The notes beneath the pieces were generated by a model that was not told the DNA's origin, searched no databases, and saw only the letters and a list, made by a program, of their open reading frames with translations. This document shows, piece by piece, positions 1 to 64,000 of a DNA stretch of 64,000 nucleotides (position 1 is the stretch's first letter; every line of letters begins with the position of its first letter). The translations under genes were made by a program, and so were the position numbers. Origin of the DNA: Nitrosomonadales bacterium (GTDB lineage: Bacteria > Pseudomonadota > Gammaproteobacteria > Burkholderiales > Gallionellaceae); assembly GCA_016218415.1 (NCBI GenBank), contig JACRED010000001.1:62001-126000 (forward strand), written 5' to 3'.

Positions 1-157
1 TGTCGAACGCGGGTTTGCGCCAATTTCATCCGGTATGGTTGCTGTTTCCGGTGCGCAATTCAGCTGTGTACCGCTGCCTGCCAAACTTGCCAAGTATCGC
101 CGCCACTTTGTTATCATGGCGGGCATTTATCACTCCTGACCCCGGGCAGAACAGAAT

Positions 158-1102
158 ATGAAGATTCTACTTGTTGAGGACGCACGCTCCGTTGCTGCGT
201 TGATGGCGGCACGGCTGACATCATTTGGCCACGAAGTCAGGCTCGCCGAGAACGGCCAGGTGGCATTCGACAAGTTCTGCGAGTCTCCTCCCGATCTGGT
301 GCTGATGGACATCGAGATGCCGCTGATGAACGGATTCGAGGCAACCCACCGGATACGCTCCTTCGAGGCGATGCAGAAATGGGCATGGACGCCGATCATT
401 TTCCTGACGGCGACAGATACACCGAATAACCTGGTTATGGCAATAGAGGCCGGCGGAGACGACTTCCTCGCCAAGGGATTATCGGAAGACGTTTTAAATG
501 CAAAGATGAAAGCGATGGCGCGTATCGCCGCGATGCGGCAATTGCTTTCGATCGCCAATCTCAAACTCGAACAGCAGGCCAGCCGTGACGGGCTGACGGG
601 GCTGTTCAACCGCCGCTGGATGGATATCAATGTCGACAAGGCGTGGGCCGATGCGATACGCACAGGTGCTCCCTTCGCGATCATGATGCTGGATGTGGAT
701 AACTTCAAGAAGTATAACGACCTGTATGGGCACCAGGCCGGCGATGACTGTCTGCGCGCTATCGCGCGTGCCATTGAGATGGTGGTCTTCGAAACCAACG
801 ACGAGGGCCTGACGAAAGATGCTTTTGCGTCGCGCTACGGCGGCGAGGAATTCGCTGTCGTGATCCCCGGTGCTTCAGTGGCGGGTTGCGAAAGTTGCGC
901 CGAGCGCATACTCGAGTCGTTGCGCAAATTGGCGATCAAACACGAGCAGAACGGGAATTGGGGTATCGTAACCGTTTCCATCGGTGGATGCAGGCACGAG
1001 GTATCTTCGGGCGCTGTCGCGATGCTGTTTCGGGACGCCGATGCCGCGCTCTATCGTGCCAAGGAAGGCGGCCGCAACCGCATTGAGTTCGCCGCCGAGT
1101 GA
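158..1102 (+). CDS. Response regulator with GGDEF diguanylate cyclase domain
   Basis: Predicted cytoplasmic two-component output protein (314 aa) making c-di-GMP from two GTP. The receiver domain (about residues 1-120) shows the acidic pair E7-D8, phospho-acceptor D51 in VLMDIEMP, the switch Thr in FLTATD and the conserved Lys in FLAKG. The GGDEF domain (about 150-312) has the active-site signature GGEEF, so it should be catalytically competent. The usual RxxD inhibitory site just before GGEEF is absent; the residues there read TKDA. The start is the ATG closest to the receiver; the ribosome site is weak. No partner kinase is visible in the window. The cyclase could feed the c-di-GMP-responsive pilus ATPase encoded near 55.5 kb, but that is inference. 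Confidence 0.9.
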   Translation: MKILLVEDARSVAALMAARLTSFGHEVRLAENGQVAFDKFCESPPDLVLMDIEMPLMNGFEATHRIRSFEAMQKWAWTPIIFLTATDTPNNLVMAIEAGGDDFLAKGLSEDVLNAKMKAMARIAAMRQLLSIANLKLEQQASRDGLTGLFNRRWMDINVDKAWADAIRTGAPFAIMMLDVDNFKKYNDLYGHQAGDDCLRAIARAIEMVVFETNDEGLTKDAFASRYGGEEFAVVIPGASVAGCESCAERILESLRKLAIKHEQNGNWGIVTVSIGGCRHEVSSGAVAMLFRDADAALYRAKEGGRNRIEFAAE

Positions 1103-1215
1103 ATTCCCGCAACCGGTCCCGGCACGGCTTGGATATGCAGCAGGCCCGCAGCTTGAGCGGTGCTTCATCCTGTCCCGCAAGCGAGTTCACAAGCAATCCG
1201 GTGGCTTCCGGGTGA

Positions 1216-1221
1216 TATAAT
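1216..1221 (+). promoter_or_regulatory. Candidate -10 element upstream of argS
   Basis: A perfect TATAAT lies 27 bases before the argS start codon and would give a short leader. No good -35 hexamer is present at 16-18 bp spacing, so the call rests on the -10 alone. Confidence 0.4.
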
Positions 1222-1247
1222 CCGCGCCTCTTTAAAGGTGCCGTTTC

Positions 1248-2924
1248 ATGTCTGTCGTATTGAATTTCAAAACCCATTTGTCAGAATTGTTCGCGCAGGC
1301 GTTGCGCGAGGTCGCGCCTGATTTTCTGCAAGCCGAGATATTGATAGAGCGCCCCAAGCTGGCTGCTCATGGCGACTATGCCTGCAATCTCGCGATGCAG
1401 CTGGCCAAGCCGCTGCGAAAATCCCCGCGCGATATTGCGAATGCGTTGATCGCGGCGCTGCCGAAATCCGATGCGGTCGAAAAAGTCGAGATCGCGGGCG
1501 CGGGTTTCATCAATGTGTTCATCGCCACTGCAGCCAAACAGCACGTGGTGCAGGGCGTGTTGCAGGCGGGCGCGGGGTACGGTCATGTGCACCTCGGCGC
1601 GGGGCGCAAGGTGGGAGTGGAATTCGTCTCGGCCAACCCGACCGGGCCGCTGCATGTGGGCCACGGGCGCGGTGCGGCGGTCGGCGATTGCCTGTGCAAC
1701 GTGCTGCATGCGGCGGGCTGGAACGTGACGCGCGAGTTCTACTACAACGATGCGGGCGTGCAGATCGACAACCTGACGCTGTCGGTGCAGTTGCGCTGCA
1801 AAGGAGTCACGCCGGACGATCCGTCCTGGCCGGAATCAGGCTATCGCGGTGATTACATCCTTGATGTGGCGAACGCCTACATGGCGAAAGAAGCCGTCGA
1901 GGCAGACGACCAGCACATCACCGGCAAGGGTGATGCGGACGATGCCGAGGCGATCCGCCATTTCGCCGTGGCCTATCTGCGCCGCGAACAGGATCTGGAT
2001 CTGCGCGCGTTCGAGGTGGAGTTCGACGTGTTCTCGCTGGAGTCGGCGCTGTATACCGACGGGAAGGTCGAGGAGACGGTGAAGAACCTGATCGCCAGCG
2101 GCCACACCTACGAGCAGGACGGCGCGCTGTGGCTGCGCACCACGGGTTTCGGCGACGACAAGGACCGCGTGATGCGCAAGAGCGACGGCGGCTACACCTA
2201 CTTCGTGCCGGACGTGGCCTATCACCTGGACAAATGGAAGCGCGGTTTCGTGCGCGTGATTAACGAGCAGGGCGCGGACCATCACTCCACCATTACACGG
2301 GTACGCGCCGGTTTGCAGGCGCTGGATGTCGGCATTCCCAATGGCTGGCCGGACTATGTGCTGCACCAGATGGTGACGGTGTTGAAGAACGGCGAAGAGG
2401 TGAAGATATCGAAGCGCGCCGGCAGTTATGTGACGTTGCGCGACCTGATCGACGAGGTGGGCTGCGACGCGACGCGCTATTTCCTCGCCGCGCGCCATCC
2501 CGATTCGCAACTGGTATTTGATATCGACCTGGCGAAATCGAAGAGCAACGAGAACCCGGTGTACTACATCCAGTACGCCCACGCGCGCATCAGCGCGGTG
2601 CTCGCGCAATGGGAGGGCGAGCGCAAGGCCTTGCTGCAGGCGGATGTCAGATTGCTGGACAGCGAATACGAAACGGCCTTGCTGCAGCGCATGATCGATT
2701 ATCCGCAGGTGATCGAGAATGCAGCGCTGGAGTTGGCGCCACACCTGATCGCGTTCTATCTGAAGGAATTGGCGGCCGATTTTCACAGCTACTATAATGC
2801 GTCGCGATTTCTGGTCGAGGACGAAGCGCTCAAATTGGCAAGGCTGGCGCTGATCGCGGCGGTCGCGCAGGTGATGCGCAATGGCTTGGCGCTTTTGGGC
2901 GTGACCGCGCCGGAAAAAATGTGA
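1248..2924 (+). CDS. argS: Arginyl-tRNA synthetase
   Basis: Class I aminoacyl-tRNA synthetase charging tRNA-Arg with arginine in the cytoplasm. The 558 aa length is normal for bacterial ArgS. The HIGH-type motif reads HVGH (near residue 135, after NPTGPL) and the KMSKS-type loop reads KISKR (near residue 386). The N-terminal tRNA-recognition domain and the C-terminal anticodon-binding domain (DALR-type, from about residue 440) are both complete. An AAAGG precedes the ATG at suitable spacing. It is followed after 21 bases by a SPOR-domain gene, an arrangement common in beta- and gammaproteobacteria. A tRNA-Arg(CCG), one of its substrates, is encoded at 20.5 kb. Confidence 0.98.
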
Positions 2925-2945
2925 CGGACAGGGAACAATCGAAAT

Positions 2946-3587
2946 ATGGGCAGGTATACGGGCAACAAGGCTGAAGCGCCGCGCAAAAAAGGGAACCCGT
3001 TGTGGGCAGGCTTGTTCATAGGCATGGTGGTCGGAGCCGGTTTGGCTGCCGGGCTGGCTTGGTTCCTGATGAAGACGCCTGGCCCGTTTTTGCAAAAGAC
3101 ACCGACGGACAAAGCGGTGGTGGATACCGCAAAAGCGTTGCCGCCGGCTGAAACCACAGCCATGCCGACTACACCGGCACCTTCCGGGGCTAACAACGGC
3201 AAGCCTCGTTTTGAGTTTTACAATGTGCTGACCGGAAAACAGGATACGAAAACTGCCGCGCCTGCGAAATCGGCAGACAAGGCCAAGCCGCCCGAGAAGT
3301 CCAGGTCGGTGGAAAAAGCCAGTCCGACGGACAGCAAACCGGCACCTGCCTATGAGCCGCAGATATTGCAGGTGGGTTCGTTTTCCAGCGCCGACGATGC
3401 CGAAAAGCTCAAGGCCAAACTCGCCCTGATCGGCACCGAGGCGCATATAGTGACCGCCAACGTCCCGGATAAGGGCGTGCGCTATCGTGTGCGTCTGGGG
3501 CCATACAGAAGCGCAGAAGAGATGAATCGCGCGCGCGGTTTTCTGAAACAAAATGGCATGGATAGCACACCAATGCGTGCGCAGTGA
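2946..3587 (+). CDS. SPOR domain-containing inner-membrane protein
   Basis: A 213-residue protein: short basic cytoplasmic tail, one transmembrane helix (about residues 18-40), a Pro/Ala/Lys-rich periplasmic linker (about 45-135), and a C-terminal SPOR domain (about 137-211) containing LQVGSF and RVRLGP. SPOR domains bind denuded glycan strands at the division septum, and this layout resembles FtsN-like proteins encoded directly downstream of argS. It lies 21 bp after argS and 39 bp before dsbA, suggesting co-transcription. A role at the septum is inferred from the architecture; a specific FtsN assignment is not proven. Confidence 0.85.
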   Translation: MGRYTGNKAEAPRKKGNPLWAGLFIGMVVGAGLAAGLAWFLMKTPGPFLQKTPTDKAVVDTAKALPPAETTAMPTTPAPSGANNGKPRFEFYNVLTGKQDTKTAAPAKSADKAKPPEKSRSVEKASPTDSKPAPAYEPQILQVGSFSSADDAEKLKAKLALIGTEAHIVTANVPDKGVRYRVRLGPYRSAEEMNRARGFLKQNGMDSTPMRAQ

Positions 3588-3626
3588 GCGTTGATATTTT
3601 TATTGTTAATTTTTAAGGAGCGATGC

Positions 3627-4247
3627 ATGAAAAATACGATCCAGAATCTGGTTGTTGCGGCGGCGCTGTTGATCAGCGGCGCGGTCTTTGCCGCTGTCGA
3701 AGAAGGCAGGGATTACACTTTGTTGCAGCCCGCGCAACCGACCAGCGGCAAAAAAATAGAAGTGCTGGAATTCTTTTTTTACGGCTGTTCGCATTGTTTC
3801 CATTTGCATCCGAAATTGAGCGAGTGGGAAAAGACCATGCCCAAAGATGTCGAGCTGATCCTGGTGCCGGCCATTTTCCGCGATTCCTGGGAGCCGATGG
3901 CGCGCACTTTCTACGCGCTTGATTCGCTCGGCAAGCAGCACCAGTTGCATGAACCGCTCTACAAGGCATGGAACGTGGACAACATGCAGCTGTTCGAGGA
4001 AGCGCAGATACTCGATTTTGTAGCGCCGCGCGGCGTTGACCGCGCTAAATTCTCGGCGGCATACAACTCGTTCTCGATGCAGAGCAAAGTGACGCGCGCC
4101 AAGCAGATGATCCGCAGTTACGGGGTCAGCGGCACACCGACCCTGGTCGTGGACGGCAGATACGTGATCAGCGGTTTGCAGCCCGATGACGCCATACGCG
4201 TGCTGAAGGAAGTCGTCGATATGGCGCGCAAGTCGCACAAGAAGTAA
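3627..4247 (+). CDS. dsbA: Thiol:disulfide interchange protein DsbA
   Basis: Periplasmic oxidase that introduces disulfides into exported proteins. The ATG at 3627 is chosen because AAGGAG (3615-3620) lies at ideal spacing and it yields a proper signal peptide (about 22 residues, cut near VFA-AV); the in-frame ATG at 3591 would add 12 hydrophobic residues with no ribosome site. The mature 206-residue precursor product has a thioredoxin fold with the helical insert typical of DsbA. The active site is C54-S-H-C57, where E. coli has CPHC, and the cis-Pro loop reads SGTPT. Likely substrates encoded nearby include cysteine-containing pilins and lipoproteins (inference). Confidence 0.95.
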   Translation: MKNTIQNLVVAAALLISGAVFAAVEEGRDYTLLQPAQPTSGKKIEVLEFFFYGCSHCFHLHPKLSEWEKTMPKDVELILVPAIFRDSWEPMARTFYALDSLGKQHQLHEPLYKAWNVDNMQLFEEAQILDFVAPRGVDRAKFSAAYNSFSMQSKVTRAKQMIRSYGVSGTPTLVVDGRYVISGLQPDDAIRVLKEVVDMARKSHKK

Positions 4248-4316
4248 GCCGGCAAGACAGCGCGCACAGGTCACGATGAGTAATGGCAAGGGATCGTTGC
4301 GCGTAGTCAGCCTTGC

Positions 4317-5111
4317 ATGGCCATCCGACTGAACATGCAAAAAACGCACGTTAAATCGGTGGTCATCAGTGGCGCGTCAGGGGGCATAGGTCTGGCCCTG
4401 GCGCGCCATTATCTTTTGCGCGGTGCGACCATCGCCGCTCTCGCCAGGCGCGACGAGCTGTTGCAGGCGCTTGCCGCGGAATTTCCCGGCCGGGTTCATT
4501 GCTATGCGCTGGATGTGCGCGATGCGCCGGACATGCGGCGGGCTGCCGATGATTTCATCGGCCGGGTTGGCGTGCCGGACGTGGTCATCGCCAATGCAGG
4601 GGTGAGCGTGGGCACGCTCACCGAATATACAGAGGACATCGATGCTTTTCAGCAGGTGATGGACATCAATGTGCTGGGCATGGTGAAGACCTTTCAGCCC
4701 TTCGTTGCCGCGATGCGCAGAGAGCAGCAGGGAACGCTGGTCGGCATAGCCAGCGTGGCGGGGTTCCGGGGGTTGCCGGGGGCGAGCGCCTACTCAGCCT
4801 CAAAAGCGGCGGCTATCTCCTATCTGGAATCCTTGCGTGTTGAACTGCATGGCAGCGGGGTGAAAGTCGTCACGATCTGTCCGGGCTATATCAGGACGCC
4901 GATGACCGCCGCCAACCCTTATCCGATGCCGTTCATGCTGGATGCCGATGCGGCGGCAAGCCGGATGGCGCGCGTCATCGGACAGCAAGCCGCATTTGCG
5001 GTGATCCCGTGGCAAATGGACATGGTCGGGCGGGCGCTCAAGCTTATGCCGCGCGGGCTTTATGACAGGCTGTTTGCCAGGGCGCCGCACAAGCCGCGCA
5101 GGAACCAATAG
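4317..5111 (+). CDS. Short-chain dehydrogenase/reductase
   Basis: NAD(P)-dependent oxidoreductase of the classical SDR family (264 aa). The cofactor motif GASGGIG is near residue 20, NAG near residue 96, and the catalytic Ser plus YSASK around residues 150-165. A C-terminal PGYIRTPM segment follows, as in the family. The substrate cannot be read from the sequence. The start could be the ATG at 4317 or the one at 4335 (six codons in); neither has a strong ribosome site. It lies about 70 bp after dsbA on the same strand, with no terminator visible between them. Confidence 0.88.
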   Translation: MAIRLNMQKTHVKSVVISGASGGIGLALARHYLLRGATIAALARRDELLQALAAEFPGRVHCYALDVRDAPDMRRAADDFIGRVGVPDVVIANAGVSVGTLTEYTEDIDAFQQVMDINVLGMVKTFQPFVAAMRREQQGTLVGIASVAGFRGLPGASAYSASKAAAISYLESLRVELHGSGVKVVTICPGYIRTPMTAANPYPMPFMLDADAAASRMARVIGQQAAFAVIPWQMDMVGRALKLMPRGLYDRLFARAPHKPRRNQ

Positions 5112-5191
5112 TCGGATTGATTGTCACTGCAGGGTAGTTATGCGGGCAGCATCTGAATCACCTGCATGGAATGGGGAATAGCAGAGCCGCT

Positions 5192-5220
5192 TTGCCAATT
5201 CCGGGAGTTTTCTGTATTCT
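5192..5220 (+). promoter_or_regulatory. Candidate sigma-70 promoter for the small periplasmic protein gene
   Basis: TTGCCA (5192-5197) and TATTCT (5215-5220) are separated by 17 bp, matching five of six -35 and four of six -10 consensus bases. The predicted start point leaves a leader of about 70 bases before the ATG at 5297. Confidence 0.5.
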
Positions 5221-5296
5221 GCGAACCTGTTTGACACAAAGTCCGACATGCCTCCAAATCAAGAGGCTTTTTCTAACCTGTTAATTTAAGGAAGTC

Positions 5297-5623
5297 ATGA
5301 TGAAAACCATTTTTACTCTGCTGGCGCTGTTTGCGTTTATCGGCACAGCCGTTGTAGTTCCACAATCGAATGCGATTGCCGCAGCCGAATACGCCAACAA
5401 GGGTAAAGTGCTGGACGTGATCGACACCTCCATGTACACCTACCTCCAGGTCAGCGGAGACAAGGGCCCGATCTGGCTGGCCGCTTCCAAGACCAAAGTC
5501 GCCAAGGGCGCCACCATCGGCTATCCAAACGGCGCAGTGATGACCAACTTCTACAGCAAGTCATTGAACCGCACGTTTGACACCATCATCTTCCTGGACA
5601 AAGTCGAAGTCCTGAAGAAGTAA
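5297..5623 (+). CDS. Small exported OB-fold-like protein (NrfJ-like)
   Basis: A 108-residue protein with a signal peptide (hydrophobic core about residues 5-22, cleavage probably near IAAA). The mature part holds the pattern KVLDVIDTSMYTYLQV, IWLAA and LNRTFDTIIF, which I associate with small periplasmic NrfJ-like proteins sometimes encoded near c-type cytochromes. There are no cysteines and no heme motif. AAGG and GAAG lie upstream of the start; the next codon is also ATG (5300). It has its own candidate promoter and a strong terminator, so it is probably a monocistronic, well-expressed gene. The biochemical role is not established. Confidence 0.7.
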   Translation: MMKTIFTLLALFAFIGTAVVVPQSNAIAAAEYANKGKVLDVIDTSMYTYLQVSGDKGPIWLAASKTKVAKGATIGYPNGAVMTNFYSKSLNRTFDTIIFLDKVEVLKK

Positions 5624-5643
5624 AGAGCGGCACGCTACAAACC

Positions 5644-5677
5644 AAAACCCCCGGCTCAGTGGCCGGGGGTTTTTTTT
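5644..5677. terminator. Rho-independent terminator, probably bidirectional
   Basis: A 12-bp inverted repeat, AAAACCCCCGGC (5644-5655) and GCCGGGGGTTTT (5662-5673), encloses a 6-nt loop and is followed by further T residues. A-rich bases on the other side let it serve both the plus-strand small gene and the convergent gatB. Confidence 0.93.
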
Positions 5678-5702
5678 ATTGCGTGCAAGAACTTGGCAGG
5701 CG

Positions 5703-7169
5703 TTAACCTGCCAGCTTGCGTTTCAACACATCGTTCAATTGCGCCGGATTGGCCTTGCCCTTGCTGGCTTTCATCGCCAGTCCGACGAAGAAGCCGAACA
5801 GTTTGTCCTTGCCGCTGCGGTATTCCGCGACCTTGTCGGCGTTGGTGGCGATAATTTCGTCCACGATAGCCTCGATCGCGCCGCTGTCGGAAATTTGCTC
5901 CAATGCTTTTCTTACAATGATTGAGTCAGCATCGCCGCCTTCAGTCCACATCGTACGGAAAACTTCTTTGGCACCAGAATTGGAAATTCTTCCTTTAGCC
6001 ACATAAGCCAATAGTTCTGAAAGTTGGTAAGCTTTGATTGGGCATTGAGTAATATCCAACTCCTCGCGATTTAGCTGTGCCGTTACCTCACCAATAATCC
6101 AATTTGCACAAAGCTTTGGGTTGTCTATATCGTTTTCAGTGTCCAAGTGCATCCGTGTTGAGTCAAAAAAATCCGCCATCTCGCGTGATGCGGTGAGCAT
6201 GCTGGCATCGTAAGCAGACAGGCCGAGGTCGTTCACATAACGTGCCTGCTTCGCCTGTGGCAGCTCTGGCAAGGTGGCTCGCACTTGTTCCTTCCACTCT
6301 TCGCTGATTTCCAGCGGCAACAGATCGGGGTCGGGGAAATAGCGATAGTCGTGCGCGTCTTCCTTGCTGCGCATCGCGCGGGTCTCGCCGGTGTCCGGGT
6401 TGAACAATATGGTGGCCTGCTGTACTTTGCCGCCGCCCTCTATGGTGTCGATCTGCCATTGCACTTCGTAGTCGATGGCCTGTTGCATGAACTTGAACGA
6501 GTTCAGGTTCTTGATCTCGCGGCGCGTGCCGAGTGGCTGGCCGGGTTTGCGCACCGACACGTTCACGTCGCAGCGGAACGAACCTTCCTGCATGTTGCCG
6601 TCGCAGATGCCGATCCAGCGCACCAGCGAATGCAGCGCCTTGGCATAGGCCACCGCTTCGGCGGCGGAACACATATCCGGCTCGGAAACGATCTCCAGCA
6701 GCGGGGTGCCGGCACGGTTCAGATCGATGCCGGTCATGCCGTGGAAGTCGCCATGCATCGACTTGCCTGCATCTTCTTCCAGATGGGCGCGGGTGATGCG
6801 CACTGTTTTTTCATAGGGCTTCGCATTACCAGAAAGCGGCTCGACCTGGATGGTCAGCGTGCCCTGTCCCACCACCGGCAGGTCGAACTGGCTGATCTGG
6901 TAACCCTTGGGCAGGTCGGGATAGAAATAATTCTTGCGCGCAAATACCGAACGCGGCGCGATATGCGCGCCGACCGCGAGGCCGAATTTGATCGCGCGTT
7001 CAACCGCGCCCTTGTTGAGCACCGGCAGCACGCCGGGCAGCGCGATGCTCACCGCATCGGCCTGCGTGTTCGGCTCAGCGCCGAACGCGGTGGATGCGCC
7101 GGAGAAGATTTTTGTATTGGTCGAGAGCTGGGTGTGTACTTCCAGCCCGATGACGATTTCCCAAGTCAT
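5703..7169 (-). CDS. gatB: Asp-tRNA(Asn)/Glu-tRNA(Gln) amidotransferase subunit B
   Basis: Subunit of GatCAB, which amidates mischarged Glu-tRNA-Gln or Asp-tRNA-Asn using ammonia delivered from GatA. It starts with the characteristic [11 protein letters not shown] segment, has the kinase-like GatB core (about 1-290) and the C-terminal helical/YqeY-type tail that holds tRNA; 488 aa is the full family length. It is the last gene of gatC-gatA-gatB, 24 bp after gatA. Odd point: bases about 5900-6180 (the C-terminal third of the protein) are markedly poorer in G+C than the flanks (22 of 60 at 6001-6060 against 37 of 60 at 6241-6300), though the reading frame and protein are intact. Confidence 0.97.
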
Positions 7170-7193
7170 GTCTTTTTGATTCCTTCCGGGTCC

Positions 7194-8648
7194 TTACAGT
7201 CCATGCGGCGCGCGGCTGTGCCAGTCGGTCGCCAGTTGATATTGGTGCGCCACGTTCAACATACGCGCCTCGTCGAAATAGTTGCCGATGATCTGCAAGC
7301 CCACCGGCATATTATTTGCCCCGAAGCCACAGGGGATCGACATTCCGGGCAGTCCGGCCAGATTCACCGCGATGGTGTAGATGTCGGACAGATACATCTG
7401 TACCGGATCGTCGCCTTTCTCGCCCAGCTTGAATGCGGTGGAAGGAGAAGTCGGCCCCATGATGACGTCGCACTGCTTGTAGGCTTCGATGAAATCCTGC
7501 GCGATCAGGCGGCGGATCTTCTGCGCTTGCAGGTAATACGCATCGTAGTAGCCGTGGCTCAGCACGTAGGTGCCGATCATGATGCGGCGCTTCACTTCCG
7601 CGCCGAAGCCCTGTGCGCGGCTCTTCTCGTACATGTCGGCGAGGTCACTGTACTCCGGCGCGCGGTAACCATAGCGCACACCGTCGAAGCGTGACAGGTT
7701 GCTCGACGCCTCAGCCGGTGCCAGCACGTAGTACACCGGCACGGACAATTTGGAGTTCGGCAGGCTGATTTCAACAATCGTCGCGCCGAGCTTCTTGTAT
7801 TCGGCGATGGCGGCCTCGACCGCCTTGGCTACATCAGCACCCATGCCTTCCGCGAAGAACTCTTTCGGCAGGCCGATGCGCAAGCCGGTCAGCGGTTTGT
7901 TCAAGTCGCGTGTGTAATCTTCCTTGTCGCGCTGCAGTGAGGTGGAGTCGCGCTCGTCGAATCCCGCCATCACGTTCATCATCAGCGCGAGGTCTTCGGC
8001 GCTGCGTCCCATCGGTCCGGCCTGGTCGAGGCTGGAAGCGAAGGCGATCATGCCGTAGCGCGACACCACGCCGTAGGTCGGCTTCAGACCGGAGATGCCG
8101 CACAGCGCGGCAGGTTGGCGGATCGAGCCGCCGGTGTCGGTGCCGGTCGCTGCCGCGCACAGACGCGCCGCAACGGCTGCTGCTGTGCCGCCTGAGCTGC
8201 CGCCGGGCACACGAGCGGTGTCCCAGGGATTCTTCACCGTGCCGTAATGCGAAGTCTCGTTCGACGAGCCCATCGCGAACTCGTCCATGTTGGTCTTGCC
8301 GAGGTTGATCGCGCCCGCGTCGTTGAATTGCGAAATGACGTGTGCATCGTAGGGCGAGACGAAGTTGTGCAGCATCTTCGAACCGCAGGTAGTGAGCCAG
8401 CCCTGTGCACAGAAGATGTCTTTTTGCGCGAACGGGATGCCGGTCAGCGCTTCGGCTGAATCGGCGGCAATACGGACATCGGCCGCGCGCGCCTGCGCCA
8501 GGCTGGTTTCCGGGTTCAGCGTGATGTAGGCGTTGAGCTGCGGATTGAGTTTGGCGATACGGTCGAGATAGAGCTGCGTGAGTTCGACGCTGGAGATTTT
8601 TCTGGCGCGCAACGCGCTGCCGAGTTGCTGCAAACTGGAATTAAGCAT
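7194..8648 (-). CDS. gatA: Asp-tRNA(Asn)/Glu-tRNA(Gln) amidotransferase subunit A
   Basis: Amidase-signature enzyme that hydrolyses glutamine to supply ammonia to GatB. The Ser-cisSer-Lys triad is visible: Lys in FAQKDIF, cis-Ser in [10 protein letters not shown], and the nucleophile Ser in [12 protein letters not shown]. 484 aa is a normal full length. It sits between gatC (8 bp gap) and gatB (24 bp gap), so the three subunits are almost certainly co-translated from one transcript. Confidence 0.98.
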
Positions 8649-8656
8649 GGTGGAAA

Positions 8657-10069
<1,413 letters not shown>

Positions 10070-10131
10070 TTCTGGTGAGTGGAGCGTGGGGCGGCACTTC
10101 GTGCCTCAGCAGGGAGTGGAAGGGGGCGCAT

Positions 10132-10159
10132 CCCACATCCCACTTCCCACTTCCCGCTC
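10132..10159 (+). repeat. Heptamer tandem repeat between mreB and mreC
   Basis: Four near-identical 7-bp units in a row: CCCACAT, CCCACTT, CCCACTT and CCCGCTC. A G-rich stretch at 10112-10125 is roughly complementary, so the 100-bp mreB-mreC spacer can fold; a small hairpin (GGCAC/GTGCC) lies at 10093-10105. The spacer is unusual because the other joints in this operon are short or overlap. Confidence 0.6.
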
Positions 10160-10169
10160 CCCATTGAAG

Positions 10170-11090
10170 ATGGACAGCACGCAATCCTTCCGGTTTTTCA
10201 ACCGCGGCCCCAGTCCGGTGGCTCGACTGGTGTTCTTTTCGTTGCTGTCGCTGCTGATGTTGTTCGTCGATGCCCGCTATCATTATCTGGAATCCGCCCG
10301 CAGCGCACTGTCGGTGCTGGTTGCACCGATACAGCGCCTGGCGGCCGTGCCGGGGAGCCTGTGGGATCAGGCCGGCAACTTATTCATCACGCAGAACGCG
10401 CAACGCCGGCTGATGGAAGAGAACGAGGCGCTGCGCCAGCAGCACCAGAACGATGCCGCGCAACTGCTCCAGCTTCAGGCTTTGCAGCTGGAGAGCCAGC
10501 AGTTCCGCAACCTGAACGCATTGCCGCAACGCAGCGAATTCGCCACCCAGCTGGTTGAGATCGTGTACTCCGAACGCGACGTGTTCAAGCGCAGGGTGCT
10601 GGTCAGCAAAGGGGCGGATGCCGACGTGAAGATCGGCCAGGTGGTGATGGACGATACCGGCATCGTCGGGCAGGTCACCCGTGTCTATCCGTGGCTTTCC
10701 GAAGTGACCCTGATCACCGAAAAAGACCATGCCGTGCCGGTGCAGGTATTGCGCAACGGATTGCGCACGATCGTGTTCGGCGCGGGGGATACCAGCCAGC
10801 TGTCGCTGCGATACATGCCTGTCGGGGGCGACATACAGGAAAACGACATCCTGGTGACGTCCGGGATCGACGGCATCTATCCGCAGGGCATCCCGGTCGC
10901 GCAGGTGATCAAGATCGAACGCGATGCGGCCTATCCGTTTGCGCGTGTCACCTGTCTGCCGGTGGCGGGGGTAGACAAGCATCGCCACCTGCTGATCCTG
11001 TCCAGTCTGCCCGCACTGCCGGAACGCCCGGTGGAACAAGATGCTGCGACGACCATCGACAAGCGCGCAAAGATAAGGAAAAGCAAATAA
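10170..11090 (+). CDS. mreC: Rod shape-determining protein MreC
   Basis: Bitopic inner-membrane protein linking MreB to PBP2/RodA. The ATG at 10170 (MDSTQSFRFFNRG) is chosen because the 28 codons before it run through the repeat spacer. It has one transmembrane helix (about residues 16-36), a coiled coil rich in Glu/Gln (about 70-115) and the periplasmic beta-barrel domain containing VYSERD, VLVSKG and MDDTGIVGQV. 306 aa. Its TAA overlaps the ATG of mreD (TAATG). Confidence 0.96.
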   Translation: MDSTQSFRFFNRGPSPVARLVFFSLLSLLMLFVDARYHYLESARSALSVLVAPIQRLAAVPGSLWDQAGNLFITQNAQRRLMEENEALRQQHQNDAAQLLQLQALQLESQQFRNLNALPQRSEFATQLVEIVYSERDVFKRRVLVSKGADADVKIGQVVMDDTGIVGQVTRVYPWLSEVTLITEKDHAVPVQVLRNGLRTIVFGAGDTSQLSLRYMPVGGDIQENDILVTSGIDGIYPQGIPVAQVIKIERDAAYPFARVTCLPVAGVDKHRHLLILSSLPALPERPVEQDAATTIDKRAKIRKSK

Positions 11091-11605
11091 TGCCTACTCT
11101 TGGGATGCGCGCCAAATCCGAGATACAGCGTCCGGTCAGCAACATCTTTATCGTATTGAGCGTATTCGTTGCGTTGCTGCTCAACGGATTGCCATGGGAA
11201 GGCGTATGGCTGGTACTGCGTCCAGATTTTGTCGCCGTGGTCATGCTCTATTGGTGCACGCACAAACCATTGCGCGTCGGTATCGGGCTGTCCTGGGCGG
11301 TGGGAGTGTTTGCCGACGTGGCCGATGCCAGCCTGTTCGGCCAGCATGCGCTCGCTTATACCCTGCTCGGTTTCGGCGGCGTGATGCTGCATCGCCGTTT
11401 GCAGATGTTCGACCTGCGCCAGCAAACCACGCAGGTGTTCGGTATTCTTGCGCTGACCTACGCGGCCTACGCGCTGGTGCATTGGCAGATGAGCGGCTCC
11501 ATGGTGTGGTCGTATTTTATCGGCTGTCTGACTTCGACTTTGCTGTGGGCGCCGCTCAGCGTGACGTTTCAGGCGATGCGGCAAAGGCGCGCGGATCGTG
11601 AATGA
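11090..11605 (+). CDS. mreD: Rod shape-determining protein MreD
   Basis: Integral membrane protein of 171 aa with about five hydrophobic segments, part of the elongasome with MreC, PBP2 and RodA. The start ATG at 11090 overlaps the mreC stop by one base, indicating translational coupling; the same frame is open further upstream inside mreC, but that part has no MreD character. The sequence PDFVAVVMLYW followed by a GxGxSWxxGxxxD pattern fits the family. It ends in an ATGA overlap with mrdA. Confidence 0.93.
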   Translation: MPTLGMRAKSEIQRPVSNIFIVLSVFVALLLNGLPWEGVWLVLRPDFVAVVMLYWCTHKPLRVGIGLSWAVGVFADVADASLFGQHALAYTLLGFGGVMLHRRLQMFDLRQQTTQVFGILALTYAAYALVHWQMSGSMVWSYFIGCLTSTLLWAPLSVTFQAMRQRRADRE

Positions 11606-13503
11606 AGAAGCAAGTCGAGTTTAAGAACCACCAGCGGGAGATATTCCACTTCCGGTTGCGGCTGGTGGTCAGCATCGGCTTTGTGATGCTGCTGCTGGTG
11701 GTGCTGCTGGCGCGCCTGTTCTATCTGCAGGTGGTGAGGCAGAGCTACTACCAGACGCTGGCGGAAAGCAACCGTATCGCCGTCGTTCCCATCGTTCCCA
11801 ATCGCGGACTGATACTGGACCGCAATGGTGTGGTGCTGGCGCGCAATTATTCCGGCTACACGCTAGAGATCAACCAGACCAAAACGGCCGACATGGAGGC
11901 CACGATAAACGAGCTTGCCACGCTGGTCGAGATCACCAACAAGGATCGCAAGCGATTCAAGAAACTGCTCACCGAGAGCCGCAACTTCGAGACACTGGTG
12001 ATACGCAACCGGCTGAGCGACGAGGAGGTAGCACGGTTTGCCGCGCAGCAGTACCGTTTCCCCGGGGTCGAGATCAAGGCGAGGCTGTTCCGCGACTATC
12101 CCTACGGCGACAAGATGTCCCACCTGCTCGGTTATATCGGACGTATCAATCAAACCGATGTGCAACAGCTGGAAGAAAACGACCTGGCGTCGAATTATCG
12201 CGGCTCGGATTACATCGGCAAGACAGGTCTGGAACAGAGCTATGAAAACGACCTGCACGGTATCACCGGCATAGAGCAGGTCGAAGTGGATGCGGGCGGG
12301 CGGGCGGTGCGCATGCTTTCAAGCACCGCGCCGGTTTCCGGCAACACGCTGATACTGAGCGTGGACGCGAAGTTGCAGGAGATCGCCATGGAGGCGTTCG
12401 GCGACTATCGCGGCGCGATGGTGGCGATCGACCCGAACAACGGCGAGGTGCTGGCCTTCGTCAGCAAGCCGGGCTATGACCCCAACCCGTTCATCGACGG
12501 CATCGATACACAAAGCTGGGACGAGCTGAACAACTCGCCCGATGTGCCGCTCAACAACCGCGCGCTGCGCGGCCAGTATCCGCCCGGCTCGACCATCAAA
12601 CCCTTCATGGCCCTGGCGGGGTTGAATTTCAACACGCGCAGCCCGGAGAAAACCATCAGCGATCCCGGCGCCTATTACCTGCCGGGCAGCAGCCGGCAAT
12701 ATCGTGACTGGAAGGCGGGCGGACACGGCAGCGTGAACATGTTCAAGGCTATCCAGATGTCCTGCGATACCTACTTCTATGGCCTGGCGACCGAGATGGG
12801 CATAGACAATATCTTCAATTACCTGTCGCGCTTCGGCTTCGGCAAGAAAACCGGCATCGACCTCGAGGGTGAGACTTCCGGCCTGCTGCCTTCGCAGGAA
12901 TGGAAAATGAAGCGCTACCAGCAGATCTGGTATCCCGGCGATACCGTCTCGGTCGGGATCGGGCAGGGCTATAACCTGGTCACCCCGACCCAACTGGCCT
13001 TTGCCACCGCCACGCTGGCAAACGACGGCGTGGCGTACAAGCCGCATCTGGTAAAAGAGGTGCGCAGTTCGCGCAATGGCGAAAGCCGTATGATCGCCAG
13101 CGAACCCCTGGGCGATCTCACTATCGACCCCAGGCATCTCGATCTGGTGAAGCGGGCCATGGCGGCTGTCTTGCAACCCGGCGGCACGGCGGTATACGCG
13201 TTCCTGGGCACGCCTTATCTGGTCGCGGGCAAAACCGGAACCGCCCAAGTGGTCGCGATGAAACAGGGCGAAAAGTACGATGCCAGCAAGATAGACGAGC
13301 GGCACCGCGATCACGCATGGTTCATCGCTTTTGCGCCCGCCGAAAAACCGATGATCGCGCTTGCGCTGCTGGCCGAGAACGGCGGGCACGGCGGCGGAAC
13401 GGCAGCGCCGATCGCGCGCAAGGTGCTGGATTACTACCTGCTCGGCAAGGTGCCGAAGCCATTGCGCGATGCAGACGTGAAGGAGGGCAGCGAACATGAC
13501 TAA
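11602..13503 (+). CDS. mrdA: Penicillin-binding protein 2 (peptidoglycan transpeptidase)
   Basis: Elongation-specific DD-transpeptidase cross-linking peptidoglycan in the periplasm. It has an N-terminal membrane anchor (about residues 20-42), a dimerisation/pedestal domain, and a transpeptidase domain with S330-T-I-K, the SxN-type triplet S387-C-D and K544-T-G. 633 aa matches PBP2. The ATGA overlap with mreD and the 8-bp overlap with rodA show tight coupling with its glycosyltransferase partner. The SCD triplet (Asp where many PBPs have Asn) also occurs in other PBP2 proteins. Confidence 0.97.
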   Translation: MKKQVEFKNHQREIFHFRLRLVVSIGFVMLLLVVLLARLFYLQVVRQSYYQTLAESNRIAVVPIVPNRGLILDRNGVVLARNYSGYTLEINQTKTADMEATINELATLVEITNKDRKRFKKLLTESRNFETLVIRNRLSDEEVARFAAQQYRFPGVEIKARLFRDYPYGDKMSHLLGYIGRINQTDVQQLEENDLASNYRGSDYIGKTGLEQSYENDLHGITGIEQVEVDAGGRAVRMLSSTAPVSGNTLILSVDAKLQEIAMEAFGDYRGAMVAIDPNNGEVLAFVSKPGYDPNPFIDGIDTQSWDELNNSPDVPLNNRALRGQYPPGSTIKPFMALAGLNFNTRSPEKTISDPGAYYLPGSSRQYRDWKAGGHGSVNMFKAIQMSCDTYFYGLATEMGIDNIFNYLSRFGFGKKTGIDLEGETSGLLPSQEWKMKRYQQIWYPGDTVSVGIGQGYNLVTPTQLAFATATLANDGVAYKPHLVKEVRSSRNGESRMIASEPLGDLTIDPRHLDLVKRAMAAVLQPGGTAVYAFLGTPYLVAGKTGTAQVVAMKQGEKYDASKIDERHRDHAWFIAFAPAEKPMIALALLAENGGHGGGTAAPIARKVLDYYLLGKVPKPLRDADVKEGSEHD

Positions 13504-14593
13504 ACGACAGCTTTGGCTGCGCTTCATCGCGCATCTCGACCGGCCGCTGCTGTTTGGCATCGGCCTGCTGATGCTGGCCAGCCTGTTGGTGCTGTATAGC
13601 GCGGACAATGCCAGCTGGGGGCAGCCCCTCAAGCAGGTGCTGAATATCGTGGTGGCGCTGATCTGCATGTGGATGGTCGCCAATATGCCGTTGCACTACC
13701 TGATGCGCACCGCCGTGCCGATCTATGTGCTGGGCATGGTGCTGCTGATCGGCGTGGCGCTGTTCGGCGAGATCAGCCACGGCGCGCGGCGCTGGCTGAA
13801 TCTGGGCATTTTCACGATCCAGCCGTCCGAGCTGATGAAGATCGGCGTGCCGCTGATGATGGCCTGGTACTTTGAAAAGAATGAAGCCACGCTCACGCTG
13901 AAAAATTATTTCATCGCCGCGCTGCTGTTGTTCATGCCGATCGGATTGATCGCGCGCCAGCCCGACCTGGGCACCTCGCTGCTGATCTCGGCCAGCGGAT
14001 TTTACGTGCTGTTCCTGGCAGGCCTGAGCTGGCGCGTGATCGGCGGGCTGTTCGTTGCGGGTCTGGCCAGCGCGCCGGTGCTCTGGTCCATGCTGCACGA
14101 TTACCAGAAGCACCGCATCATGATGCTGTTCGACCCGTCGCAGGACGCGCTGGGCAACGGTTACCACACGATACAGGCGACCATAGCCGTGGGCTCCGGC
14201 GGCATGCTCGGCAAGGGCTATCTGAACGGCACGCAGACGCATCTCGATTTCCTGCCGGAGCGCACCACCGACTTCATCTTTGCGGTGTATTCCGAAGAGT
14301 TCGGCCTGCTCGGTAACCTGATCCTGTTGTCGCTGTATGCCTTTGTCGTGATGCGCGGCTTCGTCATCACCGGGAATGCCTCGACTTACTTCACGCGCCT
14401 GATGGCGGGCTCTATCACGCTGACCTTCGCCACCTATGCGTTCGTCAACATGGGCATGGTCAGCGGCATTCTGCCCGTGGTCGGTGTGCCGCTGCCGCTG
14501 GTCAGCTATGGCGGCACGTCCATGCTGACCCTGCTGTTGGGTTTTGGTATGCTGATGAGCATAGAGACGCATAAAAAACTGGTTAAGACCTGA
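13496..14593 (+). CDS. rodA: Rod shape-determining protein RodA (SEDS glycosyltransferase)
   Basis: SEDS-family polytopic membrane enzyme that polymerises lipid II with PBP2. 365 aa, about ten transmembrane helices. Conserved SEDS features include GARRWL in an early loop, QPSELMK, the RQPDLGTS segment with the putative catalytic Asp, and the C-terminal LPLVSYGGTS motif. It starts inside the 3' end of mrdA (8-bp overlap) and is followed 9 bp later by rlpA. Confidence 0.97.
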   Translation: MTKRQLWLRFIAHLDRPLLFGIGLLMLASLLVLYSADNASWGQPLKQVLNIVVALICMWMVANMPLHYLMRTAVPIYVLGMVLLIGVALFGEISHGARRWLNLGIFTIQPSELMKIGVPLMMAWYFEKNEATLTLKNYFIAALLLFMPIGLIARQPDLGTSLLISASGFYVLFLAGLSWRVIGGLFVAGLASAPVLWSMLHDYQKHRIMMLFDPSQDALGNGYHTIQATIAVGSGGMLGKGYLNGTQTHLDFLPERTTDFIFAVYSEEFGLLGNLILLSLYAFVVMRGFVITGNASTYFTRLMAGSITLTFATYAFVNMGMVSGILPVVGVPLPLVSYGGTSMLTLLLGFGMLMSIETHKKLVKT

Positions 14594-14602
14594 GGAGATC
14601 GC

Positions 14603-15505
14603 ATGAGCGGCAAAATCATCATGGTGGTATTGGCAGCTTTGCTGCTCGCCGCTTGCGGCAGCACGCCCCAGCGCAAAGGGGCGGGCGTCGCTACCGCGCC
14701 GGCTGGCGGCGGCTATCTTGCCGGGGACGGTCCGGGCGCCGATGCGCCGGCGGATATCGACGCGATACCCGATGCGGTGCCGCGCAGCGAACCGCTGCAC
14801 CGCTATGCCAACCGCCCCTATGTGGCGCTGGGCAAGAGTTACACGCCGCTGACCAGTCCCGGTAACTTCAAGGAGCGCGGCATCGCCTCATGGTACGGCA
14901 AAAAATTCCACGGCCAACGCACTTCCAGCGGGGAGACCTATGACATGTATGCGATGAGCGCCGCGCATCCCACTTTGCCGTTGCCCAGCTATGCGCGCGT
15001 GACCAACCTGGCCAACCAGAAATCCGTCATCGTGCGCGTCAACGACAGGGGTCCGTTCCTGCATGACCGCGTGATCGACCTGTCCTATACCGCCGCGCAC
15101 AAGCTCGGCATCCTCGGCAACGGCAGCGCGGAAGTCGAGGTCGAAAGCCTCGCTCCCGCAGCGACCATGGGCAGCCTCAAAACCGATGTCGTGCAGATAC
15201 GCCCGCTGGAAAGCGCCGTGCCCGTTGCGGTTACCCCCCAGCCACTTGACGTCTTACCGCTGGAAAGCAGCGATACCAGGGTGTACCTGCAACTCGGCGC
15301 GTTCGAGTCGCAGCAGAACGCCGAGGCCTTTATGGAGAAGATGCGCAACGAACTGGGCAATACCGGCAAGCAGTTCAGGTTATCCGGCAAGGATGGCATG
15401 GTGCGCGTGCATATTGGGCCGTATGCCAGCGTGAGCGAAGCGCGCAGCAACGCAGATAGCCTGGAAGACAAACTGGGGTTCAAGCCGATGGTGAATCTGC
15501 CATAG
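14603..15505 (+). CDS. rlpA: Septal ring lytic transglycosylase RlpA, lipoprotein
   Basis: Outer-membrane-anchored lytic transglycosylase active on denuded glycan strands. The signal peptide ends in a lipobox (LLAAC, lipidated C18). A double-psi beta-barrel domain follows (about residues 90-180) with GIASWYG, the catalytic-type acidic residue in SGETYD, and VRVNDRGPF. The C-terminal SPOR domain (about 220-298) has YLQLGAF and VRVHIGP. 300 aa. GAGGAGA-like bases precede the ATG. Last gene of the mre operon, as in many proteobacteria; it converges on rlmI only 20 bp away, with no obvious hairpin terminator between them. Confidence 0.95.
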   Translation: MSGKIIMVVLAALLLAACGSTPQRKGAGVATAPAGGGYLAGDGPGADAPADIDAIPDAVPRSEPLHRYANRPYVALGKSYTPLTSPGNFKERGIASWYGKKFHGQRTSSGETYDMYAMSAAHPTLPLPSYARVTNLANQKSVIVRVNDRGPFLHDRVIDLSYTAAHKLGILGNGSAEVEVESLAPAATMGSLKTDVVQIRPLESAVPVAVTPQPLDVLPLESSDTRVYLQLGAFESQQNAEAFMEKMRNELGNTGKQFRLSGKDGMVRVHIGPYASVSEARSNADSLEDKLGFKPMVNLP

Positions 15506-15525
15506 GGTAAATCCGGAGCCTGAAT

Positions 15526-16863
15526 TTACGTCACCCGCAACACCAAGCCTTTCAAATACGCCCCCTCCGGAAAACTCAGCAGCACCGGATGATCGGCGCT
15601 GGCATGCAGGTAATGCACGATCTGCGCATCCACACCGGCATCGAGCGCCGCACCGGCGATGATCTTCTGGAACAGGTCTTCTCCGATGCCGCCGGAACAG
15701 GAATAGGTGCAGAGCAGGCCGCCCGGCCTGAGCAGCTTGAAGCCGAGCAGGTTGATGTCCTTGTATGCGCGTGAAGCTTTTTCCGCGAAGGCGGCGGTGG
15801 GCGCGAACTTCGGCGGGTCGAGGACGATGAGATCGAATTTTCTGTTCTGGTCGCGCAGTTTGCGCAAGGCTTCGAACACATCGGCGCATAGCCATTCGGC
15901 GCGTGAGACATCGAGATCGTTCAACGCCACATTGGCTTGCGCGAGTTGCAGCGCTTCCTGCGATGAGTCTATGGACAGTATCGACTTCGCGCCGCCGCGC
16001 AACGCGTAGAGTGAGAATCCGCCTGTGTAGCAGAAGCAGTTGAGCACATCGCGGCCGGCAGCCCATGCACCGGTCAGCGCGCGGTTGTCGCGCTGGTCTA
16101 GATAGAAGCCGGTCTTTTGTCCTGCCGCGACATCCACCCTGAAGCGCAGGCCATGCTCGATTACTTCCACATTGTCCGGCAACGTGCCACGCAGCACGCC
16201 GTTGCGTTCTTCCAGCCCTTCCAGTCCGCGCGAATCCGAATCGGAGCGCTCGTAAATGCACACAGGTTTGCAGAGTTCATACAGAATATCGGCGATGGTC
16301 TCGCGCCAGCGTTCCGGCCCTGCGCTGCCGATCTGCATCACCAGCACGCCGCCGTATTGATCGACGATCAGGCCGGGCAGGCCGTCCGATTCGGCGTGGA
16401 TCAGCCGCATGCCACTGCTGTGTTCGGCCAGTTGCAGTTCACGTCGCATCCCGAGCGCGTTGGTGATTCTGTTGCGAAAGAATCCTGCATCGATATCTTC
16501 GGATTCGCGCCACGACCATACCCGCGCGGTGATCTGCGAGTCCGGGTTGCAGGCGGCCCAGCCGAGAAAATTCCCGGTCGCATCGCGCACCGGCAGCGTA
16601 TCGCCGCTGCGGGGCGCGCCGTCCACATGTTCGATCGCGCCGGAGAATATCCACGGGTGGCGGCGCAGCAGGGATTTTTCGCGGCCAGCTTTGAGGGTGA
16701 TGGCGGGCCGGGCGGAGGCATTGCCGGTGAGCGCCGCAATGTGCGGGGCGATCTTTTGCTCGGCTGGCGGGTTATTGCCGCGCCTGGTCCGGTTGCGGAA
16801 ATCCCGGTTGCCTTGCGAGGGGCGGTGCGGAGTCGAGTGAGGTTTGGTCTTCTGGTGGGTCAT
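15526..16863 (-). CDS. rlmI: 23S rRNA m5C1962 methyltransferase (RlmI-type)
   Basis: SAM-dependent RNA methyltransferase. A PUA-like RNA-binding domain begins at ITLKAGREKS (about residue 53); the Rossmann methyltransferase domain follows with NCFCYTGGFSLYA (SAM loop), IVLDPPKFAP and the catalytic-type Cys in TYSCSGGI. The start at 16863 overlaps the xerC stop (ATGA), giving 445 aa, about 50 longer than E. coli RlmI (396 aa). The extra N-terminal segment is basic, His/Pro/Arg-rich and unlike a domain, so a downstream non-ATG start is possible. Substrate assignment rests on family resemblance. Confidence 0.87.
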   Translation of the reverse strand: MTHQKTKPHSTPHRPSQGNRDFRNRTRRGNNPPAEQKIAPHIAALTGNASARPAITLKAGREKSLLRRHPWIFSGAIEHVDGAPRSGDTLPVRDATGNFLGWAACNPDSQITARVWSWRESEDIDAGFFRNRITNALGMRRELQLAEHSSGMRLIHAESDGLPGLIVDQYGGVLVMQIGSAGPERWRETIADILYELCKPVCIYERSDSDSRGLEGLEERNGVLRGTLPDNVEVIEHGLRFRVDVAAGQKTGFYLDQRDNRALTGAWAAGRDVLNCFCYTGGFSLYALRGGAKSILSIDSSQEALQLAQANVALNDLDVSRAEWLCADVFEALRKLRDQNRKFDLIVLDPPKFAPTAAFAEKASRAYKDINLLGFKLLRPGGLLCTYSCSGGIGEDLFQKIIAGAALDAGVDAQIVHYLHASADHPVLLSFPEGAYLKGLVLRVT

Positions 16864-17771
16864 ACTGTTGCTTTGGATTTTTTCTTCGCGCGCGGGTGGG
16901 CCGCGTCGTAGATTTTGCTGAGATATTGGAAATCGAGGTGGGTATAAACCTGGGTCGTGGAGATGCTGGCATGGCCGAGCATCTCCTGCACCGCGCGCAG
17001 GTCTCCGGAAGATTGCAGCACATGGGTGGCGAACGAGTGGCGCAGCAGGTGCGGATGCACGTTGCTGGTGATGCCCTGCTTGATGCCCCATTGCTTCATG
17101 CGCAGTTGCACCACGCGCGGCGTGATGCGGCTGCCGCGCGCGCCGACGAACAGCGCGGCCTCGCCGGTCCTGGCGAGCTGGTCGCGCACTGCCAGCCACG
17201 CTTGCAGTGCGGCGATGGCATATGTGCCCAGCGGCACGATGCGGGTTTTGCTGCCTTTGCCGGTGACGCGCACTTCGCCCGCGTTCATGTCGAGCTGTGC
17301 CGGGTCGAGGCCGACCAGTTCGGCGAGGCGCAGACCGGACGAGTAGAACAGTTCGAACATCGCCTTGTCGCGTATTGCTGCGGTGGAGTCGGTCGGCAGG
17401 TCGACCATGCGCGCCGCTTCGTCGGGAGACAGCGCCTGCGGCAACGTCTTCGGCGATTTGGGCGCGCGCAGGCCGACACAGGGATTGTCGGCGAAGCCGT
17501 GATCGCGCATCAGGTAAGTGAAAAAGCCGCGCCATGCCGACAGCATACGCGCCAGCGACCTGCCGCCCAGGCCCCTGCTGTGCAGTTGCGCAATGTAGCG
17601 GCGGATGTGGTGGATCTTCAGGTTGGCGAGCGGGGTGTCGGCGGCCAGTTCGAACAGATGCCGGAGGTCGCGGGCGTAATTCTCCGCGGTCAGTTCCGAA
17701 TAGCGCTTTTCATTGCGCAGCCACGCCAGGTAGCCGTTCAGGTAATTTTGATTGGGTGCGGCGGCTGTCAT
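16860..17771 (-). CDS. xerC: Tyrosine recombinase XerC
   Basis: Site-specific recombinase that with XerD resolves chromosome dimers at dif. It has an N-terminal SAM-like DNA-binding domain (about 1-95) and a C-terminal catalytic domain with Arg in SGLRLAEL, Lys in KGSKTRIV, HLLRHSF (HxxR), the GHASISTTQVY His, and the nucleophile Tyr in VYTHLDF. 303 aa is typical. The neighbours DUF484 and dapF form the classical dapF-DUF484-xerC arrangement, supporting XerC rather than XerD. No dif-like site was recognised in the window. Confidence 0.94.
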   Translation of the reverse strand: MTAAAPNQNYLNGYLAWLRNEKRYSELTAENYARDLRHLFELAADTPLANLKIHHIRRYIAQLHSRGLGGRSLARMLSAWRGFFTYLMRDHGFADNPCVGLRAPKSPKTLPQALSPDEAARMVDLPTDSTAAIRDKAMFELFYSSGLRLAELVGLDPAQLDMNAGEVRVTGKGSKTRIVPLGTYAIAALQAWLAVRDQLARTGEAALFVGARGSRITPRVVQLRMKQWGIKQGITSNVHPHLLRHSFATHVLQSSGDLRAVQEMLGHASISTTQVYTHLDFQYLSKIYDAAHPRAKKKSKATV

Positions 17772-17799
17772 ATCGAATGGGCGATTCCAATCACTCTGC

Positions 17800-17867
17800 A
17801 GGGGCGCGATTCATCGCGACCTGATCTATTCGTGTATCAGAAAAATGGCGCGATGAATCGCGCCCCT
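17800..17867. repeat. Palindromic interspersed repeat with GTAGGGGC-type ends
   Basis: Perfect 19-bp inverted arms (17800-17818 and 17849-17867, outer end AGGGGCGCGATTCATCGCG) enclose 30 bp that contain a nested CTGAT/ATCAG pair. It fills the xerC-DUF484 spacer, and its right arm supplies the TAG stop codon of the DUF484 gene. The GTAGGGGC end is shared with the palindrome at 60582-60609, suggesting one repeat family. Confidence 0.75.
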
Positions 17868-18492
17868 ACTTGGCCAGATGCGGATGCAGCGCACTGCTCA
17901 CGGTTTCGGCGATGCGCGTCAGGAACACCGTGCCCATGCCGGGGTAGAAGCGCCGCTTGTCTTCGCTGGCGAGCACCAGCATGCCTATGGTTTCACTGCC
18001 CGCATGCAGCGGCAGATAGGCGAAGGAATGCAGTTGCGTGCTATGCTCGCCGAACCAGGCGGCGGTGTCATGCGCGGCGTGGTGCAGGCAAACCGGCTGT
18101 GCCTGCGCATCGGCAAAGGCCAATATCTCGGCGCTGGGCGGCTGGGTCTGCCAGAGGTGCAATACGGCGTGCGGCACCGCAAAGATGTCGCGCAGCAGAT
18201 GCGGAATCAATTCCCGTAGGGTGTCCAGGTCGCGCGCGGGAAACAGCGCAACGACGAATTCATGCACCTTGTGTTGCAGCCCGTCATTTTCCTCGGCGAT
18301 AGCGATCACATCGCGTAGTCTCTTTTCCAGCTCCTTGTTCTTCTCGCGCAGCGCGAGCAATTGCCGCTCGCTCAATGAAATGGTGCGTCCGCCGTGGGGA
18401 TGCGGCAGGCTGATCTGCGTTAACGCTTCGATGTGCTGCTCGAAGAACTGCGGGTTGTCCTGCAAATATTGTGCGACTTCTTCTGCTCTCAT
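17866..18492 (-). CDS. DUF484 family protein
   Basis: A 208-residue protein of the DUF484 family, a GAF-like fold of unknown function usually encoded between dapF and xerC. Visible are an N-terminal helical segment with FFEQHIEALTQISLPHPHGGRTISLSERQ-type family residues (abridged here to the HPHGG and SLSERQ motifs), a coiled coil (about 50-75), and a GAF-like half ending in LVLASEDKRRFYPGMGT. It follows dapF after 10 bp. Its stop codon lies within the palindromic repeat. No role is assigned beyond the conserved neighbourhood. Confidence 0.88.
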   Translation of the reverse strand: MRAEEVAQYLQDNPQFFEQHIEALTQISLPHPHGGRTISLSERQLLALREKNKELEKRLRDVIAIAEENDGLQHKVHEFVVALFPARDLDTLRELIPHLLRDIFAVPHAVLHLWQTQPPSAEILAFADAQAQPVCLHHAAHDTAAWFGEHSTQLHSFAYLPLHAGSETIGMLVLASEDKRRFYPGMGTVFLTRIAETVSSALHPHLAK

Positions 18493-18502
18493 GTGTTCAT
18501 TC

Positions 18503-19333
18503 CTATATGGTTATCTCGCCGGTAAACACCGTGATTGCCGGGCCGGTCATCTGTACGGCTGCGCTGTCGCTATCCCAGGCGATGGTCAGTACGCCGCCAC
18601 GCGTTGCCACGTTCACCGGACTGTCGAGCAGGTTGCGCCGGATGCCTGCCACCACGGCCGCGCACGCCCCGGTGCCGCATGACAGGGTCTCGCCCGCGCC
18701 GCGTTCATACACCCTCAGCCGGATGGATTTCCTGTCCATCACCTGCATGAATCCGGCATTGACACGTTTGGGGAAGCGCGGATGATGTTCGATCAGCGGC
18801 CCCAGTTCTTTCACCGGCGCCTGCTCGATATCCGCCACCACCTGCACCGCATGCGGGTTGCCCATCGACACTGCGCTGATCTCCAGCAACTTGCCGGCCA
18901 CCTCCAGCGGTTCGCTGATTGCATTCTGTCCGCCGGTGAACGGGATGCGCTCCGGATCGAATATCGGCGCGCCCATATTCACCGTCACGCGCCCGTCCTG
19001 CTCCAAGCGGGGGCGGATCAGGCCGCTGTGCGTTTCCACGACGATCTCGCGCTTGGCCGTGAGCTTCTGGTCATGCACAAAACGCATGAAACAGCGCGCG
19101 CCGTTGCCGCACTGTTCCACCTCGCCGCCATCCGAGTTGAAGATGCGGTAGCGGAAGTCCGCCTCCTTGTTCTCGGTCTTCTCGACCAGCAGAATCTGGT
19201 CGCAGCCCACGCCAAAATGCCGGTTGGCCAGCAGGCGCAACTGCTCCGGCGTCAGCTCGATTTTTTGCCGAACACCGTCCAGGACAACGAAGTCGTTGCC
19301 TGCGCCGTGCATCTTGGAAAACTTGAGCAACAC
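18503..19333 (-). CDS. dapF: Diaminopimelate epimerase
   Basis: PLP-independent racemase converting LL- to meso-diaminopimelate for lysine and peptidoglycan synthesis. It begins [14 protein letters not shown] as in the family. Both catalytic cysteines are present: in EQCGNGARC (N-terminal half) and SCGTGACAA (C-terminal half), with MGNPHAV between them. 276 aa is full length. First of the dapF-DUF484-xerC-rlmI run, which shows short spacers or overlaps except at the repeat. Confidence 0.97.
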
Positions 19334-19369
19334 TAGGTAACCTCCAAAATCTATCCCGCGATATCCGCG

Positions 19370-19936
19370 TTACTTCAATTCCCTGTGCCGGAAACAATCC
19401 GTGGTGTGGTCGTTCACCATCCCGGTCGCCTGCATGTGCGCATAGCAGATCGTCGAGCCGACGAACTTGAAGCCGCGCCGTTTCAGTTCCTTGCTCATCG
19501 CGTCCGACTCGGGCGTGCTCGCCGGTATATCGGCGAGGCTGCGCCACCTGTTCTGTTTCGGTTTGCCGTCCACGAAGCGCCAGATGAACGCATCGAAGCT
19601 GCCGAATTCCCCCTGCACCTCGAGGAACTTTTGCGCGTTGATGACCGCGGATTGCACTTTCAGCCGGTTGCGTACGATACCGGGGTTTTGCAGCAGCGAT
19701 TCTATTTTATTTGCGTCATAAGCGGCAATGCGCTGTGCGTCAAAGCCGTCGAACGCGGCGCGGTAATTCTCGCGTTTGCGCAGTATCGTGATCCAGCTCA
19801 GGCCGGCCTGCGCGCCCTCCAGAATCAGGAACTCGAACAGGCGCCGGTCGTCGTGCAACGGTACGCCCCATTCCGTGTCGTGGTAGGCGCAATACAGCGG
19901 GTCGTCGCCCGGCCAGGCGCAGCGCTGCTTGTTCAT
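19370..19936 (-). CDS. tag: DNA-3-methyladenine glycosylase I
   Basis: Base-excision repair enzyme removing 3-methyladenine from DNA. The start at 19936 gives MNKQRCAWPGDDPLYCAYHD, aligning with the N-terminus of E. coli Tag; an in-frame ATG at 19978 would overlap the upstream gene. Zinc ligands are recognisable: C6 and H19 at the N-terminus, and His and Cys in NDHTTDC near the C-terminus. The EWGVPLHDD segment and GLSW are typical of the active site. 188 aa. Confidence 0.94.
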   Translation of the reverse strand: MNKQRCAWPGDDPLYCAYHDTEWGVPLHDDRRLFEFLILEGAQAGLSWITILRKRENYRAAFDGFDAQRIAAYDANKIESLLQNPGIVRNRLKVQSAVINAQKFLEVQGEFGSFDAFIWRFVDGKPKQNRWRSLADIPASTPESDAMSKELKRRGFKFVGSTICYAHMQATGMVNDHTTDCFRHRELK

Positions 19937-19946
19937 GACCGGACTA

Positions 19947-20372
19947 TCATGATGCGCGGGCGCCGAACTTGACCGCATCGCGCCACATGCAGCGATCCAT
20001 CACCACGGTGATGCCCGCCTCGCGGGCGCGCTGCGCGGCCTCATCATGCACGACCCCTTCCTGCAGCCAGAGATTCTTGATGCCCAGCCTGATGCAGCTT
20101 TCCACGATGGCGGGAACGTATTCGGGCGCGCGGAACACATCCACGATGTCCGGCAATTCGGGCAGGCTTTCCAGATCAGGGTACGCCTTTATTCCCAATA
20201 CCTCGGCGACCATAGGCCGCACCGGCATGATGCGGTAACCGAAACCCTGCAAGCCCTGTGCAACGCGAAAGCTTGGGCGCGCCGGATTGGGGGACAGACC
20301 CACCACAGCGATGCTGTGTATCTCCTGCAACAGTTTGCGTATCTGCTCCGGTTCGGGGTTGCTGAAAGTCAT
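19947..20372 (-). CDS. CoA-binding protein (YccU-like)
   Basis: A 141-residue single Rossmann-fold CoA-binding domain. It shows VVGLSPNPARPSF at the nucleotide loop, the family PVRP segment, and NLWLQEGV toward the C-terminus, as in YccU-type proteins whose function is unknown. It lies immediately upstream of tag on the same strand (10 bp between the stop and the tag start), suggesting a two-gene unit. Confidence 0.85.
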   Translation of the reverse strand: MTFSNPEPEQIRKLLQEIHSIAVVGLSPNPARPSFRVAQGLQGFGYRIMPVRPMVAEVLGIKAYPDLESLPELPDIVDVFRAPEYVPAIVESCIRLGIKNLWLQEGVVHDEAAQRAREAGITVVMDRCMWRDAVKFGARAS

Positions 20373-20435
20373 GTCGCGCTTGGAGTGGTAATCATGGCAG
20401 GCGGCACGATAGCATTTTTTCGGCGCGGCGTGGCG

Positions 20436-20464
20436 TGGACGGTCAGGCCAAAAAACGTTATGCT
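20436..20464 (+). promoter_or_regulatory. Candidate promoter for tRNA-Arg
   Basis: TGGACG (20436-20441) and TATGCT (20459-20464) with a 17-bp spacer, followed by a G+C-rich discriminator (GCGCGCC) like those of growth-rate-controlled stable RNA promoters. It sits 17 bp before the mature tRNA 5' end. Confidence 0.45.
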
Positions 20465-20481
20465 GCGCGCCTTCTCAGAAC

Positions 20482-20558
20482 GCGCCCGTAGCTCAGTTGG
20501 ATAGAGTATTGGTTTCCGAAGCCAAGGGTCACAGGTTCGACTCCTGTCGGGCGCGCCA
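20482..20558 (+). tRNA. tRNA-Arg (anticodon CCG)
   Basis: 77 nt with all four arms. The acceptor stem GCGCCCG pairs with CGGGCGC, the discriminator is G and CCA is encoded. The anticodon stem TTGGT/GCCAA encloses loop TTCCGAA, giving CCG, which reads CGG arginine codons. The T arm ACAGG-TTCGACT-CCTGT is canonical. Confidence 0.97.
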
Positions 20559-20683
20559 TCTTGAAGAATAATCGGCATGTTCCGTCTGATTCACCGCTTG
20601 CAGGCATTTGAAAATGCTATGTCCGTTTTAGAACGCGCGATGCGGGGGATGACAGTCTTTTCAGAATTCGACGTACCTGCTCG

Positions 20684-22084
20684 TCACACCACTTTCCCGG
20701 GGTTCATCAGCCCAAGCGGATCGAGGCTGTGCTTGATGCCGCGCATCAGTTCCAGTTCCAGGCTGCTCTTGTAGCGGGTGATCTCGTCGCGCTTGAGCTG
20801 GCCCAGCCCGTGCTCGGCGCTGATGCTGCCGTTCAGTTCGCCCACCACCTCGTACACGATACGGTTCACGTCATGCTCGTGCTGTTCTACGAACACCTTG
20901 TTCCGCGCCGCATCCGGCATCGAGGCGTTGTAATGGATGTTGCCGTCGCCCATATGCCCGAACGCCACGATGCGGATGCCGGGATATGCGTTGCACAGCG
21001 CGGCATCGGCGCGCGCGATGAATTCCGCGACATGGCTGATCGGCACTGACACATCATGCTTGATGCTGACGCCCTCGCGCTTTTGCGCTTCGCTGATGTT
21101 CTTGCGCAGTCTCCACCAGCGCTCCGCCTGGCCTTTGTCCGCGGTATCCTCGAATTCGATGACGCCGCCGGACGATACAAGCGCATCGCGCAATGCCGCA
21201 TCGAGCGGGACGTGGAGCACGTCGGTCAACTGGGTGATAACGACCCACTCATGTTTTTCCGCGAACGGCTCATCTGTATCGGGGATGTGTCTGAAGACAA
21301 GGTCAAGGCAGGAACGCGAGATGATCTCGAATGCGGCTATCTTGTCGCCACAGGTGGCGCGCAGGTGTGACAGCAACGCCACGGCAGCGGCAGGGTCATG
21401 CACGGCGATGCAGGCTGTCGCCATCGATTTGGGGCGCGGAACAAGTTTCAGCACGGCGGCAGTGATGATGCCCAGCGTGCCTTCCGCCCCGATGAACAGA
21501 TGCTTCAGGTCGTAGCCGGAGTTGTCCTTGCGCAGGCTGCGCAAGCCGCTCCACACGCGACCGTCCGGCAATACTACCTCCAGTCCCAGCACCAGATCGC
21601 GCGCGTTGCCGTAGCGCAGCACGCCGATGCCGCCCGCGTTGGTGGAAAGGTTGCCGCCGATCTCGCAGTGCGGCGCGATGGCGGTGAGGCCGAGCGGGAA
21701 CAGGCGCTCCGCCCGTTCTGCGGCTTCATGCAGCGCGGCGAGCTTGCAGCCCGCCTCGACGGTCACCGTGTAGTTGGTGGCGTCCAGCGCGAGGATGCGG
21801 TTCATGCGCGAGAGGTTGATCACGACCTGATTGCCGCCGTTTGCCAATGGCACCGACCCGCCGCACAAACTGGTATTGCCGCCTTGCGGCACGATGGCGA
21901 TCTGGTTGGCAACGCACAGCTTCACCAGCTCGGAGACCTGTTGCGTATCTGCGGGGAATACCACCGCCAGTGCCGTGCCGGTATATCGTCCGCGCCAGTC
22001 CGTGCAATACGGTGCGGACGGGTCGCCGGTCAGTACGAAATCGGCGCCCGCGATTGCGGCTAACGCATTGAGGGTCGTCAACAC
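20684..22084 (-). CDS. FAD-linked oxidase, GlcD/D-2-hydroxyglutarate dehydrogenase-like
   Basis: Flavoprotein of the FAD_binding_4 plus FAD-oxidase_C family (466 aa), oxidising a D-2-hydroxy acid and passing electrons to quinone or a cytochrome. Visible are the FAD loop VPQGGNTSLCGG, GGNLSTNAGG, and the C-terminal GHMGDGNIHYN and EHGLGQLKRD metal/substrate motifs. The last two and the length favour a D-lactate or D-2-hydroxyglutarate dehydrogenase, but the substrate cannot be settled. It is 32 bp downstream of a membrane c-type cytochrome gene on the same strand, a possible electron acceptor (inference). Confidence 0.88.
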   Translation of the reverse strand: MLTTLNALAAIAGADFVLTGDPSAPYCTDWRGRYTGTALAVVFPADTQQVSELVKLCVANQIAIVPQGGNTSLCGGSVPLANGGNQVVINLSRMNRILALDATNYTVTVEAGCKLAALHEAAERAERLFPLGLTAIAPHCEIGGNLSTNAGGIGVLRYGNARDLVLGLEVVLPDGRVWSGLRSLRKDNSGYDLKHLFIGAEGTLGIITAAVLKLVPRPKSMATACIAVHDPAAAVALLSHLRATCGDKIAAFEIISRSCLDLVFRHIPDTDEPFAEKHEWVVITQLTDVLHVPLDAALRDALVSSGGVIEFEDTADKGQAERWWRLRKNISEAQKREGVSIKHDVSVPISHVAEFIARADAALCNAYPGIRIVAFGHMGDGNIHYNASMPDAARNKVFVEQHEHDVNRIVYEVVGELNGSISAEHGLGQLKRDEITRYKSSLELELMRGIKHSLDPLGLMNPGKVV

Positions 22085-22116
22085 TTGCTCCGCCCGTTCA
22101 TCTCAAGGGCCAGGCG

Positions 22117-22860
22117 TCAGGATATTCCGGGGCGGAGCAACGGAATCCACATCTGGTACAGCGATGAAAAGATCATCACCGTGGAGGCCAGGCTGTAGCC
22201 GAATCCGCCTATGATCACCACCCACGCGAAGCCGGGCTCCAGCTTGGTCAGCCACCATGACACGATATCCACGATCAGGAATGCGAACGGCGTGGCGATC
22301 AGCAGTGCTTTGACCGGTGAACTGAAACCCGTGGCAAAACTGAATATCCAGCCCACGAAGAAAAAGATGAAGGAGATGCCGAACAGATGAATATGCGAAA
22401 CCCGGGTCAGGCTGGCGATGCTTGCGCCATGGTCGGTCGCCGCCATTTTCATCATCACATCCTTCTCGCCGATATTGGCCAGACCGGGCATGTTGGCATG
22501 GCAGGCGCTGCAATGTTCTTCGACGAGCGGTTTGATTTTGGTCTCCCAATCGCTTTCCGGCGCTCCTGCACGAACCCATTTGATCATCGCCAGCCTGGCT
22601 TCAGGCGGCGCATTTTCCTTCATCGAGCCATTCAGCTTGGATTCCAGCTTCGAGGCATTTTCGCCATCGTGGTTGCCGTGATAGCTGTACACGATGTCAT
22701 CGACTGACAGGCCGAACTTGCCGTCCGCCATGCCGTGAGTCAACATGATTTGCGCACCCGCCATCAGCAAACCCAGACCGATGACCAGCAGATAACCGGT
22801 GAAAAGCGACTTGATGGGCAAGGACAGGTCGGCCAAAGCGGTATCGTTTATTTCTTTCAT
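22117..22860 (-). CDS. Membrane-anchored mono-heme c-type cytochrome
   Basis: A 247-residue protein whose start at 22860 is set by GGGAGAG just upstream; the earlier in-frame ATG at 22947 lacks one. Topology: one transmembrane helix (about 18-40), a periplasmic domain of about 110 residues holding a single heme motif C117-S-A-C-H121, then three more helices (about 152-174, 180-202, 210-235). M124 or a later Met may be the sixth heme ligand. I do not recognise an assigned family. Single-heme proteins with this split topology are candidates for quinol or periplasmic electron transfer. It lies between priA and the FAD oxidase gene; co-transcription with the oxidase is likely. Confidence 0.8.
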   Translation of the reverse strand: MKEINDTALADLSLPIKSLFTGYLLVIGLGLLMAGAQIMLTHGMADGKFGLSVDDIVYSYHGNHDGENASKLESKLNGSMKENAPPEARLAMIKWVRAGAPESDWETKIKPLVEEHCSACHANMPGLANIGEKDVMMKMAATDHGASIASLTRVSHIHLFGISFIFFFVGWIFSFATGFSSPVKALLIATPFAFLIVDIVSWWLTKLEPGFAWVVIIGGFGYSLASTVMIFSSLYQMWIPLLRPGIS

Positions 22861-22943
22861 GTTGTCTCTCCCTATCGTTGATTTCTGCCGGCCATTATAC
22901 CTCCCTACCTGGCGGACCCTGCATCCCCATCTCGGGGGGTGAT

Positions 22944-25178
<2,235 letters not shown>

Positions 25179-25199
25179 ACGCTGCGATTGTCGCAGAAA

Positions 25200-25232
25200 A
25201 GCAAAAGCCGCAGGAGGTGCCTGCGGCTTCCG
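25200..25232 (-). terminator. Rho-independent terminator downstream of hemE
   Basis: Stem GCCGCAGG (25207-25214) / CCTGCGGC (25220-25227) with a 5-nt loop; on the minus strand it is followed by TTTTGCTTTT. It separates hemE from priA. Confidence 0.88.
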
Positions 25233-25251
25233 TTTGAACCACGCAACCGGC

Positions 25252-26316
25252 TTAGTGGTACTTGCGGCTCAGTTCATGCACCGCCTGAACCAGCGCTGCC
25301 GCGTGCTCAGGGTTGGAATGCTGCGAGATGCCGTGACCCAGGTTGAACACATGGCCGCTGCCGTAGCCGTAGCTGCCGAGGATGCGCTCGACTTCGGTGC
25401 GGATCGCATCCGGCGAGGCGAACAGCACGGCCGGGTCCATGTTGCCCTGCAGCGCGACCTTGTGGCCGACCTTCTGGCGGGCAATGCCGATGTCCATGGT
25501 CCAGTCCAGCCCCACCGCGTCGCAGCCGGTGTTGGCAATGCTTTCGATCCACAGGCCGCCGCCCTTGGTGAACACGATGGAAGGAATCTTCACGCCGTCC
25601 TTTTCCTTGATCAAACCATCCACGATGCGATGCGTGTAGGCCAACGAGAATTCGTGGAATGCCGCATGGGACAACACGCCGCCCCACGAGTCAAAAATCA
25701 TCACGGCCTGCGCCCCGGCTTCGATCTGTGCATTCAGGTAATTGATGACTGCCTGGGTGGTCACTTCGAGTATGTGGTGCATCAGCTTGGGTTCGTTGTA
25801 CATCAGCGTCTTGACCTTGGCGTAGTCGTCGCTGCCGCCGCCCTCGACCATGTAGCAGGACAGCGTGAACGGGCTGCCCGAGAAGCCGATCAGCGGCACG
25901 CGGCCGTCCAGCGCCTTGCGGATCTGCGATACCGCGTCGGTCACATACTTCAGGTCCTTGGCTATGTCAGGCACACGCAGCGCCTTGATGTCGGCCTCGG
26001 TTTTCAGCGGACGTTCGAACTTCGGGCCTTCGCCTTCGGAGAAATACAGGCCCAGCCCCATTGCGTCCGGCACGGTGAGAATATCCGAGAACAGGATCGC
26101 GGCATCCAGCGGGAAACGGTCCAGCGGTTGCAGCGTGACTTCGGTAGCATAGTCGGGGCTCTTGCACAGGCCGAGGAAGCTGCCGGCGCGTTTGCGTGTC
26201 TCGCGGTATTCGGGCAGGTAACGGCCGGCTTGGCGCATCATCCACAGCGGGGTGTATTCGGTCGGTTGACGCAGCAGGGCACGCAGGAAGGTGTCATTTT
26301 TCAGTTTGAAGTTCAT
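25252..26316 (-). CDS. hemE: Uroporphyrinogen decarboxylase
   Basis: Cytoplasmic heme-pathway enzyme removing four carboxyl groups from uroporphyrinogen III to give coproporphyrinogen III. The signature [19 protein letters not shown] at the N-terminus includes the substrate-binding Arg residues; [10 protein letters not shown] and the VMIFDSWGG segment are also typical. 354 aa is full length. It lies 35 bp after gltD on the same strand and ends in a clear terminator, so it may be the last gene of a gltBD-hemE transcript. Confidence 0.98.
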
Positions 26317-26350
26317 GGTTCTCTCTTTATGAATTAAATTCTAAGACTGC

Positions 26351-27804
26351 TTAACGAGGCAAAACGGAACTACCCATCAGATACTCATCTACTGCGCGCG
26401 CGCACTGGCGGCCTTCGCGTATCGCCCATACCACCAGCGATTGTCCGCGACGCATGTCGCCTGCCGCGAACACCTTGTCCCTGCTGGTGCGGTAATTTTC
26501 GGTGTCGGCCTTGATGTTGCCGCGCGCGTCTTTTTCCACAGCGAAGGCATCCAGCACCTTCTGCTCGGGGTTGACGAAGCCCATCGCCAGCAATACCAGA
26601 TCGGCCTTCATCTCGAATTCGCTGCCGGCGATCTCGACCATCTTGCCGTCCTTCCATTCCACGCGCACCGCGCGCAGCTTTTCGACCTTGCCGTTGCTGC
26701 CGACGAACTCCTTGGTGGCGATCGCCCAGTCGCGCTCGCAGCCTTCCTCATGCGAGCTGGAGGTGCGCAGCTTCAACGGCCAGTTTGGCCATACCAGCGA
26801 CCTGTTCTCTTTTTCCGGCGGGCGCGGCATCACCTCGAACTGGGTAACGGACAGCGCGCCGTGGCGGTTCGAGGTGCCCACGCAATCCGAGCCGGTATCG
26901 CCCCCGCCTATCACAACCACGTGTTTGCCCCTGGCATCAATCGGATTTTTGCCGTCGCCCGCCACTTCCTTGTTCTGTGGGATCAGGAACTCCAGCGCGT
27001 AGTGCACGCCGTTCAGATCGCGGCCTGGAACAGGAAGATCGCGCGGGAACTCCGCGCCGCCGGCCAGGACCACCGCGTCGAATTTCTTCAGCAGTTCATC
27101 TGGGCTGAGGGTCTTCTTCGCGTCGTTGGCCGTGCCCCCGGCAGGCGCGTCCTTGCCGATGAAGGTGTTGGTCTGGAATTTCACGCCTTCCGCTTCGAGT
27201 TGCGCCATGCGCCAGTCGATGACGCGCTTGTCGAGCTTGAAGTCGGGGATGCCGTAACGCATCAGGCCGCCGATGCGGCTGTTCTTCTCGAACACCGTCA
27301 CGCTGTGGCCGACGCGCGCCAGTTGCTGTGCGGCGGCCAGTCCCGCGGGGCCGGAGCCGACCACGGCGACCTTCTTGCCGGTCTTTTTTTCCGGCGGCTG
27401 GGGCACGACCCAGCCGTTCTCGCCGGCCTTGTCGATGATCGCGTGCTCGATGGACTTGATGCCCACCGCGTTGTTGTTGATGTTCAGCGTGCACGCCGCC
27501 TCGCAGGGGGCGGGGCAGATGCGTCCGGTAATCTCGGGGAAGTTGTTGGTGGAATGCAGCACGTCCAGCGCCTCGCGCCAGTTGCCGCGATACACCAGAT
27601 CGTTCCAGTCCGGGATGATGTTGTTGACCGGACAGCCCGAAGTGCAAAAAGGAATGCCGCAATCCATGCAGCGCGCCCCCTGAATCTTGGCCTGCTCGTC
27701 ATTCAGATGCAGCACGAACTCACGGTAGTTCTTGCGCCTGTCCGCCACGGGCAGGCTGGCTTCGTTGATGCGCATGAACTCCATGAAACCGGTTGGTTTG
27801 CCCA

Positions 27805-27805
<1 letters not shown>
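26351..27805 (-). CDS. gltD: Glutamate synthase small subunit
   Basis: FAD-dependent NADPH-oxidising beta subunit supplying electrons to GltB. The start at 27805 gives [10 protein letters not shown] and overlaps the gltB stop by one base (TAATG); the frame is open further upstream inside gltB, but that is not GltD sequence. The N-terminal cysteines [14 protein letters not shown] and CPAPCEAAC bind iron-sulfur clusters. Two nucleotide-binding motifs are visible: [11 protein letters not shown] (FAD) and [11 protein letters not shown] (NADPH). 484 aa. Confidence 0.97.
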
Positions 27806-32469
<4,664 letters not shown>

Positions 32470-32944
32470 GTGTTCCCCAGTTCAAACTATAAAGCCCAAA
32501 TCACCGAATCAGAATCAATCTGAGCCGAAAATGGCGACACAACGTCACCACGTCAAAATTCAAAAGCGAAAGGGCGGAAATTCTACCTTGTCTGGGTATG
32601 ATGGGCAACCACGCCGACGCGCACGCATTGATTCGGCATGGGTAAATTGCTTCGCCCGCTCGGGCCGGGGTATCGGAAGCTTGATGTTTGGCTGTCGTTC
32701 AGCCTTAAACACCATTGACGAACCCGTCACTTGCATCAGTCAGCAATGATTGCCCGCTTCCTCTAACAAGCTGGTCCATGTGCAAATCGCGTCGTTCCCA
32801 TGATGCCTGCGGAAAGCCAACCGCCCGGATAAATTGTGTACAATCCCGCCGGACATGAATTGCGGCGTTATCCCGGGGCAAGTACCGCCGCCAAAAGTAC
32901 CGGCTTCAACCGATGCCCGCGACACAAACGACAAGGAGCAGGAG
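32470..32944. other. Intergenic region between gltB and the repeat lipoprotein gene
   Basis: 475 bases separating divergent genes. It must hold the gltB promoter (minus strand) and that of the lipoprotein gene; a TACAAT at 32839-32844 is a possible -10 for the latter but lacks a good -35. A small GGCTG/CAGCC hairpin lies near 32700. No convincing gene, tRNA or long repeat was seen; a 72-codon frame at 32531-32749 has no supporting signal. Confidence 0.6.
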
Positions 32945-33571
32945 ATGGCAAAGTTCATACAGGCGGGGCGTGCGGCATTGATCGTGACCATGATAGCCGG
33001 GCTGGGCGGTTGCAATGAGAAAGAGAAAGCGCCGCCACCCGCCGTTGCGCTCACCGTCGGCGGTACGGTCTCCGGGCTTGCCGGCAAAGGACTGGTGCTC
33101 CAGCTCAATGGCGCGGACGATCTGGCGGTCAGCGCCAGCGGCAAATTCAATTTTCCCAAAGCCTTAAACAAAGGCAACGCTTACGCTGTCACCGTCAAGG
33201 CCTCGCCCTCCGCGCCAGTAAAACAAACTTGCACGGTCAGCCAGGGTAACGGCAGCATCGCCGGAGCGGCAGTCAACAACGTCACCATTGCGTGCACCAC
33301 CAACAGCTATGCCGTAGGCGGCAAGGTCGCCGGGCTTACAGGCAAAGGATTGGGACTGCAACTCAACGGAACCCACGATGTCGCGATCGAGAAGAACGGC
33401 AATTTCATTTTCCCCGGCATCCGCCTGCCCGATGGCAGCGACTACCGCGTTGCCATCAAAACCATGCCTGCCCGGCAAATGTGCGCCATCGAACCCATCA
33501 GCGCCGCGCCGGACAACGACACCATCCATATCGTTTCTGTAACCTGCTCCAGGAAGAGCACCGTTAAATAA
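32945..33571 (+). CDS. Putative lipoprotein with two tandem repeat domains
   Basis: A 208-residue exported protein. The ATG at 32945 follows AGGAGCAGGAG; the signal peptide ends in a lipobox (LGGC). The mature part is two copies of an about 80-residue unit, each beginning VGG-x-V-x-GL-x-GKGL-x-LQLNG and each carrying a Cys pair (TC...AC in unit one, MC...TC in unit two) that could form a disulfide. Each unit looks like a small beta-sandwich, as in other surface proteins with VGGTVSGL repeats. Function unknown. It is first of four plus-strand envelope genes. Confidence 0.75.
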   Translation: MAKFIQAGRAALIVTMIAGLGGCNEKEKAPPPAVALTVGGTVSGLAGKGLVLQLNGADDLAVSASGKFNFPKALNKGNAYAVTVKASPSAPVKQTCTVSQGNGSIAGAAVNNVTIACTTNSYAVGGKVAGLTGKGLGLQLNGTHDVAIEKNGNFIFPGIRLPDGSDYRVAIKTMPARQMCAIEPISAAPDNDTIHIVSVTCSRKSTVK

Positions 33572-33724
33572 TCGCGAAGAATTTGTCCAGCTATTGCGGG
33601 TGTATCGGGACAGCGGGCATGCGTGAGATTCATTCATGCCTCGCCCGAGAGTACAAATTATAAAATTCCCCCCTGAAGGGGAATGCGAAATAAAACCATC
33701 GAGAATCAAATCAGGGGATATGCC

Positions 33725-35890
33725 ATGAATAAGTTATCTTTGGCGATGATTGTTTGTTCTATCGCGATGGTTCTTGTTGCCTGCACTGACGGAAGCACTT
33801 CAAATTCATCGGTTGCATCGGATATCCCCGATTACTGGGCGCCGACAGTCCTGTCCACGACCCCGGCCAATGGCGCAATTGTACCCGGCAATTCCGCGAT
33901 TACTGCCACGTTCAGCGAAGCCGTCGATCCCGCCACAGTAAACACCTCAACCTTTCTTGTTGCAGGCATTATGGGTACGGTCACGTACAGCGGCACGACC
34001 GCGACATTCACGCCATCAACTCCGCTGGCGTCTGGCACTACATACGCTGTTACGATCACTACAGGAGTTAGGGACTTCGCGAATAATTCGATGGGCTCGA
34101 ATTATTCGTCGACATTTACGACTGCTCCACCTGATTTAATACCACCTGCCGTTTCATCTACCAGCCCGATTGATGCCGCATCTGCGGTTGCTACAAATGC
34201 CGCCATTAACGCTACATTCAGCGAAGCCCTGGACCCTGCAACCGTTACATCAGCTACGTTTACTTTGCTGAATGGCACAACACCGGTTGCTGGTACTGTA
34301 ACGTATACAAGCACAACCGCGACATTTACACCCTCAACACTATTGGCCGGCGGCACACTTTATACAGCCACGATCACAACAGGCACTAAGGACCTGGCGA
34401 ATAATGCGATAAGTTCGAGTTACACATGGTCGTTTACGACCGCGGTTCCTGATCTTACGCCGCCCACTATTTTATCGACTAGCCCGGCGGGCGCGGCATT
34501 GTCTGTTTCCTTCAATACGGCCGTCTCAGCCACTTTCAGTGAGGCGATGAACCCTGCAACTGTCTCGGCGGCAAACTTTACCTTGATGAATGGCGCAACG
34601 CCCGTTTCTGGATCGGTGACGTACAGCGGTACAACCGCAACATTTACACCTTCAGTACCATTAGTCCACAGCACGCTTTACACGGCTATGGTTTCTACCG
34701 GCATTAAGGATCTGGCAGGCAACGCGATGTCGACAAATTGTTCTTGGACATTTACTACGTTTACGCTGACTCCGTCACCGCCACCGCCCCTGAACCAATC
34801 GGTTGCATACCAAAATGACTACGCTCACTCAGGGTATGTAACTTTGGGTGCGCCTATTACTTTCCCGGCTACGCCGACCTGGTCCGTCACACTCAATGGT
34901 GCGGTTTCGTATCCGCTGATCGCAGGGGGAAAAGTGTTCGTCACTACAGCAGGATTGGGAGCAGGTTACGGTACGGAGTTGTATGCACTCGATAAACTCA
35001 CCGGCGTTGTTGCATGGGGGCCTGTGGCGATTCCGGGAACCTACTTATGGTCCGGACTTGCCTACGATCATGGCAAGGTGTTTGTAGTCAATTTTAATGG
35101 TCTGCTGAAATCCTTCGATGCGGCTACGGGCCAAGCAGGCTGGAGTATACAGTTACCTGCATACTGGATTGATGCACCACCAACTGCAGTCAACGGCATA
35201 GTTTACGTGGGAGCTCAATCTTATGGGAGGCTTTATGCAATTGATGAATCGAACGGCAACATATTATGGACTGCTCAGGTAGCTGGCGGTGGGAAGAGCT
35301 CGCCTTCGGTATCCAGCGACGGGGTCTTTGTTACCTATCCTTGCCAAGCTTACAAGTTCAACCCGTTCTCCGGGGCAACCCTTTGGCATTATTTGGGAGG
35401 TTGTTCTGGAGGCGGTGGCAGGACATCGCCCTATGCCAATGGCCTGCTGTATATGAGGGACTCGTCAAATCCAACGGGGCTGATTTTCGATGCTGCGACA
35501 GGAACGCAGACTGGCACTTTCAATACCGATTTGTGGACCCCGATCCCTGCTTTTTCTGCACAAGCAGGTTTCTTCCAGAGTGCCGGAACGCTACAGGCTA
35601 TCGATTTGGTTACACATAACGTCCTTTGGAGCTTTACGGGTGACGGCCTGCTTGTCTCCGCGCCTATTGTCATCGACCAAGTTGTTGTGGTTGGCTCCAG
35701 TTCCGGCAATGTTTATGCCGTTAATGCGGTTACTGGTGTGCAGATTTGGAGCGGAACCGCAGGTGCCGCAATTGCGGCACCTGATGAACATAATGTTTCT
35801 CAACCGCTTACAGGCTTCGGTGCGGGTGAAGGGTATTTGGTGGTTCCTGCCGGGAACGTGTTAAGCGCGTGGCATATTTCCGGTCCCTGA
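33725..35890 (+). CDS. Lipoprotein with three Ig-like repeats and a PQQ-type beta-propeller
   Basis: A 721-residue predicted surface lipoprotein. The start at 33725 follows AGGGGAT, and the signal peptide ends in LVAC. Three Ig-like (Big_5/SbsA-type) repeats lie at about residues 33-135, 137-240 and 243-350, each with a PP-x-V/I-x-STSP opening, TFSEA(L/M)(D/N)PATV, GTVTY and a TFT(T) ending. A Pro-rich hinge leads to a PQQ-like beta-propeller (about 361-721) with repeated A-x-(T/S)G-x-x-x-W blades. No Trp-docking or metal ligands were recognised that would prove a PQQ dehydrogenase, so a binding or assembly-scaffold role is as likely. Function not assigned. Confidence 0.8.
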   Translation: MNKLSLAMIVCSIAMVLVACTDGSTSNSSVASDIPDYWAPTVLSTTPANGAIVPGNSAITATFSEAVDPATVNTSTFLVAGIMGTVTYSGTTATFTPSTPLASGTTYAVTITTGVRDFANNSMGSNYSSTFTTAPPDLIPPAVSSTSPIDAASAVATNAAINATFSEALDPATVTSATFTLLNGTTPVAGTVTYTSTTATFTPSTLLAGGTLYTATITTGTKDLANNAISSSYTWSFTTAVPDLTPPTILSTSPAGAALSVSFNTAVSATFSEAMNPATVSAANFTLMNGATPVSGSVTYSGTTATFTPSVPLVHSTLYTAMVSTGIKDLAGNAMSTNCSWTFTTFTLTPSPPPPLNQSVAYQNDYAHSGYVTLGAPITFPATPTWSVTLNGAVSYPLIAGGKVFVTTAGLGAGYGTELYALDKLTGVVAWGPVAIPGTYLWSGLAYDHGKVFVVNFNGLLKSFDAATGQAGWSIQLPAYWIDAPPTAVNGIVYVGAQSYGRLYAIDESNGNILWTAQVAGGGKSSPSVSSDGVFVTYPCQAYKFNPFSGATLWHYLGGCSGGGGRTSPYANGLLYMRDSSNPTGLIFDAATGTQTGTFNTDLWTPIPAFSAQAGFFQSAGTLQAIDLVTHNVLWSFTGDGLLVSAPIVIDQVVVVGSSSGNVYAVNAVTGVQIWSGTAGAAIAAPDEHNVSQPLTGFGAGEGYLVVPAGNVLSAWHISGP

Positions 35891-35992
35891 CTCTGGCGTA
35901 CTTTTCGATATTGTCAGGAAGCAGAAAACGAGAATCGTTTTGATCAGATAAGCGGCTTGCCAGTCGCTATATCGCTACTAGTGGAGTAAAGC

Positions 35993-36568
35993 ATGAAAAA
36001 AATTTCAATCGCCGCACTTTTTTGTTCGTTGATGGCAGCACCCGCAATCGCGTCCGACTTGTATGCATCCATCAAGCTGGGGCAAGTTTTATATGCCTAC
36101 CCGAGCAACGGTTCTTCAAGCACAGGCGGGGGCTATGGCAACGGGACCATGACCAATGACATGCAAACCGGATTCGGATTGTTGGCGGGTTACGAGATCA
36201 ACCGGCATTTTGCCGCCGAGATGGAAGTCAACAATCTGGGCGGTTTTGAAATCAATAGCCGGACAGTCAAGGGCAGAGCCGTTGCGGTAAGCGGGGTCTA
36301 TTTTCACAGGTTCAATGAGAAATTCTCGCTGGGCGGCAAACTGGGTATCGCCAGAAGCACACTGACGGCAACCATGAAGCCCGGTTATGTCGCGGCTTTT
36401 CCTTTGACCGCAAACAGCACAGGCATGAAGCTCGGCTTTTACGGCCAGTTCAATTTCAACCCAATGTTTGGCATTCGTGTCGGATGGGATCTCTATCCGG
36501 TGGGCGACAAGGACAGCTCCAGATCAGGCGCCCTGTTGTCGTATGTCGGCGGCGTGATCAAGTTTTAA
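35993..36568 (+). CDS. Outer-membrane beta-barrel protein
   Basis: A 191-residue protein with a clear signal peptide (cut near AIA-SD) and alternating hydrophobic strands ending in the C-terminal aromatic signature GGVIKF. The pattern GFGLLAGYEIN, FAAEMEVN, YFHRFNEKFSLGGKLGIARS and FGIRVGWDLYPV is that of small eight-stranded OmpA/OmpW-like barrels. GGAG lies upstream at good spacing. It has no peptidoglycan-binding domain. Function unknown. Three hairpins follow immediately. Confidence 0.82.
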   Translation: MKKISIAALFCSLMAAPAIASDLYASIKLGQVLYAYPSNGSSSTGGGYGNGTMTNDMQTGFGLLAGYEINRHFAAEMEVNNLGGFEINSRTVKGRAVAVSGVYFHRFNEKFSLGGKLGIARSTLTATMKPGYVAAFPLTANSTGMKLGFYGQFNFNPMFGIRVGWDLYPVGDKDSSRSGALLSYVGGVIKF

Positions 36569-36674
36569 TCCGGCATTTCCAACGCTTGGGGGCCGGATTG
36601 ATAACAGCGTAAGCGTGGCCCGGTAGACGCATCCGCCACGCTGTCTCAGACGACCGGTCCCTGCCCACCGGTCG
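36567..36674. other. Three successive 8-bp hairpins
   Basis: AATCCGGC (36567-36574) / GCCGGATT (36592-36599); AGCGTGGC (36612-36619) / GCCACGCT (36635-36642); CGACCGGT (36651-36658) / ACCGGTCG (36667-36674). All stems are perfect. None has a T tract, so they are not standard terminators. The first stem starts within the stop codon of the barrel gene. Confidence 0.6.
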
Positions 36675-36737
36675 CTTCCATGACTCGATAAAATTCCTGC
36701 GTGGTAAAATCCAAACCGTTGTCCCTATGCACGCAAA

Positions 36738-38519
36738 ATGCTTTTTATTCCCATGTCCCAGCGCTTTATTCCACTCGTTCTGACTGCAACACTCCTGTCG
36801 GCCTGTTCCTCCACGGCTCCGATCAAGCCGGCGGATTTGCCGCGCGGGGATTACGCCTATACGCAGCGTTATCTGACCTGGCTGATCGAAAAGGAAATGG
36901 ATGACAACGATGTCACGGGACTGAGCATCGCACTGGTGGACGACCAGAGGGTGGTGTGGTCGTCCGGCTTCGGCTATAGCGATGCGGAAAAAAGAGTGCC
37001 CGCCACCCCGCAGACCCCCTATCGCATGGGTTCCATCGCCAAGATCATGACCGCCTCGGCGGCGATGCAGATGGCAGAACACGGGCAGATCGATATCGAC
37101 CAGCCGTTGTCCCGCTACCTGCCCGAGTTTGCGATCAAGTCGCGATTCGACAGCAACGGAGCGGTCACGCCGCGCAACATCATGACCCACCATTCCGGCC
37201 TGCCCTCGAATTATCTCAAGGGCATGACGGACAACAACCCCAAGCCCATCTCCACACTGGTCGCCGACACCAGGGACGAGTACGCCGCCTATCCGCCCAA
37301 TTTCATTTTCGCCTATTCCAATCTCGGCATGACCTTGCTGGGAGCCGCGATAGAACAGACCAGCGGGCAGGACTACAGCAGTTACATGAAGCAATCCTTA
37401 TTCGAGCCCCTAGGGATGCGCAATACTTATTTCGCCTCGCAGCCTGCGCTCAATGGCTACAACGCGGGCAAACTGTCCAGGCCCCTGCCGTTGCGCGACC
37501 TGCCCTCCGGCGGTCTGGTATCCAATGTGGATGACCTGGCCCGCTTCATGAAAATGGTATTTGCCGGCGGTCGCGCAGGCGACCGGCAAATCCTCGAGCC
37601 GGAAACGTTGCGCGAAATGTTGCGCCCGCAGAACGCCTCGGTGCCGCTCGACCTTAATTTCCGCATGGGACTGGGCTGGATGCTCAGCGGGTTCGATGTC
37701 AGGAACGGCGGCGTGGTGGCCGGTCACGGCGGCTCGCTGCTGGACTTCCACAGCCTGATGCTGACGCTGCCGGAGCACAGGCTCGGCGTCATCGTGGCAT
37801 CGAATTCCGCCAGTTCGATCGGCGCGGTGAACAAGATCGCAGCCGAGGCGCTGAAAGTGATGCTGGAAGCAAAATCCGGCATCGCACCGCCGGCAGAAAG
37901 TCCCAGGGACGCGCTGCCGCCCACGCGGCTTTCTCCGCAAATGATAGACGCCTACACCGGTTATTTCGACACCGTGGTCGGGCTGGTCAAGGTGAGCAAC
38001 CGATCCGGCGACCTGAATGCCGAAGTCATGGGGCACACGTTTGAATTGCCCCCGCAGGGCGACGGCTGGCTGGGAATCAAATACAAACTGATGGGATTGA
38101 TCCCGGTCAGCGTCAGCGCGCTGGACGAGTTGCGCCTGACCCAGGGGCGGGTCGCCGGTCGGGATGTACTGGTGGGCAAGATCGGCAACGAGACGACCAT
38201 CTTCGGGGAGAAATTGCAGAAAGCCGCGACACAGCAATGGCTGACGGATTATGTCGGCAAGTACGAGCTGATCACCCGCAGCGACGGCCCGGTGCCCGGC
38301 AACATCTCGCTGCGCAACGAGGACGGCATGTTTATCGGCGAATGCACCTTTGCCGAAATGCCGAACTTTGTGCTCAGGGTGGGCATCAACCCGATCTCCG
38401 AAAACGAAGCGGTCATTTCCGGGCTGGGCTCGGGCAGGGGAGAAACCATCCGCATGATCCGCGACCAATCGGAACGGCGTCTGGTGTTCTCGGGATTCGA
38501 GTTGCGCAGGGTGAACTGA
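36738..38519 (+). CDS. Beta-lactamase-fold serine hydrolase, lipoprotein
   Basis: A 593-residue exported protein of the class C beta-lactamase/DD-peptidase-like family. The signal peptide ends in the lipobox LLSAC. The catalytic triad of motifs is intact: S99-I-A-K102, Y193-S-N and H330-G-G. The hydrolase domain spans about residues 50-400; the remaining C-terminal part (about 410-593) is a beta-rich domain as in other large serine hydrolases. Substrate unknown: a peptidase or esterase acting in the envelope is more likely than a drug-inactivating enzyme, but neither is shown. An alternative start lies at 36753. It converges with the next operon 11 bp away. Confidence 0.85.
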   Translation: MLFIPMSQRFIPLVLTATLLSACSSTAPIKPADLPRGDYAYTQRYLTWLIEKEMDDNDVTGLSIALVDDQRVVWSSGFGYSDAEKRVPATPQTPYRMGSIAKIMTASAAMQMAEHGQIDIDQPLSRYLPEFAIKSRFDSNGAVTPRNIMTHHSGLPSNYLKGMTDNNPKPISTLVADTRDEYAAYPPNFIFAYSNLGMTLLGAAIEQTSGQDYSSYMKQSLFEPLGMRNTYFASQPALNGYNAGKLSRPLPLRDLPSGGLVSNVDDLARFMKMVFAGGRAGDRQILEPETLREMLRPQNASVPLDLNFRMGLGWMLSGFDVRNGGVVAGHGGSLLDFHSLMLTLPEHRLGVIVASNSASSIGAVNKIAAEALKVMLEAKSGIAPPAESPRDALPPTRLSPQMIDAYTGYFDTVVGLVKVSNRSGDLNAEVMGHTFELPPQGDGWLGIKYKLMGLIPVSVSALDELRLTQGRVAGRDVLVGKIGNETTIFGEKLQKAATQQWLTDYVGKYELITRSDGPVPGNISLRNEDGMFIGECTFAEMPNFVLRVGINPISENEAVISGLGSGRGETIRMIRDQSERRLVFSGFELRRVN

Positions 38520-38530
38520 TTCGGCATTCA

Positions 38531-39136
38531 TTAAGTTTGCCCGCGTGCAATCTCCATTCCCGCATTTCCCAGCCGCCAGTAGCGCGTGTCCGGTGAAATC
38601 ATTTCCGCGAAACTGTTCGCCGCGACGAAGTTTGTAGGCGGCGCATCACAGCGCGCAAGGCGCAGCCAATCGCTGCGGCGGGGCGCTTCTTCGACCCAGC
38701 CCAGCAGCATGCCGTCCGGCCCGGCCTGCTGCGCGGCCAGCAGCGCCAGGCTCGCCGGGTCGCGCGCCATCACGATGCCGGCATCGCCCTGCCAGTTCAA
38801 TGCCGACGCCAGCGCCGGCAATAGCTGGCCGGTCTGGCTCTGCAAAAAGCTGAACGGCATCGGCAGGTCTTGCCGGTTCTGCTCCAGCACCTGGCCTATT
38901 GCAGTGACGGCGCCGCGCAGGCTGCACAAGCGCAGCACGACATCTTCGGGCAGCGCGGATTCCTGCGCGGCATCCAGACAATCGAGCGCGCCGTAGAGCG
39001 CGAGTTCGGCGAGCATGCCGATGCGGCGGGGACGTTGCCCGAGGCGGGCGGCGAGCCGTTCGCGCCAATCGTCGGGCAGGTCGCCGTGGCGTGTTCTGCC
39101 GGTGATTTGCCAGGTGCTGTTATTCACATATGCCAT
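38531..39136 (-). CDS. Degenerate beta-ketoacyl synthase-like protein
   Basis: A 201-residue protein resembling the N-terminal ketoacyl-synthase-like domain (PF13723 type) found beside ketosynthases in aryl-polyene-like clusters. The family pattern is seen in MLAELALYGALDCL, ALPEDVVLRLCSLRGAVTA, and MPFSFLQSQTGQLLPAL. The catalytic Cys, His and His/Asn of true ketosynthases cannot be placed, so it is probably a non-catalytic partner or chain-length factor. It starts 3 bp after the stop of the active-type ketosynthase and is last in the operon. Confidence 0.68.
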   Translation of the reverse strand: MAYVNNSTWQITGRTRHGDLPDDWRERLAARLGQRPRRIGMLAELALYGALDCLDAAQESALPEDVVLRLCSLRGAVTAIGQVLEQNRQDLPMPFSFLQSQTGQLLPALASALNWQGDAGIVMARDPASLALLAAQQAGPDGMLLGWVEEAPRRSDWLRLARCDAPPTNFVAANSFAEMISPDTRYWRLGNAGMEIARGQT

Positions 39137-39139
39137 CTT

Positions 39140-40204
39140 TCAGCGTGCCGCTGTATCTTCCAGTATCACGGCGGCATACCCGCCGCCGAAGCCGAGTATG
39201 TCCGCCAGAACGTAGCGCGGCGCTGGCGGTTTGCTTTGCGCCAATGCGTGGCTGAGTTCGCGATCAGGCGGATAGTCGGGCTGCGGCCAGATACCGGTTT
39301 CCAGACACGCGGTCAGCAATGCGATCTCCGCCGCGCCCGATGCGCCCAGCGTGTGTCCTGTCGCCGCCTTGAATGTGACCAGCGGCGGCATCGTGTCGAA
39401 GACCTGCGCCATGCCGGACAATTCGTTCGCATCGTTCATCGGGCTGCCCGCCGCCTGCAATTTGATCAGGCCGATGTCGGCCGGTTTGAGTCCGCTGTCG
39501 GCCAGCGCCTGTACGCACATGCGCGCAACGGTCTGCGGGATCGCGCCGGTCGGATCGCGGCCGTCGACGATGTTGCTGCCGCCGCACACGCGCCAGCGTG
39601 CCGGGCGGCCGGATAAGCGCAGCACCGCGACCGCCTCGCCCAGCGTGATCCCGTCACGATCCGCGCCTAGCGGTTCGGGTTGTTTATGTGTCAGCAATTG
39701 CATCGCCGCAAAACCCGAGATCGAAAACCGGTTGGGCAGCTCGATGCCCAGCACCACGGCATCGTCCACCGCCCCGGAACCGATCAACCTGTAAGCCATC
39801 AGCAGCGCTTGCAGCGATGAGGTGCAGGCGCTGGAAACAACATATACCGGACCTTCCCAATTCAACCATGCGGCGACTGCATCGGAAAATTCAAGGCTGT
39901 CTCCAGAGCAATCCCCATCGATTTCAATCGCGCCTATGCCCAGCGAGGAAGATGCGATAAACAGCGGCGCATGGCGGGTTGACGACAACCCCGATTCTTC
40001 AGCTGCCGAGCAAAGCAGTTGTTGCGCGCGTTTGCGCCAGTCCTGTTCGGGGTGATCGATGGTGTAGCAGGGCCAGTCCGTCCCGCCCGGCAAAAGCACG
40101 CGCTGCGGTGCAACGCCTCCGGCGGCAAGCGTCGTGAGCGCCTGCGGCAGATTCTCGCCCAGCGCCGAGATCAGGCTACGCCCGCGCAAATAAACCGGCC
40201 TCAT
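39140..40204 (-). CDS. Beta-ketoacyl-ACP synthase (KAS I/II-like) with altered active site
   Basis: Thiolase-fold condensing enzyme of 354 aa. The start at 40204 overlaps the ACP stop (ATGA). Nucleophile C127 is in VSSACTSSLQ; the second catalytic His is H284 in ATGHTLGASG. The first His, normally in an HGTxTPxxD motif, is replaced: the equivalent stretch reads KLQAAGSPMND, with Q250 where His is expected. C-terminal LGFGGGYAAVIL is typical. The enzyme probably extends or primes a chain on the neighbouring ACP, with unusual decarboxylation chemistry if the replacement is real. Confidence 0.82.
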   Translation of the reverse strand: MRPVYLRGRSLISALGENLPQALTTLAAGGVAPQRVLLPGGTDWPCYTIDHPEQDWRKRAQQLLCSAAEESGLSSTRHAPLFIASSSLGIGAIEIDGDCSGDSLEFSDAVAAWLNWEGPVYVVSSACTSSLQALLMAYRLIGSGAVDDAVVLGIELPNRFSISGFAAMQLLTHKQPEPLGADRDGITLGEAVAVLRLSGRPARWRVCGGSNIVDGRDPTGAIPQTVARMCVQALADSGLKPADIGLIKLQAAGSPMNDANELSGMAQVFDTMPPLVTFKAATGHTLGASGAAEIALLTACLETGIWPQPDYPPDRELSHALAQSKPPAPRYVLADILGFGGGYAAVILEDTAAR

Positions 40205-40470
40205 TTTCGGCGTGCGGCCAGGTATTCGGCGAGATGGGCAACGCTGACCAGGGCGCGCCGGGTTTCCTTGCTGTCGGGCATGCGCACCCCGTAGCGCTTC
40301 TGGATTTCCATCGAGATCTGCAATGCGTCGAGTGAGTCCAGCATCAGCCTGGCCTCCGGGCCAAACAACGTTTCGTCGTCGGACAGGCCGCCCGGCGGCG
40401 CGGCCTTCTCGACGGCTTCGAGGATCATGTTTTTCAGTTCGGTCCTGAACGCTTCGGGATTGTTGCTCAT
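40201..40470 (-). CDS. Acyl carrier protein
   Basis: An 89-residue carrier protein with the 4'-phosphopantetheine site S46 in LMLDSLDALQ, preceded by DDETLFG. Its sequence differs from housekeeping AcpP, consistent with a pathway-specific carrier (the DarC role in dialkylresorcinol clusters). The ATG overlaps the permease stop (TGATG), and its stop overlaps the ketosynthase start (ATGA). It presumably carries chains among the two ketosynthases and the BtrH-like acyltransferase. Confidence 0.88.
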   Translation of the reverse strand: MSNNPEAFRTELKNMILEAVEKAAPPGGLSDDETLFGPEARLMLDSLDALQISMEIQKRYGVRMPDSKETRRALVSVAHLAEYLAARRK

Positions 40471-41669
40471 CAACCGACCCTGCGGCGGAATAACAGCACG
40501 GCAATGACGATCATCAGCGCGGCAAAGCCCATCAGCTTGGCGGCAGGCAGCAGCACGCCGCCGATATCGCTGCCGCGCAGCAATACCGCGAGCATGCCCT
40601 CCAGCCCCCAGTTCATCGGCGAAAATTCCGCGATGCGTTGCATCACGTCGGGCATCACAAACTTGGGCACCATTACGCCGCCGATCGCGGCCATCAGGAT
40701 GTTGACTACCGGCCCTATCGTGGCCGCCTGCGCCTGGGTGCGCACCAGGCTTGCCAGCGCGAGCGCAAGACCGATCGCCGCCATGCTCACGCCCAGCAGC
40801 ACCAGCAGCAGCGCGCCCGAATGTATGCCCGCCAGCGACAGCGCGTCCCCGCCCAGCAGCGGCATCAGCCACACGCCCACCGCCAGCATCAGCGTGGCTT
40901 GCAGTCCGTTGATCACGAGATAGGGCAGGGCTTTGGACCAGAGCATCATGCTGACCGGCACGCCCAGACTGGCCAGTCTGGCCAGCGCGCCGCATTGCCG
41001 TTCCTGCAGAAACAGATTGGACAGCGAAGCGACCACAAAGAACATGCCGAACACCAGCCAGGCCGGGACATTCTGCTGCACGGCGGTGGGGCGCGATCCG
41101 GCGGCCAGACGTTCGGCGTCGACCAGCGTCTGCGCGGAGACCGTCACATCGTCATTGGGAATCCTGTCTGCGGCGGACGGTCTGCCGCGCGGCGCTCCCT
41201 GTGCCATGCGGCTCGCGGTCAACAGCGCGCGGGCGCGCATCTCGCTGGCGATCATCACCAGCTCCGCCTTGTTCGCCGCGAACACGCCGCCCTCCAGGCC
41301 GGGATCGGTAACCAGCTTGAGCCGTATCCCGCTGTCCATTGGCCGGCTCGCCAGCGCAGCTGAAAAACCTTTTTCGATGACCAGTGCATAGCTCAATTTT
41401 CCGCTCTGCACCTTGTTCGGCCAGTTTGTGCTATCCGGCTGCGCCTTGCCATGGCGCTTCTCCCACTCGTTCACCAGCGTGTCGGCCATGGTTCCGCTGT
41501 CGCGGTTTTCAATCGCATAGGGCAGGGCCTTGACCGGCGGGTCGTAGACATCTTTCAGCGCGAGCGACATGATGATGATGAACAGCGCAGGCATCAGGAA
41601 CAGCGCGGCCATGCCATGCACGTCGCGTATCAGGGCCAGCAGTTCTTTTTTGATCAGGGCGATCAGCAT
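40470..41669 (-). CDS. ABC-2 type transporter permease
   Basis: A 399-residue membrane protein: one N-terminal helix (about 20-42), a large extracytoplasmic domain (about 43-175) and five C-terminal helices (about 185-395), the layout of ABC-2 exporters of the NatB/YhiH type. It contains LFLQERQCGALARLASLGV, which fits the coupling loop. It is adjacent to a matching ATPase (2 bp gap) and translationally coupled to the ACP. It probably exports the product of this operon; the substrate is not known. Confidence 0.87.
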   Translation of the reverse strand: MLIALIKKELLALIRDVHGMAALFLMPALFIIIMSLALKDVYDPPVKALPYAIENRDSGTMADTLVNEWEKRHGKAQPDSTNWPNKVQSGKLSYALVIEKGFSAALASRPMDSGIRLKLVTDPGLEGGVFAANKAELVMIASEMRARALLTASRMAQGAPRGRPSAADRIPNDDVTVSAQTLVDAERLAAGSRPTAVQQNVPAWLVFGMFFVVASLSNLFLQERQCGALARLASLGVPVSMMLWSKALPYLVINGLQATLMLAVGVWLMPLLGGDALSLAGIHSGALLLVLLGVSMAAIGLALALASLVRTQAQAATIGPVVNILMAAIGGVMVPKFVMPDVMQRIAEFSPMNWGLEGMLAVLLRGSDIGGVLLPAAKLMGFAALMIVIAVLLFRRRVG

Positions 41670-41671
41670 GG

Positions 41672-42592
41672 TCAGTCCCGCAACGGGCGGCGCGTCAGCG
41701 TCATAAAGAGCTGTTCCAGATTGCCGCGACCGAACTCGGCATGGCGGATCCGTCCGCCCGCAGCTTCCACCGCGGCCAGCAGCGCGACGGGCGTTTGCCC
41801 GGCGGCAAGGGTCACCAGACTATCCCCGCCGGCTTGCGCCACCGTGCCGAAACAATCCAGCAGCGCGTTCAGCGCTGTGTCGCTTAAGCCCGCCACGCCG
41901 AGGCGAACCTGGACGATGACGCCGCCCAGCAACTCGTCCAGCGTGCCGTCGCGCAGCACCGTGCCGTCGTCGATGATGACCACGCGGTCGGCGATCGCCT
42001 CGATCTCTTCCATGTAATGCGAAGTGTAAATGATGGCCGCCCCGTTCCGTGCGAGTGTCTTGACCGCATCGAGCAGGAAAGCGCGCGATTGCGGATCGAC
42101 GCCGACGGTGGGTTCGTCGAGCAGAATAATCTCCGGTTCCGGCAGCAGCGCGATGGCCAGATTCAAGCGGCGTTTCAAACCGCCGGAAAGCCTTTCCGCG
42201 CGCGTCTTCGCAAAGCGCTCCAGCTGCGCGAAAGCCAGGCATGCGGCGATGCGCTGCAACTTGCGCGAGCCGCCCAGCCCGCCCGCCGAGGCAAAGCACG
42301 CCAGGTTTTCCAGAACCGTCAGCATCGGATAGAACGCATAATCCTGCGGAGCCACCGCGATGCGCGCGGGCGTGTTGCGGCGGATGACCGCAAGCGGCTG
42401 ACCGTCTATGGCGATGTCGCCGTGCTGCACCGGCAACAGGCCGGACAAGTGCGAGATGAGGGTGGTCTTGCCCGCGCCGTTCGGCCCCAGCAGTCCGAGT
42501 ATCCGCCCGCGCGCCGCATCGAGCGACACACCCTCCAGCGCGGGTTTGTCCGCGCCCGGATAGCGGAAGGATAAGTCCCTGATTGCCAGCAT
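41672..42592 (-). CDS. ABC transporter ATP-binding protein
   Basis: ATPase subunit of 306 aa with Walker A GPNGAGKTT, Q loop in APQDYAFY, signature LSGGLKRRL, Walker B IILLDEPTVGVD and H loop in IIYTSHYMEE. The tail after about residue 215 is the C-terminal domain seen in drug/lipid-type ABC-2 ATPases. The ATG overlaps the stop of the BtrH-like gene (TGATG). It pairs with the permease downstream. Confidence 0.92.
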   Translation of the reverse strand: MLAIRDLSFRYPGADKPALEGVSLDAARGRILGLLGPNGAGKTTLISHLSGLLPVQHGDIAIDGQPLAVIRRNTPARIAVAPQDYAFYPMLTVLENLACFASAGGLGGSRKLQRIAACLAFAQLERFAKTRAERLSGGLKRRLNLAIALLPEPEIILLDEPTVGVDPQSRAFLLDAVKTLARNGAAIIYTSHYMEEIEAIADRVVIIDDGTVLRDGTLDELLGGVIVQVRLGVAGLSDTALNALLDCFGTVAQAGGDSLVTLAAGQTPVALLAAVEAAGGRIRHAEFGRGNLEQLFMTLTRRPLRD

Positions 42593-43584
42593 CAGGCCAC
42601 GGCGCGCTTCAGCGCCCTGAAAAATTCGGCCTCATTTTCGGCCTGCCCGCGCAGCATGCCGGCCAGCAGCGCCGGGTCGAATGCTTCGCGGCCCTTGATC
42701 ATGCGCACCGCCTTCAGGCCGAATGCGCGCCAGCCGTCGCCGATCTCGTTCATGCGCTCGGCCAGCGCGCGCAATTCCGGCAGCCCGGCGATGTCGGCCG
42801 CCTCCTGCAGGAAGGAGGCGTACAGGAAACGGAAACCCGCGCCGCCGGTGCCGATCTCCTCCTGCATGCGCACGATGTGGCCGACGTAGTTGAGGCCATA
42901 CTCATCGGGCTTCAGCCTCGCCACCTTGCCGGCCAGCATGCGCATGCCGCGCACGCCGACCAGCGGGATAGGCCCGAGCATGATGCGCGCGGTTTTCCGG
43001 ATCGCCTTGCGGACCGCGTCGGGCGTGACTTCGGTATTGCCTACGGTTTCCGGGTAATACAGCAGGCCTTTCGGCGCCAGCACGCCCTTGGCGAAACGCG
43101 CGCGCTGCAAGTCTGCGGCGGCGCAGCGCTGCGGCTCCTCGGCGACCGGGTCGCTGATCAGATATTCGTCGCCCTGCTTGCCGTACACCAGCAGGTTGTG
43201 CGCGTTGAAATGAAAGCGCATGTCCTCGGGAAAGTAGGGCAGCCAGAACACCGAAGTTTGCAGTCCGACCACCTTGCCCTGTGCCAGTAATTCATCCAGG
43301 CGCCGCATCCCCGCCGCCGGATCGCGGAAAGTTTCAAAGCGGAAGCGTGTCCGGAACGGCTTGGCCATGCCCCGCAGGATGAACCTGGGCGGCATGCGAT
43401 AGGCGATCAGCGGAAAACCGGTAAGCTTGACGAAAGGCAGGTAGGCGAATGACAGCGCCGATGACAGGCCGAAGGCCATCGCCTCGGAAATCGCCGCGCC
43501 GTGGTGTGACATCAGCGCGGCGGCGACCCCGCTCTCGCAATGTGCCGCATGGCGATGCCGGAATTGTTCGTTGATCATGTTCAT
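42592..43584 (-). CDS. BtrH-like acyltransferase
   Basis: A 330-residue protein with a BtrH-type N-terminal domain (cysteine-peptidase-like fold) and a DUF4872-like C-terminal part. The start at 43584 overlaps the previous stop (ATGA). The putative nucleophile is C16 in HAAHCESGVAAAL, and the partner His is in FNAHNLLVYG. The founding member BtrH transfers an acyl chain from an acyl carrier protein to an aminoglycoside in butirosin synthesis. Here, beside an ACP and ketosynthases, it likely releases or transfers the finished chain; the acceptor is unknown. Confidence 0.8.
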   Translation of the reverse strand: MNMINEQFRHRHAAHCESGVAAALMSHHGAAISEAMAFGLSSALSFAYLPFVKLTGFPLIAYRMPPRFILRGMAKPFRTRFRFETFRDPAAGMRRLDELLAQGKVVGLQTSVFWLPYFPEDMRFHFNAHNLLVYGKQGDEYLISDPVAEEPQRCAAADLQRARFAKGVLAPKGLLYYPETVGNTEVTPDAVRKAIRKTARIMLGPIPLVGVRGMRMLAGKVARLKPDEYGLNYVGHIVRMQEEIGTGGAGFRFLYASFLQEAADIAGLPELRALAERMNEIGDGWRAFGLKAVRMIKGREAFDPALLAGMLRGQAENEAEFFRALKRAVA

Positions 43585-43976
43585 GGCAGCTGGCGCAATT
43601 GCCCGGCGCTGATGCCCAGCGCGTCGGCGTATCGTTCCAGGATATGCTGCGGCAGGCGGGCGAATTTTTCGGGACGGAAGTGGCGGCGGATGCGCCATTG
43701 CCAGATCCCGGTGACCTGCGACAGCAGCGGCACATCCATGCGTTTGGCGCACATCCAGTATTCCAGCGGCGCGGTTATTCCGGCAAGCGCGCGCGCCCTG
43801 GCGTCGTCCGCCAGCGCGTTCATCCGGGCGATGGCCTGAACCGTCACCGTCTCGTCCACCTCGCCGCCGCGCGAGGGCACCAGCACCATGCGCCCGTCCG
43901 CGTCTCTGGCATACAACGCCTTGCGGTGCCCCCCGAGCGTCCGGTTGCCTTCCTGGGGGACGGCATCCACATCCAT
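43581..43976 (-). CDS. Uncharacterised protein of the resorcinol-like operon
   Basis: A 131-residue soluble protein with no recognised domain. The N-terminal part is polar with short beta-like stretches (RKALYARDADGRMVLVPS); the C-terminal two thirds look helical, including a basic WQWRIRRHFRPEKFARLP stretch and a last helix like a small helix-turn-helix. No catalytic motif and no signal peptide. Overlapping starts and stops on both sides (TGATG with the KASIII gene, ATGA with the BtrH-like gene) tie it firmly to the pathway. It could be a cyclase, adaptor or regulator; nothing decides between these. Confidence 0.75.
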   Translation of the reverse strand: MDVDAVPQEGNRTLGGHRKALYARDADGRMVLVPSRGGEVDETVTVQAIARMNALADDARARALAGITAPLEYWMCAKRMDVPLLSQVTGIWQWRIRRHFRPEKFARLPQHILERYADALGISAGQLRQLP

Positions 43977-45109
43977 CAGACCGCCTCCATGAAAATGAAG
44001 CCGCTGGAGAAGCGCCCGCTTTCCGGTATGTACATCAGCAACTTGTGCCCTTTCCTGATGCGCCCGGAACGGAACAGCTCATCCAGCATGATGTAGGGCG
44101 AGGCCGAACCGGTGTTGCCCTTCCCGGTCAGGTTGGTGAACCAGTTCTCGCGGGGAATATCCAGCCCGGCTGCGGCCACGCCGGCGGCAACCGGCTCGGC
44201 AAAATAATTGGACGAGATGTGCGGCAGGAACCAGTCTATGCGTTGCGCGCCCAGATTGTGTTTGTCAGACAGTATTTTCAGCGGGTCGATCAATGTGGCG
44301 CGTATGACATGTTCATTGAGCAGGCGCACGTCCTGTTTGACCACGAAGATGGATTTGTTCGCCCATTCTTCCGGGGTAAAACATTGCCAGCCGGTGAGCG
44401 ACTGGTCGGGGTTTTTTTCCGCGCCCGCGTACATGCAGGTCGGCAGTTCATGGGCCGCAGACGACAGTTCCACCCACTTCACTTTCAGGCTGAGCGGTCC
44501 GCTGGGCTGGTTCTCCAGCAATACCGCACCCGCGCCATCGGACAGCATCCAGCGCAGGAAATCCTTTTCGAATGCGATCTCCGGACTTTCTTCCAGCTCG
44601 CGCACTCTGTGTTCGGATTCGGCCTGGTAATTGCGCCCGCGCAGCATCGGCGAGGGCATCTCGGACGCAACCGCCACCGCGCGTGCGGTATCGCCCGCGC
44701 TCACGGACAGCCACGCGTGCTTGAACGCCGCGGCACCCGCCACACACACGCCCGATAGCGACACGACTTCAAGGCGCGGCCAACCGAGTTCGCCGTGCAC
44801 CATCACCCCGTGCCCCGGCAGCAACTGGTCGGGATGCGAGGTGGCTGCGGCAAGGCAGCCTATCCCGCTCAACTCGCCCAGCGCGCGCACCGCCTGCGCC
44901 GCCATCTCGGCGTTGCTCATCACCGGTTCTCCGGTGACGCGGTCCAGCGCATAGTGGCGGCTGAGGATGCCATTGCTGCGCAGCACGATGCGGCGCGCCC
45001 TGGACGGGCGCCCGCCGACCATGCCCAGCACGTTCTCGATCTCGTCATTGCCCACTGCTTCCAGCGGCAAGAAGGATGAGGTCCTGGTCAGAAATACATC
45101 AATTCCCAT
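43976..45109 (-). CDS. 3-oxoacyl-ACP synthase III family protein (DarB-like)
   Basis: Thiolase-fold KASIII-type enzyme, 377 aa. The Cys-His-Asn triad is complete: C122 in LSGVCVAGA, H297 in FLPHISSNYF and N332 in GKGNTGSA. In dialkylresorcinol pathways the DarB ketosynthase joins two beta-keto chains and drives ring closure; the company of a DarA-like gene supports that role here. It overlaps the DarA-like gene by 11 bp and the following gene by one base. Confidence 0.87.
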   Translation of the reverse strand: MGIDVFLTRTSSFLPLEAVGNDEIENVLGMVGGRPSRARRIVLRSNGILSRHYALDRVTGEPVMSNAEMAAQAVRALGELSGIGCLAAATSHPDQLLPGHGVMVHGELGWPRLEVVSLSGVCVAGAAAFKHAWLSVSAGDTARAVAVASEMPSPMLRGRNYQAESEHRVRELEESPEIAFEKDFLRWMLSDGAGAVLLENQPSGPLSLKVKWVELSSAAHELPTCMYAGAEKNPDQSLTGWQCFTPEEWANKSIFVVKQDVRLLNEHVIRATLIDPLKILSDKHNLGAQRIDWFLPHISSNYFAEPVAAGVAAAGLDIPRENWFTNLTGKGNTGSASPYIMLDELFRSGRIRKGHKLLMYIPESGRFSSGFIFMEAV

Positions 45110-46133
45110 ACAAACTCATCCTCTCGGTACCCGAACCCGATGGCGCATCGAACTGCCGCTTCAATGCCGCAAAACGCCTGTGCATCAATGGCCGCAGCAG
45201 TGCCTGTATCAGCAGGCTTAACGGCACCACGGTCAAGATCAGGGTAATCAAAAAAATCACGTATAAAACCAGAAAGGGGCGGCGGCGCTTTTGTCCCGGC
45301 CCGCCGACACTGCGCAGCAGTTTACCCCATAGGAAAAAGCTCCGTGTCGCGGCCTTTTCGCTGGGCAGCAGATGCGGGTCGGAATCCACAGCCTTCAGGC
45401 CGGACAGCAAGGGAGCATTGCCTTGCTCCTGATTCTTTGCCAGCGCGTCGCGCAAAGCCAGACCAAAACGCCGCGCCTGCTGTATGGCCTGCCCGGTTAC
45501 GCCCGCCGGCGGCAGCGCCTTGAGCACCTGCCGCCTGCCGGTCCACATCCATAACGGCGTGGTCAGCAGGCTCGCCATGGTCGGGCTGGGATCGACCAAT
45601 ACCACGTTGTCCAGCAAACGCGCTCCGCAATCGCCGAGCAACGCTTTCATTTTCTCCTGCGCCAGCATCCACATATTGCGGCACGCAATCACCGTCACCA
45701 CGGGTTTGCCCGCCAGCATGCGAGCAGCGACCGGGTGTCTCAGAAAGGCCGTGACCGGAAGGGAAGGCGCCAGAAACCAGACCTGGTAGGGCAGGATGAC
45801 CAGATCAAACTCTTCATCACCGGACAGCGAGAGCGGTTGCAGGGACGGCGGCACCAGATGTGCCGATTCCGGAAAAGCATCCAGAAAACGGAAAAATGTC
45901 CACGGGAACGGATAGGGATGCTCGGGGCGCAGCAGCTCGACATGTACTGAAATCGCCGGGTCGCTTTGCAGCGGTTCGATGATGCGCCTGGTGATTTCCG
46001 CCAATTGTCCGGTCTGTGAATAAAGGGGAACCAGCACGCGTTTGACCGGGCGTATCTCCGGCGACTCAGTTGTATTCAGTGTAACCACAGGTTCGACAAC
46101 GCCGGATTCCATAATTGAGCCGGATTCTATCAT
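45099..46133 (-). CDS. DarA-like dialkylresorcinol-condensing family protein
   Basis: A 344-residue protein with a flavodoxin-like N-terminal two thirds (VLVPLYSQTGQLAEI loop at about 33-47, then DLVILPYQVWFLAPSLP) and a C-terminal hydrophobic helix (about 285-312), so it is probably membrane-tethered. It resembles proteins annotated as dialkylresorcinol-condensing enzyme DarA, which in characterised systems aromatises the ring formed by DarB. The start at 46133 or 46112; neither has a clear ribosome site. First gene of the nine-gene operon, 172 bp after mlaB. Confidence 0.75.
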   Translation of the reverse strand: MIESGSIMESGVVEPVVTLNTTESPEIRPVKRVLVPLYSQTGQLAEITRRIIEPLQSDPAISVHVELLRPEHPYPFPWTFFRFLDAFPESAHLVPPSLQPLSLSGDEEFDLVILPYQVWFLAPSLPVTAFLRHPVAARMLAGKPVVTVIACRNMWMLAQEKMKALLGDCGARLLDNVVLVDPSPTMASLLTTPLWMWTGRRQVLKALPPAGVTGQAIQQARRFGLALRDALAKNQEQGNAPLLSGLKAVDSDPHLLPSEKAATRSFFLWGKLLRSVGGPGQKRRRPFLVLYVIFLITLILTVVPLSLLIQALLRPLMHRRFAALKRQFDAPSGSGTERMSLYGN

Positions 46134-46305
46134 TGCAGCACATCATCACCAAACGGCCGCCGCCGTCAATGCGGTGTATCGCTTGCCGTGTTGTACGGGG
46201 ACAGGGGGGAGTGTGTTATCGCGAAGACGCAAGCGGCATATCGTCCATCCCGGATTTATTGCCGTGCGCGTCCTGTCCGATCAGCCTGCCCGTCGGGCGG
46301 GAAAA

Positions 46306-46593
46306 TCAATCGTCGTGCAACGGCAATAATTCATCCACGCCGTACAAGCGCGCCAGACTGAGCAGATCGGCAGGCCAGCCCACCACGCGCAAATCGTGCT
46401 GGCCGCGTTGCGCGGCCCGTTTCCAGCCCAGCAACATGCTGATCGCCGCGGAATCGACCGCCTCAACCCCGGAAAAATCTACCTGCAAGTCGCCGCGGCT
46501 GAGGTGCTGCAAGCCTGTTTCAAACAATGCGGGGACGGTTTCTATGGTCAGGCGGCCCTGCGCCGCGATTTGCGCTGTGTCCGATGAACTCAC
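46306..46593 (-). CDS. mlaB: STAS-domain protein MlaB
   Basis: A 95-residue STAS domain that binds the ATPase MlaF and is needed for assembly and activity of the MlaFEDB complex. The family motif around the conserved Ser/Thr is VDSAAISMLLGW. GTG start overlapping the mlaC stop (GTGA). Last of the mlaFEDCB operon. Confidence 0.9.
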   Translation of the reverse strand: MSSSDTAQIAAQGRLTIETVPALFETGLQHLSRGDLQVDFSGVEAVDSAAISMLLGWKRAAQRGQHDLRVVGWPADLLSLARLYGVDELLPLHDD

Positions 46594-47213
46594 TTGGCCT
46601 CTGCCTTGTGCAATGCCGCGTTGGCATTCTTGTCGGACAGGGTTTTGATCAGGCCGTCGATCCCGCTCTCCTGGATTTGCGAGGCGAACGTGCCGCGATA
46701 ATTCATCACCATGCTGACCCCTTCGATGTAGATATCGAAAACCTTCCAGCTGTCCGCATTCTTCCTCATTTCATAATTCACCGGAATGGCGGGTGTGCCG
46801 GGCTTGCTGATGGTGGTCTGTACCGTGACCTCGGTCGCATCATCGGCCATTTTCAGCGGCTTCACCTCGATGATCTGGTCACGGTATACACTGAAGACCT
46901 TGGTATAGGTGCGTACCAGCATGTTGCGGAACTCTCTGGTCAGCGCCTGCCTTTGTTCGGGTGTGGCAGTGCGCCAGTATTTGCCCACGGCCAGCTGGGT
47001 CATACGCTCAAAATCAAAATGGGGCAATACCTTGGCATCAACCAGCGCGAGTGTTTTTTGCAGGTCGCCCGCCTGGATATCCTTGTCCGCCTTGATGACG
47101 GCAACAACGTCCTTGACGGTGGTTTTGATCAGCGCATCCGGCGCGACGATTTCGGCCTGTGCAACACCGATTGCGCACAACAGTCCGGCAATCACTCCAA
47201 ACAGGTTCTTCAT
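46590..47213 (-). CDS. mlaC: Periplasmic phospholipid-binding protein MlaC
   Basis: A 207-residue periplasmic carrier with a signal peptide cut near AQA-EI. It shuttles phospholipid between the outer-membrane MlaA complex and the inner-membrane MlaFEDB complex. Family features are PHFDFERMTQLAVGKYWR, the LVRTYTKVFS stretch and DIYIEGVSMVMNYR. It is 17 bp downstream of mlaD. No mlaA is present in the window. Confidence 0.95.
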   Translation of the reverse strand: MKNLFGVIAGLLCAIGVAQAEIVAPDALIKTTVKDVVAVIKADKDIQAGDLQKTLALVDAKVLPHFDFERMTQLAVGKYWRTATPEQRQALTREFRNMLVRTYTKVFSVYRDQIIEVKPLKMADDATEVTVQTTISKPGTPAIPVNYEMRKNADSWKVFDIYIEGVSMVMNYRGTFASQIQESGIDGLIKTLSDKNANAALHKAEAK

Positions 47214-47229
47214 GGGCTACTTTCCTCGA

Positions 47230-47694
47230 TTATTTGGCCGGTTCTTCCGCCTTGTTGTAAATAAACTTGCCGATCAAATCTTCCAGCACCACGGCCGACT
47301 GCGTCTTTTTGATCTGCTCCCCGTCCTTGAGCATGTCGGTATCGCCGCCAGGGATCAGTCCGATATATTGCTCCCCCAGCAAGCCTGAAGTCAGGATGTT
47401 GGCGAAGGTGTCCTTGGGGAATTGATAGCGTTTGTCCAGGCTCATCACCACTTTCGCCTCATATCGTTCCGTATCCAGCGTGATTTCGGTCACGCGTCCC
47501 ACCAGCACCCCCGCGCTTTTGATGGACGCCTTGGGCTTCAGCCCGCCGATATTGGAAAAATACGCCTGCACCCGATACGACTCGGACACGTTGTACGTGC
47601 TCAGGTTCCCGACCTTCATCGCCAGCATCACCAGTGCGGCGATACCCGCCACCACAAACAAGCCCACCCAAAGATCAACAGTCGTGCGTTCCAT
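47230..47694 (-). CDS. mlaD: MCE-domain protein MlaD
   Basis: A 154-residue inner-membrane-anchored MCE protein: one helix (about 7-27), then the MCE domain with YFSNIGGLKPKASIKSAGV and the C-terminal LLGEQYIGLIPGG segment. Hexameric MlaD forms the periplasmic lipid channel of the complex. Coupled to mlaE by a 3-bp gap. Confidence 0.96.
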   Translation of the reverse strand: MERTTVDLWVGLFVVAGIAALVMLAMKVGNLSTYNVSESYRVQAYFSNIGGLKPKASIKSAGVLVGRVTEITLDTERYEAKVVMSLDKRYQFPKDTFANILTSGLLGEQYIGLIPGGDTDMLKDGEQIKKTQSAVVLEDLIGKFIYNKAEEPAK

Positions 47695-47697
47695 AAC

Positions 47698-48486
47698 TCA
47701 CTTCCCTCCGAACATCATTGCAGTCAAAATAAAATCCAGCATCAGGATCGCCAGCGACGAGGTCACCACGGTGCGCGTGGTCGCACCCGAGACGCCTTCC
47801 GCAGTCGGCGGCGCATCATAGCCCTCGAACAGGGCGATCACAGTCACCGCCGTGCCGAACACGAAACTCTTGATCACGCCGTTCAGGATATCCTCGCGGA
47901 AATCCACCGCCGCCTGCATCTGCGACCAGAACGACCCCTCGTCGACGCCGATCTGCACCACACCGACGAAATAGCCGCCGAATATTCCCATCGCGCTGAA
48001 CAGCGCGGCCAGCAGCGGCATCGAGATCACGCCCGCCCAGAAACGCGGCGCGACGATGCGCGCGATCGGGTTCACCGCCATCATTTCCATCGCGGAAATC
48101 TGCTCGGTGGCTTTCATCAGGCCGATTTCCGCCGTCATCGCCGAGCCTGCACGGCTGGCGAACAGCAGCGCGGCCAGCACCGGCCCCAGCTCGCGCACCA
48201 GACTCAGCGCCACTAGGGAGCCCAGTGCCGATTCCGATCCGTATCGCTTGAGCGTCTCGTAGCCCTGCAACCCAAGCACCATGCCGACGAACATCCCAGC
48301 CACCAGGATAATAATGAGCGACATGACCCCTGACGAGAACAGCTCTTTGATAATCAGGTGGAAACGCCGGAAGCCGCTGCCCGAATACAGTATTGTCAGA
48401 AAAAAGAAGCGCGTGGCCAAACCGATGCGCCATACCGCATTGACCACCTTGTGTCCGATTCCCGCAAAAGCTTTTTTAATTGGCAT
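47698..48486 (-). CDS. mlaE: Lipid ABC transporter permease MlaE
   Basis: Polytopic permease of 262 aa with about five helices. It has the MlaE family motifs GMVLGLQGYETL, LVRELGPVLAALLFASRAGSAMTAEIG (abridged: RELGP and GSAMTAEIG) and GVISMPLLA. It starts 3 bp after mlaF and works with MlaF as the motor of phospholipid transport at the inner membrane. Confidence 0.96.
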   Translation of the reverse strand: MPIKKAFAGIGHKVVNAVWRIGLATRFFFLTILYSGSGFRRFHLIIKELFSSGVMSLIIILVAGMFVGMVLGLQGYETLKRYGSESALGSLVALSLVRELGPVLAALLFASRAGSAMTAEIGLMKATEQISAMEMMAVNPIARIVAPRFWAGVISMPLLAALFSAMGIFGGYFVGVVQIGVDEGSFWSQMQAAVDFREDILNGVIKSFVFGTAVTVIALFEGYDAPPTAEGVSGATTRTVVTSSLAILMLDFILTAMMFGGK

Positions 48487-48489
48487 GGG

Positions 48490-49305
48490 TCAGGCCTGCA
48501 AACTCAAATCATTGCGGTAATCCCCGCCGGGATAATGGAACGGCACCGGCCCGTCCATCTCGCCGTGGACAAACTGGCGCACAAAATCCTGATCCGATGC
48601 GCGGATCTGGTCGGGCGTGCCTTCCGCCTTGATCACGCCATTGGCCATGAAATAAACGTAGTCCACGATCTTCAGCGATTCCTGTATGTCGTGCGTCACG
48701 ATGATAGAGGTCGCGCCCAGCGCATCGTTCAGACGGCGGATCAGGTCGCCCACCACCGACAATGAAATCGGGTCCAGTCCGGCGAACGGCTCGTCGTACA
48801 TGATCAGCATCGGATCGAGCGCCACGGCACGCGCCAGTGCCACCCGCCGCGCCATCCCGCCGGACAGTTCGGAGGGCATCAAATCATGCGTGCCGCGCAG
48901 GCCCACCGCATGCAGCTTCATCAGCACCATGTCGCGTATCAACTCTTCCGGCAGGTCGGTGTGCTCGCGCATCTGGAACGCCACATTGTCGTACACCGAC
49001 ATATCGGTGAACAGCGCGCCGAACTGGAACAGCATGCCCATCTTGCGGCGCATCCGGTACAGGCCGTCCTGATCGAGCTCATGAATTATCTGTCCATCCA
49101 TCCTGATATGGCCGCTGGTCGGCTTGAGCGCCCCCCCGATATGCCGCAGCAGCGTGGTCTTGCCGCAGCCGCTCAAACCCATGATGGCAATCAGCTTCCC
49201 CTTCGGGAAGGTCATGTTGATGCCCTCCAGAACCGGGCGTTTATCGTAGGCAAAATTAAGGTCGCGGATTTCGACCAGGGCTGCCGGAGATAAGGATGGG
49301 GACAA
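48490..49305 (-). CDS. mlaF: Lipid ABC transporter ATP-binding protein MlaF
   Basis: ATPase of the Mla complex, with Walker A GLSGCGKTT, signature LSGGMARRV, Walker B LIMYDEPFAGLD and the H loop in IIVTHDI. The open frame extends to an ATG at 49452, but that would add about 49 residues without family character; the TTG at 49305 gives 271 aa, close to E. coli MlaF (269), with AGG nearby. A TTG start is therefore preferred. First of mlaFEDCB, divergent from the pilus response regulator. Confidence 0.93.
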   Translation of the reverse strand: MSPSLSPAALVEIRDLNFAYDKRPVLEGINMTFPKGKLIAIMGLSGCGKTTLLRHIGGALKPTSGHIRMDGQIIHELDQDGLYRMRRKMGMLFQFGALFTDMSVYDNVAFQMREHTDLPEELIRDMVLMKLHAVGLRGTHDLMPSELSGGMARRVALARAVALDPMLIMYDEPFAGLDPISLSVVGDLIRRLNDALGATSIIVTHDIQESLKIVDYVYFMANGVIKAEGTPDQIRASDQDFVRQFVHGEMDGPVPFHYPGGDYRNDLSLQA

Positions 49306-49393
49306 GATTGGAACCTGTAAAATCGGGAGGACGCATTCTAAACCACTGCAGCATAAATCCCCAACTAATTGACCGCAAGGTATATATACCCTA

Positions 49394-49422
49394 TTGAGAT
49401 TACGTGCACTTGCCGTTATGCT
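49394..49422 (+). promoter_or_regulatory. Candidate sigma-70 promoter of the pilus response regulator
   Basis: TTGAGA (49394-49399) and TATGCT (49417-49422), 17-bp spacer; five of six and four of six consensus matches. The start point would lie near 49429, downstream of the first in-frame ATG at 49369, which argues for the TTG start at 49456. Confidence 0.5.
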
Positions 49423-49455
49423 CCGCATCCAATTGCCATTGGTAACACGCACAAA

Positions 49456-50868
49456 TTGAGTTCCGTTTCTACACTGCCCAGCCTGTTAATCGTTGATGAC
49501 GACCCGCTTATTCGCGAGGGATTGGCGGTCTCGTTCAGGAATCATTTCACGATACACCAGGCTGAATCGCGTGCCGCGGCGATAGAATTGTTGCGCCAGT
49601 TGCCGCTTCCGCCGCAGTTGGCGCTGATCGACCTGGGCTTGCCCCCGGTCCCTCACCGTCCGGACGAGGGCTTTCACCTGATAGCGGAGCTGTTGGCACA
49701 TTCGCCCAAGATCAGGATTTTCGTCCTGTCCGGGCAGGACGAGCATAGCAATGCGCGCCATGCGCGTTCGCTGGGGGCAATCGACTTCATCGCCAAGCCC
49801 TGTGCACCGGAAAAGATCAGGGAGTACCTTGATGGCGCGCTGAAGGTTCAGGAGCGCGAGCCCGGCGATGCGGGCGGCGACAAACAGTCGCTCGGCATTG
49901 TGGGACAAAGCGCCGCAATACAGGCGCTGCGCAGCCAGATCGTGATGTATGCCACGATCCCTTTTCCGGTGCTCATCGAGGGGGAGTCGGGTTGCGGCAA
50001 GGAACTGGTTGCTGCTGCAATACAAAAACTGGCCGGCAATCCCGGCTCGCCGTTCAAGGCGCTCAACTGTGCCGCGATTGCGCCCACGCTGATCGAGCCC
50101 ACCCTGTTCGGTTACAGCAAAGGGTCATTCACCGGCGCGACCAGCGCGCAAGCCGGATTTTTTGAGGAGGCATCGGATGGTACACTGTTCCTCGACGAGG
50201 TCGGCGAGTTGCCGCTGGAGTTGCAGACCAAGCTGCTGCGCGTGCTGGAGAACGGCGAATATCAGCGCGTCGGCGAAACCGCGACGCGCAAAAGCCGCGC
50301 GCGCATCATCGCCGCGACCAACCGCAACCTGCGCGACATGGTCAGGACGGGAACATTCCGCGGCGACCTTTACCACCGCCTGAACGTGTTTTCCATCTCC
50401 GTCCCGCCACTGCGTGAACTGGGGCCGGACAAGCTGGTGCTGCTTAACCATTTTCGCGCCTATTACGCGCAGCAAATCAGGCAAAAGCCCTTTGAGTTGC
50501 ATCCCGAAGCGCTGCTGCGCTGGGAGCAATACAGCTTTCCCGGCAATACCCGCGAGTTGCGCAACATCGTGATCCGGCTGGCAACCAAATATCCCGGGCA
50601 AACAGTCGGCGCGGCGCAATTGCAGGACGAATTCGACCCGGTGGAATTGCCCGCATCACCTTCCGGCTCCTCGCCGGATTCGATAAAGCAGCTGCTTCAA
50701 CAGGGCAGCTTCAACCTGGACCGGCACCTGCTCGAGCAGGAAGGCTACTATATCGCCGCAGCGCTGGACATCGCCTCGGGCAACATCAGCGAAGCCGCCA
50801 AACTGCTCGGCATCAACCGTACCACACTGCATAGCCGTATCAGTGCGCACGAGAAATCCAACGCATAG
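49456..50868 (+). CDS. Sigma-54-type response regulator (NtrC-like)
   Basis: Transcriptional activator of 470 aa: receiver domain (acidic pair in LIVDDDP, phospho-Asp in ALIDLGLP, Lys in IAKPC), AAA+ domain with Walker A GESGCGKE, sigma-54 contact loop GSFTGAT (usual GAFTGA), Walker B LFLDEVGELP, and a C-terminal Fis-type helix-turn-helix (AAKLLGINRTTLHSRI). The start is taken as TTG at 49456 because the upstream ATG (49369) probably precedes the transcription start and the residues between are not domain-like. It is 10 bp before the mshM-like gene and may control the pilus genes; no -24/-12 site was found near them. Confidence 0.88.
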   Translation: MSSVSTLPSLLIVDDDPLIREGLAVSFRNHFTIHQAESRAAAIELLRQLPLPPQLALIDLGLPPVPHRPDEGFHLIAELLAHSPKIRIFVLSGQDEHSNARHARSLGAIDFIAKPCAPEKIREYLDGALKVQEREPGDAGGDKQSLGIVGQSAAIQALRSQIVMYATIPFPVLIEGESGCGKELVAAAIQKLAGNPGSPFKALNCAAIAPTLIEPTLFGYSKGSFTGATSAQAGFFEEASDGTLFLDEVGELPLELQTKLLRVLENGEYQRVGETATRKSRARIIAATNRNLRDMVRTGTFRGDLYHRLNVFSISVPPLRELGPDKLVLLNHFRAYYAQQIRQKPFELHPEALLRWEQYSFPGNTRELRNIVIRLATKYPGQTVGAAQLQDEFDPVELPASPSGSSPDSIKQLLQQGSFNLDRHLLEQEGYYIAAALDIASGNISEAAKLLGINRTTLHSRISAHEKSNA

Positions 50869-50877
50869 GGCCAATTT

Positions 50878-52428
50878 ATGTATCTAGAACACTTCGGTCT
50901 CAACGAGCCGCCATTCCGGATCACCCCGGTCACGGTATTCTTCTTTTCCGGCGCCAATCGCGGCGAAATCCTCGATGCGCTGATCTACTCCATCAGCGAG
51001 GTCGAAGGCATCATCAAGGTCAGCGGCGAAGTGGGCAGCGGCAAAACCATGTTGTGCCGGATGCTGCTTGAAAAACTCCCGCAGCATATCGAACCCATCT
51101 ATCTGGCCAATCCCAGCCTGTCGCGCGAAGAGATGCTGTACGCGATCGCCGACGGCTTGGGCCTGAACATCAAGGATGAGCGCGTCGGCATCATCATGCA
51201 GAACATCCAGAACAAGCTGGAGGCCAAGGCCAGGGAGGGAAAGCGCATCGTCGTGCTGGTGGATGAAGCCCATGCCATGCCGCTGGACACGCTGGAAGAA
51301 TTGCGCCTGCTGTACAACCTGCAGGTCGGCAACGCCAAGCTGATGCAGATTGTCCTGTTCGGGCAGCCGGAGTTGAACGCCAAGCTGGAGCAGCCCAACA
51401 TGCGCCAGCTCAAGGACCGCATCGCGCATCATTTCCACATGCAACCGCTGTCGCGCGGCGTCCTTGAGAATTACCTGATGTTCCGGATGCGCGCGGCCGG
51501 TTACCACGGGCCGAACATTTTTTCCGAGGAGGCCATCAAGCTTATTGCGGACGCCTCCAACGGGTTGATGCGACGCGTCAATATCCTTGCGGACAAATCG
51601 CTGCTGGCGGCATTCGTGGAAGACACGCATAACGTTGAAGCGCGTCACGTGAAGGCGGCGATGCGCGACAGCGAGCTGGGCTCCGATCGTCCGGAATCGG
51701 GCAAAAAAATGTTGCTGGGGATCGCGACTGCCGCATTAGTGCTGGCGGGTTTGATCGCATGGTATTTCATGGACAAGCCGCATACGTCTCCGGCGACAGT
51801 GCCGGCATCCGTCGCGCCCGCATTGCCGGCACAGCCTGTTGCGTCGCAGCCAGACAGTGCTGCCCCGGCAGCGACGGGTGCTACGGCAAACCAACCCGCC
51901 GCCACGATGGCGGTGGATGCTAGCCCGGCACCGCAAGCTGCCGCCGTTGGCGCGGGAACACAACCTGCGACGAGTCCAGCGCCGAAACCGGAACTTGTGG
52001 CTGCGGCAAATGTACCGCTTGCCCAGCCCGGTCTGGAAGGGGGCAAACCCAAGGATGCCGTCCCTCATCCATCCCAACCCACGTCTGCACCGCCAGCGCA
52101 CAGCGATGCGGCAACCGGTAAACACAGCCTGTACGAGCAACGCCTGGAAGCGGGCAAGCAATTGGTCGCCCAGAAGAAAGCCGTCGCCAGCATCCAGCTG
52201 TTCTATAACGAAGAGATCAAGCCGGAGCGTATCGAAGGTTTCCTGAAACGCGCCGATGGACTGGGCAAACTTGCCGAAATCTATCTGCTGCCGGCCAAAT
52301 TCGGCAGCAAGGACGGCGTGCGCGTGCTCTACGGCGCATATCCGTCGGTAGACGCGGCACGCAGCGCAACCAGGGATTTGCCGCCGCGATATCAAAATGC
52401 TTTCGCCACATCCATCTACATATTTTGA
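50878..52428 (+). CDS. mshM: MshM/ExeA-like AAA ATPase with SPOR-like C-terminus
   Basis: A 516-residue inner-membrane ATPase of the ExeA/MshM family. It starts YLEHFGLNEPPF, typical of the family; Walker A is GEVGSGKT (50-57) and Walker B VVLVDEAHAM. A transmembrane helix (about 278-298) is followed by a long Ala/Pro-rich periplasmic linker (about 300-415) and a C-terminal SPOR-like domain (about 440-516). It may organise the secretin and peptidoglycan during pilus assembly, as ExeA does in type II secretion. The SPOR-like end is longer than in plain MshM proteins. Confidence 0.85.
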   Translation: MYLEHFGLNEPPFRITPVTVFFFSGANRGEILDALIYSISEVEGIIKVSGEVGSGKTMLCRMLLEKLPQHIEPIYLANPSLSREEMLYAIADGLGLNIKDERVGIIMQNIQNKLEAKAREGKRIVVLVDEAHAMPLDTLEELRLLYNLQVGNAKLMQIVLFGQPELNAKLEQPNMRQLKDRIAHHFHMQPLSRGVLENYLMFRMRAAGYHGPNIFSEEAIKLIADASNGLMRRVNILADKSLLAAFVEDTHNVEARHVKAAMRDSELGSDRPESGKKMLLGIATAALVLAGLIAWYFMDKPHTSPATVPASVAPALPAQPVASQPDSAAPAATGATANQPAATMAVDASPAPQAAAVGAGTQPATSPAPKPELVAAANVPLAQPGLEGGKPKDAVPHPSQPTSAPPAHSDAATGKHSLYEQRLEAGKQLVAQKKAVASIQLFYNEEIKPERIEGFLKRADGLGKLAEIYLLPAKFGSKDGVRVLYGAYPSVDAARSATRDLPPRYQNAFATSIYIF

Positions 52429-52546
52429 AAATCGGCCGGGGTGATGGATGCGGGCGGTTCCAATGGCACTGTTCGGCCCCGATATTTCCGAGTTTTTGCG
52501 CGTGCCGGGTTTCTAGCAATCCAGATAAAGTTATCCTGATAAAGTG

Positions 52547-52575
52547 TTGAGCAATAGCGGTAAAGCTGCTAGGCT
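52547..52575 (+). promoter_or_regulatory. Possible promoter before mshL
   Basis: TTGAGC (52547-52552) and TAGGCT (52570-52575) with a 17-bp spacer, inside the 175-bp gap between the mshM-like gene and mshL. The -10 match is weak. Confidence 0.3.
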
Positions 52576-52603
52576 ACAGCCAAAATAACGAGAGGGAAGA
52601 GGC

Positions 52604-54376
52604 ATGCGTTTGTGCAATAAAGTTTTTCTCTGTGTTATCGGAGTGATGCTTGCAAGTTGCGGCACCAAGCCAATCCAGCCTTCCGACAAACACATACAGC
52701 GGCCCGACGCTGAGCCTGGAATAGAAAACGCCATTCCGCAGCCGATCACCAGCAGCGTCGTATTGTCGCCACCCAAGCCGGCCGGCAAAGTCGCGACCTA
52801 CAGCGTGATCGTCTCCAATGTGCCCGCGCAGGAGATTTTGTTCGCGCTGGCGCGTGACGCAAAGATCAATCTCGACATCCACCCCGGCATCGCCGGAACG
52901 GTGACGATCAACGCCGTGAACCAGACGCTGCCGCAAATCCTCTCGCGTATCGCCAGGCAGGTGGACATGCGCTACGAACTCGACAACGGCACGCTGACGG
53001 TGATGCCGGACTCCCCCTACCTGCATAACTACAAAATTGATTATGTGAACATGACGCGTGATTCGGACGGCGCGATCTCCGGCTCGACCCAGGTCGGGTC
53101 GGGTTCGCCGGGCGGCGCCACGGGCAGTTCGGGCAGCAGTTCATCGTTGGCCATCAAAAATACCTCCAGGAATCACTTCTGGGAGACCTTGACCCAGAAC
53201 ATCAAGGACATTCTGCGCGAGACCGACAAGGTCCTGCCCTCGGGCTCCAGCGAAGTGGTGGTACAGCAAACCAATGCGGGCAGCAGTACTGGCACGGGCG
53301 CGCAATCAGCCGGCAAGAAATCGGCCGCCAAAGTCGGCATTGAAAACAGCCCGAACCCGGTCAGCATCGAGGAGGAGGGCGTGACTGTTACGCGGCGCAA
53401 CACTTTCCGCGAGGCTGCCTCGGTCATCGCCAACCCGGAGAACGGCATCATCACGGTACGCGCCACCGGTAAACAGCACGAAAAAATTCAGGAGTTCATC
53501 GACCAGGTCATGAGCAATGCGCGGCGTCAGGTGCTGATCGAGGCAACAGTTGTGGAAGTGCGCCTGAGCAACGAGTACCAGCAGGGTATCAACTGGTCGG
53601 CGTTGCGACTCGGTGGGACAGGCTTCCAGCTGACCCAGGCGGGTTCGGCGGGTTTATCCTCCGCCAATACCGGCAGCATGTTCGTGCTGGATTATGCCAA
53701 CCCGCTTTCCAAATTGGGCAACCTGGCTGCGCAGGTTTCCCTGCTGGAATCGTTCGGCAATGTAAAGGTGTTATCCAGCCCAAAACTGAGCGTGATGAAC
53801 AACCAGACCGCCATTCTGCGCGTGGTGGATAACCTGGCATATTTCACTATCGATGTGAAAATCGAATCGGCCACTTCTACCAGTCCCGGAACGACAACCT
53901 ACACATCCAACCTTAACACGGCCTCCATCGGTTTTACGATGAGCGTCACCCCGCAGATCAATGACAACGACACCGTGCTGCTGAATATGCGCCCCTCGAT
54001 TTCGCGCTTGCTCAGTTACGTCAATGATCCGAATCCTGTTCTGGCTGCAGCCAAGGTGGTCAGCAGAATACCGCAAACCCAATCCCGCGAAATGGAATCG
54101 GTGCTGAAAATTGAAAACAACCAGATCGCCGTGATGGGCGGTTTGATGCAGGACAGCGTGAACAATCTCACCGATGAAGTGCCGTTCCTCGCCAGCATCC
54201 CCTTGCTTGGCAACCTGTTCAAGCAACGCAACGACAAAACCGAGAAAACCGAACTGGTGATCTTCCTGCGTCCTATCGTCATCAAGAATGCCGACGTGAG
54301 TGCTGATTTCAGGGAGTTCCGCAACAGCTTGCCGGATGAAAATTTCTTCAAAGAATCCGCCAGCGGCAAGCACTAG
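52604..54376 (+). CDS. mshL: MSHA pilus secretin MshL
   Basis: Outer-membrane secretin of 590 aa through which the pilus exits. Lipobox LASC (C19); an STN-type domain (about 70-130) with INLDIHPGIAGTVTIN, a Gly/Ser-rich linker, an N-type domain, and the secretin core (about 290-570) with VLIEATVVEVRLSNEYQQG, VKVLSSPKLSVMNNQTA and the C-terminal VPFLASIPLLGNLF motif. GAGGGAAGAGG precedes the ATG. Homologues are PilQ and GspD; the neighbours fix it as MshL. Confidence 0.93.
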   Translation: MRLCNKVFLCVIGVMLASCGTKPIQPSDKHIQRPDAEPGIENAIPQPITSSVVLSPPKPAGKVATYSVIVSNVPAQEILFALARDAKINLDIHPGIAGTVTINAVNQTLPQILSRIARQVDMRYELDNGTLTVMPDSPYLHNYKIDYVNMTRDSDGAISGSTQVGSGSPGGATGSSGSSSSLAIKNTSRNHFWETLTQNIKDILRETDKVLPSGSSEVVVQQTNAGSSTGTGAQSAGKKSAAKVGIENSPNPVSIEEEGVTVTRRNTFREAASVIANPENGIITVRATGKQHEKIQEFIDQVMSNARRQVLIEATVVEVRLSNEYQQGINWSALRLGGTGFQLTQAGSAGLSSANTGSMFVLDYANPLSKLGNLAAQVSLLESFGNVKVLSSPKLSVMNNQTAILRVVDNLAYFTIDVKIESATSTSPGTTTYTSNLNTASIGFTMSVTPQINDNDTVLLNMRPSISRLLSYVNDPNPVLAAAKVVSRIPQTQSREMESVLKIENNQIAVMGGLMQDSVNNLTDEVPFLASIPLLGNLFKQRNDKTEKTELVIFLRPIVIKNADVSADFREFRNSLPDENFFKESASGKH

Positions 54377-54387
54377 GAAATTCCGAT

Positions 54388-55476
54388 ATGAGCCTGCTTT
54401 TGGATGCGCGAAAAAAATCTCAGCAAGCCGAGTCCGCTCAGGGCGGCAGCAGCATTCCCGAACTGGAGCTCAGCCTGGAGGAGTCGCATGGGACATTGTC
54501 ATCCGGGTCGTCTGAAAGCAGGAGCATCGAACATGCGCGCAGTGCGGGACAAAATCTCTTTGACGTGAAGACTCATGCGCCAACGCTTGCCCGCGCGAGC
54601 ATCAACCGCAACCTGTTGATTGCGCTGGGCGGCACAGTCCTGTTGCTCGCGGCGGGCGCGGGTTACGTGTGGTACGAAATTTCCGGCCCCGCTCAACCGA
54701 TGCGTCCCATCAAGGCGCCGCCTCCGCAAACTGCCCCGGTGCTTGCTACGCCGCCACAGGACAAGCCGGTCGCAGAAATCGTCCCGGACGTTGTTGCACC
54801 GGGGGCTTCCGTTGCTGTGCCGTCAAAAAATGCCGCGCAGTCGTCATCCGGAAAGTCTACTACTCCTACCCTTGCGCGCAGGAAGAGTCCCGTGCATATC
54901 GAGCAGCTCCAGGTCGAGCCCATCGATCCGATACTCAACGACGCTTATCAGGCTTATCTCGGCGGGCAATTCGATCAGGCGCAGCAGTTATATCTGAGGG
55001 CGCTCAAGCTGGATGCGCGCAATGCCGACGCCTTGCTTGGTTTGGCCGCCATCGCGCAGCGGCGCGGCGCGGACAATATTGCGGCGCACTATTACGCGCA
55101 AGTTCTGGAACTCGATCCGCGCGATGCCGTGGCGAATGCCGGAATGGCCGCCCTGACTACCGGGGGCAACAGCGAAAGCCGCCTGAAGACGCTGCTCAAC
55201 GAGCAGCAGGATTCATCTGCCCTGCATTTCGCGCTGGGTAACCGCTATGCGGCTCAGTCGCGCTGAGCCGATGCGCAACAGTACTATTTCAAGGCTTACA
55301 AACTCGAGTCCGGCAATGCCGAGTTGGCGTTTAATCTGGCCGTCAGTCTCGACCGGCTCGGACAGAAAAAATCTGCCGCGCAATACTATCAACGTGCCCT
55401 GGAACTGGACTCGAAGAGCAGCGCGGGGTTCGATCATGCACAAATCTCGCAACGCATTGAAGAACTGACGCATTAA
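54388..55476 (+). pseudogene. mshN: MshN-like TPR protein interrupted by an in-frame TGA
   Basis: Membrane-anchored TPR protein of the MSHA system: helix at about residues 71-93, Pro-rich linker, and TPR repeats from about residue 185. The reading frame ends at TGA (55264-55266, codon 293) but continues in the same frame for 69 more codons to TAA at 55474, encoding two further TPR units (ADAQQYYFKAYKLESGNAE and SAAQYYQRALELD). The TGA sits where MshN-like TPRs usually have Trp (RWAxAQ), so one G-to-A change would explain it. A truncated 292-residue product still holds the helix and first TPRs. Sequencing error, a true nonsense mutation and readthrough are all possible. Confidence 0.8.
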
Positions 55477-55479
55477 ATC

Positions 55480-57216
55480 GTGAAGCCAAAAAATCAACTG
55501 CCGGAAAGCCTGATTTCCGGCCTCCAGCCGCACCAGCAATTGGGACAGATACTGGTCAGCAAAGGCGTGATCAGCGACGACCAGTTGCGCATCGCACTCC
55601 AGGAACAACGCAAGACGCACCAGCCGCTGGGCCGCCTGCTGGTTCGCCTGGGCTTTCTCTCGGAAGCCACCATACGCGATGTGCTGTCGGAAAACCTCGG
55701 GCAGGAAAGCGTGGATCTCGCTTCGGTCATCATCGACTCGATCGCGCTGAGCCTGATTCCCAAGGATGTCGCGCGCCGCTACCAGTTGCTTCCCCTGTCG
55801 GTCGATTTGATCGGGCGCGTGCTGACGCTGGCGATCGCCGATCCCGACAACATCATCGCGCTGGACCAGGTGCGCGCCCTGCTCAAGGACGAGTACCGCC
55901 TAGTCACCCAACTGGCCAGCGAATCCGACATCCTGCGCGCGATAGACCAGTATTACGGCTTCGAGCTTTCGATCGACGGCATCCTGCACGAGATCGAGCC
56001 CGGCGAGATGGAGTACCAGACGCTGCAATCCGGCGTGAACGAATTCAGCCAGCCGGTGGTGCGCCTGATCGATGCGCTGCTCACCGAGGCGGTGCAGCGC
56101 GGCGCATCGGACATCCACTTCGAACCGGAAAGCAGTTTCTTGCGCATACGCTACCGCGTTGACGGCGTGTTGCGCCAAGTGCGCAGCCTGCACAAGAGTT
56201 TCTGGCCGGCTATGGTGGTGCGCATGAAGGTGATGAGCGGCATGAACATCGCCGAAACGCGCGCGCCGCAGGACGGTCGCATCTCGCTGCGCCTGTCCGG
56301 ACGACCGATCGACTTCCGGGTGGCATCGCACCCCACCACGCACGGCGAAAATATGGTGCTGCGCATTCTGGACCGCCAGAAGGGTATTGTGCCGCTGGAC
56401 CAACTGGGCCTGGATGAAGCCGCGCTCAACATGCTCAAGATGATCATCGCCAAGCCGGAAGGCATCGTGCTGGTGACCGGTCCGACCGGCAGCGGCAAAA
56501 CCACCACGCTGTATTCGGTGCTGAGTCATATCAACACCGAGTCGGTCAACATCATGACACTGGAAGACCCGGTCGAGTATCCGCTGGCGATGATACGCCA
56601 GACTTCGGTGAACGAGTCCGCCAAGATGGATTTTGCCAACGGCATACGCTCGATGATGCGCCAGGACCCGGACATCATCCTGGTCGGCGAGATCCGCGAC
56701 CATCCCACCGCCGAGATGGCGTTCCGCGCCGCGATGACGGGCCACCAGGTGTATTCGACACTGCACACCAATTCGGCGATCGGCGCGATCCCGCGCCTGC
56801 TCGACATCGGCATCCTGCCCGACATCATGGCCGGCAATATCATCGGCATCGTCGCGCAGCGACTGGTGCGCGTGCTGTGCAACGAGTGCAAATATCCGTA
56901 CACGCCGGATTCACAGGAACGCAAACTGATCGGTGTCGCCGCCCATCAGGACATCACCCTGTACCGCGCGGCCGGTTGTGAGATGTGCAACCATCAGGGT
57001 TACAAGGGGCGCATGACCATCATGGAATTGCTCAAGATGGATTACGATCTGGATGATCTCGTCTCGCATCGCGCCAGCGCGCGCCAGATCAGGGAGGCGG
57101 CACTCGCCAAGGGCTTCAGGCCGCTGGCGATGGACGGCATCCGCCGCATCCAGCAAGGCATCACCTCGCTTGCGGAAGTCAGCCGCATGGTGGATCTGAC
57201 CGACCGGTTGGGCTAA
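55480..57216 (+). CDS. mshE: MSHA pilus assembly ATPase MshE
   Basis: GspE/PilB-family hexameric ATPase driving pilus extension; 578 aa, GTG start. The N-terminal MshEN domain shows the double motif LGQILVSKGVISDDQL and LGRLLVRLGFLSEATI, the type that binds c-di-GMP in MshE. The motor has Walker A GPTGSGKTT (about 333-341), the Asp box, Walker B ILVGEIRD, a His box and the tetra-Cys zinc site CNEC...CEMC. It begins 3 bp after the downstream stop of the mshN-like frame, so translation may be coupled; the in-frame TGA upstream could reduce its expression. Confidence 0.94.
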   Translation: MKPKNQLPESLISGLQPHQQLGQILVSKGVISDDQLRIALQEQRKTHQPLGRLLVRLGFLSEATIRDVLSENLGQESVDLASVIIDSIALSLIPKDVARRYQLLPLSVDLIGRVLTLAIADPDNIIALDQVRALLKDEYRLVTQLASESDILRAIDQYYGFELSIDGILHEIEPGEMEYQTLQSGVNEFSQPVVRLIDALLTEAVQRGASDIHFEPESSFLRIRYRVDGVLRQVRSLHKSFWPAMVVRMKVMSGMNIAETRAPQDGRISLRLSGRPIDFRVASHPTTHGENMVLRILDRQKGIVPLDQLGLDEAALNMLKMIIAKPEGIVLVTGPTGSGKTTTLYSVLSHINTESVNIMTLEDPVEYPLAMIRQTSVNESAKMDFANGIRSMMRQDPDIILVGEIRDHPTAEMAFRAAMTGHQVYSTLHTNSAIGAIPRLLDIGILPDIMAGNIIGIVAQRLVRVLCNECKYPYTPDSQERKLIGVAAHQDITLYRAAGCEMCNHQGYKGRMTIMELLKMDYDLDDLVSHRASARQIREAALAKGFRPLAMDGIRRIQQGITSLAEVSRMVDLTDRLG

Positions 57217-57227
57217 GGGATATCCGC

Positions 57228-58430
57228 ATGGCACTTTATTCCTACCGGGCGATGGACGATCAGGGCAAGACCCACAAGGGCTTGCAGGATGCCGCCAACC
57301 AGGTGGATCTGGAACTGCGCCTGAAACGCAGCGGACTGGATCTGATCGATGCCAAGGTGGACAGCGGCAGACTCAGTGTGGGCCGGAGCAGAATCAAGCG
57401 CACCGAATTGATCACCTTCTTTTTCAATCTCGAACAGCTCACCCGTGCCGGTGTGCCCCTGCTGGAAAGCCTGGCCGATCTGCGCGACACGATGAACGAC
57501 CCGCGTTTCCGCGAAGTCATCGCCAACCTGGTCGAGTCCATCGAAGGCGGCAAGAAACTCTCGCAGGCAATGGCGCAGCATCCCGATGCATTCGACAAGA
57601 TATTCATCAGCCTGACCCATGCCGGCGAAGAAAGCGGGCGGTTACCCGAGGTGTTCCTGCACATCACTGAATCCCTGAAGTGGCAGGACGAAATGGCTTC
57701 GCACACCAAGACCATCATGCTCTACCCGGCCTTCGTCGGCACCATAGTGGTCGCCATCACGTTTTTCCTGATGATTTATCTGGTTCCGCAACTGGTCAGC
57801 TTCATCAAGGGCATGGGACAGGAAATTCCGATCCAGACACGCGCGCTGCTGGCCACATCGGCCTTCTTCGTCAGTTACTGGTATGTGCTGGTCGCGGTGC
57901 CCATCGTGTTGCCCGTTGCCGGAAAGCTGCTCATCGCTTCCAGCCCGCAGATGCGCTTCAGATTCGACCAGCTCAAACTGAACCTGTGGGTTACCGGTCC
58001 GATCCTGCGCAAGATCATCCTGGCGCGATTCGCCAATACGTTTGCGATGATGTACGGCTCGGGCATCAGCATCCTCGACTGCATTGCGAATTCGCGCGAC
58101 GTGGTCAACAACCGAGCCGTCGCAAAAAGCCTGGATGATGTCACCCACGAAATCGAGTCGGGCAAGAATCTGACCCAGAGCTTCCAGAATACCGGCATGT
58201 TCCCGCCTCTGGTGATACGCATGCTCAAGGTTGGCGAGGCCACCGGTTCATTGGACAAGGCGTTGCTCAACGTCAGCTATTTTTACGATCGCGACGTGAA
58301 GGACTCGATCAAGAAAGTGCAGGTGATGATAGAACCGACCATGACCATCGTGCTGGGGGCGCTGCTCGGCTGGGTGATGTTGTCGGTGCTGTCGCCGATC
58401 TACGACATCATCGGCAAGGTGAAATTCTGA
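57228..58430 (+). CDS. mshG: MSHA pilus platform protein MshG
   Basis: PilC/GspF-family inner-membrane platform protein of 400 aa. It has two T2SSF domains (about 65-190 and 270-390) and three transmembrane helices. The family sequences FFNLEQLTRAGVPLLESL and RFANTFAMMYGSGISIL are present. It interacts with MshE to insert pilin subunits. It begins 11 bp after mshE and overlaps the following gene by one base (TGATG). Confidence 0.94.
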   Translation: MALYSYRAMDDQGKTHKGLQDAANQVDLELRLKRSGLDLIDAKVDSGRLSVGRSRIKRTELITFFFNLEQLTRAGVPLLESLADLRDTMNDPRFREVIANLVESIEGGKKLSQAMAQHPDAFDKIFISLTHAGEESGRLPEVFLHITESLKWQDEMASHTKTIMLYPAFVGTIVVAITFFLMIYLVPQLVSFIKGMGQEIPIQTRALLATSAFFVSYWYVLVAVPIVLPVAGKLLIASSPQMRFRFDQLKLNLWVTGPILRKIILARFANTFAMMYGSGISILDCIANSRDVVNNRAVAKSLDDVTHEIESGKNLTQSFQNTGMFPPLVIRMLKVGEATGSLDKALLNVSYFYDRDVKDSIKKVQVMIEPTMTIVLGALLGWVMLSVLSPIYDIIGKVKF

Positions 58431-59923
58431 TGAAACGCGCGCTGCTGCTATTCCTGAGTGCGGACCGGCTGCATGCCCAGCTGATGTTGGGCGGCAAGAT
58501 CGCGCTGCAGCACGAGTTTGCCGACACTCCGGAAGGACATGAGAGTTTCGCGACTTTCCTGCAAACCACCAGGTGCCCGGCATATCTGCTGACCGATCTG
58601 ATTGAGGAGGACTTCCGCCATGAGATCGTCCCGCACCTGAGCGGCAAAAGCCGCACCGCACTGTTGCACCGCAAATTCGACCAGTTCTATCGCGGCACGC
58701 CGTTCCATCAGGCCACCTTGTTGCAGCGCCAGAAGACCGGGCGCAGGGATGACGATATGCTGTTCTCGGCGCTGACCAATCCTTCGTATATCACGCCCTG
58801 GTTGAATATCATGCTGGTGCAGCAAACCCCGCTGGGCGGGATATACTCAGTACCGCAGATCAGCGCGCCGCTGGTCAAGAATCATCCTTCCAACCATTTG
58901 CTGCTGATTTCCTGGGAGAAATTCTCCGGGCTGCGCCAAACATACTTCAGCGAGCATCGCTTGCAGATTTCCCGGTTGACGCCGGTTCATGAAGGGCAGA
59001 CTTTCAACAATGCCGTTGTGAGAGAACTCGCGCGCACGTACCAATACTTGAAGAGCCTCAGCTTGCTCCCATCCGGGCAAATACTCGATGTGCGCATCCT
59101 GTGCCATGCGAATGACCGGGACGAACTGAGAAACAATCTGCCCGACAGCGAAGATATGCGTTATGACTTCGCGGACATCGAGGAAGTCGGCAGGAAACTC
59201 AAGATCGATTACCGTTTCACCGACTCGGATGCCAGCCAGATATTCCTGCACCAACTGGCTGTGCGCCGTCCCCCGACCCATTACGCCAATGCGGAGCACA
59301 CCCACTTTTATACCCTCCGGCAATTGCGACTCGCGCTCAATTGGGGCAGCGGAGCGTTGCTGGCAGTCAGTATGCTGTGGGCGATATCGACCATTATGCA
59401 AAGCGGCGGCAATGCCAGCGAAACAGAAACGCTGCGCTTGCAGGCGCAACGCACCCTGAAAGAAATCCAGCTGATCACCCAGGGCTTCCCCGCTACCAGC
59501 GTTGCAGCCTCGGACATGAAATCCAGCGTAACTGCGATGAGCAAGCTGGATCAGTACCAGACGGCCCCGCAAAACGTTTTGCAACCACTGAGTGCCGTGC
59601 TCGACCATTTTCCGCAAGTCCAGATAAGCGATCTGGGTTGGCAAATCAGCGCGACCGAACCGGTGGCAAGCAACACGCAAGCCGATCAGCCGGCCCAGGT
59701 CATCACCATGAAGGGGAGTCTGCAGGGTCTGGGCAATGACTATCGTGCCGCGCTGACCTATCTGGATCGTTTCCAGCTTGAATTGGGGAAGCGCGGTTAC
59801 CAGGTGACTACGCTTGCCAGGCCGCTTGATGTCAGCCCCAGCGGCAGCCTTGCCGACCAGCGCGAAGCGCGAGAAAATGCGCTCGGGTTTTCCCTGAAAC
59901 TGGTTTGGAGGCCGCCGCTATGA
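58430..59923 (+). CDS. Pilus assembly protein, PilM/PilN-like (MshI position)
   Basis: A 497-residue protein: a long cytoplasmic part (about 1-300) without recognisable actin-type ATP motifs, one transmembrane helix (about 303-322), and a periplasmic coiled-coil/ferredoxin-like region (about 330-497). The layout resembles a fused PilM-PilN or MshI-type component of the alignment complex. The assignment rests on position (after mshG, before PilO-like and MshK-like genes) and architecture rather than on a recognised motif. Overlaps the next gene by ATGA. Confidence 0.7.
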   Translation: MKRALLLFLSADRLHAQLMLGGKIALQHEFADTPEGHESFATFLQTTRCPAYLLTDLIEEDFRHEIVPHLSGKSRTALLHRKFDQFYRGTPFHQATLLQRQKTGRRDDDMLFSALTNPSYITPWLNIMLVQQTPLGGIYSVPQISAPLVKNHPSNHLLLISWEKFSGLRQTYFSEHRLQISRLTPVHEGQTFNNAVVRELARTYQYLKSLSLLPSGQILDVRILCHANDRDELRNNLPDSEDMRYDFADIEEVGRKLKIDYRFTDSDASQIFLHQLAVRRPPTHYANAEHTHFYTLRQLRLALNWGSGALLAVSMLWAISTIMQSGGNASETETLRLQAQRTLKEIQLITQGFPATSVAASDMKSSVTAMSKLDQYQTAPQNVLQPLSAVLDHFPQVQISDLGWQISATEPVASNTQADQPAQVITMKGSLQGLGNDYRAALTYLDRFQLELGKRGYQVTTLARPLDVSPSGSLADQREARENALGFSLKLVWRPPL

Positions 59924-60546
59924 AATTCTCCAACGCTGATTTTCGGATGATGCGCTGGAACATCGCAGCGATTTCCGCATCTGTTGTTTTGAGCGGACTT
60001 GTCCTGTACGGCAGTCAGGAGTATGCGGATCACGCCCAGAAGGATTTTCGCACCGCGCAAAACCAGATGAACGATGCCCGCAATCGGCTGAATATGGCGC
60101 ACCAGGATAGTGAAAACATGGCGGCTTATTCCAAAGGCTACAGCGCCCTTGAGAATCGCAGAATCATCGGCGACGACCACAGGCTGGATTGGATGGAGGG
60201 GCTGGACAAGCTGCGCCAGCAGAATCTGGCCATCGACTTTCGCTACAGCATCGCGCCGCAGAAAAACTACGCCCCGCAACCCGCCATCGACAGCGGCAAT
60301 TTCGATATCCACTACAGCGAGATGAAGCTGCAATTCGAACTGCTGCACGAAGGCCAGCTATTGAATTTCTTCAACGCGCTGCGCAACCAGATCAAAGGCC
60401 AATATCAGCTCGAAGGCTGCACCATGCAACGCGCATCTGCCGCCGATGATAGTGATGCGGATGATACTGCGTCCACCACGACACACATCAGAGCGGAATG
60501 CAGCGGCGGCTGGATCACGTTGAAGAACCGGAATGCCCAGTCATGA
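59920..60546 (+). CDS. Pilus assembly protein, PilO/MshJ-like
   Basis: A 208-residue bitopic protein: N-terminal helix (about 16-36), coiled coil (about 40-95) and a C-terminal alpha/beta domain with MKLQFELLHEGQLLNFFNAL, as in PilO/MshJ proteins. Three Cys-containing positions occur only near the end. The ATG at 59920 overlaps the previous stop; the upstream in-frame ATG at 59905 is less likely. Its stop overlaps the next start (ATGA). Confidence 0.75.
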   Translation: MKFSNADFRMMRWNIAAISASVVLSGLVLYGSQEYADHAQKDFRTAQNQMNDARNRLNMAHQDSENMAAYSKGYSALENRRIIGDDHRLDWMEGLDKLRQQNLAIDFRYSIAPQKNYAPQPAIDSGNFDIHYSEMKLQFELLHEGQLLNFFNALRNQIKGQYQLEGCTMQRASAADDSDADDTASTTTHIRAECSGGWITLKNRNAQS

Positions 60547-61004
60547 GAATGAATTGGAAAAACGGTATGGCTGCATTTTCCGTAGGGGCACGGCGCGCCG
60601 TGCCCCTACTTTGCGCGCTCGTATTAATGGCCGTGCCTTCCGCTCATGCCGCCGAGCTGGGCCGGCTGTTCTTCACCCCGGAACAACGCGCCCAGCTGGA
60701 CTTTAACTATGCGCGGGTGGCGCGACCGGATAGCGGCAACGACAGCGCGCTGACGCTCAACGGCATCGTGCAAAGACATGGCGGCAAGCGTACCGTATGG
60801 ATCAATGGCGCGCCCCAGGCTGCCGGGAGCAGTGATGAAAGAGCGCCGGAAAGCGCGGCGGTCGAAATACCCGGACAAAGCAAATCCGTGAAACTCAAGG
60901 TCGGACAACGCGTCTTGATGGGCCCATCGGTCAGCCCGGATACAACAAGATCGGACATGGCCAAGCCAGGCGATTCCAAGCACGATACAACGGGTGAGGA
61001 TTAA
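60543..61004 (+). CDS. Small exported pilus-locus protein (MshK position)
   Basis: A 153-residue protein with a signal peptide (cut near AHA-AEL) and a mature domain with LTLNGIVQRHGGKRTVWINGAP and KLKVGQRVL, the small beta domain found in MshK/PilP-like proteins. The signal peptide is oddly long and carries a 28-bp palindrome (60582-60609) translated as VGARRAVPL. Start at 60543 (overlaps the previous stop) or at the ATG at 60549; the latter would also precede the palindrome. Confidence 0.72.
   Translation: MRMNWKNGMAAFSVGARRAVPLLCALVLMAVPSAHAAELGRLFFTPEQRAQLDFNYARVARPDSGNDSALTLNGIVQRHGGKRTVWINGAPQAAGSSDERAPESAAVEIPGQSKSVKLKVGQRVLMGPSVSPDTTRSDMAKPGDSKHDTTGED
60582..60609. repeat. Perfect 28-bp palindrome inside the MshK-like signal peptide
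   Basis: GTAGGGGCACGGCG (60582-60595) followed directly by its reverse complement (60596-60609). The GTAGGGGC/GCCCCTAC ends match the repeat at 17800-17867. It lies in frame in the coding sequence of the signal peptide. Confidence 0.8.
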
Positions 61005-61010
61005 ACAGCC

Positions 61011-62462
61011 ATGCCATCCAACGCTGCCATTTTGATTGCGTGCCGCAGAAAACAGCGCGGCGCTGCTTTGATGGTGATGCTGGTAATCCTCATCATAGGC
61101 GCCGCCGTGTTCCTGGTAAAAGCGCTCAATTCATCCGAGATGAAACAGGCCCGGCAAAAACACAATGCTGAAGTACTTGCGCAGGCGAAGGATGCGCTGA
61201 TCGGATATGCCATCACTTACGGCGACACGCACACCGGTCAAGTGTATGGCTATCTGCCGTGCCCCGATTTTACTGGAGGTAACCCGGAAGGCAGCGCAGA
61301 AGCAAGCTGTGGCACAAAGAATCTCAGCCAGCTCGGGAGGTTGCCATGGAGGACGCTCGGCCTGCCGCCGCTTGTGGATGGTGACAAGGAATGTCTTTGG
61401 TATGCGGTATCCGGCACCTATAAAAATAATCCCAAGACTGACTTCATGAACTGGGATACCAACGGGCAGTTGCAGGCATATGCCAGCGACGGGACCACCC
61501 GTCTGGATGGCGACGACAATCAGGTTGTCGCGGTGATTTTCGCGCCGGGCGCGACGCAAAACAACCAGTCCCGTGGCGGCGGCAGCGCCCCCGTTTGCGG
61601 CGGCAATTACAATGCGTCCGATTATCTGGACAACGACACTGTGCACGGCATCAACAACGCGGATGTCGTCACAGGACATTTTGTGCAGGGGCGCGCGGGA
61701 GGCGACATCAACGACCAGTTCATATTCATCACCAAGCAGGAACTGTGGGCTGCGATGGTAAAACGTCCGGATTTTATCAATAACCTGAAAGGCTTGGCCT
61801 TTCGAGTTGCAGGTTGCCTGGCGGACTATGGCCTGAGCAATCCCGACTCTGCCAATAAAAGCCTGCCCTGGCCGGCGCCTCTGGTGTTAAGCGACTATGC
61901 GGTCAATAACAATTACGATGACAGCCCGAACACCTTGTCCGGTCGCGTCCCTTACAAGGTCAACACCTCGAATGGCATCACCAACAATGACATGATCGGC
62001 GATATTTTGATGCCAAATATGCCCAATAATAATAGTGGGAATGGCGAGAGTAATGGCTTAAATTGTCCTTACTCTGCAGCAAACCCCACCAACGATTTTC
62101 AACGCCTTTATCCATGGTGGGATAACTGGAAAGATCATCTGTTCTACGTAATCTCGTATGAGTATCGCCCAAAGAACAGCGATACCAACTCTTGTGGAAA
62201 CTGTGTGAGCATCAACGGCAGCGGCGACTATGCCGGGCTGGTCATTCTTGCGGGTAGCGGTCTGGCGGGACAGGTGCGTGCCAGCGTCGCCACGAACAAT
62301 AGTTCGCGTGGCGTCCTGGGCAACTATCTGGAAGGACGCAACGCCAGCAATCATCCCAATAGCAATGGCAACGCCGATTATCAGACGCAAGCTGCAAGTT
62401 CCACGTTCAACGATACGGTGTATTGCATCGACACCAATCTCAACCCCATTTTGTGTCCATGA
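61011..62462 (+). CDS. PilX-like large pilin-like protein
   Basis: A 483-residue protein with a positively charged N-terminus and a single hydrophobic helix beginning RGAALMVMLVILIIGA (about 17-38), as in PilX-type minor pilins, but without a G-F-x-x-x-E prepilin site. The periplasmic part opens with AKDALIGYAITYG and LPCPD, shared with the following pilin, and is then Asn/Gly-rich with several cysteines (at least eight), plausible disulfide sites. It overlaps the next pilin gene (ATGA). It may form a pilus-tip or adhesin-like subunit; function not proven. Confidence 0.75.
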   Translation: MPSNAAILIACRRKQRGAALMVMLVILIIGAAVFLVKALNSSEMKQARQKHNAEVLAQAKDALIGYAITYGDTHTGQVYGYLPCPDFTGGNPEGSAEASCGTKNLSQLGRLPWRTLGLPPLVDGDKECLWYAVSGTYKNNPKTDFMNWDTNGQLQAYASDGTTRLDGDDNQVVAVIFAPGATQNNQSRGGGSAPVCGGNYNASDYLDNDTVHGINNADVVTGHFVQGRAGGDINDQFIFITKQELWAAMVKRPDFINNLKGLAFRVAGCLADYGLSNPDSANKSLPWPAPLVLSDYAVNNNYDDSPNTLSGRVPYKVNTSNGITNNDMIGDILMPNMPNNNSGNGESNGLNCPYSAANPTNDFQRLYPWWDNWKDHLFYVISYEYRPKNSDTNSCGNCVSINGSGDYAGLVILAGSGLAGQVRASVATNNSSRGVLGNYLEGRNASNHPNSNGNADYQTQAASSTFNDTVYCIDTNLNPILCP

Positions 62463-63193
62463 AGCCTCATTGCATTCGTAGATTTCGCGGATTCTCGCTG
62501 ATCGAGCTTGCGATGGTATTGATGATCGTGGGTTTGCTGCTAGGCGGGATGATGATTCCGCTCTCAGCCGTGATGGAGAACAGGGGGATATCGGAAACAA
62601 AAAAGACCCTGGAAGACGCCAGGGAAGCGCTGGTTGGCTTTGCGGTGATCAATGGCCGCCTGCCCTGTCCGGCCTCGTCTGCCAGCAATGGCACCGAGAA
62701 GTTCGTCTCAGGCGGATCGGCTGCCACGGGCGGCTGCGCAAACTTCAACAACGGATACTTACCCGCCGCAACGCTGGGCATCACACCGACCGACACCTCC
62801 GGATTCGCGGTGGATGCGTGGGGGAACCGCATCCGTTACGCGGTCACCTCATGGAGCAGCAATGCCTTCACCAAAACGAACGGCATGAAATCGGTGGGAA
62901 TTTCTACTCTTGCGCCTGATCTGCTTGTGTGTTCAACCGCTAGCGCCAACTCGACAAGCTGTTCGGTAAGCAACTCCACGCTGGCTTCAGGTGTGCCGAT
63001 AATTATTTTCTCAACTGGCGCAAAGTCTGGGGCGGGAACCGACGAAAATGAGAATGCAGACAATGACAAAGTCTTCGTTAGTCACTCTACCACCTCAAGT
63101 TCGGCAGCAAATGGAGCGTTTGATGACCTTGTCATTTGGCTCTCTCCCAATGTGCTGATCAACCGCCTGATTCAGGCAGGCCAATTGCCATAA
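62459..63193 (+). CDS. Type IV prepilin-like protein
   Basis: A 244-residue prepilin with the class III cleavage/methylation motif RFRG-FSLIELAM followed by a long hydrophobic helix. After the helix it has AREALVGFAVINGRLPCPA, like the upstream PilX-like protein, then a WGNRIRYAV segment typical of PulG-like pseudopilins, and a Ser/Asn-rich C-terminal region with paired cysteines. The ATG at 62459 overlaps the previous stop. Last gene of the pilus operon, 30 bp before a strong terminator. Whether it is the major (MshA) or a minor pilin is unclear. Confidence 0.85.
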   Translation: MKPHCIRRFRGFSLIELAMVLMIVGLLLGGMMIPLSAVMENRGISETKKTLEDAREALVGFAVINGRLPCPASSASNGTEKFVSGGSAATGGCANFNNGYLPAATLGITPTDTSGFAVDAWGNRIRYAVTSWSSNAFTKTNGMKSVGISTLAPDLLVCSTASANSTSCSVSNSTLASGVPIIIFSTGAKSGAGTDENENADNDKVFVSHSTTSSSAANGAFDDLVIWLSPNVLINRLIQAGQLP

Positions 63194-63223
63194 TTGAGGT
63201 CCACGATACTTCATGTAAAGAAT

Positions 63224-63252
63224 AACGGCTTGCATCGCTGCAAGCCGTTTTA
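63224..63252. terminator. Rho-independent terminator, probably bidirectional
   Basis: ACGGCTTGCA (63225-63234), loop TCGC, TGCAAGCCGT (63239-63248), then T residues on the plus strand and A-rich bases before it. It can end the pilus operon and the minus-strand tRNA/rpoD transcript. Confidence 0.92.
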
Positions 63253-63253
63253 T

Positions 63254-63330
63254 TGGTGGGCCCTCGCGGACTTGAACCGCGGACCAAAGGATTATGAGTC
63301 CTCTGCTCGAACCAACTGAGCTAAGGGCCC
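63254..63330 (-). tRNA. tRNA with CAU anticodon, probably tRNA-Ile2 (lysidine type)
   Basis: 77 nt including CCA. Acceptor GGGCCCT pairs with AGGGCCC; anticodon stem GAGGA/TCCTT encloses loop CTCATAA (anticodon CAT); T arm CGCGG-TTCAAGT-CCGCG. The acceptor and T arm are unlike initiator tRNA and closer to the AUA-reading tRNA-Ile2 whose C34 becomes lysidine; elongator tRNA-Met is the alternative. The D loop carries C where A21 is usual. It lies 6 bp downstream of rpoD. Confidence 0.85.
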
Positions 63331-63336
63331 GTAAAA

Positions 63337-64000
63337 CTAGTTGTTCTCGCTATCCAGGAAGCTCTTCAGTTTCTCGGAGCGGGATGGGTGGCGCAACTTG
63401 CGCAGCGCCTTGGCTTCGATCTGGCGGATACGCTCGCGTGTGACATCGAACTGCTTGCCGACTTCTTCCAGTGTGTGGTCGGTGTTCATTTCGATACCGA
63501 AGCGCATCCGCAATACCTTGGCTTCACGCTGCGTCAGGCTGTCCAGAATATCCGCCGTCGCGCCGCGCAGGCTCTCGTATATCGCCGCATCGATAGGCAC
63601 GGTGGTATGCGAGTCCTCGATAAAATCGCCCAGATGCGAATCGTCATCGTCGCCCACCGGCGTCTCCATGGAGATCGGTTCCTTGGCGATCTTGAAGATC
63701 TTGCGGATCTTGTCTTCCGGCATTTCCATCTTCAATACCAGTGTCGCGACATCCGGCTCCTGGCCGGTCTCCTGCATGATCTGGCGCGAGATGCGGTTCA
63801 TCTTGTTGATGGTCTCGATCATATGCACCGGGATACGGATGGTGCGCGCCTGATCGGCGATGGAGCGTGTGATCGCCTGGCGTATCCACCAGGTCGCATA
63901 GGTCGAGAATTTATAACCGCGACGGTATTCGAACTTGTCCACCGCCTTCATCAGGCCGATGTTGCCTTCCTGGATCAGGTCGAGAAATTGCAGGCCGCGG
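63337..64000 (-). CDS. rpoD: RNA polymerase sigma factor RpoD (sigma-70), 3' part
   Basis: C-terminal 221 codons of the housekeeping sigma factor, continuing beyond the window edge. The visible part has the end of region 2.1-2.2 ([15 protein letters not shown]), region 2.3-2.4 ([13 protein letters not shown]), region 3 ([13 protein letters not shown]) and region 4 ([11 protein letters not shown]-type helix and [20 protein letters not shown] helix-turn-helix). The sequence ends FLDSENN with TAG at 63337-63339. A CAU tRNA follows on the same strand. Confidence 0.97.

Follow-up and report, generated by a model that had tools for sequence, protein, structure and literature searches.

The operon lies on the minus strand at 46133-38531 of the window (the whole stretch of 64,000 nucleotides that was analysed) and consists of nine tightly coupled genes, the neighbours overlapping by 1-11 bp or being separated by gaps of 2-3 bp; all nine genes named in a preliminary description were found there:

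45099..46133, minus strand: darA-like gene, putative dialkylresorcinol (DAR) aromatase/condensing protein (344 aa; position and homologues)
43976..45109, minus strand: darB, KASIII-type DAR cyclase of the StlD/DarB family (377 aa; NF005293, 5gk0)
43581..43976, minus strand: DarG-family protein of 131 aa, in the place of darD in Azoarcus (NF053536; position)
42592..43584, minus strand: BtrH-like acyltransferase (NCBIfam DarH), in the place of darE in Azoarcus (330 aa; NF053550)
41672..42592, minus strand: darF, ABC transporter ATPase (306 aa; PF00005, 108.8 bits)
40470..41669, minus strand: darI, ABC-2 type permease (399 aa; PF12698, 117.5 bits)
40201..40470, minus strand: darC, acyl carrier protein (ACP) with an LDSLD motif (89 aa; PF00550)
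39140..40204, minus strand: darJ, ApeO-like ketosynthase (KS) with C-Q-K-H instead of C-H-K-H (354 aa; profile matches)
38531..39136, minus strand: darK, half-size, probably an ApeC-like KS partner (201 aa; AF2 and Foldseek)

Curated Pfam cut-offs were exceeded by BtrH_N, DUF4872, ABC_tran, ABC2_membrane_3, PP-binding and both KS ketoacyl-synt domains; profile matches over cut-offs confirm the BtrH-like protein, the ABC ATPase, the ABC permease and the ACP, and the same Pfam annotation revealed no ligase, dehydratase or reductase within the operon itself. Gene order was counted in 80 fetched relatives, with several short contigs among them, so that all counts are lower bounds: at least 34 carry the first eight genes in order and at least 74 the first four (A-B-D-E), while the nine-gene order exceeds chance, as at least 21 of the 80 keep all nine as consecutive matches.

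For the darA product no Pfam or NCBIfam profile passed its cut-off, the one Pfam match being DUF5671 (15.7 bits vs. 28.4). Its earlier DarA-like label has thus found no backing in profiles, but is supported by where the gene lies and by homologues that occupy the same place, by which the gene may be named in analogy to the Azoarcus darA; a comparison with plasmids returned three Streptomyces records (~31%, annotated as hypothetical) and did not advance the naming. DarB passed the StlD/DarB model NF005293 (576 bits, cut-off 450) and matched the solved StlD 5gk0 at an E value of 8.2e-127, whereas under the narrower resorcinol_DarB model it reached 446 bits against a cut-off of 550. The Cys, His and Asn of its three motifs, which we take to be the catalytic triad, fall in columns at least 90% conserved (77 rows), in agreement with the KASIII assignment made earlier. 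The 131-aa protein, previously considered unknown, belongs to DarG_fam (NF053536; 156 bits, cut-off 70) and occupies the position of the Azoarcus darD; an early idea of a DNA-binding-like helix pattern at its end was abandoned upon this match. The BtrH-like protein passed DarH_acyl (NF053550) with 474 bits (equivalog cut-off 300), and its residues C16, H125, H129 and D145 are identical in 81 of 81 rows; a phmmer search against solved structures gave no match up to E 1. The ACP matched PF00550 with 25 bits (cut-off 20.8), and its LDSLD motif is at least 90% conserved (65 rows).

DAR-polyene pathways can be split over loci, and the reading of the cluster must therefore go genome-wide. Dehydratase, ligase, glycosyltransferase and methyltransferase genes, the lack of which had been emphasized in the preliminary description, are present on two other contigs of the same genome, C46 and C31. 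The C46 locus carries a halogenase, a chorismatase (PF21168, 132 bits, C46:4537-4905), acyl- and glycosyltransferases, a KR, an ApeC-like gene and a KS; that on C31 a methyltransferase, an exporter, LolA, a dehydratase, an AMP-ligase and an ACP. The AMP-ligase, ACP, KR, KS and N-terminal-KS-type gene for a polyene are all there, and the two loci are close to arcA-arcK and arcM-arcV in content and order. Judging from its context, the chorismatase would belong to the XanB2 type and not to one of the other types, and would take the place of an ammonia lyase in providing a hydroxybenzoate starter. A FabA-like dehydratase match was seen on C31 (26 bits vs. a cut-off of 23); the C46 gene in the dehydratase place had no Pfam match, and PF22818 (ApeI-like) matched nowhere in the genome. 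PF22817 (ApeP-like) had no match either, which is uninformative because none of the control genomes matched it either. Differences from Azoarcus were noted as well: a PF01209 methyltransferase adjoins the KS on C46, the 20 kb annotated on this contig showed neither arcF nor arcG (the annotation left out locus L005, C46:20001-40000), and ArcL was not seen beside the C46 genes. The assembly is 85.9% complete.

The BtrH-like (DarE) gene was found in 15 of 120 sampled genomes of the family, placing arcuflavin-type pigment genes in a minority of the window's relatives. All 15 (own genome included) also possess the chorismatase, as compared to 12 of the 105 genomes without DarE (one-sided Fisher test, 3.7e-12, uncorrected for kinship; one genome with DarH_acyl at 21.5 bits, below the cut-off, was counted among the 105). 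DarE and chorismatase share a contig in 8 of the 15, with starts 8.6-20.7 kb apart, and in four fetched loci (L010, L014, L015 and L018) the dar genes are directly flanked by polyene-type genes. The best DarE match from a named isolate was that of Ferriphaselus sp. R-1 (80%), and others include Sideroxyarcus and Gallionella MAGs; the relatives are therefore likely iron oxidisers.

The claim that product and acceptor look undescribed did not survive a check of synteny and literature. The dar/arc loci of Azoarcus sp. BH72 serve arcuflavin, a polyene ester of dialkylresorcinol (PMC3949708), and its DAR locus has the same order, A-B-D-E-F-I-C-J-K, the comparison being one of order and annotation rather than alignment. 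There, too, polyene genes occupy two further, physically unlinked loci (PMC3949708). Shared with the first are the halogenase, chorismatase, outer membrane protein, acyltransferase, glycosyltransferase, KR, N-terminal-KS-type gene and KS, and with the second the methyltransferase, deacetylase, exporter, LolA, acyltransferase, dehydratase, AMP-ligase and ACP. Two toxin-antitoxin-type genes (the prevent-host-death/PilT pair azo0287-0288) lie in the Azoarcus locus and are absent from the operon in the window. The mutants published for Azoarcus affected arcK and arcT and none of the dar genes, and the link to DAR came from heterologous production and MS; DAR and polyene clusters were also reported for Sideroxydans lithotrophicus ES-1 (PMC3949708).

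Taken together, we are highly confident that the operon provides the DAR half of a pigment pathway of the arcuflavin type. It is of a known kind, and largely ordinary since the seemingly missing polyene genes sit elsewhere in the same genome; it probably makes a resorcinol lipid that is esterified to a yellow aryl-polyene pigment. The earlier reading of dialkylresorcinol formation by DarA and DarB, acyl transfer by the BtrH-like protein and ABC export is well supported. According to the cited papers and to what is known of the families, DarB would condense acyl chains, probably carried on DarC, and DarA would carry out the aromatisation to a 2,5-dialkylresorcinol. The genes on C46 and C31 would in parallel yield an aryl polyene that derives from chorismate and sits on a separate ACP. 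The BtrH-like protein, as suggested by its family and by the published ester, would then move the polyene acyl group from the ACP to a resorcinol hydroxyl, yielding a flexirubin-like ester; the acceptor is thus likely the resorcinol itself and the donor the polyene. DarF and DarI may aid export or placement of the pigment together with MMPL and LolA, which are encoded in the polyene locus, and DarJ and DarK would pair up as KS and half-size partner in the service of the DAR branch.

One other explanation is that the operon yields a free dialkylresorcinol, which would act as a signal or as an antioxidant lipid and leave the cell through DarF/DarI, with the polyene loci making a separate xanthomonadin-like pigment. 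The operon does have its own transporter, and a polyene may arise without DAR, since 12 of 105 DarE-less genomes hold the chorismatase; the reverse, however, DarE over its cut-off without chorismatase, did not occur in 120 genomes. A BtrH-like transferase moreover requires both a donor and an acceptor, and extracts of Azoarcus contained the hybrid while DAR itself was not detected (PMC3949708), all of which renders this scenario improbable. Still further from the data is the earlier view that the operon alone builds a lipid of a new class whose acceptor is unknown: the absence of ligase, dehydratase and reductase from the operon would suit it, but an identical published gene order with an assigned pathway (Azoarcus BH72) and the complementary polyene loci in the same genome leave it with hardly any credibility.

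Within the arcuflavin-type pathway, the last two genes merit a closer look. DarK, previously described as a degenerate ketosynthase, had no family match at E <=1 in Pfam or NCBIfam, but its predicted structure is nearest to half-size KS partners. The fold was predicted because the DarK profile gave two chance-level matches against solved sequences. The AF2 model (pLDDT 89.8) had as its best Foldseek matches the half-size chains 7f28_A (E 7.2e-6), 7f28_C (E 9.3e-6) and 6qsp_B (ApeC; E 4.0e-5), with TM-scores of only 0.45-0.57, rmsd of 5.9-8.8 and FabH-type chains close behind; the model thus suggests that DarK is probably an ApeC-like half-size partner of the ketosynthase. Its alignment (A1) comprised 22 of 40 sequences and that of DarJ (A2) 20 of 57, both hand-picked, mostly without long upstream extensions.

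DarJ passed no NCBIfam cut-off, and the best solved matches of its profile were 7f28_B and 6qsp_A (6qsp being ApeO-ApeC). It retains the Cys, the Lys and the second His, while the first catalytic His is replaced by Gln; lacking the Cys-His-His with Lys, it is filed as ApeO-like and not as a proven condensing enzyme. The Gln was present in the window and in 36 of 56 fetched loci, in a recount of only those KS genes that adjoin an ACP match, made because the J rows of the first alignment mixed DarJ with other KS. It was also present in all 15 family genomes (own included; tally from 20 returned loci). DarJ scored at least 530 bits in 15 of 15 DarE genomes, and at most 141 bits was the best score in the eight chorismatase-only genomes searched (of 12). 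One TGA inside the DarJ match was listed in 4 of the 15 loci (L094, L101, L102 and L103), and the hit translations had one stop in DarJ of L097 and L103.

The His-to-Gln detail may be new. It is a tentative suggestion, which we would not favour, that the Gln-bearing DarJ-DarK of a large and mainly betaproteobacterial group of DAR operons, linked to DAR and not to polyenes, carries out acyl transfer instead of standard malonyl condensation; it might, for example, load DarC or pass a chain to DarB or the BtrH-like enzyme. If true, this would give a type II KS-CLF-like pair a new function, and the conserved change poses a concrete, testable question of enzymology. An acyltransferase role for DarJ had been considered because NCBIfam AmcF (named an acyltransferase subunit) matched it with 96 bits, below the cut-off of 325. 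According to PMC10698177, AmcF-AmcG elongates and cyclises, and AmcF retains its Cys; AmcF is therefore no clean acyltransferase precedent for DarJ.

In ApeO-ApeC (PMC8358021; 6qsp), similarly to DarJ-DarK, a full-length KS adjoins a half-size partner with a single thiolase fold; ApeO sequences, however, keep the first catalytic His that DarJ lacks, and DarK is only ~15% identical to ApeC. The flexirubin clusters of Chitinophaga pinensis and Flavobacterium johnsoniae (PMC3992019) likewise combine darA/darB with a DAR-esterified aryl polyene: heterologous expression of darB/darA from the former yielded a DAR, and the latter lost its pigment when darB was mutated. In those clusters the starter is supplied by tyrosine ammonia-lyase and 4-coumarate-CoA ligase, whereas the genes present here are those of a chorismatase and an AMP-ligase.

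The nine minus-strand genes placed by the preliminary description at 46133 down to 38531 were confirmed there. They are joined by overlaps of 11, 1, 4, 1, 1 and 4 bp and by gaps of 2 and 3 bp, which is an operon-like arrangement; the nine genes are a real operon, and its parts had been well read.

Operon and neighboring features in the window
46133 down to 38531, minus strand: darA, darB, a 131-aa gene, a BtrH-like gene (darE), darF, darI, darC, darJ and darK
43976-45109, in the operon: DarB
39140-40204, in the operon: DarJ, the ketosynthase (KS)
end at 38519, opposite strand, downstream, 11 bp from the operon: beta-lactamase-family gene (PF00144)
46306-49452, same strand, 172 bp upstream of darA: Mla-type lipid transport genes (ABC ATPase, MlaE, MlaD, MlaC, STAS)
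49369-57216: Sigma-54 response regulator, AAA ATPase, secretin and T2SSE/MshEN ATPase, a set that looks like an MSHA-type pilus set

Profile searches against Pfam and NCBIfam identified the KASIII gene product as StlD/DarB (576 bits, cut-off 450), the BtrH-like protein as DarH_acyl (474 bits, cut-off 300) and the 131-aa protein as DarG_fam (156 bits, cut-off 70). As it exceeds this last cut-off, the 131-aa protein, earlier called unknown, belongs to a described family. Judged by position, the proteins that NCBIfam names DarG and DarH are those whose genes the Azoarcus paper calls darD and darE; in that paper, darG and darH are prevent-host-death and PilT-domain genes (PMC3949708). Against the narrower resorcinol_DarB model, DarB scored too low to pass the cut-off; its nearest solved structure is StlD (5gk0/5gk1). 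No other protein of the genome matched ACP_syn_III_C (PF08541) at E 0.001, and no second FabH-type gene was seen in this 85.9%-complete assembly, perhaps because of an assembly gap. DarA had no Pfam or NCBIfam match above cut-off, and its identity rests on its place in the operon and on homologues at other loci. DarA homologues of ∼31% identity, annotated as hypothetical, also occur on Streptomyces plasmids (three records). In the BtrH-like protein, Cys16, His125, His129 and Asp145 were invariant in all 81 alignment rows, consistent with a thiol catalyst in which the roles of these residues would be putative.

The first catalytic His of FabF/FabB serves malonyl decarboxylation. At this position, DarJ of the window carries Gln, as do 36 of the 56 loci tallied (KS genes adjoining an ACP match only); the other 20 have His, one of them with Tyr at the second His. 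The motif in DarJ (window and loci L089-L103) is QAAGSP, as against HGTGT or HGTAT in ArcK-type KS, where His was kept in all five fetched sequences and in that of the window's own genome. Records with Gln include Gallionella, Rhizobacter and Zoogloea as well as Simiduia (L047) and one gammaproteobacterial MAG (L048); those with His include Pasteurellaceae and desulfobacterial records together with a pair of Azoarcus MAGs (L056, L061) and Uliginosibacterium (L052). Judged from these sequences, the Gln form thus appears mainly, not strictly, betaproteobacterial. Within the Gallionellaceae, DarJ had Gln in 15/15 genomes, the window's own included, and scored at least 530 bits in all 15 DarE genomes; eight chorismatase-only genomes gave no DarJ match above 141 bits. 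The substitution is not mentioned in the titles and abstract openings of the mostly open-access papers found on DarJ and on aryl polyene KS/chain length factors, and is possibly a novel feature.

The top solved matches of a DarJ profile (20 of 57 sequences) were 7f28_B and 6qsp_A. The latter belongs to the ApeO-ApeC complex of Xenorhabdus doucetiae, of which we infer 7f28 to be the Acinetobacter counterpart. DarK (201 aa) had no family match; its AF2 model (pLDDT 89.8, alignment of 22 rows) best matched 7f28_A (E 7.2e-6), 7f28_C (E 9.3e-6) and 6qsp_B, which is ApeC (E 4.0e-5). ApeC is reported to contain a single thiolase fold and to be half as large as a KS (PMC8358021). The TM-scores of 0.45-0.57, rmsd of 5.9-8.8 and identities of 15-17%, with FabH-type chains following from E 8e-5, weigh against a firm ApeC-type call, and the model suggests that DarK is likely an ApeC-like partner. 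Its initial reading as a degenerate ketosynthase was about right, the predicted fold being nearest to half-size KS partners including ApeC.

A genome-contig scan with the window's BtrH-like protein yielded 308 confirmed stretches. Among the best 80, in a scan whose patterns favour near relatives of the query from which they were built, 21 held all nine genes in the same order, 34 the first eight and 74 darA-darB-darD-darE; 20 contained at least two polyene-type matches, some weak, inside the fetched stretch. DarA-B-D-E homologues were also seen in Neisseria, Aggregatibacter, Rodentibacter and Actinobacillus loci (L057, L064, L066, L070, L072, L075-L078, L085), several adjoining KS and KR matches; L064 has the later genes only. 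In an alternative layout (L012-L016, L018), polyene-type KS-CLF-DH-KR is followed by darC-darJ-darK and then darA-B-D-E, with no darF-darI pair downstream and just weak darF matches (29-32%) in L012 and L016.

In 120 Gallionellaceae genomes, DarH_acyl exceeded its cut-off in 15 and chorismatase was found in 27, every genome with the former also having the latter (one-sided Fisher 3.7e-12, without correction for kinship). In 8/15 the two genes share a contig, their starts separated by 8.6-20.7 kb. Among 100 genomes sampled across the order, the counts were 2 and 12, respectively; the two genomes with DarH_acyl, the window's own and one of the same family, also have chorismatase. In the window's genome, chorismatase and an ApeC-like gene lie on contig C46, and further polyene-type genes on C31.

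Genes on two other contigs of the window's genome (C46 by gene calling and Pfam)
C46, first strand, in order: Trp-halogenase-family enzyme, chorismatase, MipA, acyltransferase, glycosyltransferase
C46, other strand, next in order: KR, 146-aa gene in the dehydratase place (no Pfam match), ApeC-like gene (PF13723), KS; then methyltransferase (PF01209)
C31: methyltransferase, polysaccharide deacetylase, MMPL, LolA_3, Lip_A_acyltrans, FabA-like dehydratase, AMP-ligase, protein without Pfam match, ACP

The absence of ligase, dehydratase, glycosyl- and methyltransferase, from which an undescribed product had been argued, was therefore an effect of the window limits.

The gene order of C31 is that of arcM-arcV of Azoarcus, with arcO missing. 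The dialkylresorcinol (DAR) locus of Azoarcus BH72 reads darA, darB, darD (hypothetical), darE (BtrH-like), darF (ABC ATPase), darG/darH, darI (permease), darC (ACP), darJ (KS) and darK (hypothetical) (PMC3949708). The same paper proposes arcuflavin, from feeding and MS, as a xanthomonadin-like polyene ester-linked to DAR, mentions mutants in arcK and arcT, and lists co-occurring DAR and polyene clusters in Dechloromonas, Variovorax and Sideroxydans (PMC3949708). The gene set is thus not undescribed, and apart from the DarJ substitution the operon is of low interest. It belongs to an already known kind of system: by order and annotation, it matches the BH72 locus except for darG/darH, an extra pair in BH72 that the window's order lacks.
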